This document shows, piece by piece, positions 1 through 64,000 of a DNA stretch of 64,000 nucleotides. The stretch is taken from NCBI GenBank assembly GCA_011033025.1, contig WFMF01000448.1:1-64000 (forward strand), written 5' to 3'. Position 1 is the first letter of the stretch, and each line of letters begins with the position of its first letter. A program made the position numbers and the translations under genes. The notes beneath the pieces were generated by a model. The model had not been told where the DNA came from. It was given only the letters and a program-made list of their open reading frames with translations, and made no database searches. Source of the DNA: Beroe forskalii. Taxonomy: Eukaryota; Ctenophora; Nuda; Beroida; Beroidae.

Positions 1-1505
1 GTGATAGGGTCCTCTGTTAACTTGATAGTGTCCCCTGTTAGTGATAGGGTCCTCTGTTAACTTGATAGTGTCCCTGTTAGTGATAGGTCCTCTGTTAACT
101 TGATAGTGTCCCCTGTTAGTGATAGGGTCCTCTGTTAACTTGATAGTGTCCCCTGTTAGTGATAGGGTCCTCTGTTAACTTGATAGTGTCCCCTGTTAGT
201 GATAGGGTCCTCTGTTAACTTGATAGTGTCCCCTGTTAGTGATAGGGTCCTCTGTTAACTTGATAGTGTCCTCTGTTAACTTGATAGTGTCCCCTGTTAG
301 TGATAGGGTCCTCTGTTAACTTGATAGTGTCCCCTGTTAGTGATAGGGTCCTCTGTTAACTTGATAGTGTCCCCTGTTAGTGATAGGGTCCTCTGTTAAC
401 TTGATAGTGTCCCCTGTTAGTGATAGGGTCCTCTGTTAACTTGATAGTGTCCCCTGTTAGTGATAGGGTCCTCTGTTAACTTGGGTCCTCTGTTAACTTG
501 ATAGTGTCCCTGTTAGTGATAGGGTCCTCTGTTAACTTGATAGTGTCCCCTGTTAGTGATAGGTCCTCTGTTAACTTGATAGTGTCCCCTGTTAGTGATA
601 GGGTCCTCTGTTAACTTGATAGTGTCCCCTGTTAGTGATAGGGTCCTCTGTTAACTTGATAGTGTCCCCTGTTAGTGATAGGGTCCTCTGTTAACTTGAT
701 AGTGTCCCCTGTTAGTGATAGGGTCCTCTGTTAACTTGATAGTGTCCCCTGTTAGTGATAGGGTCCTCTGTTAACTTGATAGTGTCCCCTGTTAGTGATA
801 GGTCCTCTGTTAACTTGATAGTGTCCCCTGTTAGTGATAGGGTCCTCTGTTAACTTGATAGTGTCCCCTGTTAGTGATAGGGTCCTCTGTTAACTTGATA
901 GTGTCCCCTGTTAGTGATAGGGTCCTCTGTGAGTGATAGGGTCCTCTGTTAACTTGATAGTGTCCCCTGTTAGTGATAGGGTCCTCTGTTAACTTGATAG
1001 TGTCCCCTGTTAGTGATAGGGTCCTCTGTTAACTTGATAGTGTCCCCTGTTAGTGATAGGGTCCTCTCTTAACTTGATAGTGTCCCCTGTTAGTGATAGG
1101 GTCCTCTGTTAACTTGATAGTGTCCCCTGTTAGTGATAGGGTCCTCTGTTAACTTGATAGTGTCCCCTGTTAGTGATAGGGTCCTCTGTTAACTTGATAG
1201 TGTCCCCTGTTAGTGATAGGGTCCTCTGTTACTTTGATAGTGTCCCTGTTAGTGATAGGGTCCTCTGTTAACTTGATAGTGTCCCTTGTTAGTGATAGGG
1301 TCCTCTGTTAACTTGATAGTGTCCCCTGTTGTGGTAGGGTCCTCTGTTAACTTGATAGTGTCCCTGTTAGTGATAGGGTCCTCTGTTAACTTGATAGTGT
1401 CCCCTGTTAGTGATAGGGTCCTCTGTTAACTTGATAGTGTCCCCTGTTAGTGACAGGGTCCTCTGTTAACTTGATAGTGTCCCCTGTTAGCGATAGGGTC
1501 CTCTT
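1..1505. repeat. 40-bp satellite array
   Basis: About 37 head-to-tail copies of a roughly 40-bp unit that alternates GATAGGGTCCTCTGTTAACT with TTGATAGTGTCCCCTGTTAG. Copies differ mainly by one-base indels in the C or G runs; a few are shortened, for example near 484 and 931. The array runs off the left edge, so its full size is unknown. It contains no credible open reading frame. A diverged array of the same family lies at 53825-54635. Confidence 0.97.
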
Positions 1506-2480
1506 CGTGGGTTACTTTTACTCTTTTAGTACCCAAGTTTTGATTATTATGATTTCCTCTTGTATGATAAAGCTAAATCTGAAAATTTAAATCGAGCATC
1601 GTACTCATACTGAACGTTGAATTAAACATTGATTCACGCCAAGAGCAGTCTTCTTAATTCGCAATGTGCTATGCCCAAATTCGATTCATTTTGATTTTGC
1701 TTTTGGTTAATCTTAAATTGCTCTAAATTCACATTTTTCCGTTATCATCAACTCAGCATTGTTTTAAATTGACCGACGTCTACCACAGACCTATGAAGAG
1801 ATGTTTATTTATACCATGATGCCAGCCATATCCGCCCCTTATCTTCCGATCTTTGAATTTCAAATTCAAGACACGTCATTGACATTCTTTCAAACGCTAT
1901 AATGCAGCAGTCAACAACGTATCAGAAAGCACTCTCATAGAACTGATCATAATCTGCACGTGCAGAATACCTGTATCCATAGCAACGGCTCGACTTTGCC
2001 CGGTTCAGCCTTCATTTCTCTTGATATTCTCTTGGCAAGCTCAAATTTAATTGTGTACGGAAGCACAAGCAGACATTATTCACGTGCTCTTACGAAATTA
2101 TAATTAAGAAGATGTAGCGATTACTGGTTTGTCAACAAGCATGGACAGAGAATATCTCACAGACTACTGCGTGAACCACCACGACTTTTTTAGCTCCAAT
2201 TGTAACATAGTATCCTCTCATTCAAGCATTCAGGATAATGACCCAATAAGTAATCGGACACACACATGAGTCAATCGATAACTGTCAGTTCATGACTAAC
2301 TCATTCTTCCCCGAAAATGAGTATCAAATTAGCAATTTGATACGAACAGCCAATACGAAATACCTAATTACCCATTGTACCATTTCTACTAAAAGATATA
2401 AATACTTAACGGCAGCCCTTCAATTCAACCCACTGTTCTATAGTAGATTTAAATCTACTAATATGTAAGTTAATTATCTA
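1506..2480. other. AT-rich intergenic stretch
   Basis: No coding exon with believable splice sites and no clear repeat was seen. The sequence is AT-rich single-copy-looking DNA between the satellite and the first degenerate coding copy. Confidence 0.5.
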
Positions 2481-2487
2481 CTCTGCT

Positions 2488-2815
2488 CTATATTCCTGCT
2501 GATTGTTTCACCTGCTGTCTTCATCAATCACTCCCCTATACCTTCCTCTCCCGAGTACTCCTCTTCCTCTAGAGCATCCAACCGCTCTCGATACCCGCTT
2601 TCATCACTCCAGTATGATCCTGTGTCCTCTGCCTCCGAGATGGACTCTCCACCACCTCCTCCACCCTCGTGCTCCAGTACCCTGATTTTCCGGGCTGATT
2701 AAGACGCTGCACTTCTCAACACACTCAGTGGCCCTCCACCGGAAATCTTTGGCATCAACAGGTCAACCCTCCGTGACGCTGATCCCTGAATCTGGGAACG
2801 CCCTACTGCGGTGTC
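2488..2815 (+). pseudogene. Degenerate copy of the unknown Ser/Pro-rich coding sequence
   Basis: This segment is a diverged partial duplicate of 3030-3330: the same run of serine, proline and PPPPPP-encoding codons appears in the same order (Arg-Ala-Ser-Asn-Arg, then a Gln-Tyr-Asp-Pro-Val-Ser block, then a poly-proline run). In this copy the reading frame is interrupted soon after the proline run and again near the Ile-Phe-Gly-Ile segment. It ends at about 2815, where similarity to the downstream copy stops. I read it as a dead copy. The family is not recognised. Confidence 0.55.
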
Positions 2816-3020
2816 AAAAAAAGTGTTAAATTACCAATTTGATAATAACAGTCAATGTAAAAACTTAATGACCCAACAAACCCCTTCTACTAAAACATAT
2901 AAATAATGAAAATTGATAAACAGCATCCCTTCAATTCAGTCTACTGTTCTTAAAGTTTGCTGTGTAAACCTACTACTTAATACTACTTTAAATCTACTTC
3001 TCCTGGTGACTGTTGCAACG

Positions 3021-3660
3021 ATGAGTTCTCCCACTTTGTCCATTCATCACTCTCCCATTCCTTCCTCACACGAGTACTCCTTGTTCTCGTCCTCTAGAGC
3101 ATCCAACCGCTCCCGTTCCCCGCTTTCTGCACTCCAGTATGATCCTGTGTCTTCGGCCTCCGAGATGGATTCTCCACCACCTCCTCCCCCTTCGCGCCCT
3201 AGCACTCTGATCTCCCGTACTGATCTGGACTCCTCACTTCTCAACCTGTTCAGTGGCCCTCAGCCGGAAATCTTTGGGATTAACAGGTCAACCCTTCCTG
3301 ACGCTGATCACCTCATCTTGGAACGCCCTACTGCCGTGGAACTACTCAACGAGATTCGGTACCACTGCTGCCGCGTCATGCAGCATGTGGTGCGAGCGAG
3401 TCACCAGAATGAGATGGGCCCATCACTGATTACTTCACTGCCGGCATTGATGGTTGGCTCCAGCGAGTTCAGCACTACCCTCTTTAGTTGACGGATGTGA
3501 TGAGGAGGTACCGGAAGGCAACTGCAATGGAGATCGTGCATCGTTCATCCAACCTGGAGTACCGGGAGGCTTTGGCAGAGCTTGCCCACTCTGCGACCCT
3601 ACACTGCAGGGCCTACAGGCTACTCTAACCGGGGGTACGGCCCGGGCAATGGCATAGGTA
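3021..3660 (+). pseudogene. Unknown Ser/Pro-rich protein, frame-broken
   Basis: An open frame starts at ATG 3021 (an earlier ATG at 2913 is in frame but precedes the part conserved in the upstream copy). It encodes a Ser/Pro-rich N-terminus with six consecutive prolines, then a more ordinary stretch (residues about 70-115, with ERPTAVELLNEIRYH). After about 3410 the coding signal moves to another frame: that frame reads GPITDYFTAGIDGWLQRVQH, meets a TAG near 3485, then continues with LTDVMRRYRKATAMEIVHRS up to a stop near 3630. This fits a gene with at least one indel and one stop. It is not recognised; it could be transposon-derived. A second, worse copy lies just upstream. Confidence 0.45.
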
Positions 3661-4752
3661 AGTACAGGAGGGGCCGTGCTAGGGTATGAAAAAGGGAAGC
3701 CCTTTTATAACAGTGACAGGAAATACTAAATGATTGGACAGTTACATAACCTTAAATGACGTCGTCCCTGTTTTAAGTTGAGTGATTATAATGAAATACA
3801 GATGTTTTAAGACTGTACCACTATTGTATTGTTTTTTATTCGAATATTTTGATTTTTTAACGTTAATCATTAACGATTTATGAACTATAATCTATCATGG
3901 CAAAAGGTTAATTAATCCGTATGTGAGCAGAAATTTCTGTGGTTGTTGCTTCCCTCCTTTTAATGGCCCACTTTCATAAAATCATGTCAAAGACACCAAC
4001 AGTGAGATTGATAGAATCCCGACTGAAACACAGGTGTCCCAGTTAGGACTAAGTGGGACAGGTGTGTCCCACTTAGCTCTAACTGGGACACCCGTGTCCC
4101 ACTTACTCGTAGCTACACGATTTAGGCACTACAGTGCGTAATAATTAATTACGAACGGAACACTGGTGCCTATAGGGATTTTGAAACACTGCAAAAACAT
4201 GCTCCTTGGTGCATAATACAGAGGTGCCAACCCCAGAGCTTTTCAGAGAGGAGCGCGCTTTAAGGCTGTCGTGGTGTCCAAGAGCTTCTTCTACAGATGC
4301 TGTTATGCTGTGGAGCTGAAACTCATTATCGGCAGTATCCAAGTTGACCGACCCAGCCCCTCCATTCGGGTGCTTCGCCCATGGACCATAAATCCCTGTG
4401 CTCACTTTATTCGCAGAGCTCCAAACTCGTAAATACAAATTACAGCTTCCATTAAGCCGTATTGCACTCCATTTTATGTGCGACAACTTTCGGCCCGAAT
4501 TGAGCTTCTGAACGACTGCGTTTCCAGCGTATTTAATGTGACGCGCGAATTTATTTTATGTGTGCACGTACGCTTTTTTGACAGTTATGTAGAAATTACG
4601 CGGCTCGATGTAAATAAACATTTTTATTGCCTGATCCATATCAAACTCATGTACTGCACATTCTGTAATCAAGCGATAACAAATTTCTTTTTCTCAGCTC
4701 CATAAGTTCAAACAATCAATAATAAAACCTTCCCAATTGAGGTGATGAATCA
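3661..4752. other. Intergenic region upstream of WDTC1
   Basis: No exon is supported. A short cluster of GTGTCCCA/TGGGACAC inverted repeats at about 4030-4110 can fold into hairpins. A 113-residue antisense frame at 4145-4486 shows no recognisable domain and is not called. The last part should contain the WDTC1 promoter and 5' UTR, but no element can be pinned down. Confidence 0.4.
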
Positions 4753-7700
4753 ATGATGAGAGGTCAATTGGAGTCCCTCTATAATCGACAGGTAAGGCGT
4801 TGAATTTACAACTTTCTTAAATTCCATGTTCCTACTCCATTCCAAATTTGTGTGAGATCGAACAATCAGTTTGGTCTTCATATCGCATTTACTTATTCAT
4901 ATATAACATTTCAGTTGAACATCTGTGATCGTAAGACGGTAAATGAAGCGTGGGCTCGTCACTTCTTTAATAAGTTGAACCTTGAAGCAACACTCAAGGT
5001 AAGCCAACTTATCATCTCAGCTATGAGTAACTGCGAGTAGATTTTAGAGCCAAGAAGTTCATTTATCAAGGACTTGTCGCTTAATTTTAGGCCCTACCGA
5101 TTCACACCTTCTTCCATTTTACTGCAACACAGGGTTTAATCAGAATTTGTGAGATTAATTCCCCCGCAGTGTCACGGCGGCTGTGTGAACTGTCTGCAAT
5201 GGAACAAGTCTGGGAGGTACTTACTAAGTGGATCAGATGACACTAATGTCTGTCTGTGGGAACCCCTGTCACACAAACTCCTAGTCACAATACCCTCCCA
5301 TCATGAACAAAACGTGTTCTCAGTCAAGGTACGATCAGAGATCCGTCAAAAGTACTGAAATACTGTTAGGTGCTCAGTTGTATTCTAGTTCTTCGACCCA
5401 CACAGTGTCCCATTTTCTTCATAATGCTCATATTTGAATGATTAGCATTTTTCAAGTCATATATCTTAACTTGAACGTCATATCATAAGATGATATGAGG
5501 TTAAAGAGTTCAAGAGTTTATGAAACATTAGATGACACCCTTGACACCCTGCCCAATACCCGCAGTTCGTGAACCAGGAGAAGCAGGTGATATCGGGTGC
5601 AGGTGACGGTCAGGTCAGACACCTGGACATCACAGCTAGGAGCGTGTTATCAGCCTGGCGGTGTCACCGGTAATCACTGACATTGCTAAGTCCTCCCATA
5701 GTTGACATGTATTGCACAGGGTGTATATTGTCACAAATACACGTTACTTTGTGTAATGCACTACATGTAGTGATGTTTTGGGAGCTGTAATAAGGAGGTA
5801 TTGTCTTTAATCTTTTTTATAATCTAGGCTATTCTTTCATTCCCTTACATCGCCATGCTTATTTAAATCTTGCTCTGAAACTCATGCTTTTTATTAAAGT
5901 GGCTTGCTAGCTAAAATGACATATGTTAATTGCAGGCACAGAGTAAAGCGCTGCTGCACAATAGACGATGACGAGCATCTGGCTCTGAGTTCGTCCGAGG
6001 ACGGAACTATCAGGTACAGAGCAATGAAACGGATTATTGTTTTGTTGTTTTAGAAGATCTATGGATTGAAAAATGAAAGGAAGATGGTAAATGTAACTCA
6101 AATGTATCGTCCAACAAATTATGTCACTTTCCAAAGTGATGCCACTTCACCAAGTGATGCCACTTTAAGTTTACCAAACGATGTTGCTTTGCCAAACGAT
6201 GTAACTTCAACAAGTGATGTCCCTTCACCCAGTGTTGTCCCTCAGGCAGTTTGACATCAGGGAAGGACACACATGCAGCTCCAGTGACTCCGGGTGTTCC
6301 AATGTTCTTGTCAAGCTCGGACAGGCATCTGTGAGTAGGATCTAATAAGACATATAGCCTTCTGTTTGGAATCTTAAATCGTCATTTTGTGATTAAATTG
6401 ATCCGTTTTACGTATTTTTGCAAGAATTTCAACAAACTTTAGGCTCTTGTTCTTCAGATCAAGTGTATAAACAGCAATCCAACTCGGACACACCTTATCT
6501 GTGTTGGGGCTAGTGACGACTTGGCAAGGGTGTACGACAGACGCATGCTTTCCCTGAACCACGTGAGTCTTAAAATATTAAGGAAAAAACTTTTACATCG
6601 TTCGAATTTCTGAATTTTTTTCATGGAGAAAGTCAATGATATACAGTTAAAGAAGTAAAGAAATAGTTATTTCTCTGCGCTTAGAAATCACTCATCACTT
6701 CTCCTCATAACGCACGGCGAAAGAACGCCTCTGGCTCTTCACAGCTTCCTGCCTGGTCACCTTCTCTACGCCTCTGAGGTGGAAGAGGACAGGATATTCT
6801 CAGGACCGAGCATCACTTGGGCCACATTCGACCCTACTGGCAACTTCTTGCTCTGTAATATGGGAGGAGAACAGGTGGAAAAAAGAGGGGTTTTGATCAG
6901 TTGGGGAGAAGGGAGCATTTTTGGGGGAAGAGAGGGCACGTTATCTAGTGAAATGTGCTGGTTTTGCGGAGTTTCAGTGCGATACAGATGACAATCAATA
7001 TTTGAAGTATTTCATAGTTTCGTCAAATGATAAAGATTGACTGATAAGCTAACAGAAATCAACTTCTTGAACTATTTCAGATTTATCTGTACGACGTGGA
7101 AGGGAAGGAAACTGTCGTTAATTTACCCGACTCTGCTGAAATCAGGCGCGAAGGAAGGTATTCTGACTAAGTCATCACTTTGAAAGTCACTAGATTGTGG
7201 ACAAATTTCTAGTTCATTGGCCACGGCAAGTGCTGAAATTATGCGAATTTGTGTCCATAATTCAAGTTCTCACCAGTCCCGATTTCCAATTTTAATCCTT
7301 CTGAATTAATACGTCCACATTTTATTTCCACAGCAGTGAGGCTGCAGTTGAACTGGATGATCACACCACAGCCCTGAAGGATGAGGGAAATCAGCTCTTC
7401 AATCAGAAACTCTACGACCGGGCCGTGGCATTGTACTCAAGATGTATAGGTTAGATTCAACTTAGATTCTCCTTTCTTTGGCCGAACTAAAATATCTGTC
7501 AATTGAAATGTGAAATTATTTAAGAAAATAAAGGATAGGATTGATGATCAACTACTTGAGTTACATTTAAAAATTTAAAACTGGTATCATCCTCCATAAA
7601 ATCCCTTTTTAAAACTTTCAATCGCTCCACTAAAAGCTATAGTCGTTATAGTTCGGTTCAATCGGCTGCACTTTAATCAGCAGTTTAGCCCTTGTGGGGC

Positions 7701-10700
7701 TACTCTTCATAACGTGAACTTTATTCTTCGCTCTGTACTTGGACCAACTGATGGCGAGGAAACACGTTACCGCACACAATATCACAAACAGCACACTACC
7801 GAGCAGGAAAGCGTGCCTCCAAGTTATTTCTACCCCAAATAGGATCGTCAAAGTTTCGTCTTGGCTGAAGGAATCGTCACACTCTCCACTGCAGATTACA
7901 TTATCTGATCCGTCCTTATTGCTGTTATGATCACTCATTTCATCCTCTTCTTCTTGCTCCTCTGTTTTCCCATCGTTATCCTCCCCAGCCCCATTGTCTG
8001 GAGGCTGATCTGTAGATGGCAGGACTTGTTCGCATTGCACAGCTCCTGTAGATGTCGTAGTGAGCCCCTCTAGACACTGCTCACAACCTCCCTGTCCTGG
8101 GTCAGGTTGGGCGGAGTTAGCCGGGCATGGAATACAGGAGTCTGATCCAGGGGAGGGTTGATACGATCCAGCCTGACACTCCACACAACTCTCTGCTTTC
8201 TGGTATTCCCCCACCCCACACTCTCTACACGCCCCACCATCTGGCACACTGCCAGGCTTGCAATCTGGCTGGCAGGTTGTGGCTCCTGTCTCCGCACTGT
8301 CTGGGCAGGACAGACAGCCAGTAGCGCCCCACCCAGACTGGTAACTCCCTGCTCCACACAGCTCACACTGCCTGGCACCAGGCTGGACCTGGTAGCTTCC
8401 TGGTGCACACATCTCACACTGAGTCATGCCAGTGGAGTCAGCGTGGAAACCTGGTAGACAGTCTGTGCAGTCATCACTCCCTTCTTCCGCTGAGAAGGTG
8501 CCGTAAGGACACTCCGCGCAATACGCCGCCCCCTCCTTAGCCGCCACCCAACCGGCTCTACAAGCCTGGCACTGGGTGCCACCCTGGCTCGGCTGCTCGG
8601 TGCCACTCGGGCACGGCTCACAGCTCCCGTTCCCTGGTTCTGGTTTGTAGTGGCCCTGCTCGCACGGCTGACACTCGCCCTGGCTGCTGGTGTATCCTGC
8701 AGGACACTCTGATGTCGCGGGTGTGGGGAGCAGGAGAGTCTGGAGAACTGAAAGCGGGACAGTGGTGTTAGTAGTACCGAATATTTGGGTAATATTGCAA
8801 GGAGATCAAATCTCGACGTAGAAAATAGCAAAAGATGGAGAGACATTATATCACGCTGTATAATGTATATCATAAAATTTCTTTGTCTTACCGTTTAGGA
8901 CTACAATGAATGATGTGACCACCATTTACTTCACATATGAACTTCTTCAAATATCGTTTCACTGAAAAGGAAAAAAAACTAGGAAAAACAGACTCAGATT
9001 TCAGACTAAAATGCAGGAACACAGTAGAATGTTTTCAGGAAAGAGACCAATTCATTAATGATTCACAACTCTAAAATTTTGTGATATAAAGTGTATTGAG
9101 AGAGGAGTGAAAGTCCGCTGTTAATCATTCCAATTACCAACGGACCCATTGTAAGTTGTGCGGTGTCCTTGTCATTGGTTTTAGTGGAGAGCCCGGACAA
9201 TTAGGCCTTGTTAGATATGAGTCGGGTTCAGACCACATGGGTTTTATTACCCAGGACAAACGCCTGTGTTTCATGCTAAGTTGAGGAAGGGAAGTACAGT
9301 GTGAATGGTTGTTGGAATTCTTGGCTCAGGTCTAGTGTGAAGATATAATCGCTCGCAAATTAGTATGACCTTTGGTTTGGATCGGCTTTTAATATTTCAA
9401 TTGAAGTCTTCCTAGCTTTCATTAATTTCCTTATCTCCCTGAATAGAATGGTCGTCCATGAAGCTCCATATCCCTGTATTCACTCTGTATTCACTTTAGA
9501 ATTATTTAGGAAATAAAGTTTAAAAGACTCTTATCCGAACATATAGTGATGTCCATCACAGTAATATGATAAATTAGCACTGAATCAGGTATGAAATGCC
9601 AGATTCGACAGAGATAGTTTTACGCTGAGTAAATAATCGTTTAAGTAAATAAACTTTTGTTTTTATCTCCAGCAAAACAAACAAAAACACTCGCAAATAA
9701 ACAATTTTTGGCGGTTTTCGAGGTACACGAAGTGCGCAAAAAGTCAAAACGTTTCCGGGCTTCACCATCGATGTTCTGTCAACTTTAATGTAACAGGCTG
9801 CGTTTCACTTTGAATATAACGTCATATATACTAGTAATTATATATAGGGTTAGAAACCTTAGGTTTTAATCATTGAATTAACATAATCTGATAGTTGTAA
9901 ATAATCTGAAATCTGATAATCTGAAATCCCCCGCTTCCCCAGACCGGTATCCACACAGCGTGGTGCTCCTCAACAACAGAGCACAGGCGCTTCTCAAGAG
10001 GGACTGGAAGGGGGACGCGTACGCCGCCTTGAGGGACTCCATAACTGCTACCAAGATAGACCCTAACAATGAGAAGGCTTACTTCAGACAGGTAAATTGG
10101 TTGCCATGATTGTATGCTGAGCTTCAGCTATTGATCGACTCCGCAGATGAGAATCCCTGTGAAGAATTTCGAATGAAAATTTGCAACAAAAACTCGAATG
10201 CATTTTCCGTATTCCCATAATTTCAGATCAAGAGTTTACATAGCATGGGTTTTAACCGAGTTGCTAGCAGTCTTCTGATGCAATTTCAAGCCAGATTCCG
10301 GACATCGTCAAACGATAGTTCCTTCAAAGCTGTATCCGACAGCATAAACAGTGCTATTGAAAGTGGACAGAAGGGTTTGTTTACTTTTTCACTCCTTCAT
10401 TTAGATGCGAAGTTTTACGAGCTTAGGACTTACAAACTCTTCTGGTTAAATGTCTTTGAAATTTTGGAATGCGCGCGACAATGTTACACGTTTCCTTCTT
10501 TTCCTTGTGTTGCAATAGCTCAATCATTCGTCACATCCTTTCAGATCCTACAGTGAGCAGGACTGATATGTTCAGCTGCACTGACTACGAGCAGAGATAC
10601 CTCGGACATTGCAACTGCAAAACAGACATCAAGGAAGCCAACTTCTTTGGACCCAATCAGGTCAGTATCATTCTGTTCTTGAAATTCTAAATTTGGGACA

Positions 10701-11840
10701 GTAGCAACACAGATGCCGCATTATAATTTGATAGTAACCGTCCATAATTCAATGGCATTGCCTCAAAGTATTCATTCTACCCTTGTTTCCCCTCAGGAAT
10801 ACATCATGGCAGGGAGTGATGACCGGTACATTTTCTTCTGGGACCGTCAAACTACGGAGGTTCTGCGAGTGTACCGCGGAGACAACACTCTGGTGAACTG
10901 CGTTCAGCCCCATCCCTACCTTCCCCTCATCGCATCCTCTGGTTAGTAATAGTATATTCCTTTTTTTCAAATTTTGCTGGGTGGTGTGGAGTCAGGAGTG
11001 TGCCAACTGCCTATTTCAGCTCTTGACTTTGAGTCTTGCTCCCTTTCTTTTGTATTTCCTGGCTTTCTTATCAATTTCCCCTCGGGTTTAGAAAAAGTGG
11101 TTAAGATCTGGTCACCTCAGTCCGAGGACCCTGAAAACTTCGAGAACATCAACGACATGCTGATGACGAATGACAAGGAAGTCTTGACCAAGATAGCGTC
11201 TGAAAACCAGGTTCGTACAAAGAGATTCCAGCACAAGTTACGGAGCAGCATGGCTTGATAATTTGATAGTTCATTGGGGATGGGTGGAAACCCATCAGAC
11301 GAGAACAAGTCCCAAGGGTCACCGCTAGTAATTAGTATATTATTTTCCTACTACATCATTGACTTAACTTAGTTTTGCGCGTGATATAGGGCCACCAATA
11401 TCTCACCATACCACACTTTATTCGTAGGATGGTCTAAACGACGGTGAAGGCTGGTCACTCTTAGATTTCCTAATTCACCCTTATGTTGGATCAGACTCAG
11501 ATGACTAGCGGGTGAGATATTGCTGACCCTAAATCTCTAAAAACGCTGCTCACACTTTCCCAGTTTATTATACACCGGCTGTACTTTTGCGTAGGGGTTC
11601 TAATAAGCTAGGATTTCCATGAGCATTGAGCACGTTTTTATTTTATGGCCTGAGCCTTAATAATAACTTGCTGTCAATGAACCATCTCGCCCCTATTATA
11701 CCCCATTGCAGGAACACATGGACAACATGAACCCCTTCCCGACGTTTGCCATGATCCAGAACGCTGCATTCCTCAACATGCTGGACGCGGGTGTTTACAA
11801 CTCCGAATCCGGGCGTCCTGACGCGTGCAATCCCAGCTAA
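4753..11840 (+). CDS. WDTC1: WD40/TPR protein, WDTC1 (DCAF) homologue
   Basis: WDTC1 is a substrate adaptor of CUL4-DDB1 ubiquitin ligase and restrains fat storage in flies and mammals (adipose gene). Sixteen exons are supported: 4753-4791, 4915-4998, 5170-5328, 5566-5669, 5936-6013, 6246-6330, 6458-6562, about 6685-6874, 7081-7157, 7334-7449, 9943-10091, 10227-10374, 10545-10660, 10797-10941, 11092-11210, 11712-11840. The N-terminus aligns with the family, then WD repeats (GCVNCLQWN, LLSGSDDTNVCLWEP, ICVGASDDLARVYDRRM, NMGGEQIYLYDV), a TPR block spanning exons 10-12 (LKDEGNQLFNQKLYDRAVAL), the family signature YLGHCNCKTDIKEANFFG and two last WD repeats. Splice phases agree except in exon 8, where frame changes once (see findings). 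Intron 10 holds a gene on the other strand. Identity is very secure. Confidence 0.93.
7630..8925 (-). CDS. Cysteine-rich type I membrane protein with ephrin-receptor-like (GCC2/GCC3) repeats
   Basis: Two exons: 8925-8892 (ATG and most of a signal peptide, ending in phase 1 before GTAAGA) and 8747-7630, giving about 383 residues. After a hydrophobic leader (MVVTSFIVVLN plus LQTLLLP) come five to six cysteine-rich units of about 40-45 residues with the CxxCPxGxY / CxxCxAGSYQ pattern typical of the ephrin-receptor-like GCC2/GCC3 fold. An acidic Asp/Glu/Asn-rich linker follows (about residues 255-300), then one membrane segment (around residues 319-342, HAFLLGSVLFVILCAVTCFL) and a basic tail of about 40 residues ending in NDYSF. 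It should sit at the cell surface with the repeats outside. A TNF-receptor-like protein is an alternative, but no death domain is present. The whole gene lies inside WDTC1 intron 10, antisense. Confidence 0.8.
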
Positions 11841-12152
11841 TTCCTCCAAACTCCGGACATTTGTCGCCGTGTTTACAGCAACTTTCGTAGGCGACCAGTT
11901 GATTTTATAGTCGCGCTGTTAGTTCCCCATCCTGATTGGGAATTAGAATGTGATGCTGCGAACTGATAAACTAGCTGCTTCACGCTAACCAGTGCTGAGG
12001 GATGTTAGATAGCGAGAGATGCTGTCAGGAATGCTCACATTTCACCCTGCTTCGAGAGATATGAACCCAATTCTCTGATATCTGGCAGTGAAATGTGAAT
12101 GTGAGTCAGTTTGGAAAGTGAAAAGCGAATTCAATAGTATACGTTTTCTAAG
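11841..12152. other. 3' region of WDTC1
   Basis: Probable 3' UTR and intergenic DNA after the WDTC1 stop codon (TAA 11838-11840). No other feature was seen. Confidence 0.4.
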
Positions 12153-13092
12153 TAGGGGTGTCACATAAAAAACGAACTTCAACGAATCCCCACAAAAATG
12201 GTACCAAAATGATCAGCACGATGAGTACTTTCAAATGAACTAAGTTTTAAAGGTATTTTCAATAATTTGAGTGAGTTAGAGGCTGCACGTGTAAGGAGCC
12301 GCGCTCATTTTGAGCAACGCCGAAATTTCTCGCTTCAAATTATGCATATCAATCATCGCCATAAAAAAACGTGATAAAAGGAAATCATCGCTCAAACTGC
12401 AAAAATAAAACATGGAAATTAAAGCTTAATCCTTCCTCTAACGTTTCTTGAAAGTTTCAGAGAAATACATTTTATGGAATTTGAGTAATCAATCTACAAA
12501 GTCAAATGGTCAAAATTTGAACGTATTTCGTTCATAACTCGGCTCAGGATAGACGTAGAACAAATCTGAAAAGACTGTTTAATAGCGCGCAAGCGCCCCC
12601 GTGCATTCCCACGGCGCGCGCAATTCTAAACGTTGAAACGTAGCACGTGCGCGCTGATTAGTTTCGCTGTTTGGGTACATTTTGTCAGTTCCGCGTGTCG
12701 CTGTGAAAAACTGAATTCTATTAAAGTTCTACAGTCCACATTTTTCATCGAATCATCATGAAACTCACAGAATCGTCAGAAAACAATATTTTAGAGTTAT
12801 GAAGCGGAAAAGAATTTTTCAAATCGATCCAAGTGATGAGATATAGGTAATTTAGTGGAAATTTACAAAATTTAGTGTCAATTTTGACCATAACTTCCGT
12901 TTTGAGTAAAATTTTCAAAATCCTCTGCTTTAAATATGCTACATTGTGTTTTGTAGCACATATCCAAATTTCAGACTGATCCGACAAGTAGATTTGGAGT
13001 AATGTCCATTTGAATGCAGAAATTTGTGTTTCACTTTTCTTCGTAAATTGGTGCTAGTACTTTGTGCGCAACTACGCGTTGTGACACCCCTA
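12153..13092. mobile_element. Non-autonomous DNA transposon, 940 bp, TAGGGGTGTCAC ends
   Basis: The left end TAGGGGTGTCAC (12153-12164) is repeated inverted at the right end (13081-13092). The seven bases TTCTAAG directly flank both sides (12146-12152 and 13093-13099), as expected of a target-site duplication. There is no transposase frame inside. The YAGGGGTGTCA-type end resembles hAT elements, whose duplications are normally 8 bp, so the assignment is provisional. Confidence 0.82.
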
Positions 13093-13099
13093 TTCTAAG

Positions 13100-14067
13100 A
13101 TGTAAAATGTAATACATACAATAGATAACTATTGGCATCAAGACGCGTCACAACTTAAATTGTTCAATTTGTTGTGTAAAATCTGTGCATAGAATTATAA
13201 AACTACGATTTGATATTGAATAATTGGATAAGCTCGGTATGGTAAATGGTAAAATTAATTGTTATAAATTCAAATTTAGAACTATCATATTTAGTCTATG
13301 ATACGCATAATATTGTTTGTTAACTTAAACTTGAATTCTATTTCAATTTTATTTGTGGGAAAATGATTATATTTTTAAAATAATTTCAATCTAATATGAT
13401 AACTCATATGTGTGCAGATCTCTCGAAATGAAGTACTCGATAACTTTGCTCTTTAGATACTATTGCGCGCTACTCTAAGTCTACACATCAGTAATACTAA
13501 TATATACTAATTTACTGTTGAGTAGAGTTGCGCGCGCAATCGTTAGTATCTAAAGTTTATATCGAGCATTCCTTTTGGAGCGGTCTGTACAACTTGCCAC
13601 TTGCCAGACGTTGTCTGCCCCATATTCGAGTCTGGGCGCGCGGAGCTGACTAGCTGAGGGGGCTAGGCAACGCCTGGCAATGTACAACTACACACACATA
13701 TATGATTATGCGTTGCACGTTGGTAATGGTCGAGGCAAATCGATTTACATATTTTACATTTTACATGAAAACCCTCAATCCCAACATAGATATTTGGAAT
13801 TAAAGTTAAACTTAAAGTTAAACACAATACAAATACCATCGATCTGATGGTAATGGTACGATGAAAATTAAATAATAAGAAATCTTTAATCGACTGCATA
13901 CTGAATCTCATTTGATCAATTGATTATTTAAGTATTATCTCTTCAATGATTGTGTATAATGCTTTCGACCCGTTGAAGTTCAATTCGATCCTTATGTATT
14001 ATTTAATCATCTATTTGTTTGTCGGATAATTTTTAAGTGCCACACTGCTACGGCTTGCCAAACAGGT
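13100..14067. other. Intergenic AT-rich DNA
   Basis: No supported exon. GCGCGC-containing patches near 13460-13640 resemble fragments of the foldback family found at 14068, but boundaries cannot be drawn. Confidence 0.35.
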
Positions 14068-14253
14068 TTCCTAAGCCCGCATAGGTGCGTGTACGCGCCG
14101 CGCGCTTCCCTACGGGATAAGCGCGCGCGCGACGATAACAGGGGTATACGTGTTTAGCAACAAACACGTATATCCCTCACCCTGTTTGCGTTGCGCGGCG
14201 CACTTCCCCGTAGGGAAGCGCCGCGCGCGTACACACCTATGCCGGCTTAGGAA
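14068..14253. mobile_element. GC-rich foldback MITE (CCTAAGCCCGCATAGGTG family)
   Basis: Left arm begins TTCCTAAGCCCGCATAGGTG and runs through GCGCCGCGCGCTTCCCTACGGG; the right arm is its inverse and ends with GGCTTAGGAA. The centre carries a second inverted motif, ACGTGTTTAGCAACAAACACGT. It is therefore almost one hairpin. A half copy lies at 14559-14604 and several copies at 45061-45600. Confidence 0.85.
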
Positions 14254-14558
14254 TGCTACGGCTTATGTAGCCCGTAGTGCATGCGGCTCGGAATAAGAAT
14301 ATAAGATGGATTTTCCTATCTGCATCCCCAGTATAGCGCGCAACACTCGGAAATTTGGTGGCTCGTTTTGCGAAAAACGCTGTGCGCGCGACGGATGGTA
14401 GGGTTACTCCATGTTACGGAGCCTTATTTTGCGCGCGCAAGCGCGCCTCTTCAGAGAAGAGTGACTTTTCTACGAAAAGCGCGCGCAAGCGCGAACAAAC
14501 AGGGAACGTAACATGTGGTAAATGGTAGGGTAACATCCTACTGCTTTCACCTAACCAG

Positions 14559-14604
14559 GTTCCTAAGCCCGCATAGGTGTGCGTAGGCGCGCGGCGCTTC
14601 CCTT
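14559..14604. mobile_element. Half copy of the CCTAAGCCCGCATAGGTG foldback element
   Basis: The left arm, from GTTCCTAAGCCCGCATAGGT to the GGCGCTTCCC segment, is present without its right arm. It then passes directly into other sequence, so it is a truncated relic. Confidence 0.7.
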
Positions 14605-14639
14605 CTGAGGACAACTTGTGTCCAAGAAGGATAAGGCAG

Positions 14640-15650
14640 GTGTTGGGACCTCAACAATTGAGAATCATTCTGAATTCTGAAATTTCAAATCGTGTGGCAC
14701 CATGTATGTACATGGATATACTGTTAAATCTGTATTACTGCATGACACCAAGGCCAGAATTTAAAAAAAATCCTCTGTTATACTTGGCCATGGAAAAAAA
14801 ATAGACTACAACTGTATGAGAATTTGATTCAAGAGGATTCTTTGCAATGCTTTTACATAAAGCTGAAGAAAAGTTTTTTTTAAAGTTTGCATGGTAATTA
14901 ATGTTAAAAAGTTCATTTCAGTCCAAAAAATAGGGTTTTGAAAATTCCATAAGTTGTTAAATTATTCATGATTCAAAATTCTGATAAAGCAGAATTTTCT
15001 TAGTTGGATCGAATTGTACTGGCATGCAAAGTTTCATGAATTAACTAGCATAAAAGTTGGGGGGACCACAATGAAACCCAGGTCAGAATTCAGAAAATCC
15101 TGTTATATTTGGACACGAAGGAAAATTTGAGTACAACTATATGAAAGTAAAATTTGATTCAAGTGGAATCTTTGCAATGCTGTCACATGTCCACATGAAG
15201 GAACAGTTTTTAGTCAATGTTTATGTCTTCATGGCCATTAATATGGCCAAAAAAGTCCCCTCCTGAAATCAGTATTTTCTTATTTGGATTAAACTGTACT
15301 GGCATGTAAAGCTTCATGAGTTAAAAGTCTAGCCACAGTGACACCCAGGTCAGAATTTAAAAAATAACCCGTCATCTGGACATGGGGAAATTTGATGATT
15401 GCATAATTGATAATTTGTGCAAAATTGATAATTATGAAATCTTGCAATTTGATTCAAGTGCAATAGTGTCACATGAAAAAAGCAGTTTTTAGTTATTGTT
15501 TGGGTTCTAAATATGACCATTTTAAAGGGCAGAAATCTCCCTGAATTTGGGTTTTCTAGTGGTCATAAATCATGAATTAACTGCAATTCAAAATTCTGAA
15601 AGTAGCATTTTCTTGGGTAGAGCTAATTGTACAGGCATGCAAAATTGTCT
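14640..15650. repeat. Dispersed repeat family A, three diverged units
   Basis: About three tandem, diverged units of 300-350 bp, recognised by a recurring order: CCAGGTCAGAATT with an AAAATCC-type stretch, then a GGACA..GGAAA motif, then TTTTCTTAGTTGGAT, then TGTACTGGCATGCAAA and TTTCATGAATTAACTAG. The same units, better conserved, occur at 33965-34985. No protein-coding frame is present, so these could be SINE-like or MITE-derived. This array lies directly upstream of LRRC23. Confidence 0.65.
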
Positions 15651-15759
15651 TGATTCTATGTATTCAATCAATAAATTAAGTAAATAATGTTCTCTTACTT
15701 TTTATTGGACCCAAGGAATCTTATCATTTTCATTGCCATCCTAGCACCAAGTCTCAAAC

Positions 15760-18700
15760 ATGTCTGATGAGGAAGAAACCAACCTGGAGGAGGGACAAGA
15801 AGGGGAAGAAGATCAGGTAAACAGATTTACATTATCAGAAATTTTGTTTTTTTACATAAGGGGGGTCCCAAACTCAAGAAAAAGCAGATTTGGAGAAAGG
15901 ACAAATGACACAATTGGGACAAACGGGACAGAGAAAATGGGACCAATGTGACTCAAAAAAGTAAATTGGGACTATGACAGTTGGGAAAAATGAGACAGAG
16001 AAAATGGGACAGGGACATTTGGGACAAATGCCTGGACATTTGTGACAAGAATTGGGCTCAAAACTTGATGGTTGTGTTTGTGAGCAGCAGTTTTTTATTT
16101 TTACAGCCTACGATATAAGAGCTCAGAACTTCGCTGTTGCAATGTTAACACGTTACTTCAGCAGAGCTCTTTGCAATGGAGAGCTGCTACCGCCTCTTGC
16201 GGAAGTGTGTGGTCTATGGATTTTGCACCAAAAAAGTCTGTTTTAAAGTAAAAGTTGCAGAGTAGTGACAAAGCAGCAGTTGCTGCCAATCATAGTTTTT
16301 GAGATAAAGAACACTTGACCACTGCAAACAAACACAACCAAAATATGTAATTAGTATTCAAATACAAAATATGTACTTGTTTGAGGTTGATTCGCTTGTT
16401 TCGGATCATTTCGGCTTGATTCGGGGAGGTTCATGGGTTGGTTGGGGCCTGGGGGCGGTTTGTTTCGCCTTGATTCGACCAGTTCCTGTTTGTAGTATGA
16501 ACGCCCAAATGTCCCAGTTATCTCAATTGTCCCAAAAGACTGTCTCGAACTTAAAAAAAGTAAATTGGGACTGTGGCAATTCCCCCATAAGAATAATTCT
16601 TATTGTGCAACCTTTATATTTAGAAGGAGGGAAATTTAGAAGGGAAATTTAGAAGGAGGGAAATAGGTGTTCATCTTTATCAAGAAATCGTGTTTCATTG
16701 ACAATCGGAAGTCTGAATAAGGGATGAAAAGTTAATTGAACAGTTTGACCTTATTTCTTCACGTTCACTAAATTGCTTGTGCACCTGATGAACAAATTCT
16801 TCTCCCTGCAGCCACCTGCTGAGAACAAGTTAACTGAACAACTATGTGGCGACAGTTTGTCCCTCCTGTGTAAGATTGGGAATGGCTTGTCTCACGCATA
16901 CGTCAAGATGGACCTAAGAGGAAAGTAAGTATTATCCTGGCAGCTCTAGTTTAGCATCCTGCTATTTCTATAGTGCAGTTTGACTTACATCCGTGTCTGC
17001 TGAATCTAGTCTCCACTGACACTAGTGTCGAGTGTCGACTGACACCAGTCTCTTCTGATACCAATCGCCACTGATTCTAGGACATTTGTCCGACACGGAA
17101 ATTTGTCCGACACCTGATATTAGCTATTCGGACAAATATCCGTGTCGGACAACGGTCCGAATTCGGACATTTGTCCGAAAGTCAGACACAATTTTATTCA
17201 AAAGGAAAGGGGAACTACTGTGTTTACATTTGATGATTATACGGCAAGGTTCCCCGACTGATGTAGGTACAAAATCATGAGATGCGACCCCAGTCCTAGG
17301 TTTGACATCACCCCATCACTGATGCGGGGTGATGGGACCCGATCGGACGAGATGGGACGTTCTCATGTAATGCGATGCGAGACGGGCTCTTCCCCAACAC
17401 CATTTATCTCCCTCTCTTCTACGGACTTCTTCCTGAAAAGACCACCACCCTCTACAGAAACCCCTTCGAACAAGTCGAAAGCTGGGCCCCTACCAACCCT
17501 CCTCCATCCTCATGGACTACGAGCTGGCAATTCACAACGCTTTTGCTGATTAATTTGTGGCCCTCTACTACCAGGTAGGGCTGCAAATTCCTACAAAGAC
17601 AGCTTCGCCAAGATTGGAGCCATCGCCTTCTTTCCTGTGGATGATGTTGACCCAAAAGCCCCTGCTCCCAACAGACATGGGTACCTTCATCTACTTCGGA
17701 TCCACATGGATTGGGACCTCGACCACACCTTCCTTCCACGATATGTGGAACCAGCACGGCGCTTCCTTTTGTCTCCTTCCACGCTCCCCCAACATTGCAG
17801 AAGGCTGGCAGTACGGCTTCCACCCCATGCTGTCATGCTCCAAACCCACTCTCTGGAAGTTCATGGACGCCCTAAGAGCAGAGCAGGCACTCACAGACCT
17901 CAAGCTCACCAGGAGACAGCTGCGTCAACCATCTGAACCCAGAGCCGCCAAGTGGGCCGCCAAACCCGCAGAAGATTGTTGAGGACTTTTGATTATCTAA
18001 TTAAGGGGGCCGGGGGGGTCTGAGGTCGATTTTCGGTTTTTTGTTGTTTCTGATAGAGGAGAACGCCAGCTACAAGTAGGTTTTTACCCCATGAAAAAAT
18101 ATTGTTCCTAGCCAAAGTTATGAATTTTTCAAATCGTAGGTTCGCCTGTAATTACAGTGCGCGTGAAAACTTACGACGTGATTTGCCGAAAATTAACTTT
18201 AAAATAATACTCTTCCTACAAATTTTGAGATAGACCCTTGAAACTTGGTAGTTATGTTCTAGGGCATAAAACTGAACTTTGCATCGAGCCGATTTTTGAT
18301 TTAGGCCTCAGAAGTGAAAATATGAATTTTCAAAGTTGGCTCCTGTCACAAAAATCATCAAAATTGGTGATTTTCAGATTTCAAAAATCGATATTTTCAC
18401 TTCTGAGGCCTAAATCAAAAATCGGCTCGATGCAAAGTTTAGTTTTATGCCCTAGAACATAACTACCAAGTTTCAAGGGTCTATCTCAAAATTTGTAGGA
18501 AGAGTATTATTTTAAAGTTAATTTTCGGCAAATCGCGTCGTAAGTTTGCGCGCGCACTGTAATTACAGGCGAACCTGCGATTTGAAAAATTCATAACTTT
18601 GGCTAGGAACAATATTTTTTCATGGGGTAAAAACCTACTTGTAGCTGGCGTTCTCCTCTATCAGAAACAACAAAAAACCGAAAATCGACCTAAGACCCCC

Positions 18701-21319
18701 CCGGCCCCCTTAACACTGTGTCTTATTCGGACAAATGTCCGTGTCGGACAATTGATAGGCTCCTTCCAATAAGTTTGAAAAATTGTAATGGGATTTTCGG
18801 ACAAATGTCCGCAAAATTTCGTACTGGGTTTCGGACAACAGTCCGTGTCGGACAAATGTCCGACTACCGGCAAACTCAAGGCGGTAGTTAGAATGGACTG
18901 GTGCCAAAATATAACATTGATCACATACCTGAAACATATACTTGATACATATATGTTGAACCTAATATCTAAACTGTGAAAGCTGTTGCTAGCCCCAAAT
19001 CTTCAGTGAGACACTCAAATGTATGTCCCATTCTCATGGTGCTAACTGTTAGTTGCTCCTAAGACACTTATAATTCGCTTAGATACCTAATAATTCCTGA
19101 TTTATGCCTAACTTCCTCTATATTTTCAGGAATTTGACGGATATTTCCATCATTAGCGCTTTTGTGCATGTGCGATATCTGGTGAGTTTGCCTCAAGAAT
19201 GAATTACTATATACGACATTGCGAAATTTCAAGTTCCGTAATTCTGGGCATTATTTATCGAATAATTTGATATATAATTAAGTAACACTGTCTTTTTTCT
19301 TGATGTATGAAACTATGAAAGTTTCTCGACATCGCTGTTTCCCTCTGGACTTGTCCGACAATAAGTTGGAGTCTCTGTCAGCACTGGCATCCCTCACCCA
19401 TCTACTGACGCTAAAAGCTGACAACAACAGATTGACATCAGCTGCACTGCCACAGGTTCGGATAATGTAAATTGGATGAAACCGTTCAATGAAGACTTTC
19501 AATTCCATATCTGCATAATTTTAAAATACATTTATTGGTAATTGGTTGTCTACAACAATAAATTTAATGCGCAGTGCAGTGTGCCAATAAAACAATACGC
19601 GCAGAAGACCCTTTTTCTATTGCTAGTTTATGATGCGCGCGCATTGTTAACTCCTTACTGTTAGCATTTGGTGTAACTATAGCAACACGCGCGCGTGAGA
19701 AACAACTGATGATCAAGGAAATTGGACGGAATTATTTGTCCATACAAATATTTGTACAAACAAATAATTCCGTCCCATTTTCCTGATCACCAACTATACG
19801 ACCGATGTTGTTGAATGGTGAAATAAAAAAAAGTTTGGCCAGTCAATCACACATTTCTGGTTTCAGATGCCGTATCTGCAACGAGCCAGCTTCCAAAACA
19901 ACAAGATTACTTCAACAGAAGGAATTTCCCATCCACTATTGGAAGTCCTGAACCTTAATAGTGAGTCTCAGCCATGAATTGCATTATAAAATTTGCGATG
20001 CAGCCTAGCCTAGGATGTTTGTACTTTGAATGGTTCAGTACTCCAAATAGTACATCGTATGGTAACATCATATGCTCAGTTTCATATGCTCAGTTTCATA
20101 ATAGATCGCATCGTAACAGAATTCCTTACATACCTATCTCCCCCAGACAATCAAATTACCAAGGTTGAGTTTGAAGCTGACTCCTTGAAAAAGCTGTCAG
20201 CCTTGGAGATGCGTGGCAACCAGCTCACCACGACCGCTGGACTTGGGCTCCCTAAACTCCAGCGACTCTATTTGGTGAGTTCTCTGCATTTTCAATGACA
20301 TAGTAGGATGTCAACTGTCTTGTTCTATATGGCATGTTGTTTTCTATTATCTAATGGGCTGTGAATTGATGGCTTAATATTTGTCATTTTCTATGGATGT
20401 GAATATCCATTCAGTGTTTTTATTACTGGTCTTTTGAACCAGTTGGTGTCCTTTTTAAACATAAAGTCTGGTAAGGTAGGAATGCCCTGTTTATGATGAC
20501 CCACCAACCATGAACCACCCAGGCAGAGAACCTAATTACAGAACTGGTGGATCTGGACAAGTGCATCTCACTCAAGATTCTACATCTGAGAGGCAACTCT
20601 GAGACTACCAACCCTATTGAGAAGCTGGACGGCTTCTCCAAGAACATGGTCGCTCTGCAGTACTTGAACCTCAGGTATGCTTATTTGACTGGCTGTATCA
20701 TCAAAGTAAAATGAGACTGATAACAGTTACCTACAATGATAACCTTGGTAAACCTGGAAATCGCTAATCCTATCTGAAATGTTGATGGGGCATTTGCAAG
20801 AAGCAAACGCCATGCTAACCACCCTATTCTCTTCAGAGGAACACGTATCTCGGCCCTGAAACCGGAGATAAAGAAGATCAAGTGTCTGCCCATGCTCCGG
20901 GGCTTGATTCTCCGGGAGACACCAGTGTCGAAGGAGGAGGAGTACAGGATCGAGGTGATCATGAACATCAGGAACTTGGAGAGACTGGACAAGGACATCT
21001 TCACAGACGAGGAGCGGCAGGAGGCACAGGAGGTAAGACACAAGATGTAGAAATAGCATGTTATTGTACGTTACTGAAACCTAAATTCTACTATGTCACT
21101 GTCCAGTGTCCTTGTTCAACAATCCACACGTATGTCGTATGATCATTAATCATAAACAACCTTACCGAGCTATTAGTTTGCAAGATATCCATGCTCTATT
21201 TAACCATAAATCATCCTTTCTCTCCTAACGAATCCTCCTCCCCCCAGCTCTACCGGCAAAGAGAAGAGGAAGGCAAACTGAGTGAGAATAACCCCGATGG
21301 AACGGTGTTTCTCGACTGA
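15760..21319 (+). CDS. LRRC23: Leucine-rich repeat protein, LRRC23 homologue
   Basis: LRRC23 is a component of radial spoke 3 in motile cilia and sperm tails. Nine exons: 15760-15816 (acidic N-terminus), 16812-16924, 19130-19181, 19348-19455, 19867-19960, 20147-20274, 20523-20674, 20837-21032, 21248-21319. Repeats follow the LxxLDLSxNxL pattern: LTDISIISAFVHVRYL joined to DLSDNKLESLSALASLTHLL, then LKADNNRL, ASFQNNKITSTEGISHPLLE, LSALEMRGNQL, LPKLQRLYL, LKILHLRGN and MVALQYLNLRGTRI, and a LRR-cap-like end (YRIEVIMNIRNLERLDKDIF) with a charged coiled tail. About 312 residues. Exon 4 lacks an AG acceptor (see findings). A polyadenylation-type AATAAA lies at 21628. Intron 2 is 2.2 kb and full of transposon remains. 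Confidence 0.9.
15900..16570. repeat. GGGACA-rich inverted repeat in LRRC23 intron 1
   Basis: Runs of GGGACAAA/AATGGGACA motifs near 15900-16030 are answered by inverted TGTCCCA motifs near 16506-16535, and AAAAAGTAAATTGGGACT occurs at both 15957 and 16556. This suggests a foldback-type insertion of about 650 bp, but its ends are diffuse. Confidence 0.4.
17370..17982 (+). pseudogene. MULE-type transposase C-terminal relic
   Basis: Three frames together carry the typical order of a Mutator-like transposase: LPLFYGLLPEKTTTLYRNPF, then LMDYELAIHNAFA, then VALYYQVG, and finally IAEGWQYGFHPMLSCSKPTL with WKFMDALRAEQALTDLKLTR, which resembles the conserved 'EGWH..HPxLWKFxxAL' end of these enzymes. 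The only long open frame is 17557-17982; the upstream motifs are in other frames, so at least two frameshifts have occurred. It is inactive as it stands. Confidence 0.75.
18001..18713. mobile_element. 713-bp near-perfect palindrome bounded by TTAA
   Basis: The sequence from TTAAGGGGGCCGGGGGGGTC is repeated inverted to end as CCCCCCCGGCCCCCTTAA. The arms of about 310-340 bp are almost identical (for example GAGGAGAACGCCAGCTACAA and its inverse; only scattered substitutions such as GAGGTCGA/TCGACCTAAG are seen) and meet near 18350. TTAA at both ends fits piggyBac-type target sites, with a non-autonomous foldback element as the simplest reading. Confidence 0.88.
19705..19792. repeat. Inverted repeat hairpin in LRRC23 intron 4
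   Basis: TGATCAAGGAAATTGGACGG followed by AATTATTTGT faces ACAAATAATTCCGTCCCATT and TTCCTGATCA, with ACAAATATTTGT in the centre. The whole stretch folds into one hairpin of about 80 bases and probably is a small foldback element. Confidence 0.7.
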
Positions 21320-24300
21320 GCAGACACGCCCTTATCGACCTCCTTCTGACCCCACTTGGGGGCGCAGCCCCGCACAGTGAATCTAAACGGCGCATGGTGT
21401 CCTCATCACTAGTCCTAGAACTCTGCTAGTCTTCTTGATTCCTACCGGCATCAATGTATTATCCACAGTCTAATTCCTGCACCACTTTGTCGGTATAAAC
21501 ATATACTCATGGTCAATGATCAAAGGTCGTGGTGAATACTTTTAACATCACTTTCTCATGGGATGGCCTTATTCAAAACACTCCTTTATACTTGCTACGT
21601 CATACCTAGGTTTACGAGCTAATGGACAATAAACTGCCTCAATGTCATGTGTAAGTGTGTATGTGTTCCAAAGGCCGTTTTACTTTCAGGTGCTGTGTGG
21701 GGCTGCATAATTCCAAGAGGGTCTCATGTTTACATTATTCTTCTCGCTTGTTTGTATACCGCGTCAGAGTCTATAGTCACGCTTTTTTCACTTTCAGTAT
21801 TTTCATGGTGTTTTCGATCTATTAATATATCTACTGCGATTTATTTAGATTGTGATATTATTATGTACATATTGCAGATAAGTTACTTTCTTGAAAACGA
21901 TTGAAAACAAGTATTTCATTTTTCGTTAACATTCGAATATAAGTACACCAAAACTCATGAAATAAGGTAACTGGTAAGATCAGTACTAAAATAAGTAAAT
22001 TTAAAGAAATTGATAAATTCCCGCGTTATTTCTTTTATAAGACAATTCTATCAAAAATCGTATCGTTGAACAGGGAGCATTTCAACGTATTTTAAAACTA
22101 AAAGGGGCATAAAAAGAGGAATTTGGATGAGTATTATGATATTGATTAAAGCAAGAAGTGAAGAACAGGTCTCTGCGCTATATTTTTGCGTGATTTTCAA
22201 ATTGATCAGTTAAATTGGAATGAAGGAAATTAGACCAGTGTACAATTACTTCTGAAGTGAGTGTGACAACCAGATCTACGCCGTCAGCCCTGGCAAAGCT
22301 GGTGAATGGGATTAAATTTCCAAATTCAACTGATCAGGTACCTAATTCCAGCTTTAAAATTTAATACCAGCTGCCATGTCACACTTAAAGGGGTCTGATG
22401 CCTTTCATCTCTCTTTCTTTCTCCCAATGTTTTAAATAGATATTATGGCAGAAATAGCTTAAACCTATTAACGACTATCACTAATTTAAATATGAATATC
22501 TTGGGAATTCCTTTCGTTATGTTAATATGACTATGGTCAACTATCTGAATTTTTCCGCAGAATTGTGACGTAATTTTCAAAAATTGGCGCAGCTGTTCTC
22601 TTTTCAGTCCTTGACAACCATTGCATCATCACGAATCACAACAATAGGCTAAGGCCAAGGTACATAAAACAATGCAATGTCAGTTGTCACAGTTCCTATG
22701 CGGATGCCCATTGCCCAACAGTCCAATCACCATTCACTAGTATTGACATTGAGTCACACTTAAATAATAATAATAATAATACGCATATTGTACGTGCAGG
22801 CCGCACGAAAAGAACTGTTTTTATAACAATTCTACAGAGCAGTTACTAACATTGCACACACTGCGGATGACGTCACCATCACAGCTCACACTCACAGTGG
22901 TGAGTTGATGACGAAATCCTGACTACTTTTGTTCATTAGTCGTGCGGGGAAATGCCATTGTTTAGCAGTGAAAATGAGTAATCCACGTCACTTATAGTAT
23001 TGAGCCACATCTAGACCACCTATTCTTATCGGTCTATAGCTGGCAAACAATTCAAAGAAAACTCCGCGGAATTCTGAGAGTTAGTCATGGCAGAGGTGGT
23101 GCTGAGTCCGACGGACGAATAGCCGGGTGTTACGTCATCAATTCACGATTCTAAACCATGAAAATGACATCACGCTCAACTGTCTATTTCTTACATGCCA
23201 CAGTTACGTGTATGACCAGGCTATTTCTACAGAATTTTAAGTCTAACACGCGATGAATACTCTCATAGCACCACACTTGTAAAAGTATAATAAGCCGTCC
23301 AACATTTTATGTTCTTTGTCAATTTGTCAAAGGTCGAATGTCTCGTTATAACCCGAACCGGGGAATAAACAGGCATCATTTCAAGGGATCCCCGGAATTG
23401 ATGCCCCTGCTCTTCATAGTTTGTATTTTGTAAAGGAAGGAATTCGTGGTTTCTTAGGCGAGGGAACTGAAATCATAAGTGGCATTTAAATCTTGGCAAT
23501 ACATGATATATAGTGATAGGATTCCTAGAACTGCAATTACGGAACTAAAAGCACGAGGAGTAGCCGAGTGCAATTATTGAGCTTATTGCACGAGGTGAAG
23601 CCGAGTGTAACTATTTCCCTGATCGCATGACTTAGGAATCCTATTCGGATTCCTCCACTATGTTGCGAACAATGCTATTATTTTGAGAATAATAGCACAC
23701 CATATAAGCACCTTCGGGTCGCCGTGCAGCGAGAAAATTTATTCACGCTTGAATTGCATACACTACACGTCTAATGTCCGAATACCATTGTCCACAGAAA
23801 AATAAATTCCATGTGGCTATAACCTGCCACATAGGATCTTCCAGACAAAGATAAAATTGGTTAACAGATGTATGGCTGAAAAGGGCACACTCGGGTTGTT
23901 TACAGTTACATTACGTGTGCCCATTTGGTTTTGACCCAGAAATTGTTACAAAGTATTGAGCTCAGCAGCAAGCCGTCTAACTTAGTTACGCAGTGAAATT
24001 AAGTTCTGACTGACTTACATCCCCCTAATCCTTTAAAAAACCTAGTGTTCACTGAGCCCTTCCCTATTTACAGCTGATGACATGTTAAGTGCTGCACGAT
24101 GACAATGAAGCATCGACATATGTGATAAAATGCCCTTTTAATCCCCAGAAAAAATCGATTCCTTATTTTGGTTTCATGTTTTTGAGTCGCATACCAGAAA
24201 CTGTGAATTATGTATAGTTATATAGGTGGGATGTTTTTTTCAATTTTAGCAATAAATAAAAGTATCTTTCGACTTTTTTGATAGATGGCTTAATAGATAG

Positions 24301-24935
24301 TAGTGAATATGAAGAAAACGAAGCAATTCTGCTGAATTCTTTGTCAACCGTGATCTAATGCTCCAATAGCAGTAAGGCTTAGAAAAAAAGTTAAACAATA
24401 TACAAGCCTTCGAGTACCTATTATTTTCATTTTGTTCCGCTGAAAAACAAATATTTCTCGAGAAAAGGTGTTGCCCATTCAATGACTCGTCGAGAGGTCT
24501 TCTACATGGCAAACGATGTCTTTACCTCACTCCGGTGTTGTTGAGAGCCACATTAAATTTTCATAGCTCTATATAGTACCGTGATGTTGGTCGCTTTTTG
24601 TCAGGATGCTCTTTAGAGTTATTAGCTTACACTGCTCTCAGTAGGTAGCTCGGAGCTGATCGTGATGCCGCCATTGTTTTCTTTTTGCCAGGTGCCTAAC
24701 TGTAGGCGAATGGTACTGAGCAGAGCAAAGGAGGGCACACTGACATTGTTGAGATATACGGAACTTTGTACTAATAGCTGTTGGTAGGTTGTTTGGTGGT
24801 CTACTGGCCGCAATACTTTCGGATTGGCAATTTTTCGTGCACTTTCGTAATCTGAGTTTCGTGATTCGTTGCCAAACAACTCATTTTATTGATTAATCAA
24901 CTTTTAACACTAAAACCCCGTAGATAAAAGCAAAC
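21320..24935. other. Gene-poor interval between LRRC23 and the zinc-finger gene
   Basis: After the LRRC23 3' UTR (AATAAA at 21628) no exon with supported splice sites was found on either strand. A short (AAT)n run is at 22763-22781. A possible small inverted-repeat element is listed separately at 23515-23652. Frames at 24246-24512 and 24622-24879 (minus) show no recognisable domain. Confidence 0.45.
23515..23652. mobile_element. Possible small inverted-repeat element with ATAGGATTCCTA ends
   Basis: GATAGGATTCCTAG at 23515 is mirrored by TTAGGAATCCTATTC at 23632. Inside are two imperfect direct copies of GCACGAGGnGnAGCCGAGTG. Length is about 138 bp. No clear flanking duplication was found. 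Confidence 0.45.
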
Positions 24936-25857
24936 ATGATTTCAAATCAAACTCAATGGCCAGTAGAAGACCATGCCAAACTTAGACTCCCTTATCATGG
25001 TATCAATATAATGAAGCTAATGTGTAACGGCGGCAGAACCTTCCAAGATGCCTTCCAAGAACTTCAGTCATTGTCAACCTGCAAAAACAATAGAGATCAA
25101 AACGAACTTCCTTCCTCCAATCCTGGAATACAGAGTACGAAACCACAGTTCAAAATAAAATGTATTTACGGAAATCTCCAAAATATGGTTCATTCAGATG
25201 ATGGAGTGGTTGAGAATTCTACAGATTTGGAGACCAATGCAGGAATCAGTGGGCGAAGCGACTCAGAGCAACCTAATGAGTACAAAACCTCGCAATGTGA
25301 CAGCTCTAAGACCTTGTTCAAACCTATCATTGTCAGTTGCATTTCCATCAAAGTTTCCAATGATCAGATCGAAAGTAAAGGTCCCCCCTCCACGATAGAG
25401 GATCAGCCATCATATTATGCAGATGAGGACGAGCGATTACAATCGGCAGATCTGCAAACCGCAGAAAAAGGTAAAATTTCTAAATTTTTAGTTGTTGAAA
25501 AGTAGTTTCCTGACTAAGATAACCAAAAATCGAATTTTAGCCACTTATACAATGGCGAGATTGTTTTTCCGTTATAGCATAATTGAGCCATTTGTAATAC
25601 AAAACTTGTCACCTCTTACAGGGTCAGGAAGTCAGGAGTTGGTGGAGAAATGTCCGATATGCCTGCAAGTTTTCAGAGGCGTCAGTCGAAAGAGGAGCTG
25701 TCGGAGACACGTTAAAACCATCCACCACAAAATCAAGGAATTCTCATGTCTCCACTGCGACAAACGATTCACAACTCGTCACTCGTCAGAAAAACACGTC
25801 CGGAAGTGTATTTTAAAACAGTTGGCTAAGGAATACTTCTCTCAGAACAGTGCTTGA
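24936..25857 (+). CDS. C2H2 zinc-finger protein, two fingers
   Basis: Two exons, 24936-25470 and 25622-25857, joined in phase 1 (GTAAAA donor, TTACAG acceptor), give about 256 residues. The N-terminal 180 residues are low-complexity, polar and without a known domain. The C-terminus has two adjacent C2H2 fingers: CPICLQVFRGVSRKRSCRRH followed by VKTIHH, and CLHCDKRFTTRHSSEKHVRK. The second ends in a cysteine (H-x4-C) rather than a second histidine. A short tail follows (LAKEYFSQNSA). It is probably a DNA- or RNA-binding nuclear protein; the specific family is not recognised. The start is the first ATG after an upstream stop. Confidence 0.78.
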
Positions 25858-27172
25858 GCAACCCGAGGTGGCTTTTATCCTTTCTTGAAATGAAATGCAG
25901 ACTGGAATATCCATCAAGGAGAGCGTTTGAGTTTCTACTTATTAGTTGTTCATCAAGTAATAAGTTTTCATACATAAACCACTATTCTTTTCAATTCCCG
26001 TGGAGAATCAAGGTATTAAAGAGAATAGAGACCCAAATTGCTGACCGGAATTTAAATTTGCTAAATTATTTTCGTGTTTATAAATAAGAATAATTATTTT
26101 CACTCCAATGGGTAGCTTTTAAAACAAGTGGATGATTCGTTAACAGGAAAGAATGATCTGTGACACGAAAGTTCCAAACTGAAGAGGAAAATGGCCCAAT
26201 CACGTGGCGACAAGTATACGTTGGTTCATGTAAATAGCAGAAAATGCGCGCATTGCGCGCAACGCACTAGATGTTGAAATAAAAACCTTTGAATACAAAT
26301 CTGGCCAAATTTTGCTAGTACCAAAAGACGTTTTTACGTTATTTTGCCAAAATGTGCCACCTCGACTTGGGATTTGTTTATAAATTTCCTCTCATACCTA
26401 GTCTCTTAAATGCTCCCTTTATTCTATTTATAAATGATGATTGGATAATTTAGGCTTAAAATAGCAAAGATATAGCTTACAAATCAAGAAAATATGTTGA
26501 TTAATTTAAGATATTCAAAACTAAAGTTAATTATTAACTATAGCAGCATCGAAGATAAAATAGATCATTTAATCCTTTTAACAATTACAACATTGTTCAA
26601 GTAATCAGATATCATGCGTGTTAAAATGAAGATTAAATAAAATGATTATTTTTTCAAATGTTATTAGATATTTTCGCTCCTTAAACAAAGCTTAAAGTAT
26701 AAAAACTATCGTAATTTACAATACGTAAACTAATTTTATGCTTTCGATTGTTGATCACCTAGAAACATCAACTCCCAATAGATTATGATGGAATATTTTG
26801 GGATATAATTTCTTAGTTTCTATAATCTATAATTACGCAGCACAGATCTGCCATGGGTGGACTGACCGCGAAACACTTTTGCCTTACAGTGAATCGCACA
26901 CATTCCAATGACTTCCACTAGTCATCAATCAGCACAAAATAAGGATATTATGATAGGTCCTGCAGAAGATAATCCGACATCTCTTTTTATAATACGATGA
27001 TGACATACCGCAGTTAATATAATAATATCAGAGTTTGAGCAGGGTAATTAAAATGTCCTAACAGGATCAGTCAGTCACCGGGCAGTCTGTGCTGCCAGCT
27101 AGCTCCAGTAGAATGTAGATCCTCTTTTTCCCAATGTACGAGGTATCAGTTTAATGATACGCAGGTTTTCCT
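25858..27172. other. AT-rich intergenic DNA
   Basis: Probable 3' UTR of the zinc-finger gene followed by AT-rich sequence. No exon or repeat array is supported. Confidence 0.4.
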
Positions 27173-29380
27173 TCACTCTATGACAGAGGCACTCACAAAC
27201 CCGATAAGTTTGTCGTCCTTCTCTCCCACAACAAATTGGAGCACAGGGTTAATGACACCCTGACCAACTGTGATGTGGTACAGACCTGAGTGAGGGTGGT
27301 GTCAAGGGGTAAAGTGGTGTCAGTGGGATGAAGTGGTGTCAGTGGTGGTGTCAAGGGGATAAAGTGGTGTCACGGGGATGAAGTGAATTCAATGGGTAAA
27401 GTGGTGTCAAGGGGATAAAGTGGTGTCAAGGGGATGGAGTGGTGTCAAGGGGGTGGAGGGGAGTCAAGGGGTAAAATGGTGCTAAGGGGTAAAGTGGTGC
27501 TAAGGGGTAGTGGTGTCAAGGGGATGAAGTGGTGTCAAGGGGGTGAAGTGGTGTCAAGGGGTAAAGTGGAGACAAGGGGTAAAGTGGAGTCAAGGGGGTG
27601 AAGTGGTGTCAAGGGGTAAAGTGGAGTCAAGGGGTAAAGTGGAGTCAACGGGGTGAAGTGGTGTCAAGCTGGTTTGCAAAAATCAAAACGATACGTAAAT
27701 ACTCGCGAACTCGCGAGTATGTGTGATTAATTAGTTGGATTTATGCCATTTATTGTGACACTTCCGTACATAAAATTGCTTATATCACATACTTTTATCT
27801 TGTCGACATGCATGAATTAATAAATTGTTATATCACGCGAAAAGCTTGCAGCTCTAACCGGAAAATATGACAACAGTATTCAGGAATAAATTGAGGAGAA
27901 AATCCAAAGTTCTTTATCTTGACATGTGAATGGGTATGACAATCATGACATGAATATGTTAATTGTATGACGAATTCCAATTCCAAAGTTACCTCTGGCC
28001 TCTGGGATAAGTTCATATGAATATTGTTCTAATACTATGCATTACTAAAAAGCCCTTCAGCTGGACGAATATTGAATTTATTATGACGTATAGATGTGGT
28101 AGACCTGTTTGTATTGGTCTAGAATAGATGAGAGTATGTCAATAGGAGCACTGTACACGTTCATAGCATCTTCTCCCAGATAACTGATGATCGGCAGCTC
28201 CTCCAACATGCCTGAGATGACGTCATCAGAATAATTAGTGGCGTCATCAGATTAATCGGGCCCTCCATGATGTGAAAATCTCCACATTTCATACACATTA
28301 CACACACATGTGTACTGTGTATGCATTCACACAGAGATCCGACAGATGCTAGTGCATTGACATGAGCTCCCGCTGAGTAGATTCAATGAGTTCCTCAGAA
28401 ACAAGTTTTGGGGAACTCCTAGTTTTCTCCGGAACTCATCAAACAAAAGATGGTTATTATAAGCAGTGCAGAAAACTAGACGAATAATAGATGTTTGAAG
28501 TTGACAATAGACTCTAAAGTTGTGGGAGGGATTCATTACCATTTTAAAAGTAGTCAGTCGTAGCAGACGCCCAAAAATATACCCATTGTCATATTATGGA
28601 GCTATTGTGGTCATTGGTCAACTTTTACAGACGATTTGAACGGTCAACAATAAGGATTTCAATCAATTTTATTTACGGCAATACAATCTCTAGCTACCTT
28701 TATGGTATGACTCCGACACCACAGTCATTCTGAAGGAGGGAGTATTGACTCCCAGTTCCTCCAGGAATTTCTCCTCAGAGAAAGCCCCCTCGGGGAGTGA
28801 GAAGACGCAGGGCACGCAGGTGTAGTCAATCTCAGAGCGCCAGAAGAGACCCTTGCAACCCACACTCAACTGCTTCAAGTCCTTCTGGAGCACTGGGCTA
28901 AGTCCTTCCGCGACATCGCCCTGTGTATTGCTTCGAATAGAACACGTGTCATATTCAGTCAAAGTATAGCAAAAACTCAAATAAATGTTAAACTAGATCT
29001 AGAATATCAGCCTTTTTAGCTTTTCCCACAGTCTTCCCTCACCCCTTGAGATCAGAGAAGCTATTACCCCGTTCCCCTCTTACCTTCTCAACGGTAACAT
29101 ATTTCTTGGTATAGACCAGTCTGCCCTTGGTAAGCACAGCTTCTTCCGTATGCTGGGCCAGTTTGCTGTTGATATCGTACAGAAACTGAGGGAACCTCAG
29201 GTAGGCCTCAGGGTTGAAGGAGGAATGAGCGGTCTCGCTGGACACTGCCCGAGACTGCAGTGTCGGGGTGCAGTGAGGCAGTGGGGTGCAGTGAGACAGT
29301 GTACTGCAGTGGGAGAGAGTGGGAGTGCAGCGAGACATCAGGGCGTGGCATCGCACGAGTTTGGGGGCTAGTCTTTGCAT
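27173..29380 (-). CDS. Unrecognised multi-exon gene, possible mitochondrial targeting
   Basis: Exons on the minus strand: 29380-29084 (ATG; ends phase 0 at GTAAGAG), 28920-28698 (phase 0 to 1), 28211-28105 (phase 1 to 0), and possibly 27285-27173. The N-terminus is rich in Arg, Ser, His and Cys without acidic residues over 50 positions (MQRLAPKLVRCHALMSRCTP), like a mitochondrial presequence. Then come AYLRFPQFLYDINSKLAQHT, LFWRSEIDYTCVPCVFSLPE, TPSFRMTVVSESYHK and MLEELPIISYLGEDAMNVYS. The last exon reads well as GLYHITVGQGVINPVLQFVV to a TGA, but its phase does not match the preceding donor; the third exon can also read through to a TAA at about 28083. I do not recognise the family. Confidence 0.55.
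27292..27668. repeat. 18-bp minisatellite (GGGGTAAAGTGGTGTCAA)
   Basis: About 20 copies of a 17-19 bp unit with variants GGTAAAGTGGAGTCAAGG and GGATGAAGTGGTGTCAAG. It lies between the putative last two exons of the minus-strand gene. Confidence 0.93.
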
Positions 29381-29919
29381 TGCTAAATCCTCAGCAAGAG
29401 AGGTTATGAAATCTTAGTGTATTTGGTTTTGTTGAGAACTTAAGAAAGATTACTTTTGCATTTTTTCGTTTGTTACTAATGCAATTGACCAATTGTTGTT
29501 TTGATATATTTCGTATTGAACTTTCCAACTTCATTCTTTGTTGTTTTATTCGTCTTGAAATTGGCCAAGTCCCAAGAAAAGCCAAGAAAAGTTCAACAAA
29601 AGCTAATGAGGACGGTTTGAGTAATGAAGATTCAACACAGCCTGCTACTACTCAACAGAGCGAACTACAACTTAACAGAGCTACATAGGCATGATGAAAT
29701 GAGGAATCGGGTGACTAACGGATCGCGAAACTGGCACACAGCCAGACTGCAGTAACAAAAGTAGCTATTTCCTTCAATTATCTCATTATATGGAGGCCAG
29801 GGCTCGGGTACTACCGGATAACAGAACCTTAAAATAGTAACAAATGCAGAAACTCTCGCAAAGGACAGTGCAAAAGCTGCTGTGTTTGTTATGATGCTGC
29901 ATAGCTGCGCCATGAATTA
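29381..29919. other. Intergenic DNA
   Basis: No gene or repeat supported. The short frames at 29470-29688 (+) and 29665-29913 (-) show no domain. Confidence 0.4.
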
Positions 29920-30714
29920 CCTTATTACAGGAAATTGAGTTTACATATAATTAAGCCCTAAGGTCTCAAAAAGGGCTTAATTTCATGCACCTTAATGACA
30001 TGTATTCTTAATTTCATGAGGACTAATTTTTCAAGCAAATTTGAACATAATAAGTTCGAAAACATTGATTTCTTTCAATTATTTATTATTCAGTACTGAT
30101 TAAGCTTTGAATTGATGCCGGATGGAAAGCCACTGGTATTGCCAAGACTATCAATAATGCAATAGACACATCTTGGAGCTCACTTCTTGACACTCCATCA
30201 TACTTTCAAACCTTCAAACCTGAATTTACATAGCGTCCAATGTTTTCAAGAATCAAGGCCATTATGATAATCAGCTATTATGTGGTGTTTTGTGGAAACA
30301 TATTCGATCATTAATTTGATGTAACTGATAAGATTCTCATGATGCTGTGATAATCTATTCTATAGGTTATTTTGTCATTGTAATCATCGTCTCTGAAAAT
30401 TCCCCAATTGTAATTAATTGTTTTAAGTGGTAATTGGAGAGTAATTTAAACTATCAAAGTGTCAAATAAAGCCAAAAATTCCTAATTCGTAACATGTAAA
30501 GTCTTAATTATTTGCATACAAGCTTACAAGGCTGAAATTTCTATCTCATGAAATTTATATCTCCACACTGATAATTTGGCTGCATGTATTTAAGAATGCA
30601 TCAAATTAGGCCTACATGTAATTAAGCCCTAGGGCCTCAAAAAAGGGCTTAATTTCATGTAGCTTAATGACATGTAGGCTCATTTTTCTGTAGGCGATAT
30701 TTCCTGTAATAAGG
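29920..30714. mobile_element. 795-bp element with CCTTATTACAGGAAAT ends and TA flanks
   Basis: TA plus CCTTATTACAGGAAAT at 29918-29935 is mirrored by ATTTCCTGTAATAAGG plus TA at 30699-30716. Just inside each end is a directly repeated module of about 65 bp (AATTAAGCCCTA, AAGGGCTTAATTTCATG, CTTAATGACATGTA). No transposase is present. TA target duplications are typical of Tc1/mariner elements, so this may be a derived MITE. Confidence 0.75.
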
Positions 30715-30716
30715 TA

Positions 30717-31750
30717 CATAGCACCATCACATACGAGTTGATTATCATGCCGGGCTGTATCGGAATGGAAGTTCAACTTCCCGTGCGCTAGAGAGCACTA
30801 GAGCAGTGTGAATGAGAGAATTGAATAATATTAAACTTAAGCAGCAGGTGTTGACTCTTGACAACTTGAGTGATGAAAGTGTTGCTGTGCAGTAGTGCTA
30901 CGTGTTACATGTCTATACTCTAGTGAATGGTAATATATGAAGTACAACCAAGTGACAGGTGTCTCACAGTTTCCTAAACAATGGGCATATATTTGTTCAG
31001 TAGTAGGTGACACATCAAATGCTGTAACCAAATGTGCAGAGATTCATCAAACGATGATGATCGACGAGTGCTGAATCTACTCTATTATTTAAGAAACTCC
31101 AAACACAACCAAAGTTACAGCGCGTTACTTTTGTAACGTTCTTTTTGGCCCAGTGGCCCACCCGGTATTTAAGAACTACGTGTCTCAGACGGTCAAACAA
31201 TGAGGTACGAGGCATAAAATAGGGTTCTGGTCAGATCTGGGTACAATTTAAAACCTGATTAAATTAATGATCACAACTTTCAGTTTCAAATAAAATGCAG
31301 ACAATTCATATTTTTTATCATGTTTATGAAATGCAATGGAATCCAAAGAAAAAAAAAGAAAATTAGTAACTTGAATTAATTGTACTATACTGTCAATGTC
31401 ACTTATTACTTACTATCAATGGTTAAAAAAGATCAAACTTCAACTATTTATCTTTGATGCGTGCAAAATTGTAAAATTTGCAACAGCACCGATTCAATAA
31501 TAAAACAAATTATTACGGGAAACATCTTATCATCTAGTGCGGTCAATATTCGGGCTAAAAAGTGTCATACACAGAGCTAAAACTTACTCAATGGACAAAA
31601 ATAAGACCGGTATTACTTCATGATTTCGGAACGCTATCCTGATAGCTCAATATTATAGTGTTCGTTACTAAACTAAAACTACCCAACAAAATGCCTCATG
31701 CTGAACCCCCAATGAAGGCTGAACCCCCAATGTGAGGAACTAAGACCTGT
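30717..31750. other. Intergenic DNA
   Basis: Nothing supported. Minus-strand frames at 30837-31031 and 31015-31215 lack domains and splice context. Confidence 0.4.
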
Positions 31751-32249
31751 TCTAGACAGGAGCTCCAAGGAGCTATTGCTCGAACAATTGTTCGGGCAAG
31801 CGTTACTTTCTAGACAGGATGACCCTTCACGCTAACCCGAGCAATCATTGGATTCGAAAATCTTTCTAGACAGGGTTGCTCGAGCTATAGCTCCTGTCAG
31901 CGCACTTCTAATATCACGTGCATTAGGAAGGTATAGTGTTACAATAACAAAACAGATATTGCGTCACTGCCATAAGCTATGAATCAGCTTCCTATTTCTC
32001 GTTCTGTCATGATATGATCCACATGACACGGTCACGTGTATCAGTGAGAGCTATTGCCCGGGTAAGAGTGCTTTCTAGACAGGAATGATTGCCCGAGCTA
32101 TTGCTCGAGCAATTGCCCGGGTAATACCTCCAACTATTACCCGAGCTATTGCTCGAGCAATAGCTCGGGCAAGCGAAAAACCCCATTCTAGACAGGCTTG
32201 CTCGAGCAATTGCTCGAGCAATAGCTCCTCAAAATTTCCTGTCTAGAAG
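31749..32249. mobile_element. Foldback element built of GCTCGAGCAAT palindromes
   Basis: The ends TCTAGACAGGAGCT (31751) and TCCTGTCTAGA (32237) are inverted. The interior is a chain of self-complementary modules such as TTGCTCGAGCAA, ATTGCCCGGGTAAT and GCTATTGCTCG, and TCTAGACAGG recurs inside about four times. Nothing is coded. It looks like a MITE that has grown by internal re-insertion or slippage. Confidence 0.75.
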
Positions 32250-32421
32250 GGAACTAACATGTTGCTAATCCAATATCTGAGCAATTTCCCGTTTCAAGTA
32301 ATTTAGGTACCCATATCCCAATCTCGTATATATCTGAGAAGGTACCCAATCTCGTATATCTGAGCGATTCTCCCATTCCTCTTGATATCCCCGGATTACT
32401 TTGTATCTTTATTCCTCATTC

Positions 32422-32755
32422 CTACTCCTGATGAGGATGCGCTCCCTCTTCTTCCTCTTCCTCCTGATTCTGTACAGGTTGTTCCCTCACATCCTCCCCC
32501 CAGTTGTAACCCCCCGGTCTACTGTCATCAGGAACTTCACCATACTCATCCTCACCCTCATCAAACAGGAGTTTTAGGAGACGAGGTGTCTTCAGGATCT
32601 TAACTCCTCCCTGAGAGATGGTGAATAGGTGTCAGGAGAGCATAGGTTATGGGATAGAGCTGAGATGTCTATAGGGTTCATTAGATTAATTAATAATTAA
32701 ATAGGTACTTATATTTTAGATCCTTCGGTAAATTTGCAATCGTCACAAGTCAATT

Positions 32756-32826
<71 letters not shown>

Positions 32827-33837
32827 TATGACGAAGTAAAATAGAAGGCACTGTTGGCAGCTCAATCCTCCACTTACCTCAATGTTAGGCAGAACGTCCT
32901 CCAGATAGAAGTAGACATGTCCCACCGCTATCCCCATGAGGTCCACCACCACAGAGTTATCTAGCAGGAGGGAGAACCCAAACAATACCTGGCATGGTGG
33001 ATTTACGATTTATACCAATTATACCACCCAAAATAAAGTCCAAAAAAGTTAGGAACAGACGAAGATTTTTAAAATAAAATCATACATGATAAAGTTTCGA
33101 TCGGCTCCTACCTACACGAAACTAGAAAAAGCAAAATAAATGTCAACCTACCCAGGGTAGATAAGGAGCATTAAAGTTAAGCATTCCAAAGAAGTTCATT
33201 CTGATGAAAGGGTTCCGTTTAGCCCAGACGTAAACCAACATTATCGTGAATGCCTGGCCAAGGAAGACCAGGTTAACGAAACATGCGATGATGGTCATCA
33301 ACACACCACCGAAGACGAACATCATGATGAAATCCGCTGAAAAAAATGAGTGAGTGATGAGTTAGGGCAACTCTCAGATGCAGTTGTAATTCATATTGAA
33401 TATTGAAGATTGATATATAAAATTCATGAGATTCTAACCACTTTTATCATTTAGCTTATGATGCAACCTATGGCAATTTAAGTCCGAGGGACCAAGTATC
33501 ATATTGTTTGAGCGTGAAGACTGGTCTATAATACTATAACATTGTTCTCAGAAATCTGTTGTTTATTAATCAGTTTAAAATTCAAATAAAGTATTGATTA
33601 CGATATTATGACAGTTCAATGCCAGTGAACTGACTAAAGGACTAAGAGAGTTGTGCATAATTCACGATTTTGTACCTGTTCTTCCCTGAAAGACCCTTCT
33701 TCCAACATGCGACAGTAACGGTAGGTGAATATCATGTTGAATATAAAGTTAAATCCTATCGTCCCAAAGAAGGTGAAATTCGTCAACAGCCTCCAGATCT
33801 GATACTTCTTCCATATGAGAGATTGATTGAAATACAG
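32422..33837 (-). CDS. Derlin (Derlin-2/3 type), 5' end not found
   Basis: Derlins are rhomboid-like pseudoproteases of the ER membrane that help retrotranslocate misfolded proteins. Exons: 33837-33676 ([20 protein letters not shown], then [20 protein letters not shown]), 33334-33152 ([45 protein letters not shown]), 32988-32878 ([30 protein letters not shown]) and 32610-32422 ([17 protein letters not shown], then [11 protein letters not shown] and an acidic Glu-rich end). The Derlin signature F-R-G-R-T-A-D-F is broken by one missing G at the first splice junction (see findings). The first 40 or so residues expected before LYFN were not located upstream. The C-terminus lacks an obvious SHP p97-binding box but keeps the acidic region. 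Confidence 0.88.
32749..32826. repeat. (AATC)n microsatellite
   Basis: About 19 uninterrupted copies of the tetranucleotide AATC in an intron of the Derlin gene. Confidence 0.97.
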
Positions 33838-33964
33838 CTGAAATGAGTTATATGTAGTTGTGGTGGTGCTCGGAAAAGAGTCGATAGCTTTATTGATAAT
33901 TTAAGTTTATTAAAAATAGAAATATTGGGCTTATGAGCTTATGGCAGTTACAGGGCAATTATTT

Positions 33965-34985
33965 GCACGATAATGAATTTTAAGCCTTATTTTTGGTCCT
34001 TGTGGACAGTTATAGACAAGGAAGTCCATTTTAGGCCAAAAATGGGGTTTTTAAGAGGCTGTAAATCGTGAAAATGGCCGGAATTAAAATTCTGAAAGCA
34101 GCATTTTCTTAGTTGGATCAAACTGTACTGACCTGCAAAATTTCATGAGTTAACTAGTAAGTTTATTAACAGGACGACCCCCCCCCAGGTACTGATCAAA
34201 ATTCAGAAAATACTCTGATACAATTGGACATTGGGAAAACTCTGTGTATAAATGCATCATTATTTGGTTCTAGTACACTCTCTGGAAGGCAGTCACATGG
34301 GAAAAAGCAGTTGTAAGCCTTATTTTTGGTCATTGTGGACAATTATAGACAAAGAAGTCCATTTTTAGGCCGAAAATTGGGTTTTTAAGATGCTGTAAAA
34401 TCGTGAAAATGGCTGAAATTCAAAATTCTGAAAGCAGCATTTTCTTAGTTGGATCAAACTGTACTGACCTACAAAATTTCATGAGTTAACTAGTAAGTTT
34501 ATTAGGACGACCCCCCCCCCCCCTTGAGATACTGATCAAAATTCAGAAAATACTCTGACACAATTGGACTTGGGGAAAAGTCTGTGTATAAATGCATCAT
34601 TATTTGGTTCTAGTACACTCTCTGGAAGGCAGTCACATGGGAAAAAGCAGTTGTAAGCCTTATTTTTGGTCATTGTGGACAATTATAGACAAAGAAGTCC
34701 ATTTTTAGGCCGAAAATTGGGTTTTTAAGATGCTGTAAATCGTGAAAATGGCCGAAATTCAAAATTCTGAAAGCAGCATTTTCTTAGTTGGATCAAACTG
34801 TACTGACCTGCAAAATTTCATGAGTTAACTAGTAAGTTTAGTAGGAGGACCCCCCCCCCGAGATACTGATCAAAATTCAGAAAATAGTCTGACACAATTG
34901 GACTTGGGGAAAGTCTGTGTATAAATGCATCATTATTTGGTTCTAGTACACTCTCTGGAAGGCAGTCACATTGGAAAAAGTTTTT
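33965..34985. repeat. Dispersed repeat family A, three tandem units of about 340 bp
   Basis: Three consecutive units share a fixed order: GCCTTATTTTTGGTC, GAAGTCCATTTT, GTTTTTAAGA, GAAAGCAGCATTTTCTTAGT, TGGATCAAACTGTACTGACC, a poly-C run of variable length (GACGACCCCCCCCC), GATCAAAATTCAGAAAAT, and TGCATCATTATTTGGTTCTA. Units 2 and 3 are nearly identical. They are related to the array at 14640-15650. No coding frame. Confidence 0.88.
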
Positions 34986-35005
34986 TAACCTTATTTTAAC
35001 AAGGA

Positions 35006-35660
35006 GGAGTTTAGAGATGCTCTCAGGCTCAGGTACGGCTGGCAAATTCCCAACATTCCAGCATTGTGTGTTTGTGCAAAAATTCTGTAGACCACACCTT
35101 AGTTTGTAAACATGGTGGCTACTTAATCTTTAGGCACAACAAAGTACGTGACACAAATGCTGCGTTTCTGAGGAAGTATGTCATGACGTTAAGACTGAAC
35201 CAGAGCTGATTCCGATCAACTCCTGCCAGCAACTCCCTGGGAACACGGAGGAGAGGCCCGCCTGACATCTCAGCTCGAGGGCTCTGGGGACCATTCCAGA
35301 AAACCATGTTTTGATGTCAGAATCTTCCACCCGAATGCTGATTCTTACAAAGACCGTGATATCAAATCAGTATACACACAACACGAAAACATCAAGAGGA
35401 AGAACTGAGCAACGTGTCATCCAGGTGGAGGAAATAGTTTCACACCATTGGTTTACAGCACTTCTGGAGGATGGCACCTCAACAGCTGTGGTGTTTCATA
35501 ATAGACTGGCTGAACTCATTGCAGAGAAGACGAGGAGTATAGGGATGTAATCAGTACAATGAGAACAAAACTGTCTTTTGCATTGCTCAGAGTGTGCTGA
35601 TTTCAGTGAGGGATACCGAGGCAAAGCTTCGCGTGCCAGAGCTCAAGTTTCTGCTATCCT
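35006..35660 (+). pseudogene. Non-LTR retrotransposon relic (end of reverse-transcriptase polyprotein)
   Basis: Motifs commonly seen at the C-terminus of LINE-type proteins in cnidarians and other invertebrates occur in order but in several frames: EEFRDALRLRYGWQIPNIPA with a C-x-C motif, FRHNKVRDTNAAFLRKY, FDVRIFHPNADSYKDRDIKS, then YTQHENIKR, a partly open GSFTPLVFS-like segment near 35430 and MRTKLSFALLRVC. Multiple stops and frameshifts make it inactive. Identification rests on remembered family resemblance. It lies between Derlin and the hairpin at 36088. Confidence 0.65.
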
Positions 35661-36087
35661 TCAATTTGATACCAGATGGTTTATCAGGGGATAGCTCACG
35701 TCTACAATTCTGATTTTCGTTGTCAGTTATAGTTTTCCTGTTTGAAGGGTCAATGCATGAATTTTGACAGATCGATATACTGAGGAAACAAATTTTAGAG
35801 AAGTTTGTTATGTAATTCGATAATTTACGGTTTCCCTTTTGCCCAGACCCCAGATACCAATTCTATGATGTTGATATGTTTTGTAAATTTATTGTATGTA
35901 TTTTGAGTAACTACTAACTGCTTTATCTGCGTTTATTCACGGTTTTTGGGTAATAGCCATACCTACAGGTGGTGAATCTGTTCATGAGCCATGCCACTGA
36001 ACCCGTACTGTAATCATGAAATGAGCCAGTTACCGATCTTTTCTTAACTGAATGATCGGATCACTGTTTATTAGTCGCATACTGATA
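35661..36087. other. Intergenic DNA
   Basis: No supported feature. The missing Derlin first exon was sought here on the minus strand and not found. Confidence 0.4.
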
Positions 36088-36241
36088 CTGATTAATGATG
36101 ATTATAGTCTCTGCGACAAATAAAAGAAGCTGATTTTAATAAATAATTCTGATTTTAATAAACAGTTTATTAAAATCAGAATTATTTATTAAAATCAGCT
36201 TCTTTTATTTTGTCGCAGAGACTATAATCATCATTAATCAG
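36088..36241. repeat. Perfect long hairpin, 154 bp
   Basis: CTGATTAATGATGATTATAG, TCTCTGCGACAAATAAAAGA and AGCTGATTTTAATAAATAAT on the left are followed by their exact inverse on the right, ending at 36241, with only one extra T in the right arm and almost no loop (centre near 36165, AAACAGTTTA). It may be a recent foldback insertion or a palindromic rearrangement. Confidence 0.92.
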
Positions 36242-36895
36242 TGCCGATCTTTTCCCTTATCTAAGTGAAGCCGGTTACCCTACTTTGTACTTTATTACTT
36301 ATACAGATTGTAAACGGCGGATTTCCAGATGAATCCCGCGATTTAAAGTTTGTCCGTTTGAACTGAAATTATTTCGGCCATTCCTGTGAGCCCAAAGTGA
36401 GACACGGCTGACTTCAAAATTTTGAAAGTTACCCTTTTTATGAGCTGATGAGGGAGCAAATTGACGGTTTTGGGCTTAAAGACAGCCTTTCGTGGCCTTT
36501 TGATCGCCATAGATGTCTCTTTTCTCATGTCATTCAAAAGTGGTAAATTTTGTCATTAGCTAAAAGACTGATCCCTCTGTAGGTTCCTTTGGTTCATAAT
36601 TATCGATGATATGTGATGTTAGAGTCGTTCAGAACCACCAGCGCTTTTCACATTGATAAATTGATGAATTATCAATAAATTGCCAATTTGGTCCTCCAAT
36701 TAAACGCACATAAACGTAACCCGCGTTGCAATTTGTAAGATCAAACGTTGCAACAGTGCTTGTTACGCGCGTAAATTGACGCGCCGCGCACGCGCGCGCG
36801 TTTTAAGATTGATGGATGCGCGCGACATGTGCTTCAAGCGCCTCCCTTCACGATTTATTGATAAACCTTGGACTTGAACCAAATATCTATTTCAG
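36242..36895. other. Intergenic DNA
   Basis: No supported exon. A GCGCGC-rich patch at 36770-36835 resembles other GC-rich transposon remnants of the window. Confidence 0.4.
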
Positions 36896-39800
36896 CCAGA
36901 GAGTTGAACGGAAAGCCAGCACCATCAACAAACCTAAAGCCACCACCCGCCCCGTCTATTCAGGTAAACACATTTCTAATTTGCGAATCTAGCATTTATT
37001 ACAAGATATTTTTTCCAGTGAACTTGATCATACTCAATTTTATTTGATAACCATCGAAAACTGGGCTGATCGGCTAAGCAACTCAGCTGTTCTACAGTAT
37101 CCATAATCTATATTGTCTACCTTTTGCATTTGCACTAGCTTACTAAAGAATATCAATAAACTAAAGGTTAAGACGTTTGAAAAGCAGTTAAACAGTTTAC
37201 TCGGAATCGATGAGTAGAGCGAGTGCTGACTGGAAGCCCGCGTTGTAATCGGTCGTCACCTCGTTAGCAATGTAATCATCCCTCTTGTCCTGATAATCGT
37301 CATCGTTCGCTGACTTGGGTCCGCCCACCAGGGCCCCAATCAGGAGTTGGGGGTTGGGGTCCGAGCTGGAGGCCTGGGCCCACCCACACTCCCCATCTGT
37401 GGGACAGCTGGAGGACCTGTGGTGGGGTCTGAGTGGGTAGCTGTCTCCGAAGCCGACCAAGTAACTGAATCCCTTGCTGTTGTCACCCAGAATGTAGTCA
37501 ATCTGGCGCTGGGCTGGCTCTTTCCATTGCTGACCATTGAGGAGGTCGAAGCGATCTGCGAAGAGACAGGCAAAGGCGACGTTGCTGGCATGCCTCAGGG
37601 ATCCCCATTGCTGAAAATATGAGTACATATTAACAAATCTATATCAATTGAGAATATTCTCATTAACATAAGGCCAAAGAGGATTTTGAAATTTATTGCG
37701 ATTCCCAATAGTTTCTGGTCATTCTGTTTGATTACAAATTAATTGAAAATTAACACTTTCATTCGAATGTGAAATTAATACCACTGTAATTCCATCTTAC
37801 CTGGATGAACACAAGTCCGTCGCGTGTCTTTGGTTTCTGTGAGAATATCTTCGTACAGAACTTCGCAGCTCTCTCCTTGTAGACCTGTCTCTCAGTTACA
37901 TAAGCCAGCAGTATCTGAACAGCAGAGCCCTTGTTGTCCCACGAGATTTCCTCTGGTTCTCCCAGAGAATCTGCCATGGCTATAGCCTCGTCCAGATAGG
38001 AATCATCCGAAGTTGCTATATGCAGCCAAAGAGCGCCCCACGCCAACTCGTCCTCAAACCCACTCCACGATCTGTAGAAGTCCGCCGCGTCGGGGATAGA
38101 GTCGGAGTACTTGCCGCGGTAGTCCTTGGCGAACTGGTAGAGTTTCTTGGCGTGTTCCAGACACTTCTCCGAGTAGTCCGGGTCATCGACTGCAAACACC
38201 CTCGCGGCAGCTGCCAGAGCAGCAGCAGTCTCCCCCGCCAGATCAGACCCAGGAGCAGTAGTTGAGATCTTGTAAGCTGGTCGTGCCATGGTCATGTCCT
38301 CAGGACGACCCCAGTACCCGTGGTCTGCGTGCCCATTCCCAATCTGTCCTACCAACTCATTGTCAGCTGTGTGGGCCAGCATGAAGTAGTCTGTGGACCA
38401 CCTCAACATAGCCTTGACATTGTCCCACTCGCAAGCCTTCTCATACCCGTCCCTGAAGTAAGCTGCACCCCAGGCCACCATAGTCGTGGTAGCCGCCATG
38501 GGGAAGCCAAACTTAACGAAATCACCAGCATCATAGTAACCTCCCGGTATCAAGTCATCCTCGTGGGCATCCTTCCTCCAAGTCACTCTCTGATCGGCTG
38601 GCAATTTGCCAGATCTTTGAGCTTCGTAGAACAGAAGGGACATGTGCAGGGCTTCGCTGTACTTTGATGTGTCACATTCAGGTTCGGGCTCAGGCTCAGG
38701 TGTTGGTTCAGGCTCAGGCTCAGGTGTTGGTTCGGGTTCTGGTTCCGGCTCTGGGCTTGGTTCCGGTTCTGGCTCAGGGTCAGGTTCGGGCTCGGGCTCA
38801 GGTGTTGGCTCGGGCTCAGGTGTTGGAGCCGGTTCTGGTTCCGGCTCTGGGCTTGGTTCAGGCTCCGGCTCAGGTTCTGTGGGCTGTGGAGCCGGTGTTA
38901 TGGTTGTTTGGGGTTCAGGTGTGATTGTTGTTGGTTCCGGGAGCGGATCAGGTTTTACATCGCATACATCTTGTCCATTCCAGGTCATCGATGTGATCAT
39001 AACTTTTTTATCCTGTTTCATCACGATCACCACAGGAATAGTGAACTTTTCACCTCTATACATCGGGGTTTGTTTACGAGCAGATATCAGACACTCTTTA
39101 TTCCCGTTCCAGCAGTGAGTTCTCCACCTCTTCTCCTTGGAAGGTGCCACCATTTTCTTGATAGGAGCACTAAACTTGATCATCATATCAGGCCAGTTTC
39201 CTCGGTCCTGTTGTGGCATGATTTGCACGTTTCCCTTCAAGAATTTCTTTGACCTTGATTTCTCCTCAAACGCTCCTGAACATTGGGTAGGCTCGGAGTT
39301 GGTGGCAATCTCGCAAGTGTCACACTCACCGCTTTGATAACAGAACTTCATCGACATCGATGTGAACTCCGGGTAGGTACCCTGACTGTGGAGGAGCATG
39401 AAGTCAGTCCTAAACTTCGTGCCTGCCTGATGCACGGAATGGAAATGCTTGCTTTTCACGACGATTTTCTTGTTTCCATCGCTTTGCTGTGCGTCGCCAT
39501 GCCAAAACTGTCCAGAAACCGGCTCTGAGAAGGTCATGGTGAGCTCCCAGTTCTTGGTAGTTTTCTTGATCGGCATCTGGATGAGCCCTTTCCATCCGGC
39601 TCCCCATTTCTCAAGATCTCTGTAACTTATACCATCACAGGAGAGAGTGGTGCCCAAGAGGCAACCCAACAGTAAACAAGACACGAAAAGTTTCATGACT
39701 TTTGCAGAATTAAGTTAAGCTAATTTTGTCCTAACTATATAGGAAGAAAAAATGGGCGTCTATGAAAACATTTCATTGTTGCCTATTGTTCAATTTCCTG

Positions 39801-42800
39801 GGCGTTCGCCCCTTTCAAAGGATACTGCACACCAAACTTTGTTTTGACGGATCATGATAAAACATATTGCTATTTAGGATGCCTTGTTATTGTACCTAAA
39901 ATGTCTTTTCCCAACAAATATCTCAGCGATGGCAATTGTTTTGTTACAAGTTCTGTGACAAAGTTAACAATAACTACCAACAAAGTTAACAATAACTACC
40001 AACACTAAAATTCTTTTTGAAGTCTGCCTTTTACGTCACAAACGAGTATGTTCATTGAGAAGTAAAGAATTTAACCGATACTGCTTAGTTATTTATCTCA
40101 TCAAAAATAAAAACATAATTTGTAACTTGTCAAAATTCCATGAAGATCTTTGTTGGCCGCACCCCCTTCATCACAATTCTTTGATCATAATTCATTCTTT
40201 TCTTGATTCATTTCGTCATAGTATACGTCAGCAAGAATTGCTTAAAGTTTGTCAATAATTTGTCAACAGAGCTATTCTTGGAGATGCAGTGACGCAGTTC
40301 GTTCTGTTGATATTTCACCAAAAAGGGCTATTCTCTTGTGTTATGATAAAAATAAGACCAATTGTGAAGACATCGTGAGATAGTGATATATTTTACCTTT
40401 TTTATGCCATTTTTAAAGCAACTCACAGCAACTCCCTCCCTTTTTTAGCATTTTAAGTCAAGATGCCGTTCAGCGTCATCAACTTACAACTTTGAGACAA
40501 TAGTTTCATTTCAACCGCAAATAAAAGTATACTGATCCAAGAGCCACCTCGATCGTCGAGGTCGTGTAAAAAATTGGCCGAAATTTAGTCAAGACTTGTT
40601 CAGAATTAACCGAACTAGGTTAAGGACATGATTGTTAAGCGTTGATGATTGGTTATTGAAATGAATAATGATGGGTCTGGGTTAATTAGGATTTTTTGAC
40701 GTCGAAGATGAACACACCTACTATGTTTTCTGCCGCCAAAACCCTCAAACTTTATGAAGAATATTTGCCAGTTTCATTTAAGCTGCGGAAAGGTTACACA
40801 GACATGTCACTTAGATTCATGGGTCTGTAAAAACTGATAATATTGAATTGATCGGAAAAACTCCCTTTCATTTCATCACGTTTATTGTGACAGGAACACC
40901 CAGCTATTGATATTTCCACAATAATGAGATAATGATAATAATTTATGAGTATGACGTCATGATTGCCGAAAAATGACAAAAAAGTTTTTGAAAGACAATT
41001 GTCCATTGCCTGGCAACTACTTGTCCTTTTATCCTATATCCTATGAAGTGGTGCCTTGTTAATATTCCGTAATGAATGAGAGACAACTACTTCTTTGAGA
41101 TATTTTATTGCCTTTATCTTTGTCTGTGTTATCGAGGAGTAAAATGTTTACAATAAATTTTAAACATATTTTAAACATATTTTAAACATATTGAATAATG
41201 AAAGGAAACAATGGCACCCAAGCCACACACATCCATTCTTGCCCCATTATATAGCAGCATCAAAGTGAGCTTTTCTCAATTCCGCAAAAGTCATGAAACT
41301 TTTCGTGTCTTGTCTGCTGCTGGGCTGCCTCTTTGGCATCACACTCTCCTGTGCTGATATCAGTTACAGGGAAAAGGAAAGATGGGGCGCCGGATTCAAG
41401 GGTGAGATCCAGATGCCGATAACGAAGACAACCAAGAGTTGGGAACTCACCATGACCTTTTCCCACCCTGTATCCGGACAGTTTTGGCATGGTGATCCCC
41501 AGCAAAGCGATGGAAACAAGAAAGTGGTCGTGAAGAGCAAGCATTTCCACTCGGTGCACCAGGCTGGCTCTAGGTTCAGGACGGACTTCCTGATCCAGCA
41601 TCGCCAGGGAGTTTACCCTCAGATAACAGGGATGAATATGACGTTCTGCTACCGAAGTGGCGGTTGTGATACCTGCGAAGTTGCTACAAAACCAGAGCAA
41701 TGTTCAGGAGCGTTCGAAGAGACATCAAGATCGAATAAGTTCTTGAAGGGAAACGTGCAAATTATGCCACAAGAGGATCGAGGAAACTGGCCTGATATGA
41801 TGATCAAGTTTAGTGCCCCAATCAAGAAAATGGTGGCACCTTCCAAAGAGAAACGGTGGAGAACTCACTGCTGGAACGGGAATAAAGAGTGTCTGATATC
41901 TGCTCGAAAACAAACCCCGATGATCAGAGGTGAGCTCTTCACAATTCCAGTCGTCATCGTGATGAGAGGAAGGAAAGATGTCATGATCACATCGATGACC
42001 TGGAATGGACAAGATGTGTGCGATGTAAAACCTGATCCTCTCCCAGAACCAACTACAATCACACCTGAACCTCAAACGACCATAACTCCCCAACCTACTC
42101 CATCACAGGAACCTGAGCCAAGCCCAGAACCGGAACCTGAACCCGAACCAGAACCTGAGCCAGAACCAGAGCCTGAACCGGAACCAGAACCTGAGCCTGA
42201 ACCAGAACCCGAACCAACACCTGAGCCTGAACCAGAACCCGAACCTGAGCCAGAACCGGAACCGGAACCTGAGCCAGAACCGGAACCTGAACCAAGCCCA
42301 GAACCCGAACCTGAACCTGAGCCAGAACCGGAACCCGAACCTGAGCCTGAACCGGAACCAGAACCTGAGCCAGAGCCAGAACCTGAACCAACACCTGAAC
42401 CAGAACCCGAACCTGAGCCAGAACCTGAACCAAGCCCAGAACCCGAACCTGAACCAGAACCTGAGCCAGAACCAGAACCCGAACCTGAGCCAGAACCGGA
42501 ACCCGAACCTGAGCCAGAACCGGAACCCGAACCAAGCCCAGAACCCGAACCTGAGCCAGAACCAGAACCGGAACCTGAGCCAAGCCCAGAACCAGAACCT
42601 GAGCCAGAACCCGAACCTGAACCAGAACCTGAGCCAAGCCCAGAACCTGAACCAGAACCCGAACCAGAACCTGAGCCAAGCCCAGAACCAGAACCTGAGC
42701 CAGAACCCGAACCAGAACCTGAGCCAAGCCCAGAACCAGAACCTGAGCCAGAACCCGAACCAGAACCTGAACCCGAACTGAGAATGAGATTAAAATCCCG

Positions 42801-44134
42801 AGTCCAAATCTAAAAAGTAAAAGATTGATGCCTCGCTCCAATTCTGAATTAATATTGGGAAGATTTTGATAAATTGTCATAGTCATAATCATAATTGTTT
42901 TGAAATATTTTCCTGTAAACATTGCAAAACTTTATCTAAAAACATTGTGCAACAGAAATGAGTTTTAATGTGCTTGATTCTACAAGTGGAAAATTTTGGG
43001 CTTTGGCAACAGAAAGGGTGGGTAGGATGGTTGGGTGAATAATCTGTTTGTAATCAGCTTTAATCTAATTCTCTCCATTCTTTTAAGATCAATTAAAATT
43101 CTCTTGAGCAAAGGCCAAAAGTTGTTAGCTGTTATGCAACTTCAATCCTCTTGCAAGTCAATAACAGTGAATAAAGTGGAATGAATTTTAATGCAGCTGA
43201 GACAAAATAAGTTTCACAACATTTGAGTTTCGAATCTATTTTAATCTACGAACTACAGTACAGAAGTGCTATGAACCATAATAAATACATGCAATCATAG
43301 ACGAATTAAGTTAGACCATATGCATCCATGACGTATCAATGCAGTTAAATTTCTGGGCCCTATGCAGTTAAAATTCTGCAGTTAAAATTCTGCAGTTAAA
43401 ATTATGGGCCCTATATTCGGGGCCCAGCGGATTGAATCAGTATGTTCAGATTTGCTACCCAGAGCCTCTGGCATAGGAGGGGGGGAAGGGGTGAACTTAA
43501 CGGCTGTCTTCAATTTCAAGGCAATGAGGCCAAATTCAGGTGCTAATTGTAAAATTCACCGCAGAGAAGGCTCCAGCAAGTATTGATAGGATATCCAAGT
43601 ATGGAACTCAGGGAAAGTTTGAGAAGAAGAGGCAACCAGACGAATGGAAATCCTTTGTCGATCACACTTATCCTGGTAAGAATAATTCTGGTTGTTTGTC
43701 AGTTTGTCAATTGGAGAATGGCTTTGACAGATAGTTGTGCCAGCAAATATTATTCAGTAGTATTCTTATTTCTTAAAATCATTGATCGATAAGAACAGAA
43801 TTTAGGTACATATCACAATAATTCATGATTTTGAAATTTGGAGCAAATAAATTGAATGAACTGTAAAATTGTGCGTTTTATCTAAAAATTTAGATTCATC
43901 TTCAGTATTCCAATGAACAGGCAAACGCTTGAACTTGACATTTGTGCCTTTTCAATCTGCCAGGTCTTATGCAATCATTTCCCAGGTCTAAACGAGCATC
44001 AGGACGTTTCCCGAGGGACGTACTACCCCGTCATACCCTCCTATGGTAGGATGAGAACCGGCCGGAGTAGTAACGACACTCTGGTAGAATTAGGGGACAC
44101 TGAGATACCCTGGCCATCTGGTCCAATGAGGTGA
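36896..44134 (+). CDS. Small basic protein, three exons spanning the cellulase pair (tentative)
   Basis: Three plus-strand exons fit by splice site and phase: 36896-36963 ([20 protein letters not shown], then YS, ending phase 1), 43565-43675 ([20 protein letters not shown] followed by [17 protein letters not shown], phase 1 to 1) and 43986-44134 ([48 protein letters not shown], stop). The last two form a convincing pair; linking the first across 6.6 kb that contains the cellulase and its paralogue rests on phase alone. The 5' end is not found. The composition (Lys, Pro, Tyr and short motifs) resembles small axonemal or microtubule-associated proteins, but I do not recognise the family. Confidence 0.5.
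37197..39696 (-). CDS. GH9 endoglucanase with two N-terminal CBM2-like modules
   Basis: A secreted beta-1,4-endoglucanase. Two exons, 39696-37801 and 37610-37197, joined in phase 0, give 769 residues. Domain order: signal peptide ([20 protein letters not shown]); two related carbohydrate-binding-like modules of about 110 residues each ([25 protein letters not shown]; then [31 protein letters not shown]); a PEPEPT linker of about 80 residues; and the GH9 catalytic domain with the nucleophile-base motif [18 protein letters not shown], the histidine motif [12 protein letters not shown] and the catalytic-acid motif [20 protein letters not shown]. All expected catalytic residues are present, so the enzyme is likely active. 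It is transcribed away from its paralogue at 41293; 1.6 kb lies between the start codons. Confidence 0.95.
39697..41292. promoter_or_regulatory. Shared divergent upstream region of the cellulase and its paralogue
   Basis: This 1.6-kb AT-rich stretch separates the two head-to-head start codons and must contain both promoters. A TATATAG-type motif lies about 40 bases upstream of the cellulase ATG (near 39735, CTATATAGGA on the plus strand), and a TTATATAGCAGC motif lies at about 41247, some 45 bases before the paralogue ATG. The mirrored placement suggests that TATA-like elements were copied with the genes. No further sites can be supported. Confidence 0.5.
41293..42813 (+). CDS. CBM2-like protein with a very long PE repeat tail, no GH9 domain
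   Basis: A single-exon paralogue of the neighbouring cellulase, 506 residues. Signal peptide [20 protein letters not shown], the same two carbohydrate-binding-like modules ([56 protein letters not shown]), then about 225 residues of Pro-Glu repeats with regular PSPEP and PTPEP interruptions, and a short end [10 protein letters not shown]. No catalytic domain is encoded here, and none of its motifs could be found downstream to 44700. It may be a secreted cellulose- or chitin-binding protein, or a truncated remnant. The tail DNA is a CCAGAACC/CCTGAGCC minisatellite. The frame is fully open, which argues for recent origin or selection. Confidence 0.85.
42105..42780. repeat. Coding minisatellite, GAACCN hexamer
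   Basis: The linker is an array of six-base units (GAACCA, GAACCC, GAACCG, GAGCCA, GAGCCT) with periodic AGCCCA insertions coding PSPEP. The shorter linker of the cellulase (about 38690-38930) has the same units. Its minus strand is open in two frames as a consequence of the repeat. Confidence 0.95.
42814..43564. other. DNA downstream of the CBM2 paralogue
   Basis: AT-rich 3' region. A small tandem triplication of TGCAGTTAAAATTC flanked by GGGCCCTAT motifs lies at 43360-43420. No remnant of a GH9 catalytic domain was recognised. Confidence 0.5.
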
Positions 44135-44707
44135 TGTGATCTGAGATCCCCTGAACATCGGACCCCTGAGGTGATGTTGCGTGATCTGAGGTAAAGCTGA
44201 TTGGTTTAATGGTTACACCACCACCAGTGCAACTTGATATAGTGGTAGAGGAGCAGCTTAGTGTCATGAACCATGAAATAATGAGATGGATTAGACTCTG
44301 CGCGAACAAAATGGACCGCTTTATAATACTCCCCAGAATCAAAATCAAATTGCCTGAATCCCATCCAAGCCTAAGATAATACATAATATGAGAATGACGA
44401 CTGTTGAGATTTTTTAGAAATTTAGAATTCTTTATCTTAAACTTAATCTTTGACTTTCCAAGTTCTGAGGTACTATCAGTATCAAAATCAAAATATTTAC
44501 CTATACCTTATAATTTACCTTAATTTAGCCGGCTTTTTAAAAATTTTTACCGGCCGTATGTTGAAAAATTGAAAATGTTGAATTTGTATAATGATTAAAT
44601 TATTAATATCATTATATTTATCAATTAATGCCGATACGTTGCAAAATACTTTTGATATCATTTTTGCATATTGATTTGTTAATGGTTAACTTTATAAGCA
44701 ACTGCAA
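44135..44707. other. Intergenic DNA
   Basis: After the stop of the small plus-strand gene no exon is supported. The sequence is AT-rich. Confidence 0.4.
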
Positions 44708-44941
44708 AATTTATTATCTACAATTTATCACTATCAGGGGCGTGTCGAACTCATATGTGTGCCATGCGGCTTTTCCATGCGCGGCGTAACTGTGCGCGGC
44801 TCGCTGCCTGTTAATTACAGGCATGATGGCAGTAACAAGTAAGCCGCGCACGATTACGCCGCGCATTTAAAAACCACGCACGCGCACACATGAGTTCGTC
44901 ACGCCCCTGATAGTGATACGATAGATTGTAGATAATAGATT
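44706..44941. mobile_element. Foldback MITE with CAGGGGCGTG ends
   Basis: TTATTATCTACAATTTATCA and CTATCAGGGGCGTGTCGAAC at the left face GTTCGTCACGCCCCTGATAG and TGATACGATAGATTGTAGAT at the right. GC-rich stem sequences (GCGCGGCGTAA / TTACGCCGCGC) continue inward, with a small central hairpin (CTGCCTGTTAATTACAGGCA). CAGGGGCG-type ends recall hAT elements, but the mirrored flanks hide any target duplication. Confidence 0.78.
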
Positions 44942-45060
44942 GCTTAATTTTGTGTTCCATATATATAAGTATAACTCTGACTGAGTTCTAGTTACGTCAC
45001 TCCAGATCAAAACCTCGCAATCTTAATATCCTCAATTTGTCGTACGATGTTTCCTTATTT

Positions 45061-45216
45061 CCTAAGCCCGCATAGGTGTGTGTACGCGCCGCGCGCTTCC
45101 CTGTCACCTGTGCTGGGGTTGCTAAACACGTATATCCCTGTCTGCGTTGCGCGGCGCGCTTCCTGTGTCCCGTAGGGTAGCGCGGCGCGCGTACGCACAC
45201 CTATGCGGGCTTAGGA
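45061..45216. mobile_element. Foldback MITE, CCTAAGCCCGCATAGGTG family, complete copy
   Basis: Starts CCTAAGCCCGCATAGGTGTG and ends GCACACCTATGCGGGCTTAG, the exact inverse; same design as 14068-14253. Confidence 0.88.
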
Positions 45217-45640
45217 AGTGCTGGGGAAGCGCGCCGCCGCGCCGCGCGAGCCACACAGGGATATAATAGTATAATACGTGTTTAGCAAGTACGATGTATA
45301 TGACCCGCTGACTTCCTTATAAGTCTTGCCAGACGTAGACTATGCCTGGCTGCACGCGGCGCGTACACACACCTATGCGGGCTCAGGAAGCGCGAAGCGC
45401 GCGCGCCGGCCCGACTCGCAGAGGCCTGGCAACCTTAGTCCGCATAGGTTTCCTAAGCCCGCATAGGTGTGCGTACGTGCGCCGCGCTACCCTGTTCTGA
45501 GGAATGAGGAAGTGCGCCGCGCAACGCAGACAGGGATATACGTGTTTAGCAACGCATAGGTATTAGGTGTGTGTAAGCGCCGCACGCTTCCCTATGGGAT
45601 TAAGGATTATATAAATCGCCACGTGTGCGTGTTTAAGGTT
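45217..45640. mobile_element. Broken and nested copies of the same foldback family
   Basis: At least three partial copies: a right arm at about 45353-45390 (ACACACCTATGCGGGCTCAG), a left arm at 45449-45495 (TTTCCTAAGCCCGCATAGGT) and internal pieces with ACGTGTTTAGCAA near 45290, 45540 and 45640. The cluster looks like repeated insertion of the family into itself. Confidence 0.7.
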
Positions 45641-46126
45641 TAGCAAGGCAGAACGTTGGCCTCAGGCCTCTAGAGTTTAAACTTTTCGACAGGCTAGGTT
45701 ATAGTATCCACCAAGACCGACAGGGCCAGGTCGTGTCCCTTTTTGTTCGTGTACTGCATAATTGCAATTGGTTCTACAAAGTCGGACCAAAACTGTTGGC
45801 TTTGGACTATAGGGAAAATCTGCTTTTTACTGGCCCTTTCCACTTAGCTTACTAAATTGTGTTGCTTCTGACAATGAGCACAAGGCAGTTATGTGCTGTA
45901 CTACTGCACAAACTAATAACTTGTTTTCGCTCAGGATTGTGGATCAGTCAGCATTTCTGACTATATAATTACAAGAGTGGTGTATGTAAATTGAACATGT
46001 TTTGTGGATTTAGTTAAAAATATGGATAAATCTGTTTAAAAGTCACTTGATGATTATTTCAAATTTTTCAAAATCCCCTCCCCAGCTCCCCTACCTAATT
46101 GAACTTGTTGGGTTTATAATATTGCA
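45641..46126. other. DNA to the left of the duplication
   Basis: No supported exon. The duplicated sequence begins at about 46127, where similarity with 54639 starts. Confidence 0.4.
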
Positions 46127-47204
46127 CATACATATACCTTGCTATTGGACTTTGGATCGGTCAGCTTAGTGTACTGACTTTGGGCAATTTACCTCATAAG
46201 GAAGGGGAAAAGGGGACTGGGAAAAAGGGGACTGAATAGGCAGATGCCTCCTATTCCCTGAACTTCATTTTAACCTCATTCATTGTATAATTTTATTACA
46301 TCCTAGGTATATTCTGTCATCTGCATGTGTCTTAAACATGAACATTTTACCAATGGACCAAAATATGTCACCTAACAATTTAGTCATTTCATAAACCAAA
46401 TTATTCCTATTGATTTTATTATCACTCATCTCTTCCACTTCCATTGATCTCTATGCCCAATCCACCTTTCTCTCTGTGATGCTCAGAATTCTGGAGTTCT
46501 GGGTGGCCCAGCCTTGCAGTTGTAAGCTGTGAGGGTTACTGTGGGCTGAAAACTCCATTCTCTCTCATCACCTGCTGATGTAAAACCTTATCACAGGGAG
46601 AACCTTGCATCTGCAGGGTAACCGCTGATGATCCACAGTTTATTCTCTTCCCTCTCCACTCCGATCTTTTGATTAGAACATTTATATTCAGAATTTATTT
46701 TATGTTTATCATATACCCGTACACCTTTATAGATAAGACTTTGGATTACAGATTTATCCTCCATGATCTATTTGCCACATTGTTGTTTGGTGTTATTTTT
46801 GGATCTAGTTTTTCAATTTTCATACCTCTCAACCAGTTTGATTTGAATATAATCGTTTTAGCTCATAGGCCCATATCAAGAAAATGGCATATGTTCAAAA
46901 AGATACTTAAAAGGCAAAGTGGATAATGCTTCACAGGTTGCTTCTGCTCACTCGATACTTTTGCTTACTTGGCTCTGTGTCACATCTGGTTCTGCAAAAT
47001 AATGACATATATGCCAGGGTATGAATATTTGAAAGAGAACTAATTGGAAGTATTTAGCTACAGGAAATCTCATCTTATGATGAAGATTGTTATATAGTTG
47101 CTTGATTGCCTGAATGGTATTGCATATTGATCTTTATTTATTTAACATTCAGTTCCTTGGCAATGACTTATGATGTATTGACATGTAATTGTACATTATT
47201 TCAG

Positions 47205-50200
47205 GAAGGATCTGTCTATCAATTGAAGGAATATAGTAGCTTACAAAAAGTTTTAGAACAGGATGAATTGGTTAAAGATGCTGATGCTCTCTTGAGAAAG
47301 CTTGAATTAGTCAAGAGAAACATCATTGATGATGCTCCTTTGGTAAGTTTCTATGAAGCTAAGCTGTTCATTAAGCTGTTATATGTCGAAGTGGTGACTG
47401 TTGAGGCGACAGCCAAGACTGTTTTACTTGGATAATGGACGAGATGTGCCAAGTTCATTATCCAAGGTTTACTGTCACAGCTGATATCATGAAACTGGAT
47501 TATACCCCAGCCAGAAATATCTGAGAGGAGACTGACTGTTCTCTGACCAAACAACAGCATTTCTTCCCACTTGGGTCTGACGACCCTCGTCTGAATTTAA
47601 CACTTAAGTAGATTTTTGAGTGCTCCTTTATAAAAATCGAATTTAATTTTAAGATTTTTTGCGCTGTCATTCAATGGAGACTGTATAACCCAACTTACAT
47701 GGTTGCTGAAAAAAGCTTGAGAGGGGTATAAAACAATGGTTTATGCCCTTTATGTATAATTACTTCAGTACATCAATGTTTAAAATACAAAACACATTAA
47801 ATTAAATAACTGAGAATTTTGTGTACACCACCATGTGGAGTTCCTGAAAAAAGATATATACATCTATGGTTAATGTCAGATATGGCTGTTTCCTTTCGGA
47901 TGTAGTAATATTTATCTAAAAATTGAAAATTTCCAGTTGAACTCCGAGGAAAGCACTGATAGTGATAATGAAGCTTTCGAAAACGACTGCCTAGAGTCTG
48001 GACTGCTATCAGACTTTGACTTTTCAATACTTCCTGCATTAGAGAAGGACTATAAAGGTTACTCCAGATTCGAACAATACATGTGCATGGGTCAAGTGCT
48101 TACAGATGTCCCTCTTTGCTCCATTTATCCTAGTACCTTTTACATGGGCGACTACAGACATATTCCAGGTTATTAGGCATATGAATGATGTTTTGTGTTT
48201 TAAGTAAGAACATTGTACAATTATTTCTACCTGGAAAGAGATTTTATCATTATCAAAACTTAACAAAACAATATCTATTCCCACAAAGCTACTGTAGCAT
48301 TGGGAATCTCGTTTGAATAAGACTTTAAATAGTGATTTAAATAGTGATTTGATGCTATACAATTCTCAGGTGTTTCATCCATCACAGAAAAAAGTGGATC
48401 GCCAGCCTATGCATTACTTCCCTTCATTCCAACTGATGACATAGCCTTGTTTGGTCATTGCATGCACCACTATCTTCAAAGGGTTTAAGATCATTAAAAG
48501 TTCACAACTTTGTAATATATGAAATCGTATTTCTTAACCTTATTAACATTATTTGAATTCACCCTTCAAACTCTTCTCAAAATGAGCTATGAAATAGAAT
48601 TTTTCACCATTCACTATTCAAGGAACAATTTTAGTAAAGAGCACTATTTGCTTTCAGGACAGTAACAATTGGCATGCATTTTTTGCTGCATCGTTCTATT
48701 GGAGGCTCATCGGCAATGATGGAGCTGCTCTTGACTGCTTATTCAAAAGCTTGTATTATGCTCAAAACAACAAGTAAGATTGAAGAAATTTAAAGATGCG
48801 TTTTATACAAGTAGAATAAAATTTAAAATAATTATAACTGTATAGTAACTGGTGATCATTGTCTAAAATTGGGATTTTTAAATGCTTAGAACTGTACACT
48901 GTACAGTGTACACACATGTATGTAGACTATATCAAACTTGAATTGCGTACTTATCAGTTTAAGTAGAAAATCACATCGTGTAATTCAGACATTTTGAGGT
49001 GTTTAAATTAATTTTCCTCATTTCCATATTCCTATCTCAGGGATTATATTGACGGTCCGCTGGTTAGTCTTGCTAACCTCCTATCCAACGCTGGTCACGA
49101 CTCCGACGCTGCTCTGGTGATGGAACACAGTGCGGCGAGTACCTACCTTCAGCAACTCAAGCTCTGGAGTGCTGGCAACCTCTACACAGTAAGAGTAGGG
49201 GTTGAGGGGATACGGGACTCAGGGAGGTCAAGGGGTTCAGGAATCAGGGGATACAGGACTCAGAGGGGTGAAGGGGATCTAGGGGTCCGGGAATCAGGGA
49301 GGACCCGGGGAGGGGGTCTAGGAATCAGGGAGGACCCAAATAATTGGGAGGATGAGATTTATTATTAGGGAACTGGGATATCTGCCGTTTGGACTGATAG
49401 ATTTCAATTATGAATGATGGACAGTAGATGGATGGAGGATGGCTAATAGATGAGGATGGAGTTATCAGTAATGAGGATTATTAGGCTCTGTAAGTTATGG
49501 GTTTGTAAGAAAACAGGACCCATTGTCTAATTTTCAGTTAGCTGAGCAGTACAAGCTTTCCCTGGATCTGTACAACGCAACAATCAAACTCGGCCCGTTC
49601 CCATTAGTGGACGGCAGACTGCAGACCCTGGAGTGTTACGGGATTGTCATTCGGCGGATGGAGATGCAAAACAACGTGTTGCGGAGCACTCTGCAGAAAT
49701 TGCAGCAGCGTCACCAGGTAACGCTCCTTTGCAAAGTTATTCCTATGTTCGTAAAACCTCTTCTCGGAATCAGCCACCCATTATCCCGAATATTGAATAA
49801 TTGGTTGTATCGCTTGCTAATTTGAAGGAAATTGTTTCCACCGCACCACAACAAAAACTTCTTGATTTATATTATCAATACAGTTTAATGATATAAATAT
49901 ATTTAGTTTTATTTAATGGAATACATTTAACACTTCAAATATTCTGAAAAACTGCAAGGCTAAGCAGCATCTAAACTTTTGTTAGTCCAGTTTTAATAAC
50001 ATTTTATTAAAATAAGCATCTGTTTACAATTTCTCTGCGGCAGCATCAGGAAATCAAGTACAAGGTTAAATGTACAAATCCCAATCAAAATCATTGCAGT
50101 GTAATTAATTATGCAATTGCGCGGAATTGCGTCAGCTTTCAACAAATAAAACAGTTATAATGACCTAATGAGTGCGAAAGTTCATTCTTTCGTGGCATTT

Positions 50201-53200
50201 TCTTAGACCTTCGGCCCAGATTCCGTCTGATCCAGAGTCTTCGTATTTCTTAGACCTTTGGCCCAGAGTCCGTCTGTTGGAGAGTCTTCGTATTTCTTAG
50301 ACCTTTGGCCCAGAGTCCGTCTGTTGGAGAGTCTTCGTATTTCTTAGACCTTTGGCCCAAAGTCCGTCTGTTCCAGAGTCTTCGTATTTTTTAGAACTTT
50401 GGGCTTTGGCCCAGAATCTGTCTGGTGGAGCTTTTTGGTGCCTTTCTCTGATACCTTTGGCTTTAAGCCAGAATCTGTCTGGTGAAGCTTTTTGATGCCT
50501 CTTTCTGATAACTTTGGCTTTGGCCCAGAATCCGTCTGGTGAAGCTTCCCCCTGCCGAGCATCGTCGTTCCCATCCTGGTTGTAGAAGTGAGTTGATCCT
50601 TGGAGATTCTCGGGCAAATCCTTCCCAGGATCTTCTTCAGGAAATCCTGGAAACTCGCTACCGACAGAGTGTATACAAAGATGTTGGAAGTGGTGTTGAG
50701 GAAAGTGACGAAGAAAGCGTATCTGGCGTAGGACACGAAGAAGAACCTCTGGACTTCCCTGGACATCACGGGATAGAGATTGGTGATGATACTCTGGTTG
50801 AGAGCCACCGGGGCACAGGCCACGATGTAGACCATCCCTACGTACAGTGCAGTGAGGGCTCCCTGCAGGTTCATGCGTCTGGTGGTGACCCTCACATAGA
50901 GAAGCAGAGAGAGGGTCGTGCACAGGACCACCACATTAGGCAGGACCATGAGAGTGCCAATGAGCAGAGGTCTCAGCCATCTCCAGAGCGGGTGTCTGAA
51001 GACATAATGACACCTGTACAGTCGGTAGTCAAACGTCACGGACTCTCTGTCCAGAACTAGCTGGAAGATGGGGATGACGCAGCAGAGCAGCCACACTGCA
51101 GCAGATAACCGGTACCCAGTCTTAGTGGTCCTCAGTCGGGCCCTCAGGGGCTGCACAATGTTAAGGAGCTTGTTGATGTGCATAACACAGATCAGCTGCA
51201 GAGCTGATATGAAGATGGGTACTTTGAGGTAGTGGTTGAGATAACAGGCGAAGTCACCGTATACCCACTTGTTAGCAATGAGGGATGTCATGGTCGGGTG
51301 GATGGTGCAGACCCCCATCAGAATGTCACTCACAGCAATGTTCTGGATCAACACCACTGAGATCTTGTCCAGTTTGATGCTCTTGTACCGCACTGTAGCC
51401 AGTAGGATGATGCTGTTCCCAGTGAAGTTGATGACAAGGACCACTGCACACCATGTTATCAGACTGTAGCGTTGGGGGTCCGTCTGGAGTCCAAAGAGCG
51501 TCTGATTGGAGATGGGCACTGTGAGCATTCTCTTTCCTACATTGTGTGAACAGGTTATTAGTTTCACAGAAAGGTCGTTTTACTGACCTCAAAAGCTAGA
51601 GTTGATTTGATATATAGCTCTTGCTAATGCTAGAGAAGAAGTGCAGTTGTTCTTATCTAGTTTTTAACTGCTTGAGGTCGTGTTTAAATACTGCAGAAAA
51701 CTGACAAATATTTTGCGTCATTCGAGTTGATGAAAAATAAGATCTGTGATGTCAATGACAAATGAAATTATTGATATATCCTGAAAGCTCTAGCTTTCAG
51801 GTTGGACAAAATTAATTTACTTGACCTTTTCGTTCTTGAAATCAGTAGTTCAATATTGGACTTTGAAATCGATTTCGAACAATTCTAATCTAAACCTATT
51901 CAATCTTATCTACTGTGAGTCAGATTGATCAGTAAATCATTGACAAATATATCTTGACAAATCAAGAACTCAGCAGATAAAATCTCAGCTTAGAGACGGT
52001 GAATTTCTCTAAATCTTACTTAAGTAAAGTACCGTCATTCTGCTATTATTTCAGCTCGAGACAGAGTACATTGGGCTGCAAGAGAAGATGTATTCTAACA
52101 TGGTGAACGCAAGTCTACCCTCTCATGTCATCAAACAAGTGCAAGGAACTGAGGATGCTGTGAGGAACACTCACAAACTTGTGTTAGAGCAACAGGTAGG
52201 ATATGGGGTGTACGCTGTTCTGGACCGTAGTTTGAAAAGAAAGATAGAAAATTTTTCTACTTAACAATTATCTCACGCATGAAGATGTTTTTGGTCACAG
52301 TATGTTTTCTCGCTCAAATAAAACAGTCTGTGCAACGTCATCAATATTTGCGATCAATGAATCAACATCATTCCAACTGCCACTCACTCCAACGCAGCCT
52401 AACATCCCCCTCTCTTATCTCCAGGAGATCCAAAGCACGCTAAGTCCAGCCAAGTACCTGGACTCAGTAACTCTACGTCACAACATAGTGACATCCTCCC
52501 TGCTGACAGAAGAAGAGGAAGAGGTGGTGGATAGTGGGGTAGGGAAGAAGGATGTCAACTGGATACGATCTACAAGACTCAAGTTGGAGAGACTGGTGGA
52601 TCAGATCAAGGGGCAGTTATCAGAGGACGAGGAGCTTCCTATTTACTATGATTGTGTGGAGACAGAGGAGGGGGAGAAGGGTGTCTTGGACTGTGAGATG
52701 GGTGAGTGGACTTTATTGGAGCTAGAATTGGAATGTCCGAGATAAAATCTAAGGTAACTTACAATTTGCATATTGTTATCTAAAAATTATATGTTTCGGA
52801 GTTCTACAAGGATCCAACGAAAATCAGGAAAGCATGAAAATATTAATGAGAAAACTCTATCCTCAACTTAGTCCTCAGTTTATACCTGCATGATGGACTT
52901 TTATTGTTTATTGGAGCAACTTTCTGTATTGTATGATGGGACAATGTTATATTTGTTAGCCTTTTGTTTCTTTTGTCAGTTAGCTGATTATCCTTTCAGA
53001 CGAAGGCTCAGTAACGAGATCGACTAACGAGGAAGAGCAGCACATCCTCGGACTCATGACAGCGGAAATGGAGCGGTTGTCAAGGAAACAAGACACGGTG
53101 ACGCTGCGTGAGGTGTCACGCGACGGTGACCATGGTAACGCTGACGTCACGCCACATGACGATCACGTGACCTTACACCCCGGCCTGTCGGCGCAGGACT

Positions 53201-53613
53201 TCGTCCTGTTCACTGACATGTTCCCTTTTACTGAACAGGTACCGTTTCTCCTTAGAATCAAATCGCTCTGAGATGAAAGGTATGCTCAACACTGTAACTT
53301 TGCAACTGAACAACAGTCCCGAAATCTGATTTGACGCGCTGCAATTTAAGTAATCATATTTGTTTACAGTGGCAGTATCCAAGTGGCTCGACAGTCGACC
53401 ATATTTGGATGAGTCTTTATGTTTTAAATTTAGCCCCAACTTCTCCGCTTGTTTCAGGTAGAAGACGAGTCGGAGGGTTGTGAAGTGTTAACTGGGGAGA
53501 GTGACAAGTGGTACCAGCTCAAGTGCAGGGTTTGGGATGAGAACATGGCCAAAGTGGAGAAGGACGTCAAGATAGTGATCAGGGAACAGAGCTCAAAGTC
53601 TGCTTCTATTGAG
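47205..53613 (+). CDS. TTC17: TTC17-like protein, 5' half, copy 1
   Basis: TTC17 is a tetratricopeptide protein linked to actin assembly and ciliogenesis in vertebrates. Exons: 47205-47342, 47937-48168, 48370-48482, 48658-48773, 49041-49188, 49538-49717, 52055-52195, 52425-52701, 53000-53238, 53458-53613, all with GT-AG borders and matching phases, about 580 residues. Family hallmarks: QEGSVYQLKE-type start (family MRQEATVNYLKELE), a 'VPLCSIYPSTFYMGDYRHIP' segment before the TPRs, NNWHAFFAASFYWRLIGN, then KDYIDGPLVSLANLLSNAGH, and a coiled region (LECYGIVIRRMEMQNNVLRS). The first coding exon with the start codon and the C-terminal TPR half are not present; after 53613 only satellite DNA follows. 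It is either a 3'-truncated duplicate or part of a gene spliced into unit 2. Confidence 0.75.
49189..49345. repeat. Short G-rich minisatellite in TTC17-like intron, copy 1
   Basis: Imperfect units such as GGGGATACAGGACTCAGAGG and GAATCAGGGAGGACC. The matching place in unit 2 (58954-59475) has grown to over 500 bp. Confidence 0.75.
50200..50350. repeat. 47-bp tandem repeat after the GPCR stop codon, copy 1
   Basis: Three units containing CTTAGACCTTTGGCCCAGAG and CCGTCTGTTGGAGAGTCTTC directly follow the receptor stop codon (minus strand). They continue the repeats that encode its C-terminal tail. Copy 2 has only about one such unit at 60340-60390. Confidence 0.85.
50344..51567 (-). CDS. Class A GPCR, intronless, nested in TTC17-like intron, copy 1
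   Basis: A 407-residue receptor with seven membrane segments in one exon. TM1 has the GNSIILLATVRY motif (N1.50), TM2 VLIQNIAVSDILMG (D2.50), a cysteine before TM3 (GDFACYLNHYL), and after TM3 CVMHINKLLNI in place of the DRY box. TM4 has a tryptophan, TM6 reads YIVACAPVALNQS in place of CWxP, and TM7 ends SNIFVYTLSVASF in place of NPxxY. This is the style of lineage-expanded cnidarian class A receptors; the ligand cannot be guessed. The tail after helix 8 consists of four 17-residue repeats (KLHQTDSGPKPKVSERG type). The gene is antisense in the intron between exons 6 and 7 of the TTC17-like gene. Confidence 0.9.
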   Translation of the reverse strand: MKLITCSHNVGKRMLTVPISNQTLFGLQTDPQRYSLITWCAVVLVINFTGNSIILLATVRYKSIKLDKISVVLIQNIAVSDILMGVCTIHPTMTSLIANKWVYGDFACYLNHYLKVPIFISALQLICVMHINKLLNIVQPLRARLRTTKTGYRLSAAVWLLCCVIPIFQLVLDRESVTFDYRLYRCHYVFRHPLWRWLRPLLIGTLMVLPNVVVLCTTLSLLLYVRVTTRRMNLQGALTALYVGMVYIVACAPVALNQSIITNLYPVMSREVQRFFFVSYARYAFFVTFLNTTSNIFVYTLSVASFQDFLKKILGRICPRISKDQLTSTTRMGTTMLGRGKLHQTDSGPKPKLSERGIKKLHQTDSGLKPKVSEKGTKKLHQTDSGPKPKVLKNTKTLEQTDFGPKV

Positions 53614-53824
53614 GTCAGTGACCTAGGTAGACTAAGAGCTTAATAAAATAATAAGATGTCAGCCGTCTGTGTATTATGGCAATGAGGGCGATTAATTCGT
53701 TACGTTTATTTGTTAATGTTGTTCATATACAATCTTCCGAGCAATAATCGTCTTTTAAATGTTATCAACTCGTCACTTAGAACTATGATAATGACGTCAC
53801 CTCACCCCCATATCTCCCACAGTT

Positions 53825-54638
53825 AGTGACAGATGGTAAGTGATAGTCTATTGGTGATAGGGACCTCTGTTAACTGATAGGTCCCTGTTATTGATAGGGA
53901 CCTCTGTTAATGATAGGAATCCCCTGTTAGTGATAGGGACTTCTCTGCTAACTTGATAGGGTCTCCCCTGTTAGTGATAAGGGACCTCTGTTAACTTGAT
54001 ATGGGTCCCTGTTGTAGTGATAGGGACCTCTGTTAACTTGATAGGGTCCCTGTTAGTGATAGGGACCTCTGTTAACTTGATAGGGTCCCTGTTAGTGATA
54101 GGGACCTCTGTTTACTGATAGGGTCCCTATTTAGTGATAGGGACCTCTGTTAACTTGATAGGGTCCCCTGTTAGTGATAGGACCTCTGTTAACAATGATA
54201 GGTCCCTGTTGATGATAAGGACCTCTGTTAATTGACAGGGTCCTCTGTTAACTTGATAGGTCCTATGTTAGCTTGATAGGTCCCTGTTAGTGATAGGGAC
54301 CTCTGTTAACTTGATAGGGTCCCTATTGTAGTATTGGGACCTCTGACCCAACTTGATAGGGTCCCTGTTAGTGATGAGATCTCTATAATTGTAACTTGAC
54401 CAGGGTCCCCCCTGTCAGTGATAGGGACCTCTGTTAACTTGATAGGTCCCTGTTAGTGATAGGGACCTCTGTTAACTTGATAGGGTCCCCTGTTAGTGAT
54501 AGGGACCTCTGTTTACTTGATAGGGCCCCCTGTTAGTGATAGGGACCTCTGTTAACTTGATAGGGTCCCCTGTTAGTGATAGGGACCTCTGTTAACTTGA
54601 TAGGGTCCCCTGTCAGTGATAGGGACCTCTGTTAACAT
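53825..54638. repeat. 40-bp satellite, second array
   Basis: About 20 copies of GTGATAGGGACCTCTGTTAA followed by CTTGATAGGGTCCCCTGTTA, with many indels in the first half and cleaner units in the second. It is the same family as 1-1505 with two fixed differences (GGGACC for GGGTCC; TAGGGTC for TAGTGTC). It ends where unit 2 of the duplication begins. Confidence 0.95.
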
Positions 54639-54735
54639 ATACCTTGTCATCGGATCTGCCAGCTTAGTGTACTGACATTTTACTGACATTTTACTAATGG
54701 ATCAAAATACATCACCTGCCAATGTAGTCATTTCT

Positions 54736-55544
54736 TACTTACTTTGGGGTGGAACAGTAATATTCGGCCGAAGCCCTACTAACCGTGCCGTCAGGAACAA
54801 CCTCTGCTGGCTGAGCCTAAGGCTCCCTGAGATATACAATATTAATACTACCAGTATGATATGCTGCGACGATCTTCCCGAAGCCTAGATGATCGTCGCC
54901 ATCCTGCAGCTTGCAATCCCTTATGGAGCGAGTCCAAAAGAGAAGACAGAGACCAAACTGCACGGTGTAGTACCTGAGAGGATTCGCACACTAGGAGTGC
55001 TTTGACCTGGAGATATGATCTATTAAGTGGGAACTGGGAATAGGAATTGAAGTCGCTTTAACTGAGACCAGGTCTAAGTGCAAAGAATATACTGTTGTTA
55101 TAAATCAGTCAAAACTTCTGAGAAACATATCTGTACTTTCCTAAGTTGAGTTATCTGACTGCCATCATACGCAAAAGGGCATAGACAGAAGTGGTTTGGG
55201 ATGTTACTAGGAGTTAGGACTGAGTGTTGAAGCCTAACCAGAGAGGTTAAGGCAGCTATTGTCTGTCCTGTAGAGAAATGTGTTGTAGAATTTAGGACGA
55301 TTTGACTAGGAAAGTATCTGCTAAATAAATTCTGTACGTGGGAATCATAACTAAATGTTGGAGTTGCTAAGTGGTGAAAGCTCGATACAAAGCCTCATTA
55401 CCAGACAAACTTAAAGGGTGCTGGGGGACATTTCCTGATAGTGGTAGAAGAATATCTCCCGCCACCTCGAGATACTATAGGTCTCTTCCTGGTGAATCTG
55501 CATGTCCTGCATTGCATCTAGATGTCTGAAGTCTGTGCAAACAG
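54736..55544. mobile_element. Unit-2-specific insertion of about 0.8 kb, unknown type
   Basis: Unit 1 reads straight through TTAGTCATTTCATAAACC at 46380. In unit 2 TGTAGTCATTTCTTA occurs at 54722 and TGTAGTCATTTCATA again at 55544, with about 810 bp between. The 12-base TGTAGTCATTTC would be a target duplication. No inverted ends, poly-A or coding frame were recognised. Its start includes GGCCGAAGCCCTACTAACCG, so an RNA-derived SINE or a larger retrotransposed sequence is possible. Confidence 0.6.
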
Positions 55545-56405
55545 TGTAGTCATTTCATAAACCAAATTATTCCTATTAATTTTATAATCACTCATCTCTT
55601 CCACTTCCATTGATCTCTATGTCTAATCCCCCCTTTCTCTCTGTGATGCACAGAATTCTGGAGTTCTGGGTGGCCCAGCCTTGCAGTTGTAAGCTGTGAG
55701 GGGTACTGTGGGCTGAAAACTCTCCATTCTCTCTCATCATCTGCTGATGTAAAACCTCATGGCAGGGAGAACCTTGCATCTGCAGGGTAACTGCTGATGA
55801 TTCACAGTTTAGTCTCTTCCCTCTCCACTCTGATCTTTGGATTACAAAATTTATATTCAGAATTTATTTTATGTTTATCATATACCTGTACACCTTTATA
55901 GATAAGACTTTGGATAACAGATTTATCCTCCATGATCTATTGGCCACATTGTTGTTTGGTGTTATTTTTGCATCTATTTGACTCATAGTTGGTTGGTGTT
56001 ATTTTTCAATTTTCATACCTCTCAACCCGTTTGCATTGAATATCATTGTTTGAGCTCATAGGCCCATATCAAGAAAATGGCATATGTTCAAAAAGATACC
56101 TAAAAGGCAAAGTTGATAATGCTACACAGATTGCTTCTGCTCACTCGATATTTTTGCCTACTTGGCTCTGTGTCACATCTGGTTCTGCAAAATAATGACA
56201 TATATGCCAGGGTATGAATATTTGAAACAGAACTAATTGGAAGTATTTAGCTACAGGAAATCCCATCTTATGATGAGGATTGTTGCACAGTTGCACAGTT
56301 GCTTGATTGCCTGAATGGTATTGCATATTGATCTTTATTTATTTAACATTCAGTTCCTTTGCAATGGCTTATGATGTATTTACATGTAATTGTGCATTAT
56401 TTCAG

Positions 56406-59400
56406 GAAGGATCTGTCTATCAATTGAAGGAATATAGTAGCTTACAAAAAGTTTTAGAACAGGATGAATTGGTTAAGGATGCTGATGCTCTCTTAAGAAA
56501 GCTTGAATTAGTCAAGAGAAACATCATTGATGATGCTCCTTTGGTAAGTTTCTATGCAGCTAGACTGTTTATTAAGCCGTTACATGTCAAAGTGGTGACT
56601 GTTGAGGAGACAGCCGAGACTGTTTTACTTGGATAATGAACAAGATGTGCCAAGTTCATTATCGAAGGTTTATGGTCATTGGTCACAGCTGATATCATGG
56701 AACTGGATTATACCCCGACCAGAAACATCTGAGAAGAGACTTACTGTTCTAGTGTTCTCTGACCAAACAGCAGCATTTCTTCCCACTTGGGTCTGATGAC
56801 CCTCATCTGAATTTAACACTTAAGTAGATTTTTGAGTGCTCTTTTATAAAATCAAATTTAATTTTTAGCTTTTTTTGCGCTGTCATTCAATGGAGACAGT
56901 ATAACCAAACTTACATGGTTGCTTGCTAAAAAAGCTTGGGAGGGGTATGAGTACATCAGTACATCAATGTTTAAAATACAAAACACGTTATATTAAATAA
57001 CTGAGAATTTTGTGTACAACACCATGTGGCATTCCTGAAAAAAGATATTTACATCTATGGTTAATGTCAGATATGGCTGTTTCTTTTCGGATGTAATAAT
57101 GTTTATCTAAAAATTGAAAATTTCCAGTTGAACTCAGAGGAAAGCACTGATAGTGATAATGAAGCTTTTGAGAACGACTGCCTAGAGTCTGGACTGCTAT
57201 CAGACTTTGACTTTTCAATACTTCCTGCATTAGAAAAGGACTATAAGGGTTACTCCAGATTCGAACAATACATGTGCATGGGTCAAGTGCTAACAGATGT
57301 CCCTCTGTGCTCCATTTATCCCAGTACCTTTTACATGGGCGACTACAGACATATTCCAGGTTAGTAGGCATTTGACTGATGTTTTGTGTTTTAAGTAAGA
57401 ACATTGTACAATTATTTCAACCTGGAAAGAGATTTCATCATTATCAAAACTTGAATGACCAATATCTATTTCCACAAAGCTACTAGTGGGGGGGGGGCAA
57501 CCCCCATAAACCCCCGGTGGATATCGAAAAATGGCAAATGGGGGTTTAATTTTTTGGGGTTTATGGGGGTTTATGGGGGCTTGATTTAGTTTAAGTTTGC
57601 TGTTTTATGACTGATTTTGTTCACGATTTTTGGCATTTTACGGAATGGTACCATTTTTGTTTAGGATTTTCAACCCTTTTCTGAAATGGTACCATTTTTT
57701 TGATGAAGTTCGGCCCTTTTCTGAAATGGTACCAATTTTTCTGCGATTTTCAAGCCTTTTTGAAATGGTACCATTTTCTGTTGCGCATTTTCTAACCTTT
57801 CCTAAAATGGTACCATATTCAGCCATTTTTTGAAATGGTACCATTTTTTGTTGACAATCTTAGACCCTTTTTTGAAATGGTACCATTTTTGTTGGCGATT
57901 TTCAAGCCTTTTCTGAAATGGTACCATTTTTTTGTTGACGATTTTTGGCCCTATTTTGAAATGGTTCCAATTTTCATTGAAGATTTTCGACCTTTTTCTG
58001 GAAAATTAAACCCCCATAAACCCCCAAGTGGATATCGAAAAGTTCAAATGGGGGTTAAATTTTTGGGGGTTTATGGGGGTTGGCCCCCCCTACTAGTTTG
58101 GGAATCTAGTTTGAATAAGACTATATAGTGATTTGATGTTATACAATTCTCAGGTGTTTCATCCATAACAGAAAAAAGTGGATCACCTGCCTATGCCTTA
58201 CTTCCCTTCATCCCAACTGATGACATAGCCTTGTTTGGTCATTGCATGCACCACTATCTGCAAAGGGTTTAACATCTTTAAATGTTCACTACTTTGTAAT
58301 ATATGAAATCGTATTTCTTAATTCTTATTTAACCAAAATGAGCTTAGCTATGAAATAGAATTTTTCACCATCACTATTCAGTATTCAAGGAACAATTTTA
58401 GTAAAGAGCAATATTTACTTTCAGGACAGTAACAATTGGCATGCATTTTTTGCTGCATCGTTTTACTGGAGACTCATCGGCAATGATGGAGCTGCTCTTG
58501 ACTGCTTATTCAAAAGCTTGTATTATGCTCAAAACAACAAGTAAGATTGAAGAAATTTAAAGATGCGTTTTATACAAGTAGAATAAAAGAATTATAACTG
58601 TATAATAACTGGCGATCATTGTCTAAAATTTGGATTTTTAAATGCTCAGAACTGTACAGTGTACAGTGTACACACATGTATGTAGAGTGTAGACTGTATC
58701 AATCTTAAATTCGTACTTATCAGTTTAACTAGAACAACACTTCGTGTAATTCAGACATTTTGAATTGTTAAAATTAATTAACCTCACTTCACATTCCTAT
58801 CTCAGGGATTATATTGACGGTCCGCTGGTTAGTCTTGCTAACCTCCTATCCAACGCTGGTCACGACTCCGACGCTGCTCTGGTGATGGAACACAGTGCGG
58901 CGAGTACCTACCTTCAGCAACTCAAGCTCTGGAGTGCTGGCAACCTTTACACAGTAAGAGTAGGGGTTGAGGGGATACAGGACTCAAGGAGGTGTAAGAG
59001 TTCAGGTCTCAGGGGATACAGGACTGAGGGGGTGAAGGGGATATAGGGGTCCGGGAATCAGGGAGGGATCAAGGGGATCTAGGGGTTCAGAAATCCGGGA
59101 AGGCCGCGCCCTGGGGGAGGGGTACAGGACTCAGGAAGGGCCCGGGGAAGGGGGTACAGGACTCAGGAAGGGCCCCGGGGAAGGGGGTACAGGACTCAGG
59201 AAGGGCCCCGGGGAAGGGGGTACAGGACTCAGGAAGGGCCCCGGGGAAGGGGGTACAGGACTCAGGGAAGGGCCCCCCGAGGAAGGGGTGGGACTCAGGA
59301 AGGGCCCCCCGGGGAAGGCGAGTACAGGACTCAGGAAGGGCCCCAGGGAAGGGTGCAGGACTCAGGAAGGGCCCCGGGGAAGGGGGTACAGGACTCAGGA

Positions 59401-62400
59401 AGGGCCCCGGGGAAGGGGGTACAGGACTCAGGGAGGGTCTCGGGGGACGGGGTGCTGGACTAAGAGAGGGTTCGGAAAAATTGGATCAGATTTGTTAGTA
59501 AACTGGGATATCTGCTGTTTGGACTGATAAATTTCAATTATGAATGATGGACAGTAGATAGATGGAGGATGGCTAATAGATGAGGATAGAGTTATCAGTA
59601 ATGAGTATTATTGGGCTCCGTAAGTTTTGGGTTTGTAAGAAAACAGGACCCAATGGCCAATTTTCAGTTAGCGGAGCAGTACAAGCTTTCCCTGGATCTG
59701 TACAACGCAACAATCAAACTCGGCCCGTTCCCCTTGGTGGACGGCAGACTGCAGACCCTGGAGTGTTACGGGATTGTCATTCGGCGGATGGAGATGCAGA
59801 ACAACGTGCTGCGGAGCACTCTGCAGAAATTGCAGCAGCGTCACCAGGTAGCGCTCCTTTGCAAAGTTATTCATATCTTCATATGTTCCTAAAATCCCTT
59901 CTCGGAATCAGCCACCCATTATCCCGAATATTGAATAATTGGTTGTATCGCTTGCTAAGTTGTAGGAAATTGTTTCTAAGAACTATAACATCACCGCACC
60001 ACAACATAAACTACTTAATCTATGTTATCAATCCAGTTGATGATATAAATATATTTAGTTTTATTTAATGGAATACATTTAACACTAGACATATTCTGAA
60101 AAACAGCAAGGCTAAGCAGCATCTAAACTTTTGTTAGTCCAGTTTTAATAACATTTTACTGACATAAGCATCTGTTTACAATTTCTCTGCGGCAGCATCA
60201 GGAAATCAAGTACAAGGTTAAAAGTACAAATCCCAATCAAAATAATTGATTATGCAATTGCGCGGAATTGCGTCAGCTTTCAGCAAATAAAACAGTTATA
60301 ATGACCTAATGAGTGCGACAGTTCATTCTTTCGTGTCATTTTCTTAGACCTTTGGCCCAGATTCCGTCTGTTGGAGAGTCTTCGTATTTCTTAGACCTTT
60401 GGGCCAGATTCCGTCTGTTGGAGAGTCTTCGTATTTTTTAGAACTTTGGGCTTTGGCCCAGAATCCGTCTGCTGGAGCTTTTGAGTGCCTTTCTCTGATA
60501 CCTTTGGCTTTAACCCAGAATCCGTCTGGTGAAGCTGTTTGGTGCCTCTCTCTGATACCTTTGGCTTTGGTCCAGAATCTGTCTGGTGAAGCTTTCCCCT
60601 GCCAAGCATCGTCGTTCCCATCCTGGTTGTAGAAGTGAGTTGATCCTTGGAGATCCTCGGGCAAATCCTTCCCAGGATCTTCTTCAGAAAATCCTGGAAA
60701 CTCGCTACCGACAGAGTGTACACGAAGATGTTGGAAGTGGTGTTGAGGAAAGTAACGAAGAAGGCGTATCTGGCGTATGACACGAAGAAGAACCTCTGGA
60801 CTTCCCTGGACATCACGGGATAGAGATTGGTGATGATACTCTGGTTGAGAGCCACCGGGGCACAGGCCACGATGTAGACCATCCCTACGTACAGTGCAGT
60901 GAGGGCTCCCTGCAGGTTCATGCGTCTGGTAGTGACCCTCACATAGAGAAGCAGAGAGAGGGTCGTACACAGGACCACCACGTTAGGCAGGACCATGAGA
61001 GTGCCAATGAGCAGAGGTCTCAGCCATCTCCACACCGGATGTCTGAAGACATAGTGGCACCTGTACAGCCGGTAGTCAAACGTCACGGACTCTCTGTCAA
61101 GAGCCAGCTGGAAGATAGGGATGACACAGCAGAGCAGCCACACAGCGGCAGATAACCGGTACCCGGTCTTTGTGGTCCTCAGTCGGGCCCTCAGGGGCTG
61201 CACAATGTTCAGCAGCTTGTTGATGTGCATGACACAGATCAACTGCAGGGCTGATATGAAGATGGGTACTTTGAGGTAGTGGTTGAGATAGCAGGCGAAG
61301 TCACCGTACACCCACTGGTTGGCAATGAGGGATGTCATGGTTGGGTGGATGGTGCAGACTCCCATCAGAATGTCACTGACAGCAATGTTCTGGATCAACA
61401 CCACTGAGATTTTGTCCAGTTTGATGCTCTTGTACCGCACTGTAGCCAGTAGGATGATGCTGTTCCCAGTGAAGTTGATGACAAGGACCACTGCACACCA
61501 TGTTATGAGACTGTAGCGTTGGGTGTCCGTCTGCAGGCCAAAGAGCGTCTGATTGGAGATGGGCACTGTCAGCATTCTCTTTCCTACATTGTGTGAACAG
61601 GTTATTAGTTTCACTAAAAGGTCGTTTTACTGACCTCAAAAGCTGTTGATATATAGCTCTTGCTAGAGAAGAAGTGCAGTTGTTCTTGTCTAGTTTTAAA
61701 CTGCTTGAGGTCGTGTTTAAATACTGCAGAAAACTGACAAATAGTTTGCGTCATTCGAAGTGATGAAAAATAAAATCTGTGATGTCAATGACAAATGAAA
61801 TTATTGATATATCCTGAAAGCTATAGCTTTCAGGTTGGACAAAATTAATTTACTTGACCTTTTCGTTCTTGAAATCAGTAGTTCAATATTGGACTTTGAA
61901 ATCGATTTCGAACAATTCTAATCTAAACCTATTCAATCTTATCTACTGTGAGTCAGATTGATCAGTAAATCATTGACAAATATATCTTGACAAATCAAAG
62001 GTGTCGAACTCAGCAGATAAAATCTCAGCTGAGAGACGGTGAATTTCTCTTAATCTTACTTAAGGGGGGGGGTTCAAGCCAAATTTTTGGGAAAACACGT
62101 TTCTGAGATAACGGTTGACCCAAAGGTATACCCCGTGGGCCAACTTTTGGCCAGGTTTGGTACCCCAGACCCACTGGCGCCGCCGTGGCGCCATGCCCAA
62201 ATATGGGCACAAAATGGGCATATTTTTTTCAAAAAGCAACTTGGGCGGGATCTGAGGGAGTGCAATCGATAGATAATGGTCCCCTGAGTTGCCATAAAAA
62301 AATTTGAAGTCGATATCTCCAAAATGGCTGAGTTATGGCCGAAAAACATTGTATGCCCATATATGGGCATACGCGCGTCTTTTAATAATTCTGGCCCATA

Positions 62401-64000
62401 ACTTGGGCAAATATCAAAATTTTTTTTGAATGAAACCAACTTTTATTCATTAAATAGCGTTGAATTATGTATTCTCTGCAAGTTTGGGCTTGATTGCTGC
62501 TAAAATGACGATTTGGTCAAAAAACCTCTAAAAACCTACAAAGTGCCTTTACTCAAACTCTTCGGCTGATTGATATTTTGCTAATTCTTTTACGTGAAAC
62601 TAGTCTAAATTCCTCAGATAAAAAAATTATTTGAGTTGGGCAAAATGGGCTTTTTTTTTGAAAAGGCACTTTTGGCAAAAAATTTTGGCAACTCGGCTAC
62701 ATTTGTGGTTTTTTAGAATTTGACCTCTTTTTTAGCAGCAATCACAACTTGCAGAGAATACAATTCAACGCTATTTAATGACAAATGGATCCGGAAATTT
62801 GATATTTGGCCAAGTATGGGCCAAAATAATTTTTGGGCGCCAAAATAAAGCCATTTTTTGAAAATTTTGGATTTTTATGGTAACTCAAGGAACCGTTAAT
62901 ATCGATTGCACTCCTCAGATCCTACAAGTTGCTTTGAAAAATGCGCCCATTTGTGCCCATATTTGGGCATATCTGTATGCCAGTGGGTCAGGGGTACTAA
63001 ACCTGGCCAAAAAGAGGCCAATCATCGGTAAGATGGGTCAACTGTTATCAAACTGAAAAACGTGCCATTCCCAAAATTTGGCTGAACCCCCCCCCTTGGC
63101 AAATACCGTCATTCTGCTATAATTTCAGCTCGAGACAGAGTACATTGGGCTGCAAGAGAAGATGTATTCTAACATGGTGAACGCAAGTCTACCCTCTCAT
63201 GTTATCAAACAAGTGCAAGGAACGGAGGATGCTGTGAGGAACACTCACAAACTAGTGTTAGAGCAACAGGTAGGATACAGTAACATACACTATTCAAAAG
63301 ATCTGTATCTACAATTATGTCTTATATGAAAATCTTTTTGATCCTAGAATAGTTCATACTTTCATAGTTCAGAAAAGGTTCCCGTGTGAACAAAAAGTCA
63401 GTTGATTGTCATCAATATCCGCTTCTACAAACTATAATTCCCCTATAACCCCCAGGAGATCCAAAGCACGCTAAGTCCAGCCAAGTACCTGGATTCAGTA
63501 ACTCTACGTCACAACATAGTGACATCCTCCCTGCTGACAGAAGAAGAGGAAGAGGTGGTGGATAGTGGGGTAGGGAAGAAGGATGTCAACTGGATACGAT
63601 CTACAAGACTCAAGTTGGAGAGGCTGGTGGATCAGATCAAGGGGCAGTTATCAGAGGACGAGGAGCTTCCTATTTACTATGATTGTGTGGAGACAGAGGA
63701 GGGGGAGAAGGGTGTCTTGGATTGTGATATGGGTGAGTGGACTTTATTGGGACGGAAATTGGACTGTCCGAGATGAAGACCTAGGGTAAATAACGATTTG
63801 CATATTGTTATCTAAAAATAGGATGTTTCTCAGTTCTACAAGGAACAAACTAAAATCAGGAGAGCATGAAAATATTAATGAGAAAACTCTTTCCTCAGCT
63901 TAGTCCTCAGTTTATACCTGCATGATGGACTTTTATTGTTTATTGGAGCAGCTTTCTGTATTGTATGATGGGACAATGTTATTTGAATCTTTTGTGCCTT
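56406..64000 (+). CDS. TTC17: TTC17-like protein, copy 2, continues beyond the window
   Basis: Exons seen: 56406-56543, 57128-57359, 58154-58266, 58425-58540, 58806-58953, 59668-59847, 63129-63269, 63456-63732; the next exon (starting DEGSVTRS in copy 1) would begin just past the right edge. Exon lengths and phases equal those of copy 1 and the protein is nearly identical in every exon; nucleotide changes are mostly silent. All hallmarks (NNWHAFFAASFYWRLIGN, GPLVSLANLLSNAGH, LECYGIVIRRMEMQ) are kept and no stop interrupts it. As in copy 1 no start-codon exon was found before the first exon. This copy may be the one attached to the complete C-terminal half outside the window. Confidence 0.75.
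57488..58089. mobile_element. 602-bp hAT-like MITE inserted in unit 2
   Basis: Flanked by an exact 8-bp direct repeat CTACTAGT (57480-57487, 58090-58097) in sequence that is uninterrupted in unit 1. The ends are inverted: GGGGCAACCCCCATAAACCC and GGGTTTATGGGGGTTGGCCC. The interior has about nine copies of a 38-40 bp unit around CTGAAATGGTACCATTTTT. No protein is coded; the open frames here follow the repeat. Confidence 0.93.
58954..59475. repeat. 33-bp G-rich minisatellite, expanded in unit 2
   Basis: About ten copies of AGGGCCCCGGGGAAGGGGGT plus ACAGGACTCAGGA after a less regular beginning. Unit 1 has only a short, irregular precursor. It lies immediately after a 5' splice site of the TTC17-like gene. 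Confidence 0.92.
60391..61614 (-). CDS. Class A GPCR, intronless, copy 2
   Basis: Also 407 residues and nearly identical to 51567-50344 through the membrane domain: only a few conservative changes are seen (for example Lys to Gln in IANQWVYGDF, Val to Ala in FQLALDRESV and Leu to Val in RHPVWRWLRP). GNSIILLATVRY, NIAVSDILMG, GDFACYLNHYL, VACAPVALNQ and SNIFVYTLS are all unchanged. The tail repeats differ most (GTKQLHQTDSGLKPK, TQKLQQTDSGPKPK), as expected of unstable repeat DNA, but total length and frame are kept. It is nested in the intron between exons 6 and 7 of copy 2, as in copy 1. Conservation of the frame suggests both copies are functional. Confidence 0.9.
   Translation of the reverse strand: MKLITCSHNVGKRMLTVPISNQTLFGLQTDTQRYSLITWCAVVLVINFTGNSIILLATVRYKSIKLDKISVVLIQNIAVSDILMGVCTIHPTMTSLIANQWVYGDFACYLNHYLKVPIFISALQLICVMHINKLLNIVQPLRARLRTTKTGYRLSAAVWLLCCVIPIFQLALDRESVTFDYRLYRCHYVFRHPVWRWLRPLLIGTLMVLPNVVVLCTTLSLLLYVRVTTRRMNLQGALTALYVGMVYIVACAPVALNQSIITNLYPVMSREVQRFFFVSYARYAFFVTFLNTTSNIFVYTLSVASFQDFLKKILGRICPRISKDQLTSTTRMGTTMLGRGKLHQTDSGPKPKVSERGTKQLHQTDSGLKPKVSEKGTQKLQQTDSGPKPKVLKNTKTLQQTESGPKV
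62065..63107. mobile_element. 1-kb foldback element inserted in unit 2
   Basis: Unit 1 reads TTACTTAAGTAAAGTACCGT; in unit 2 this is split after CTTACTTAA by about 1040 bp. The insert starts GGGGGGGGGTTCAAGCCAAA and ends TTTGGCTGAACCCCCCCCCT, and its two halves are mirrored at moderate identity along almost the full length (for example GGGCCAACTTTTGGCCAGGT against CCTGGCCAAAAAGAGGCCAA, and ATGGGCA-rich blocks in both). The centre is near 62590. The right flank reads TTGG where the left reads TTAA, so the target duplication is uncertain. No transposase. Confidence 0.85.

Follow-up and report, generated by a model that had tools for sequence, protein, structure and literature searches.

The window analysed, 64,000 nucleotides long, comprises bases 1–64000 of a 143,231-base contig of Beroe forskalii; reading was extended to base 94000 of the contig, and the whole-genome searches covered the 216-Mb assembly (1134 contigs). 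Self-alignment reveals two direct units (46374–53839 and 55540–64861, representing ~7.5 kb of unit 1), with 88–97% identity in the main aligned blocks. The outermost 5′ piece (46127–46373) falls outside the blast blocks and was judged by eye, placing the start of homology at 46127 in unit 1 and at 54637 in unit 2, the latter directly after a satellite. Both units carry eleven full exons of a gene resembling TTC17, identical in length and phase, and each has a 394-aa antisense intronless receptor frame in intron 7 (Table 1), as a preliminary description of this DNA had reported from the sequence. The duplication of the two units is thus confirmed, and that of a TTC17-like half gene with its nested receptor is supported, with the TTC17 name provisional.

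Table 1. Coordinates of the duplicated locus (window positions; contig positions where stated)
Feature	Position	Strand	Remarks
Duplication unit 1	46127..53839	+	Alignment with unit 2; 5′ edge by eye
Unit 1 exon 1	46926..47018	+	ATG; hydrophobic, signal-like MLHRLLLLTRYFCLLG...
Unit 1 exon 2	47205..47342	+	
Unit 1 exon 3	47937..48168	+	Donor GTTATT, lower score than unit 2 GTTAGT
Unit 1 exon 4	48370..48482	+	
Unit 1 exon 5	48658..48773	+	TPR-like stretch; match to approximate human TTC17, E 0.002
Unit 1 exon 6	49041..49188	+	TPR-like stretch; match to approximate human TTC17, E 0.002
Unit 1 exon 7	49538..49717	+	
Nested intronless receptor 1	50344..51528	-	Intron 7 of unit 1; 394 aa
Unit 1 exon 8	52055..52195	+	
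Unit 1 exon 9	52425..52701	+	
Unit 1 exon 10	53000..53238	+	
Unit 1 exon 11	53458..53613	+	Both ends phase 0
Unit 1 truncated exon 12	53823..53843	+	17 nt common to unit 2, then LVTDGK and stop
40-bp minisatellite array, duplication junction	53848..54636	+	Tandem-repeat scans (one gives 53854–54636)
Duplication unit 2	54637..64000 in window	+	Homology to contig 64861; predicted gene to 67437
Multi-copy element, 810 bp, unit 2 only	54735..55544	.	Flanked by TGTAGTCATTTC
Unit 2 exon 1	56119..56211	+	ATG
Unit 2 exon 2	56406..56543	+	
Unit 2 exon 3	57128..57359	+	
Unit 2 exon 4	58154..58266	+	
Unit 2 exon 5	58425..58540	+	
Unit 2 exon 6	58806..58953	+	
Unit 2 exon 7	59668..59847	+	
Nested intronless receptor 2	60391..61575	-	Intron 7 of unit 2; 394 aa
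Foldback-like element, 1036 bp	62065..63100	.	Unit 2 intron 7; missing from unit 1
Unit 2 exon 8	63129..63269	+	
Unit 2 exon 9	63456..63732	+	
Unit 2 gene exons 10–18	contig 64027–67437, past window	+	

Gene Models and the Nested Receptor

The gene model was built by hand from splice signals and from conservation between the copies; the GT/AG dinucleotides are kept in all eleven introns of unit 1. The preliminary description had taken the exon at 47205 as the first duplicated exon, beginning in phase 0. The phase-0 boundaries hold, but an ATG exon lies 279 bp earlier in unit 1 and 287 bp earlier in unit 2. This first exon was located by reading the sequence and then checked by comparison of both units, which differ in it at four positions with no amino-acid change. 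Its 11-residue windows reach 1.96 on the Kyte-Doolittle scale, and a putative signal peptide is called from this hydropathy. A motif like the first exon of an approximate TTC17 sequence, scanned over 36000–47210 and 53800–56410, gave five unconvincing matches and was set aside.

Unit 2 together with exons 12–18 forms a complete predicted gene of 18 exons (contig 56119–67437) encoding 1058 aa and terminated by a stop. The C-terminal half, which the preliminary description had proposed to seek past position 64000, is present on the same contig (64845–67437). No second copy supports exons 13–18 or the part of exon 12 past its first 17 nt; these are modelled from open frames, splice signals and a TPR-like match in exon 17. 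Directly downstream lies a DNAAF9-like gene (Pfam DNAAF9 domain matches), a single, apparently intronless frame of 1058 codons (contig 69257–72430).

In the predicted gene model the receptor coding frame lies wholly between exons 7 and 8 in both units. In unit 2, residues 1–315 of the receptor hit Pfam 7tm_1 (E 8.9e-14; 52 bits against a cut-off of 30.5), which identifies a class A (rhodopsin-like) receptor. In the blast alignment of the two receptors, 1154 of the 1185 bases are paired and no indel opens among them; a gap starting in the neighbouring tandem repeat takes in the remaining 31, and both frames are of equal length. A 47-bp repeat at the receptor 3′ end occurs 4.3 times in unit 1 (50199–50402) and 2.3 times in unit 2 (60340–60449). 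The receptor core shows 4 nonsynonymous and 38 synonymous differences (ratio 0.03, Ks 0.192), where simulation gives 45–58 amino-acid changes if one copy were neutral; the repeat-rich tail is looser (8 nonsynonymous, 12 synonymous). The receptor family is large, with 126 genome matches including these two, many of them full-length intronless open frames. Other members are paired on the same contig with near-equal scores (contigs C721, C487 and C333), as if tandem copies were frequent in the B. forskalii genome.

The 3′ End of Unit 1 and the Junction

The preliminary description had unit 1 stopping after position 53613 and running into satellite DNA. The satellite does follow unit 1, but the unit does not stop there: an intron of 209 bp, its acceptor intact, follows 53613, and after it the first 17 nt of exon 12 are retained. 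Homology breaks at 53839, and the frame continues as L-V-T-D-G-K to an in-frame TGA (53841–53843), giving a predicted product of 617 aa that comprises the N-terminal half and six codons of exon 12 before the stop. The break also creates a donor-like ATG/GTAAGT sequence (score 8.15), the use of which would yield a 13-nt exon and a shifted frame into unit 2. Donors of exons 3 and 11 score lower in unit 1 than in unit 2 (6.9 versus 10.7 and 6.3 versus 10.2, respectively) and that of exon 7 higher (8.0 versus 6.7), on a matrix that favours unit 2, the 17 donors behind it having been taken from unit 2 and the C-terminal exons. Between the unit 1 stop and unit 2 exon 1 the sole AATAAA (55324) is within the inserted 810-bp element, and neither AATAAA nor ATTAAA occurs in the junction apart from that element; weaker AATAAA variants are at 54706, 55086, 55099 and 55556. 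The first AATAAA past the stop of the full gene is also distant (1.7 kb).

The junction satellite is one among many arrays of a 40-bp family, whose array counts in the assembly are lower bounds; among the matches scored, its best full-length relative elsewhere is 90% identical and partial pieces reach at most 95%. The contig itself begins within another of these arrays (window 1–1504). We considered unequal crossing-over between satellites flanking the duplication and rejected it because such flanking arrays were not found: tandem-repeat scans gave no 40-bp-family array at the left edge of unit 1, nor in the 10 kb holding the right edge of unit 2. The 810-bp element, present elsewhere in the assembly at full length and up to 97% identity, is flanked by the 12-bp repeat at 54723–54734 and 55545–55556. 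The first 560 bases of the foldback-like element have many genome copies, and the units differ further at 57485–58097 and near 59067–59380. Elsewhere in the window are a 0.7-kb palindrome (18001–18713, inverted self-match 93.7%) and a long tandem repeat (42124–42778) with units like CCAGAACCTGAA, Pro-Glu-rich if coding. An Rfam scan of the window returned no match at gathering score. The COX1-bearing mitochondrial contig of the assembly has 13,339 bases, 56.8% of them T; ARAGORN, under a bacterial setting, gave no tRNA there, and tRNAscan-SE likewise gave none in a published ctenophore mitogenome (PMC6991124). AGA stands at COX1 positions conserved as arginine, and these traits would suit a ctenophore. 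At 4311–4694 and 7546–8652 of the mitochondrial contig, two distinct frames begin with a nearly identical stretch of ~50 residues, which suggests that part of it is duplicated.

Divergence between the Units and Selection on the Half-Copy

Noncoding divergence between the units is 7.2% over 4086 aligned sites. In 300-bp windows it is uneven along the units, ranging from 1.3% to 11.5%, so some local gene conversion between them may have occurred; the final 45 bases ahead of the break are identical. Over exons 1–11 (611 codons) there are 3 nonsynonymous differences (E478D, E491D and H494L, unit 1 to unit 2) against 49 synonymous ones (Ks 0.136, Ka 0.0021, Ka/Ks 0.015), the half-copy standing 12–14% from the full gene at silent sites. 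The duplication, previously called recent, is therefore so in a relative sense only, given these Ks values for the TTC17-like exons and the receptor core and the noncoding divergence.

When unit 1 was simulated as neutral for half of the synonymous divergence (three sets of 2000 runs), a mean of 86, 72 and 60 amino-acid changes was obtained at kappa 1, 2 and 4, respectively, and the lowest single run had 23. With the share of synonymous changes randomised (kappa 2), none of 2000 runs gave three changes or fewer. If unit 2 contributed no change, at most ~11% of the history of unit 1 would be neutral (Poisson P 0.046). Indel events number 0 in 1833 aligned coding bases and 48 in 4086 aligned noncoding bases; the probability of none in the unit 1 coding sequence, were it neutral, is ~2e-5. 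We rejected gene conversion limited to exons as the only reason for the clean exons, because exonic Ks (0.136) is not below the noncoding divergence. These comparisons indicate that unit 1 is not decaying, with the qualification that both the Ka/Ks and the indel tests cover the whole period since the two sequences parted, and that this parting may be older than the truncation. Had the truncation struck one of two already diverged alleles, or one of two full genes, unit 1 could be newly dead.

Relationship to TTC17

The comparison with TTC17 used an approximate human sequence. Against this sequence alone the full predicted protein gives a best blastp E of 2.3e-18, with local identities of 26–30% in the three best-scoring pieces, and tblastn and blastp place matches in exons 5, 6 and 17. 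Pfam returned no family for the full predicted protein at E ≤0.1, and a PDB search with it gave four weak matches (E 0.3–0.63), for which reasons the name is held as provisional; one of the four, YrrB (E 0.3), we take to be of TPR type. A literature search pairing TTC17 with ctenophores found no paper.

TTC17 is described as a soluble protein of the ER that carries two sets of TPRs; it is reported to be conserved in chordates and to be lacking in Drosophila, C. elegans and yeast (PMC10783571). The Beroe gene would resemble it in a putative signal-like N-terminus, candidate TPR-like stretches in two halves and the local matches to the approximate sequence, but would fall outside the range stated in that account (PMC10783571).

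Discussion

Our favoured explanation, which we think probable, is a partial tandem duplication in which unit 1 is a separate secretory N-terminal half kept by selection. A segment from upstream of exon 1 to 17 nt into exon 12 is present in two copies of the same orientation, joined by some of the dispersed 40-bp minisatellite. The downstream copy is the complete predicted gene, start exon and C-terminal half included; because each unit contains the first exon with its ATG and signal-like sequence, unit 2 has no need of unit 1. The upstream copy comes with upstream sequence of its own, a start, the signal-like exon, eleven exons that are all intact and an in-frame stop; its product is most likely a separate 617-aa half that holds the first TPR-like region only, enters the secretory pathway and is kept by selection. 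The nested receptor was copied as a passenger with its host half gene, and both copies are still intact.

The preliminary description had left the product as either a truncated protein or a TTC17 with an internally repeated N-terminal half. Both can still be entertained, and the truncated protein is favoured because unit 1 has an in-frame stop in the retained exon and unit 2 its own start and C-terminus. As had been noted, exon 11 of unit 1 ends in phase 0, and joining 53613 to 56406 keeps the frame, exon 2 of unit 2 also starting in phase 0; a junction that, the inserted element aside, is free of AATAAA and ATTAAA likewise suits a transcript running on into unit 2. Against this, unit 1 retains the exon 12 acceptor and the exon behind it carries an in-frame stop, so a frame-keeping fusion must skip the exon at 53823 altogether, and the donor-like sequence at the break offers only the frame-shifting 13-nt exon. 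Since unit 2 has a start exon of its own as well as the C-terminus, a full-length gene needs no fusion, and we regard a single protein spliced from both units as improbable. An assembly artefact, with two haplotypes of one locus set in tandem, is in our judgement very improbable. A 531-bp unit probe matches nearly in full at two places in the assembly, both on the Beroe contig of the duplication (its other 39 matches being ~60–85-base pieces of a dispersed repeat), as such an artefact would give, and a low Ka/Ks is also expected of two functional alleles. However, when 1.5 kb upstream, 2.7 kb of the C-terminal half and 3.2 kb of the downstream gene were used as flank probes, each matched at full length nowhere in the whole assembly but at its own place; the upstream probe also picked up a dispersed repeat, for a total of 234 matches, and the C-terminal probe 61 bases common to unit 1. 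Being single copy at full length, the flanks are collapsed, which makes stacked haplotypes unlikely. The join is inside an exon, with a short resemblance to the satellite by eye and no overlap usable by an assembler, and the 94 kb read contains no N. Heterozygosity in the ctenophore Hormiphora is given as 2% single-nucleotide and ~3.2% combined, by a measure with an artificial ceiling (PMC8527503); the divergence between the units exceeds that 2%, a figure bounded by the same ceiling.

A further alternative is a real duplication in which unit 1 is now functionless, the copies having diverged beforehand as alleles or as tandem full genes and the truncation being recent. One genome was examined, without an outgroup, and ctenophores can be highly heterozygous (PMC8527503); the two lower-scoring unit 1 donors (exons 3 and 11) and the identity of the last 45 bases before the break would also suit a recent loss. 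Set against these points, a Ks of 0.14–0.19, the noncoding divergence and the 48 indel events are high for alleles, and the junction satellite, at 90% to its full-length best among the matches scored, is unlike a very fresh insert, with the caveat that satellites turn over fast. We consider a functionless unit 1 unlikely. The observations of the preliminary description are thus confirmed, and its interpretation is partly supported.

Partial tandem duplicates that carry a nested gene as a passenger are an already known, ordinary kind of arrangement. Partial duplicates are reported as frequent in worms and flies and often lumped with pseudogenes; among spontaneous duplications detectable in mutation accumulation lines of C. 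elegans, 63% were partial (PMC3449122). The copy here is likewise incomplete, retaining exons 1–11 and 17 nt of an 18-exon gene, with the 5′ exons kept and the 3′ exons lost, and in the terms of that review unit 1 is "with recruitment" of a few junction bases; the complete unit 2 gene is taken as the source, where the stricter definition given there asks for an outgroup (PMC3449122). In contrast to Katju's partial duplicates, the half-copy has a Ka/Ks of 0.015 over 611 codons and a nested receptor gene. HvARM1, a partial duplicate of HvPUB15 in the Triticeae, similarly derives from a gene with a protein-interaction repeat domain, but is a plant gene whose own function is reported as demonstrated (PMC6092874), whereas the Beroe half-copy is known from sequence. 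In Hormiphora 2357 nested intronic genes in 1654 hosts are reported, likewise genes within an intron of another (PMC8527503); in Beroe, by contrast, host half and guest were duplicated together. What appears unusual is how clean the half-copy is, its predicted amino-acid sequence being nearly unchanged.

Beyond the favoured reading of a retained N-terminal half, we propose tentatively, as a possibility rather than an expectation, that the half-copy is a working gene under very strict selection, encoding a secretory-pathway protein with the first TPR-like region only, perhaps partnering the full-length protein or competing with it. Should the TTC17 name prove right, the gene would be placed outside the chordates named in PMC10783571. 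If the proposal is true, the half-copy may bind one of the two partner sets of the full-length TTC17-like adaptor. An expressed half-copy would offer a natural experiment on the N-terminal half of such an adaptor by itself.
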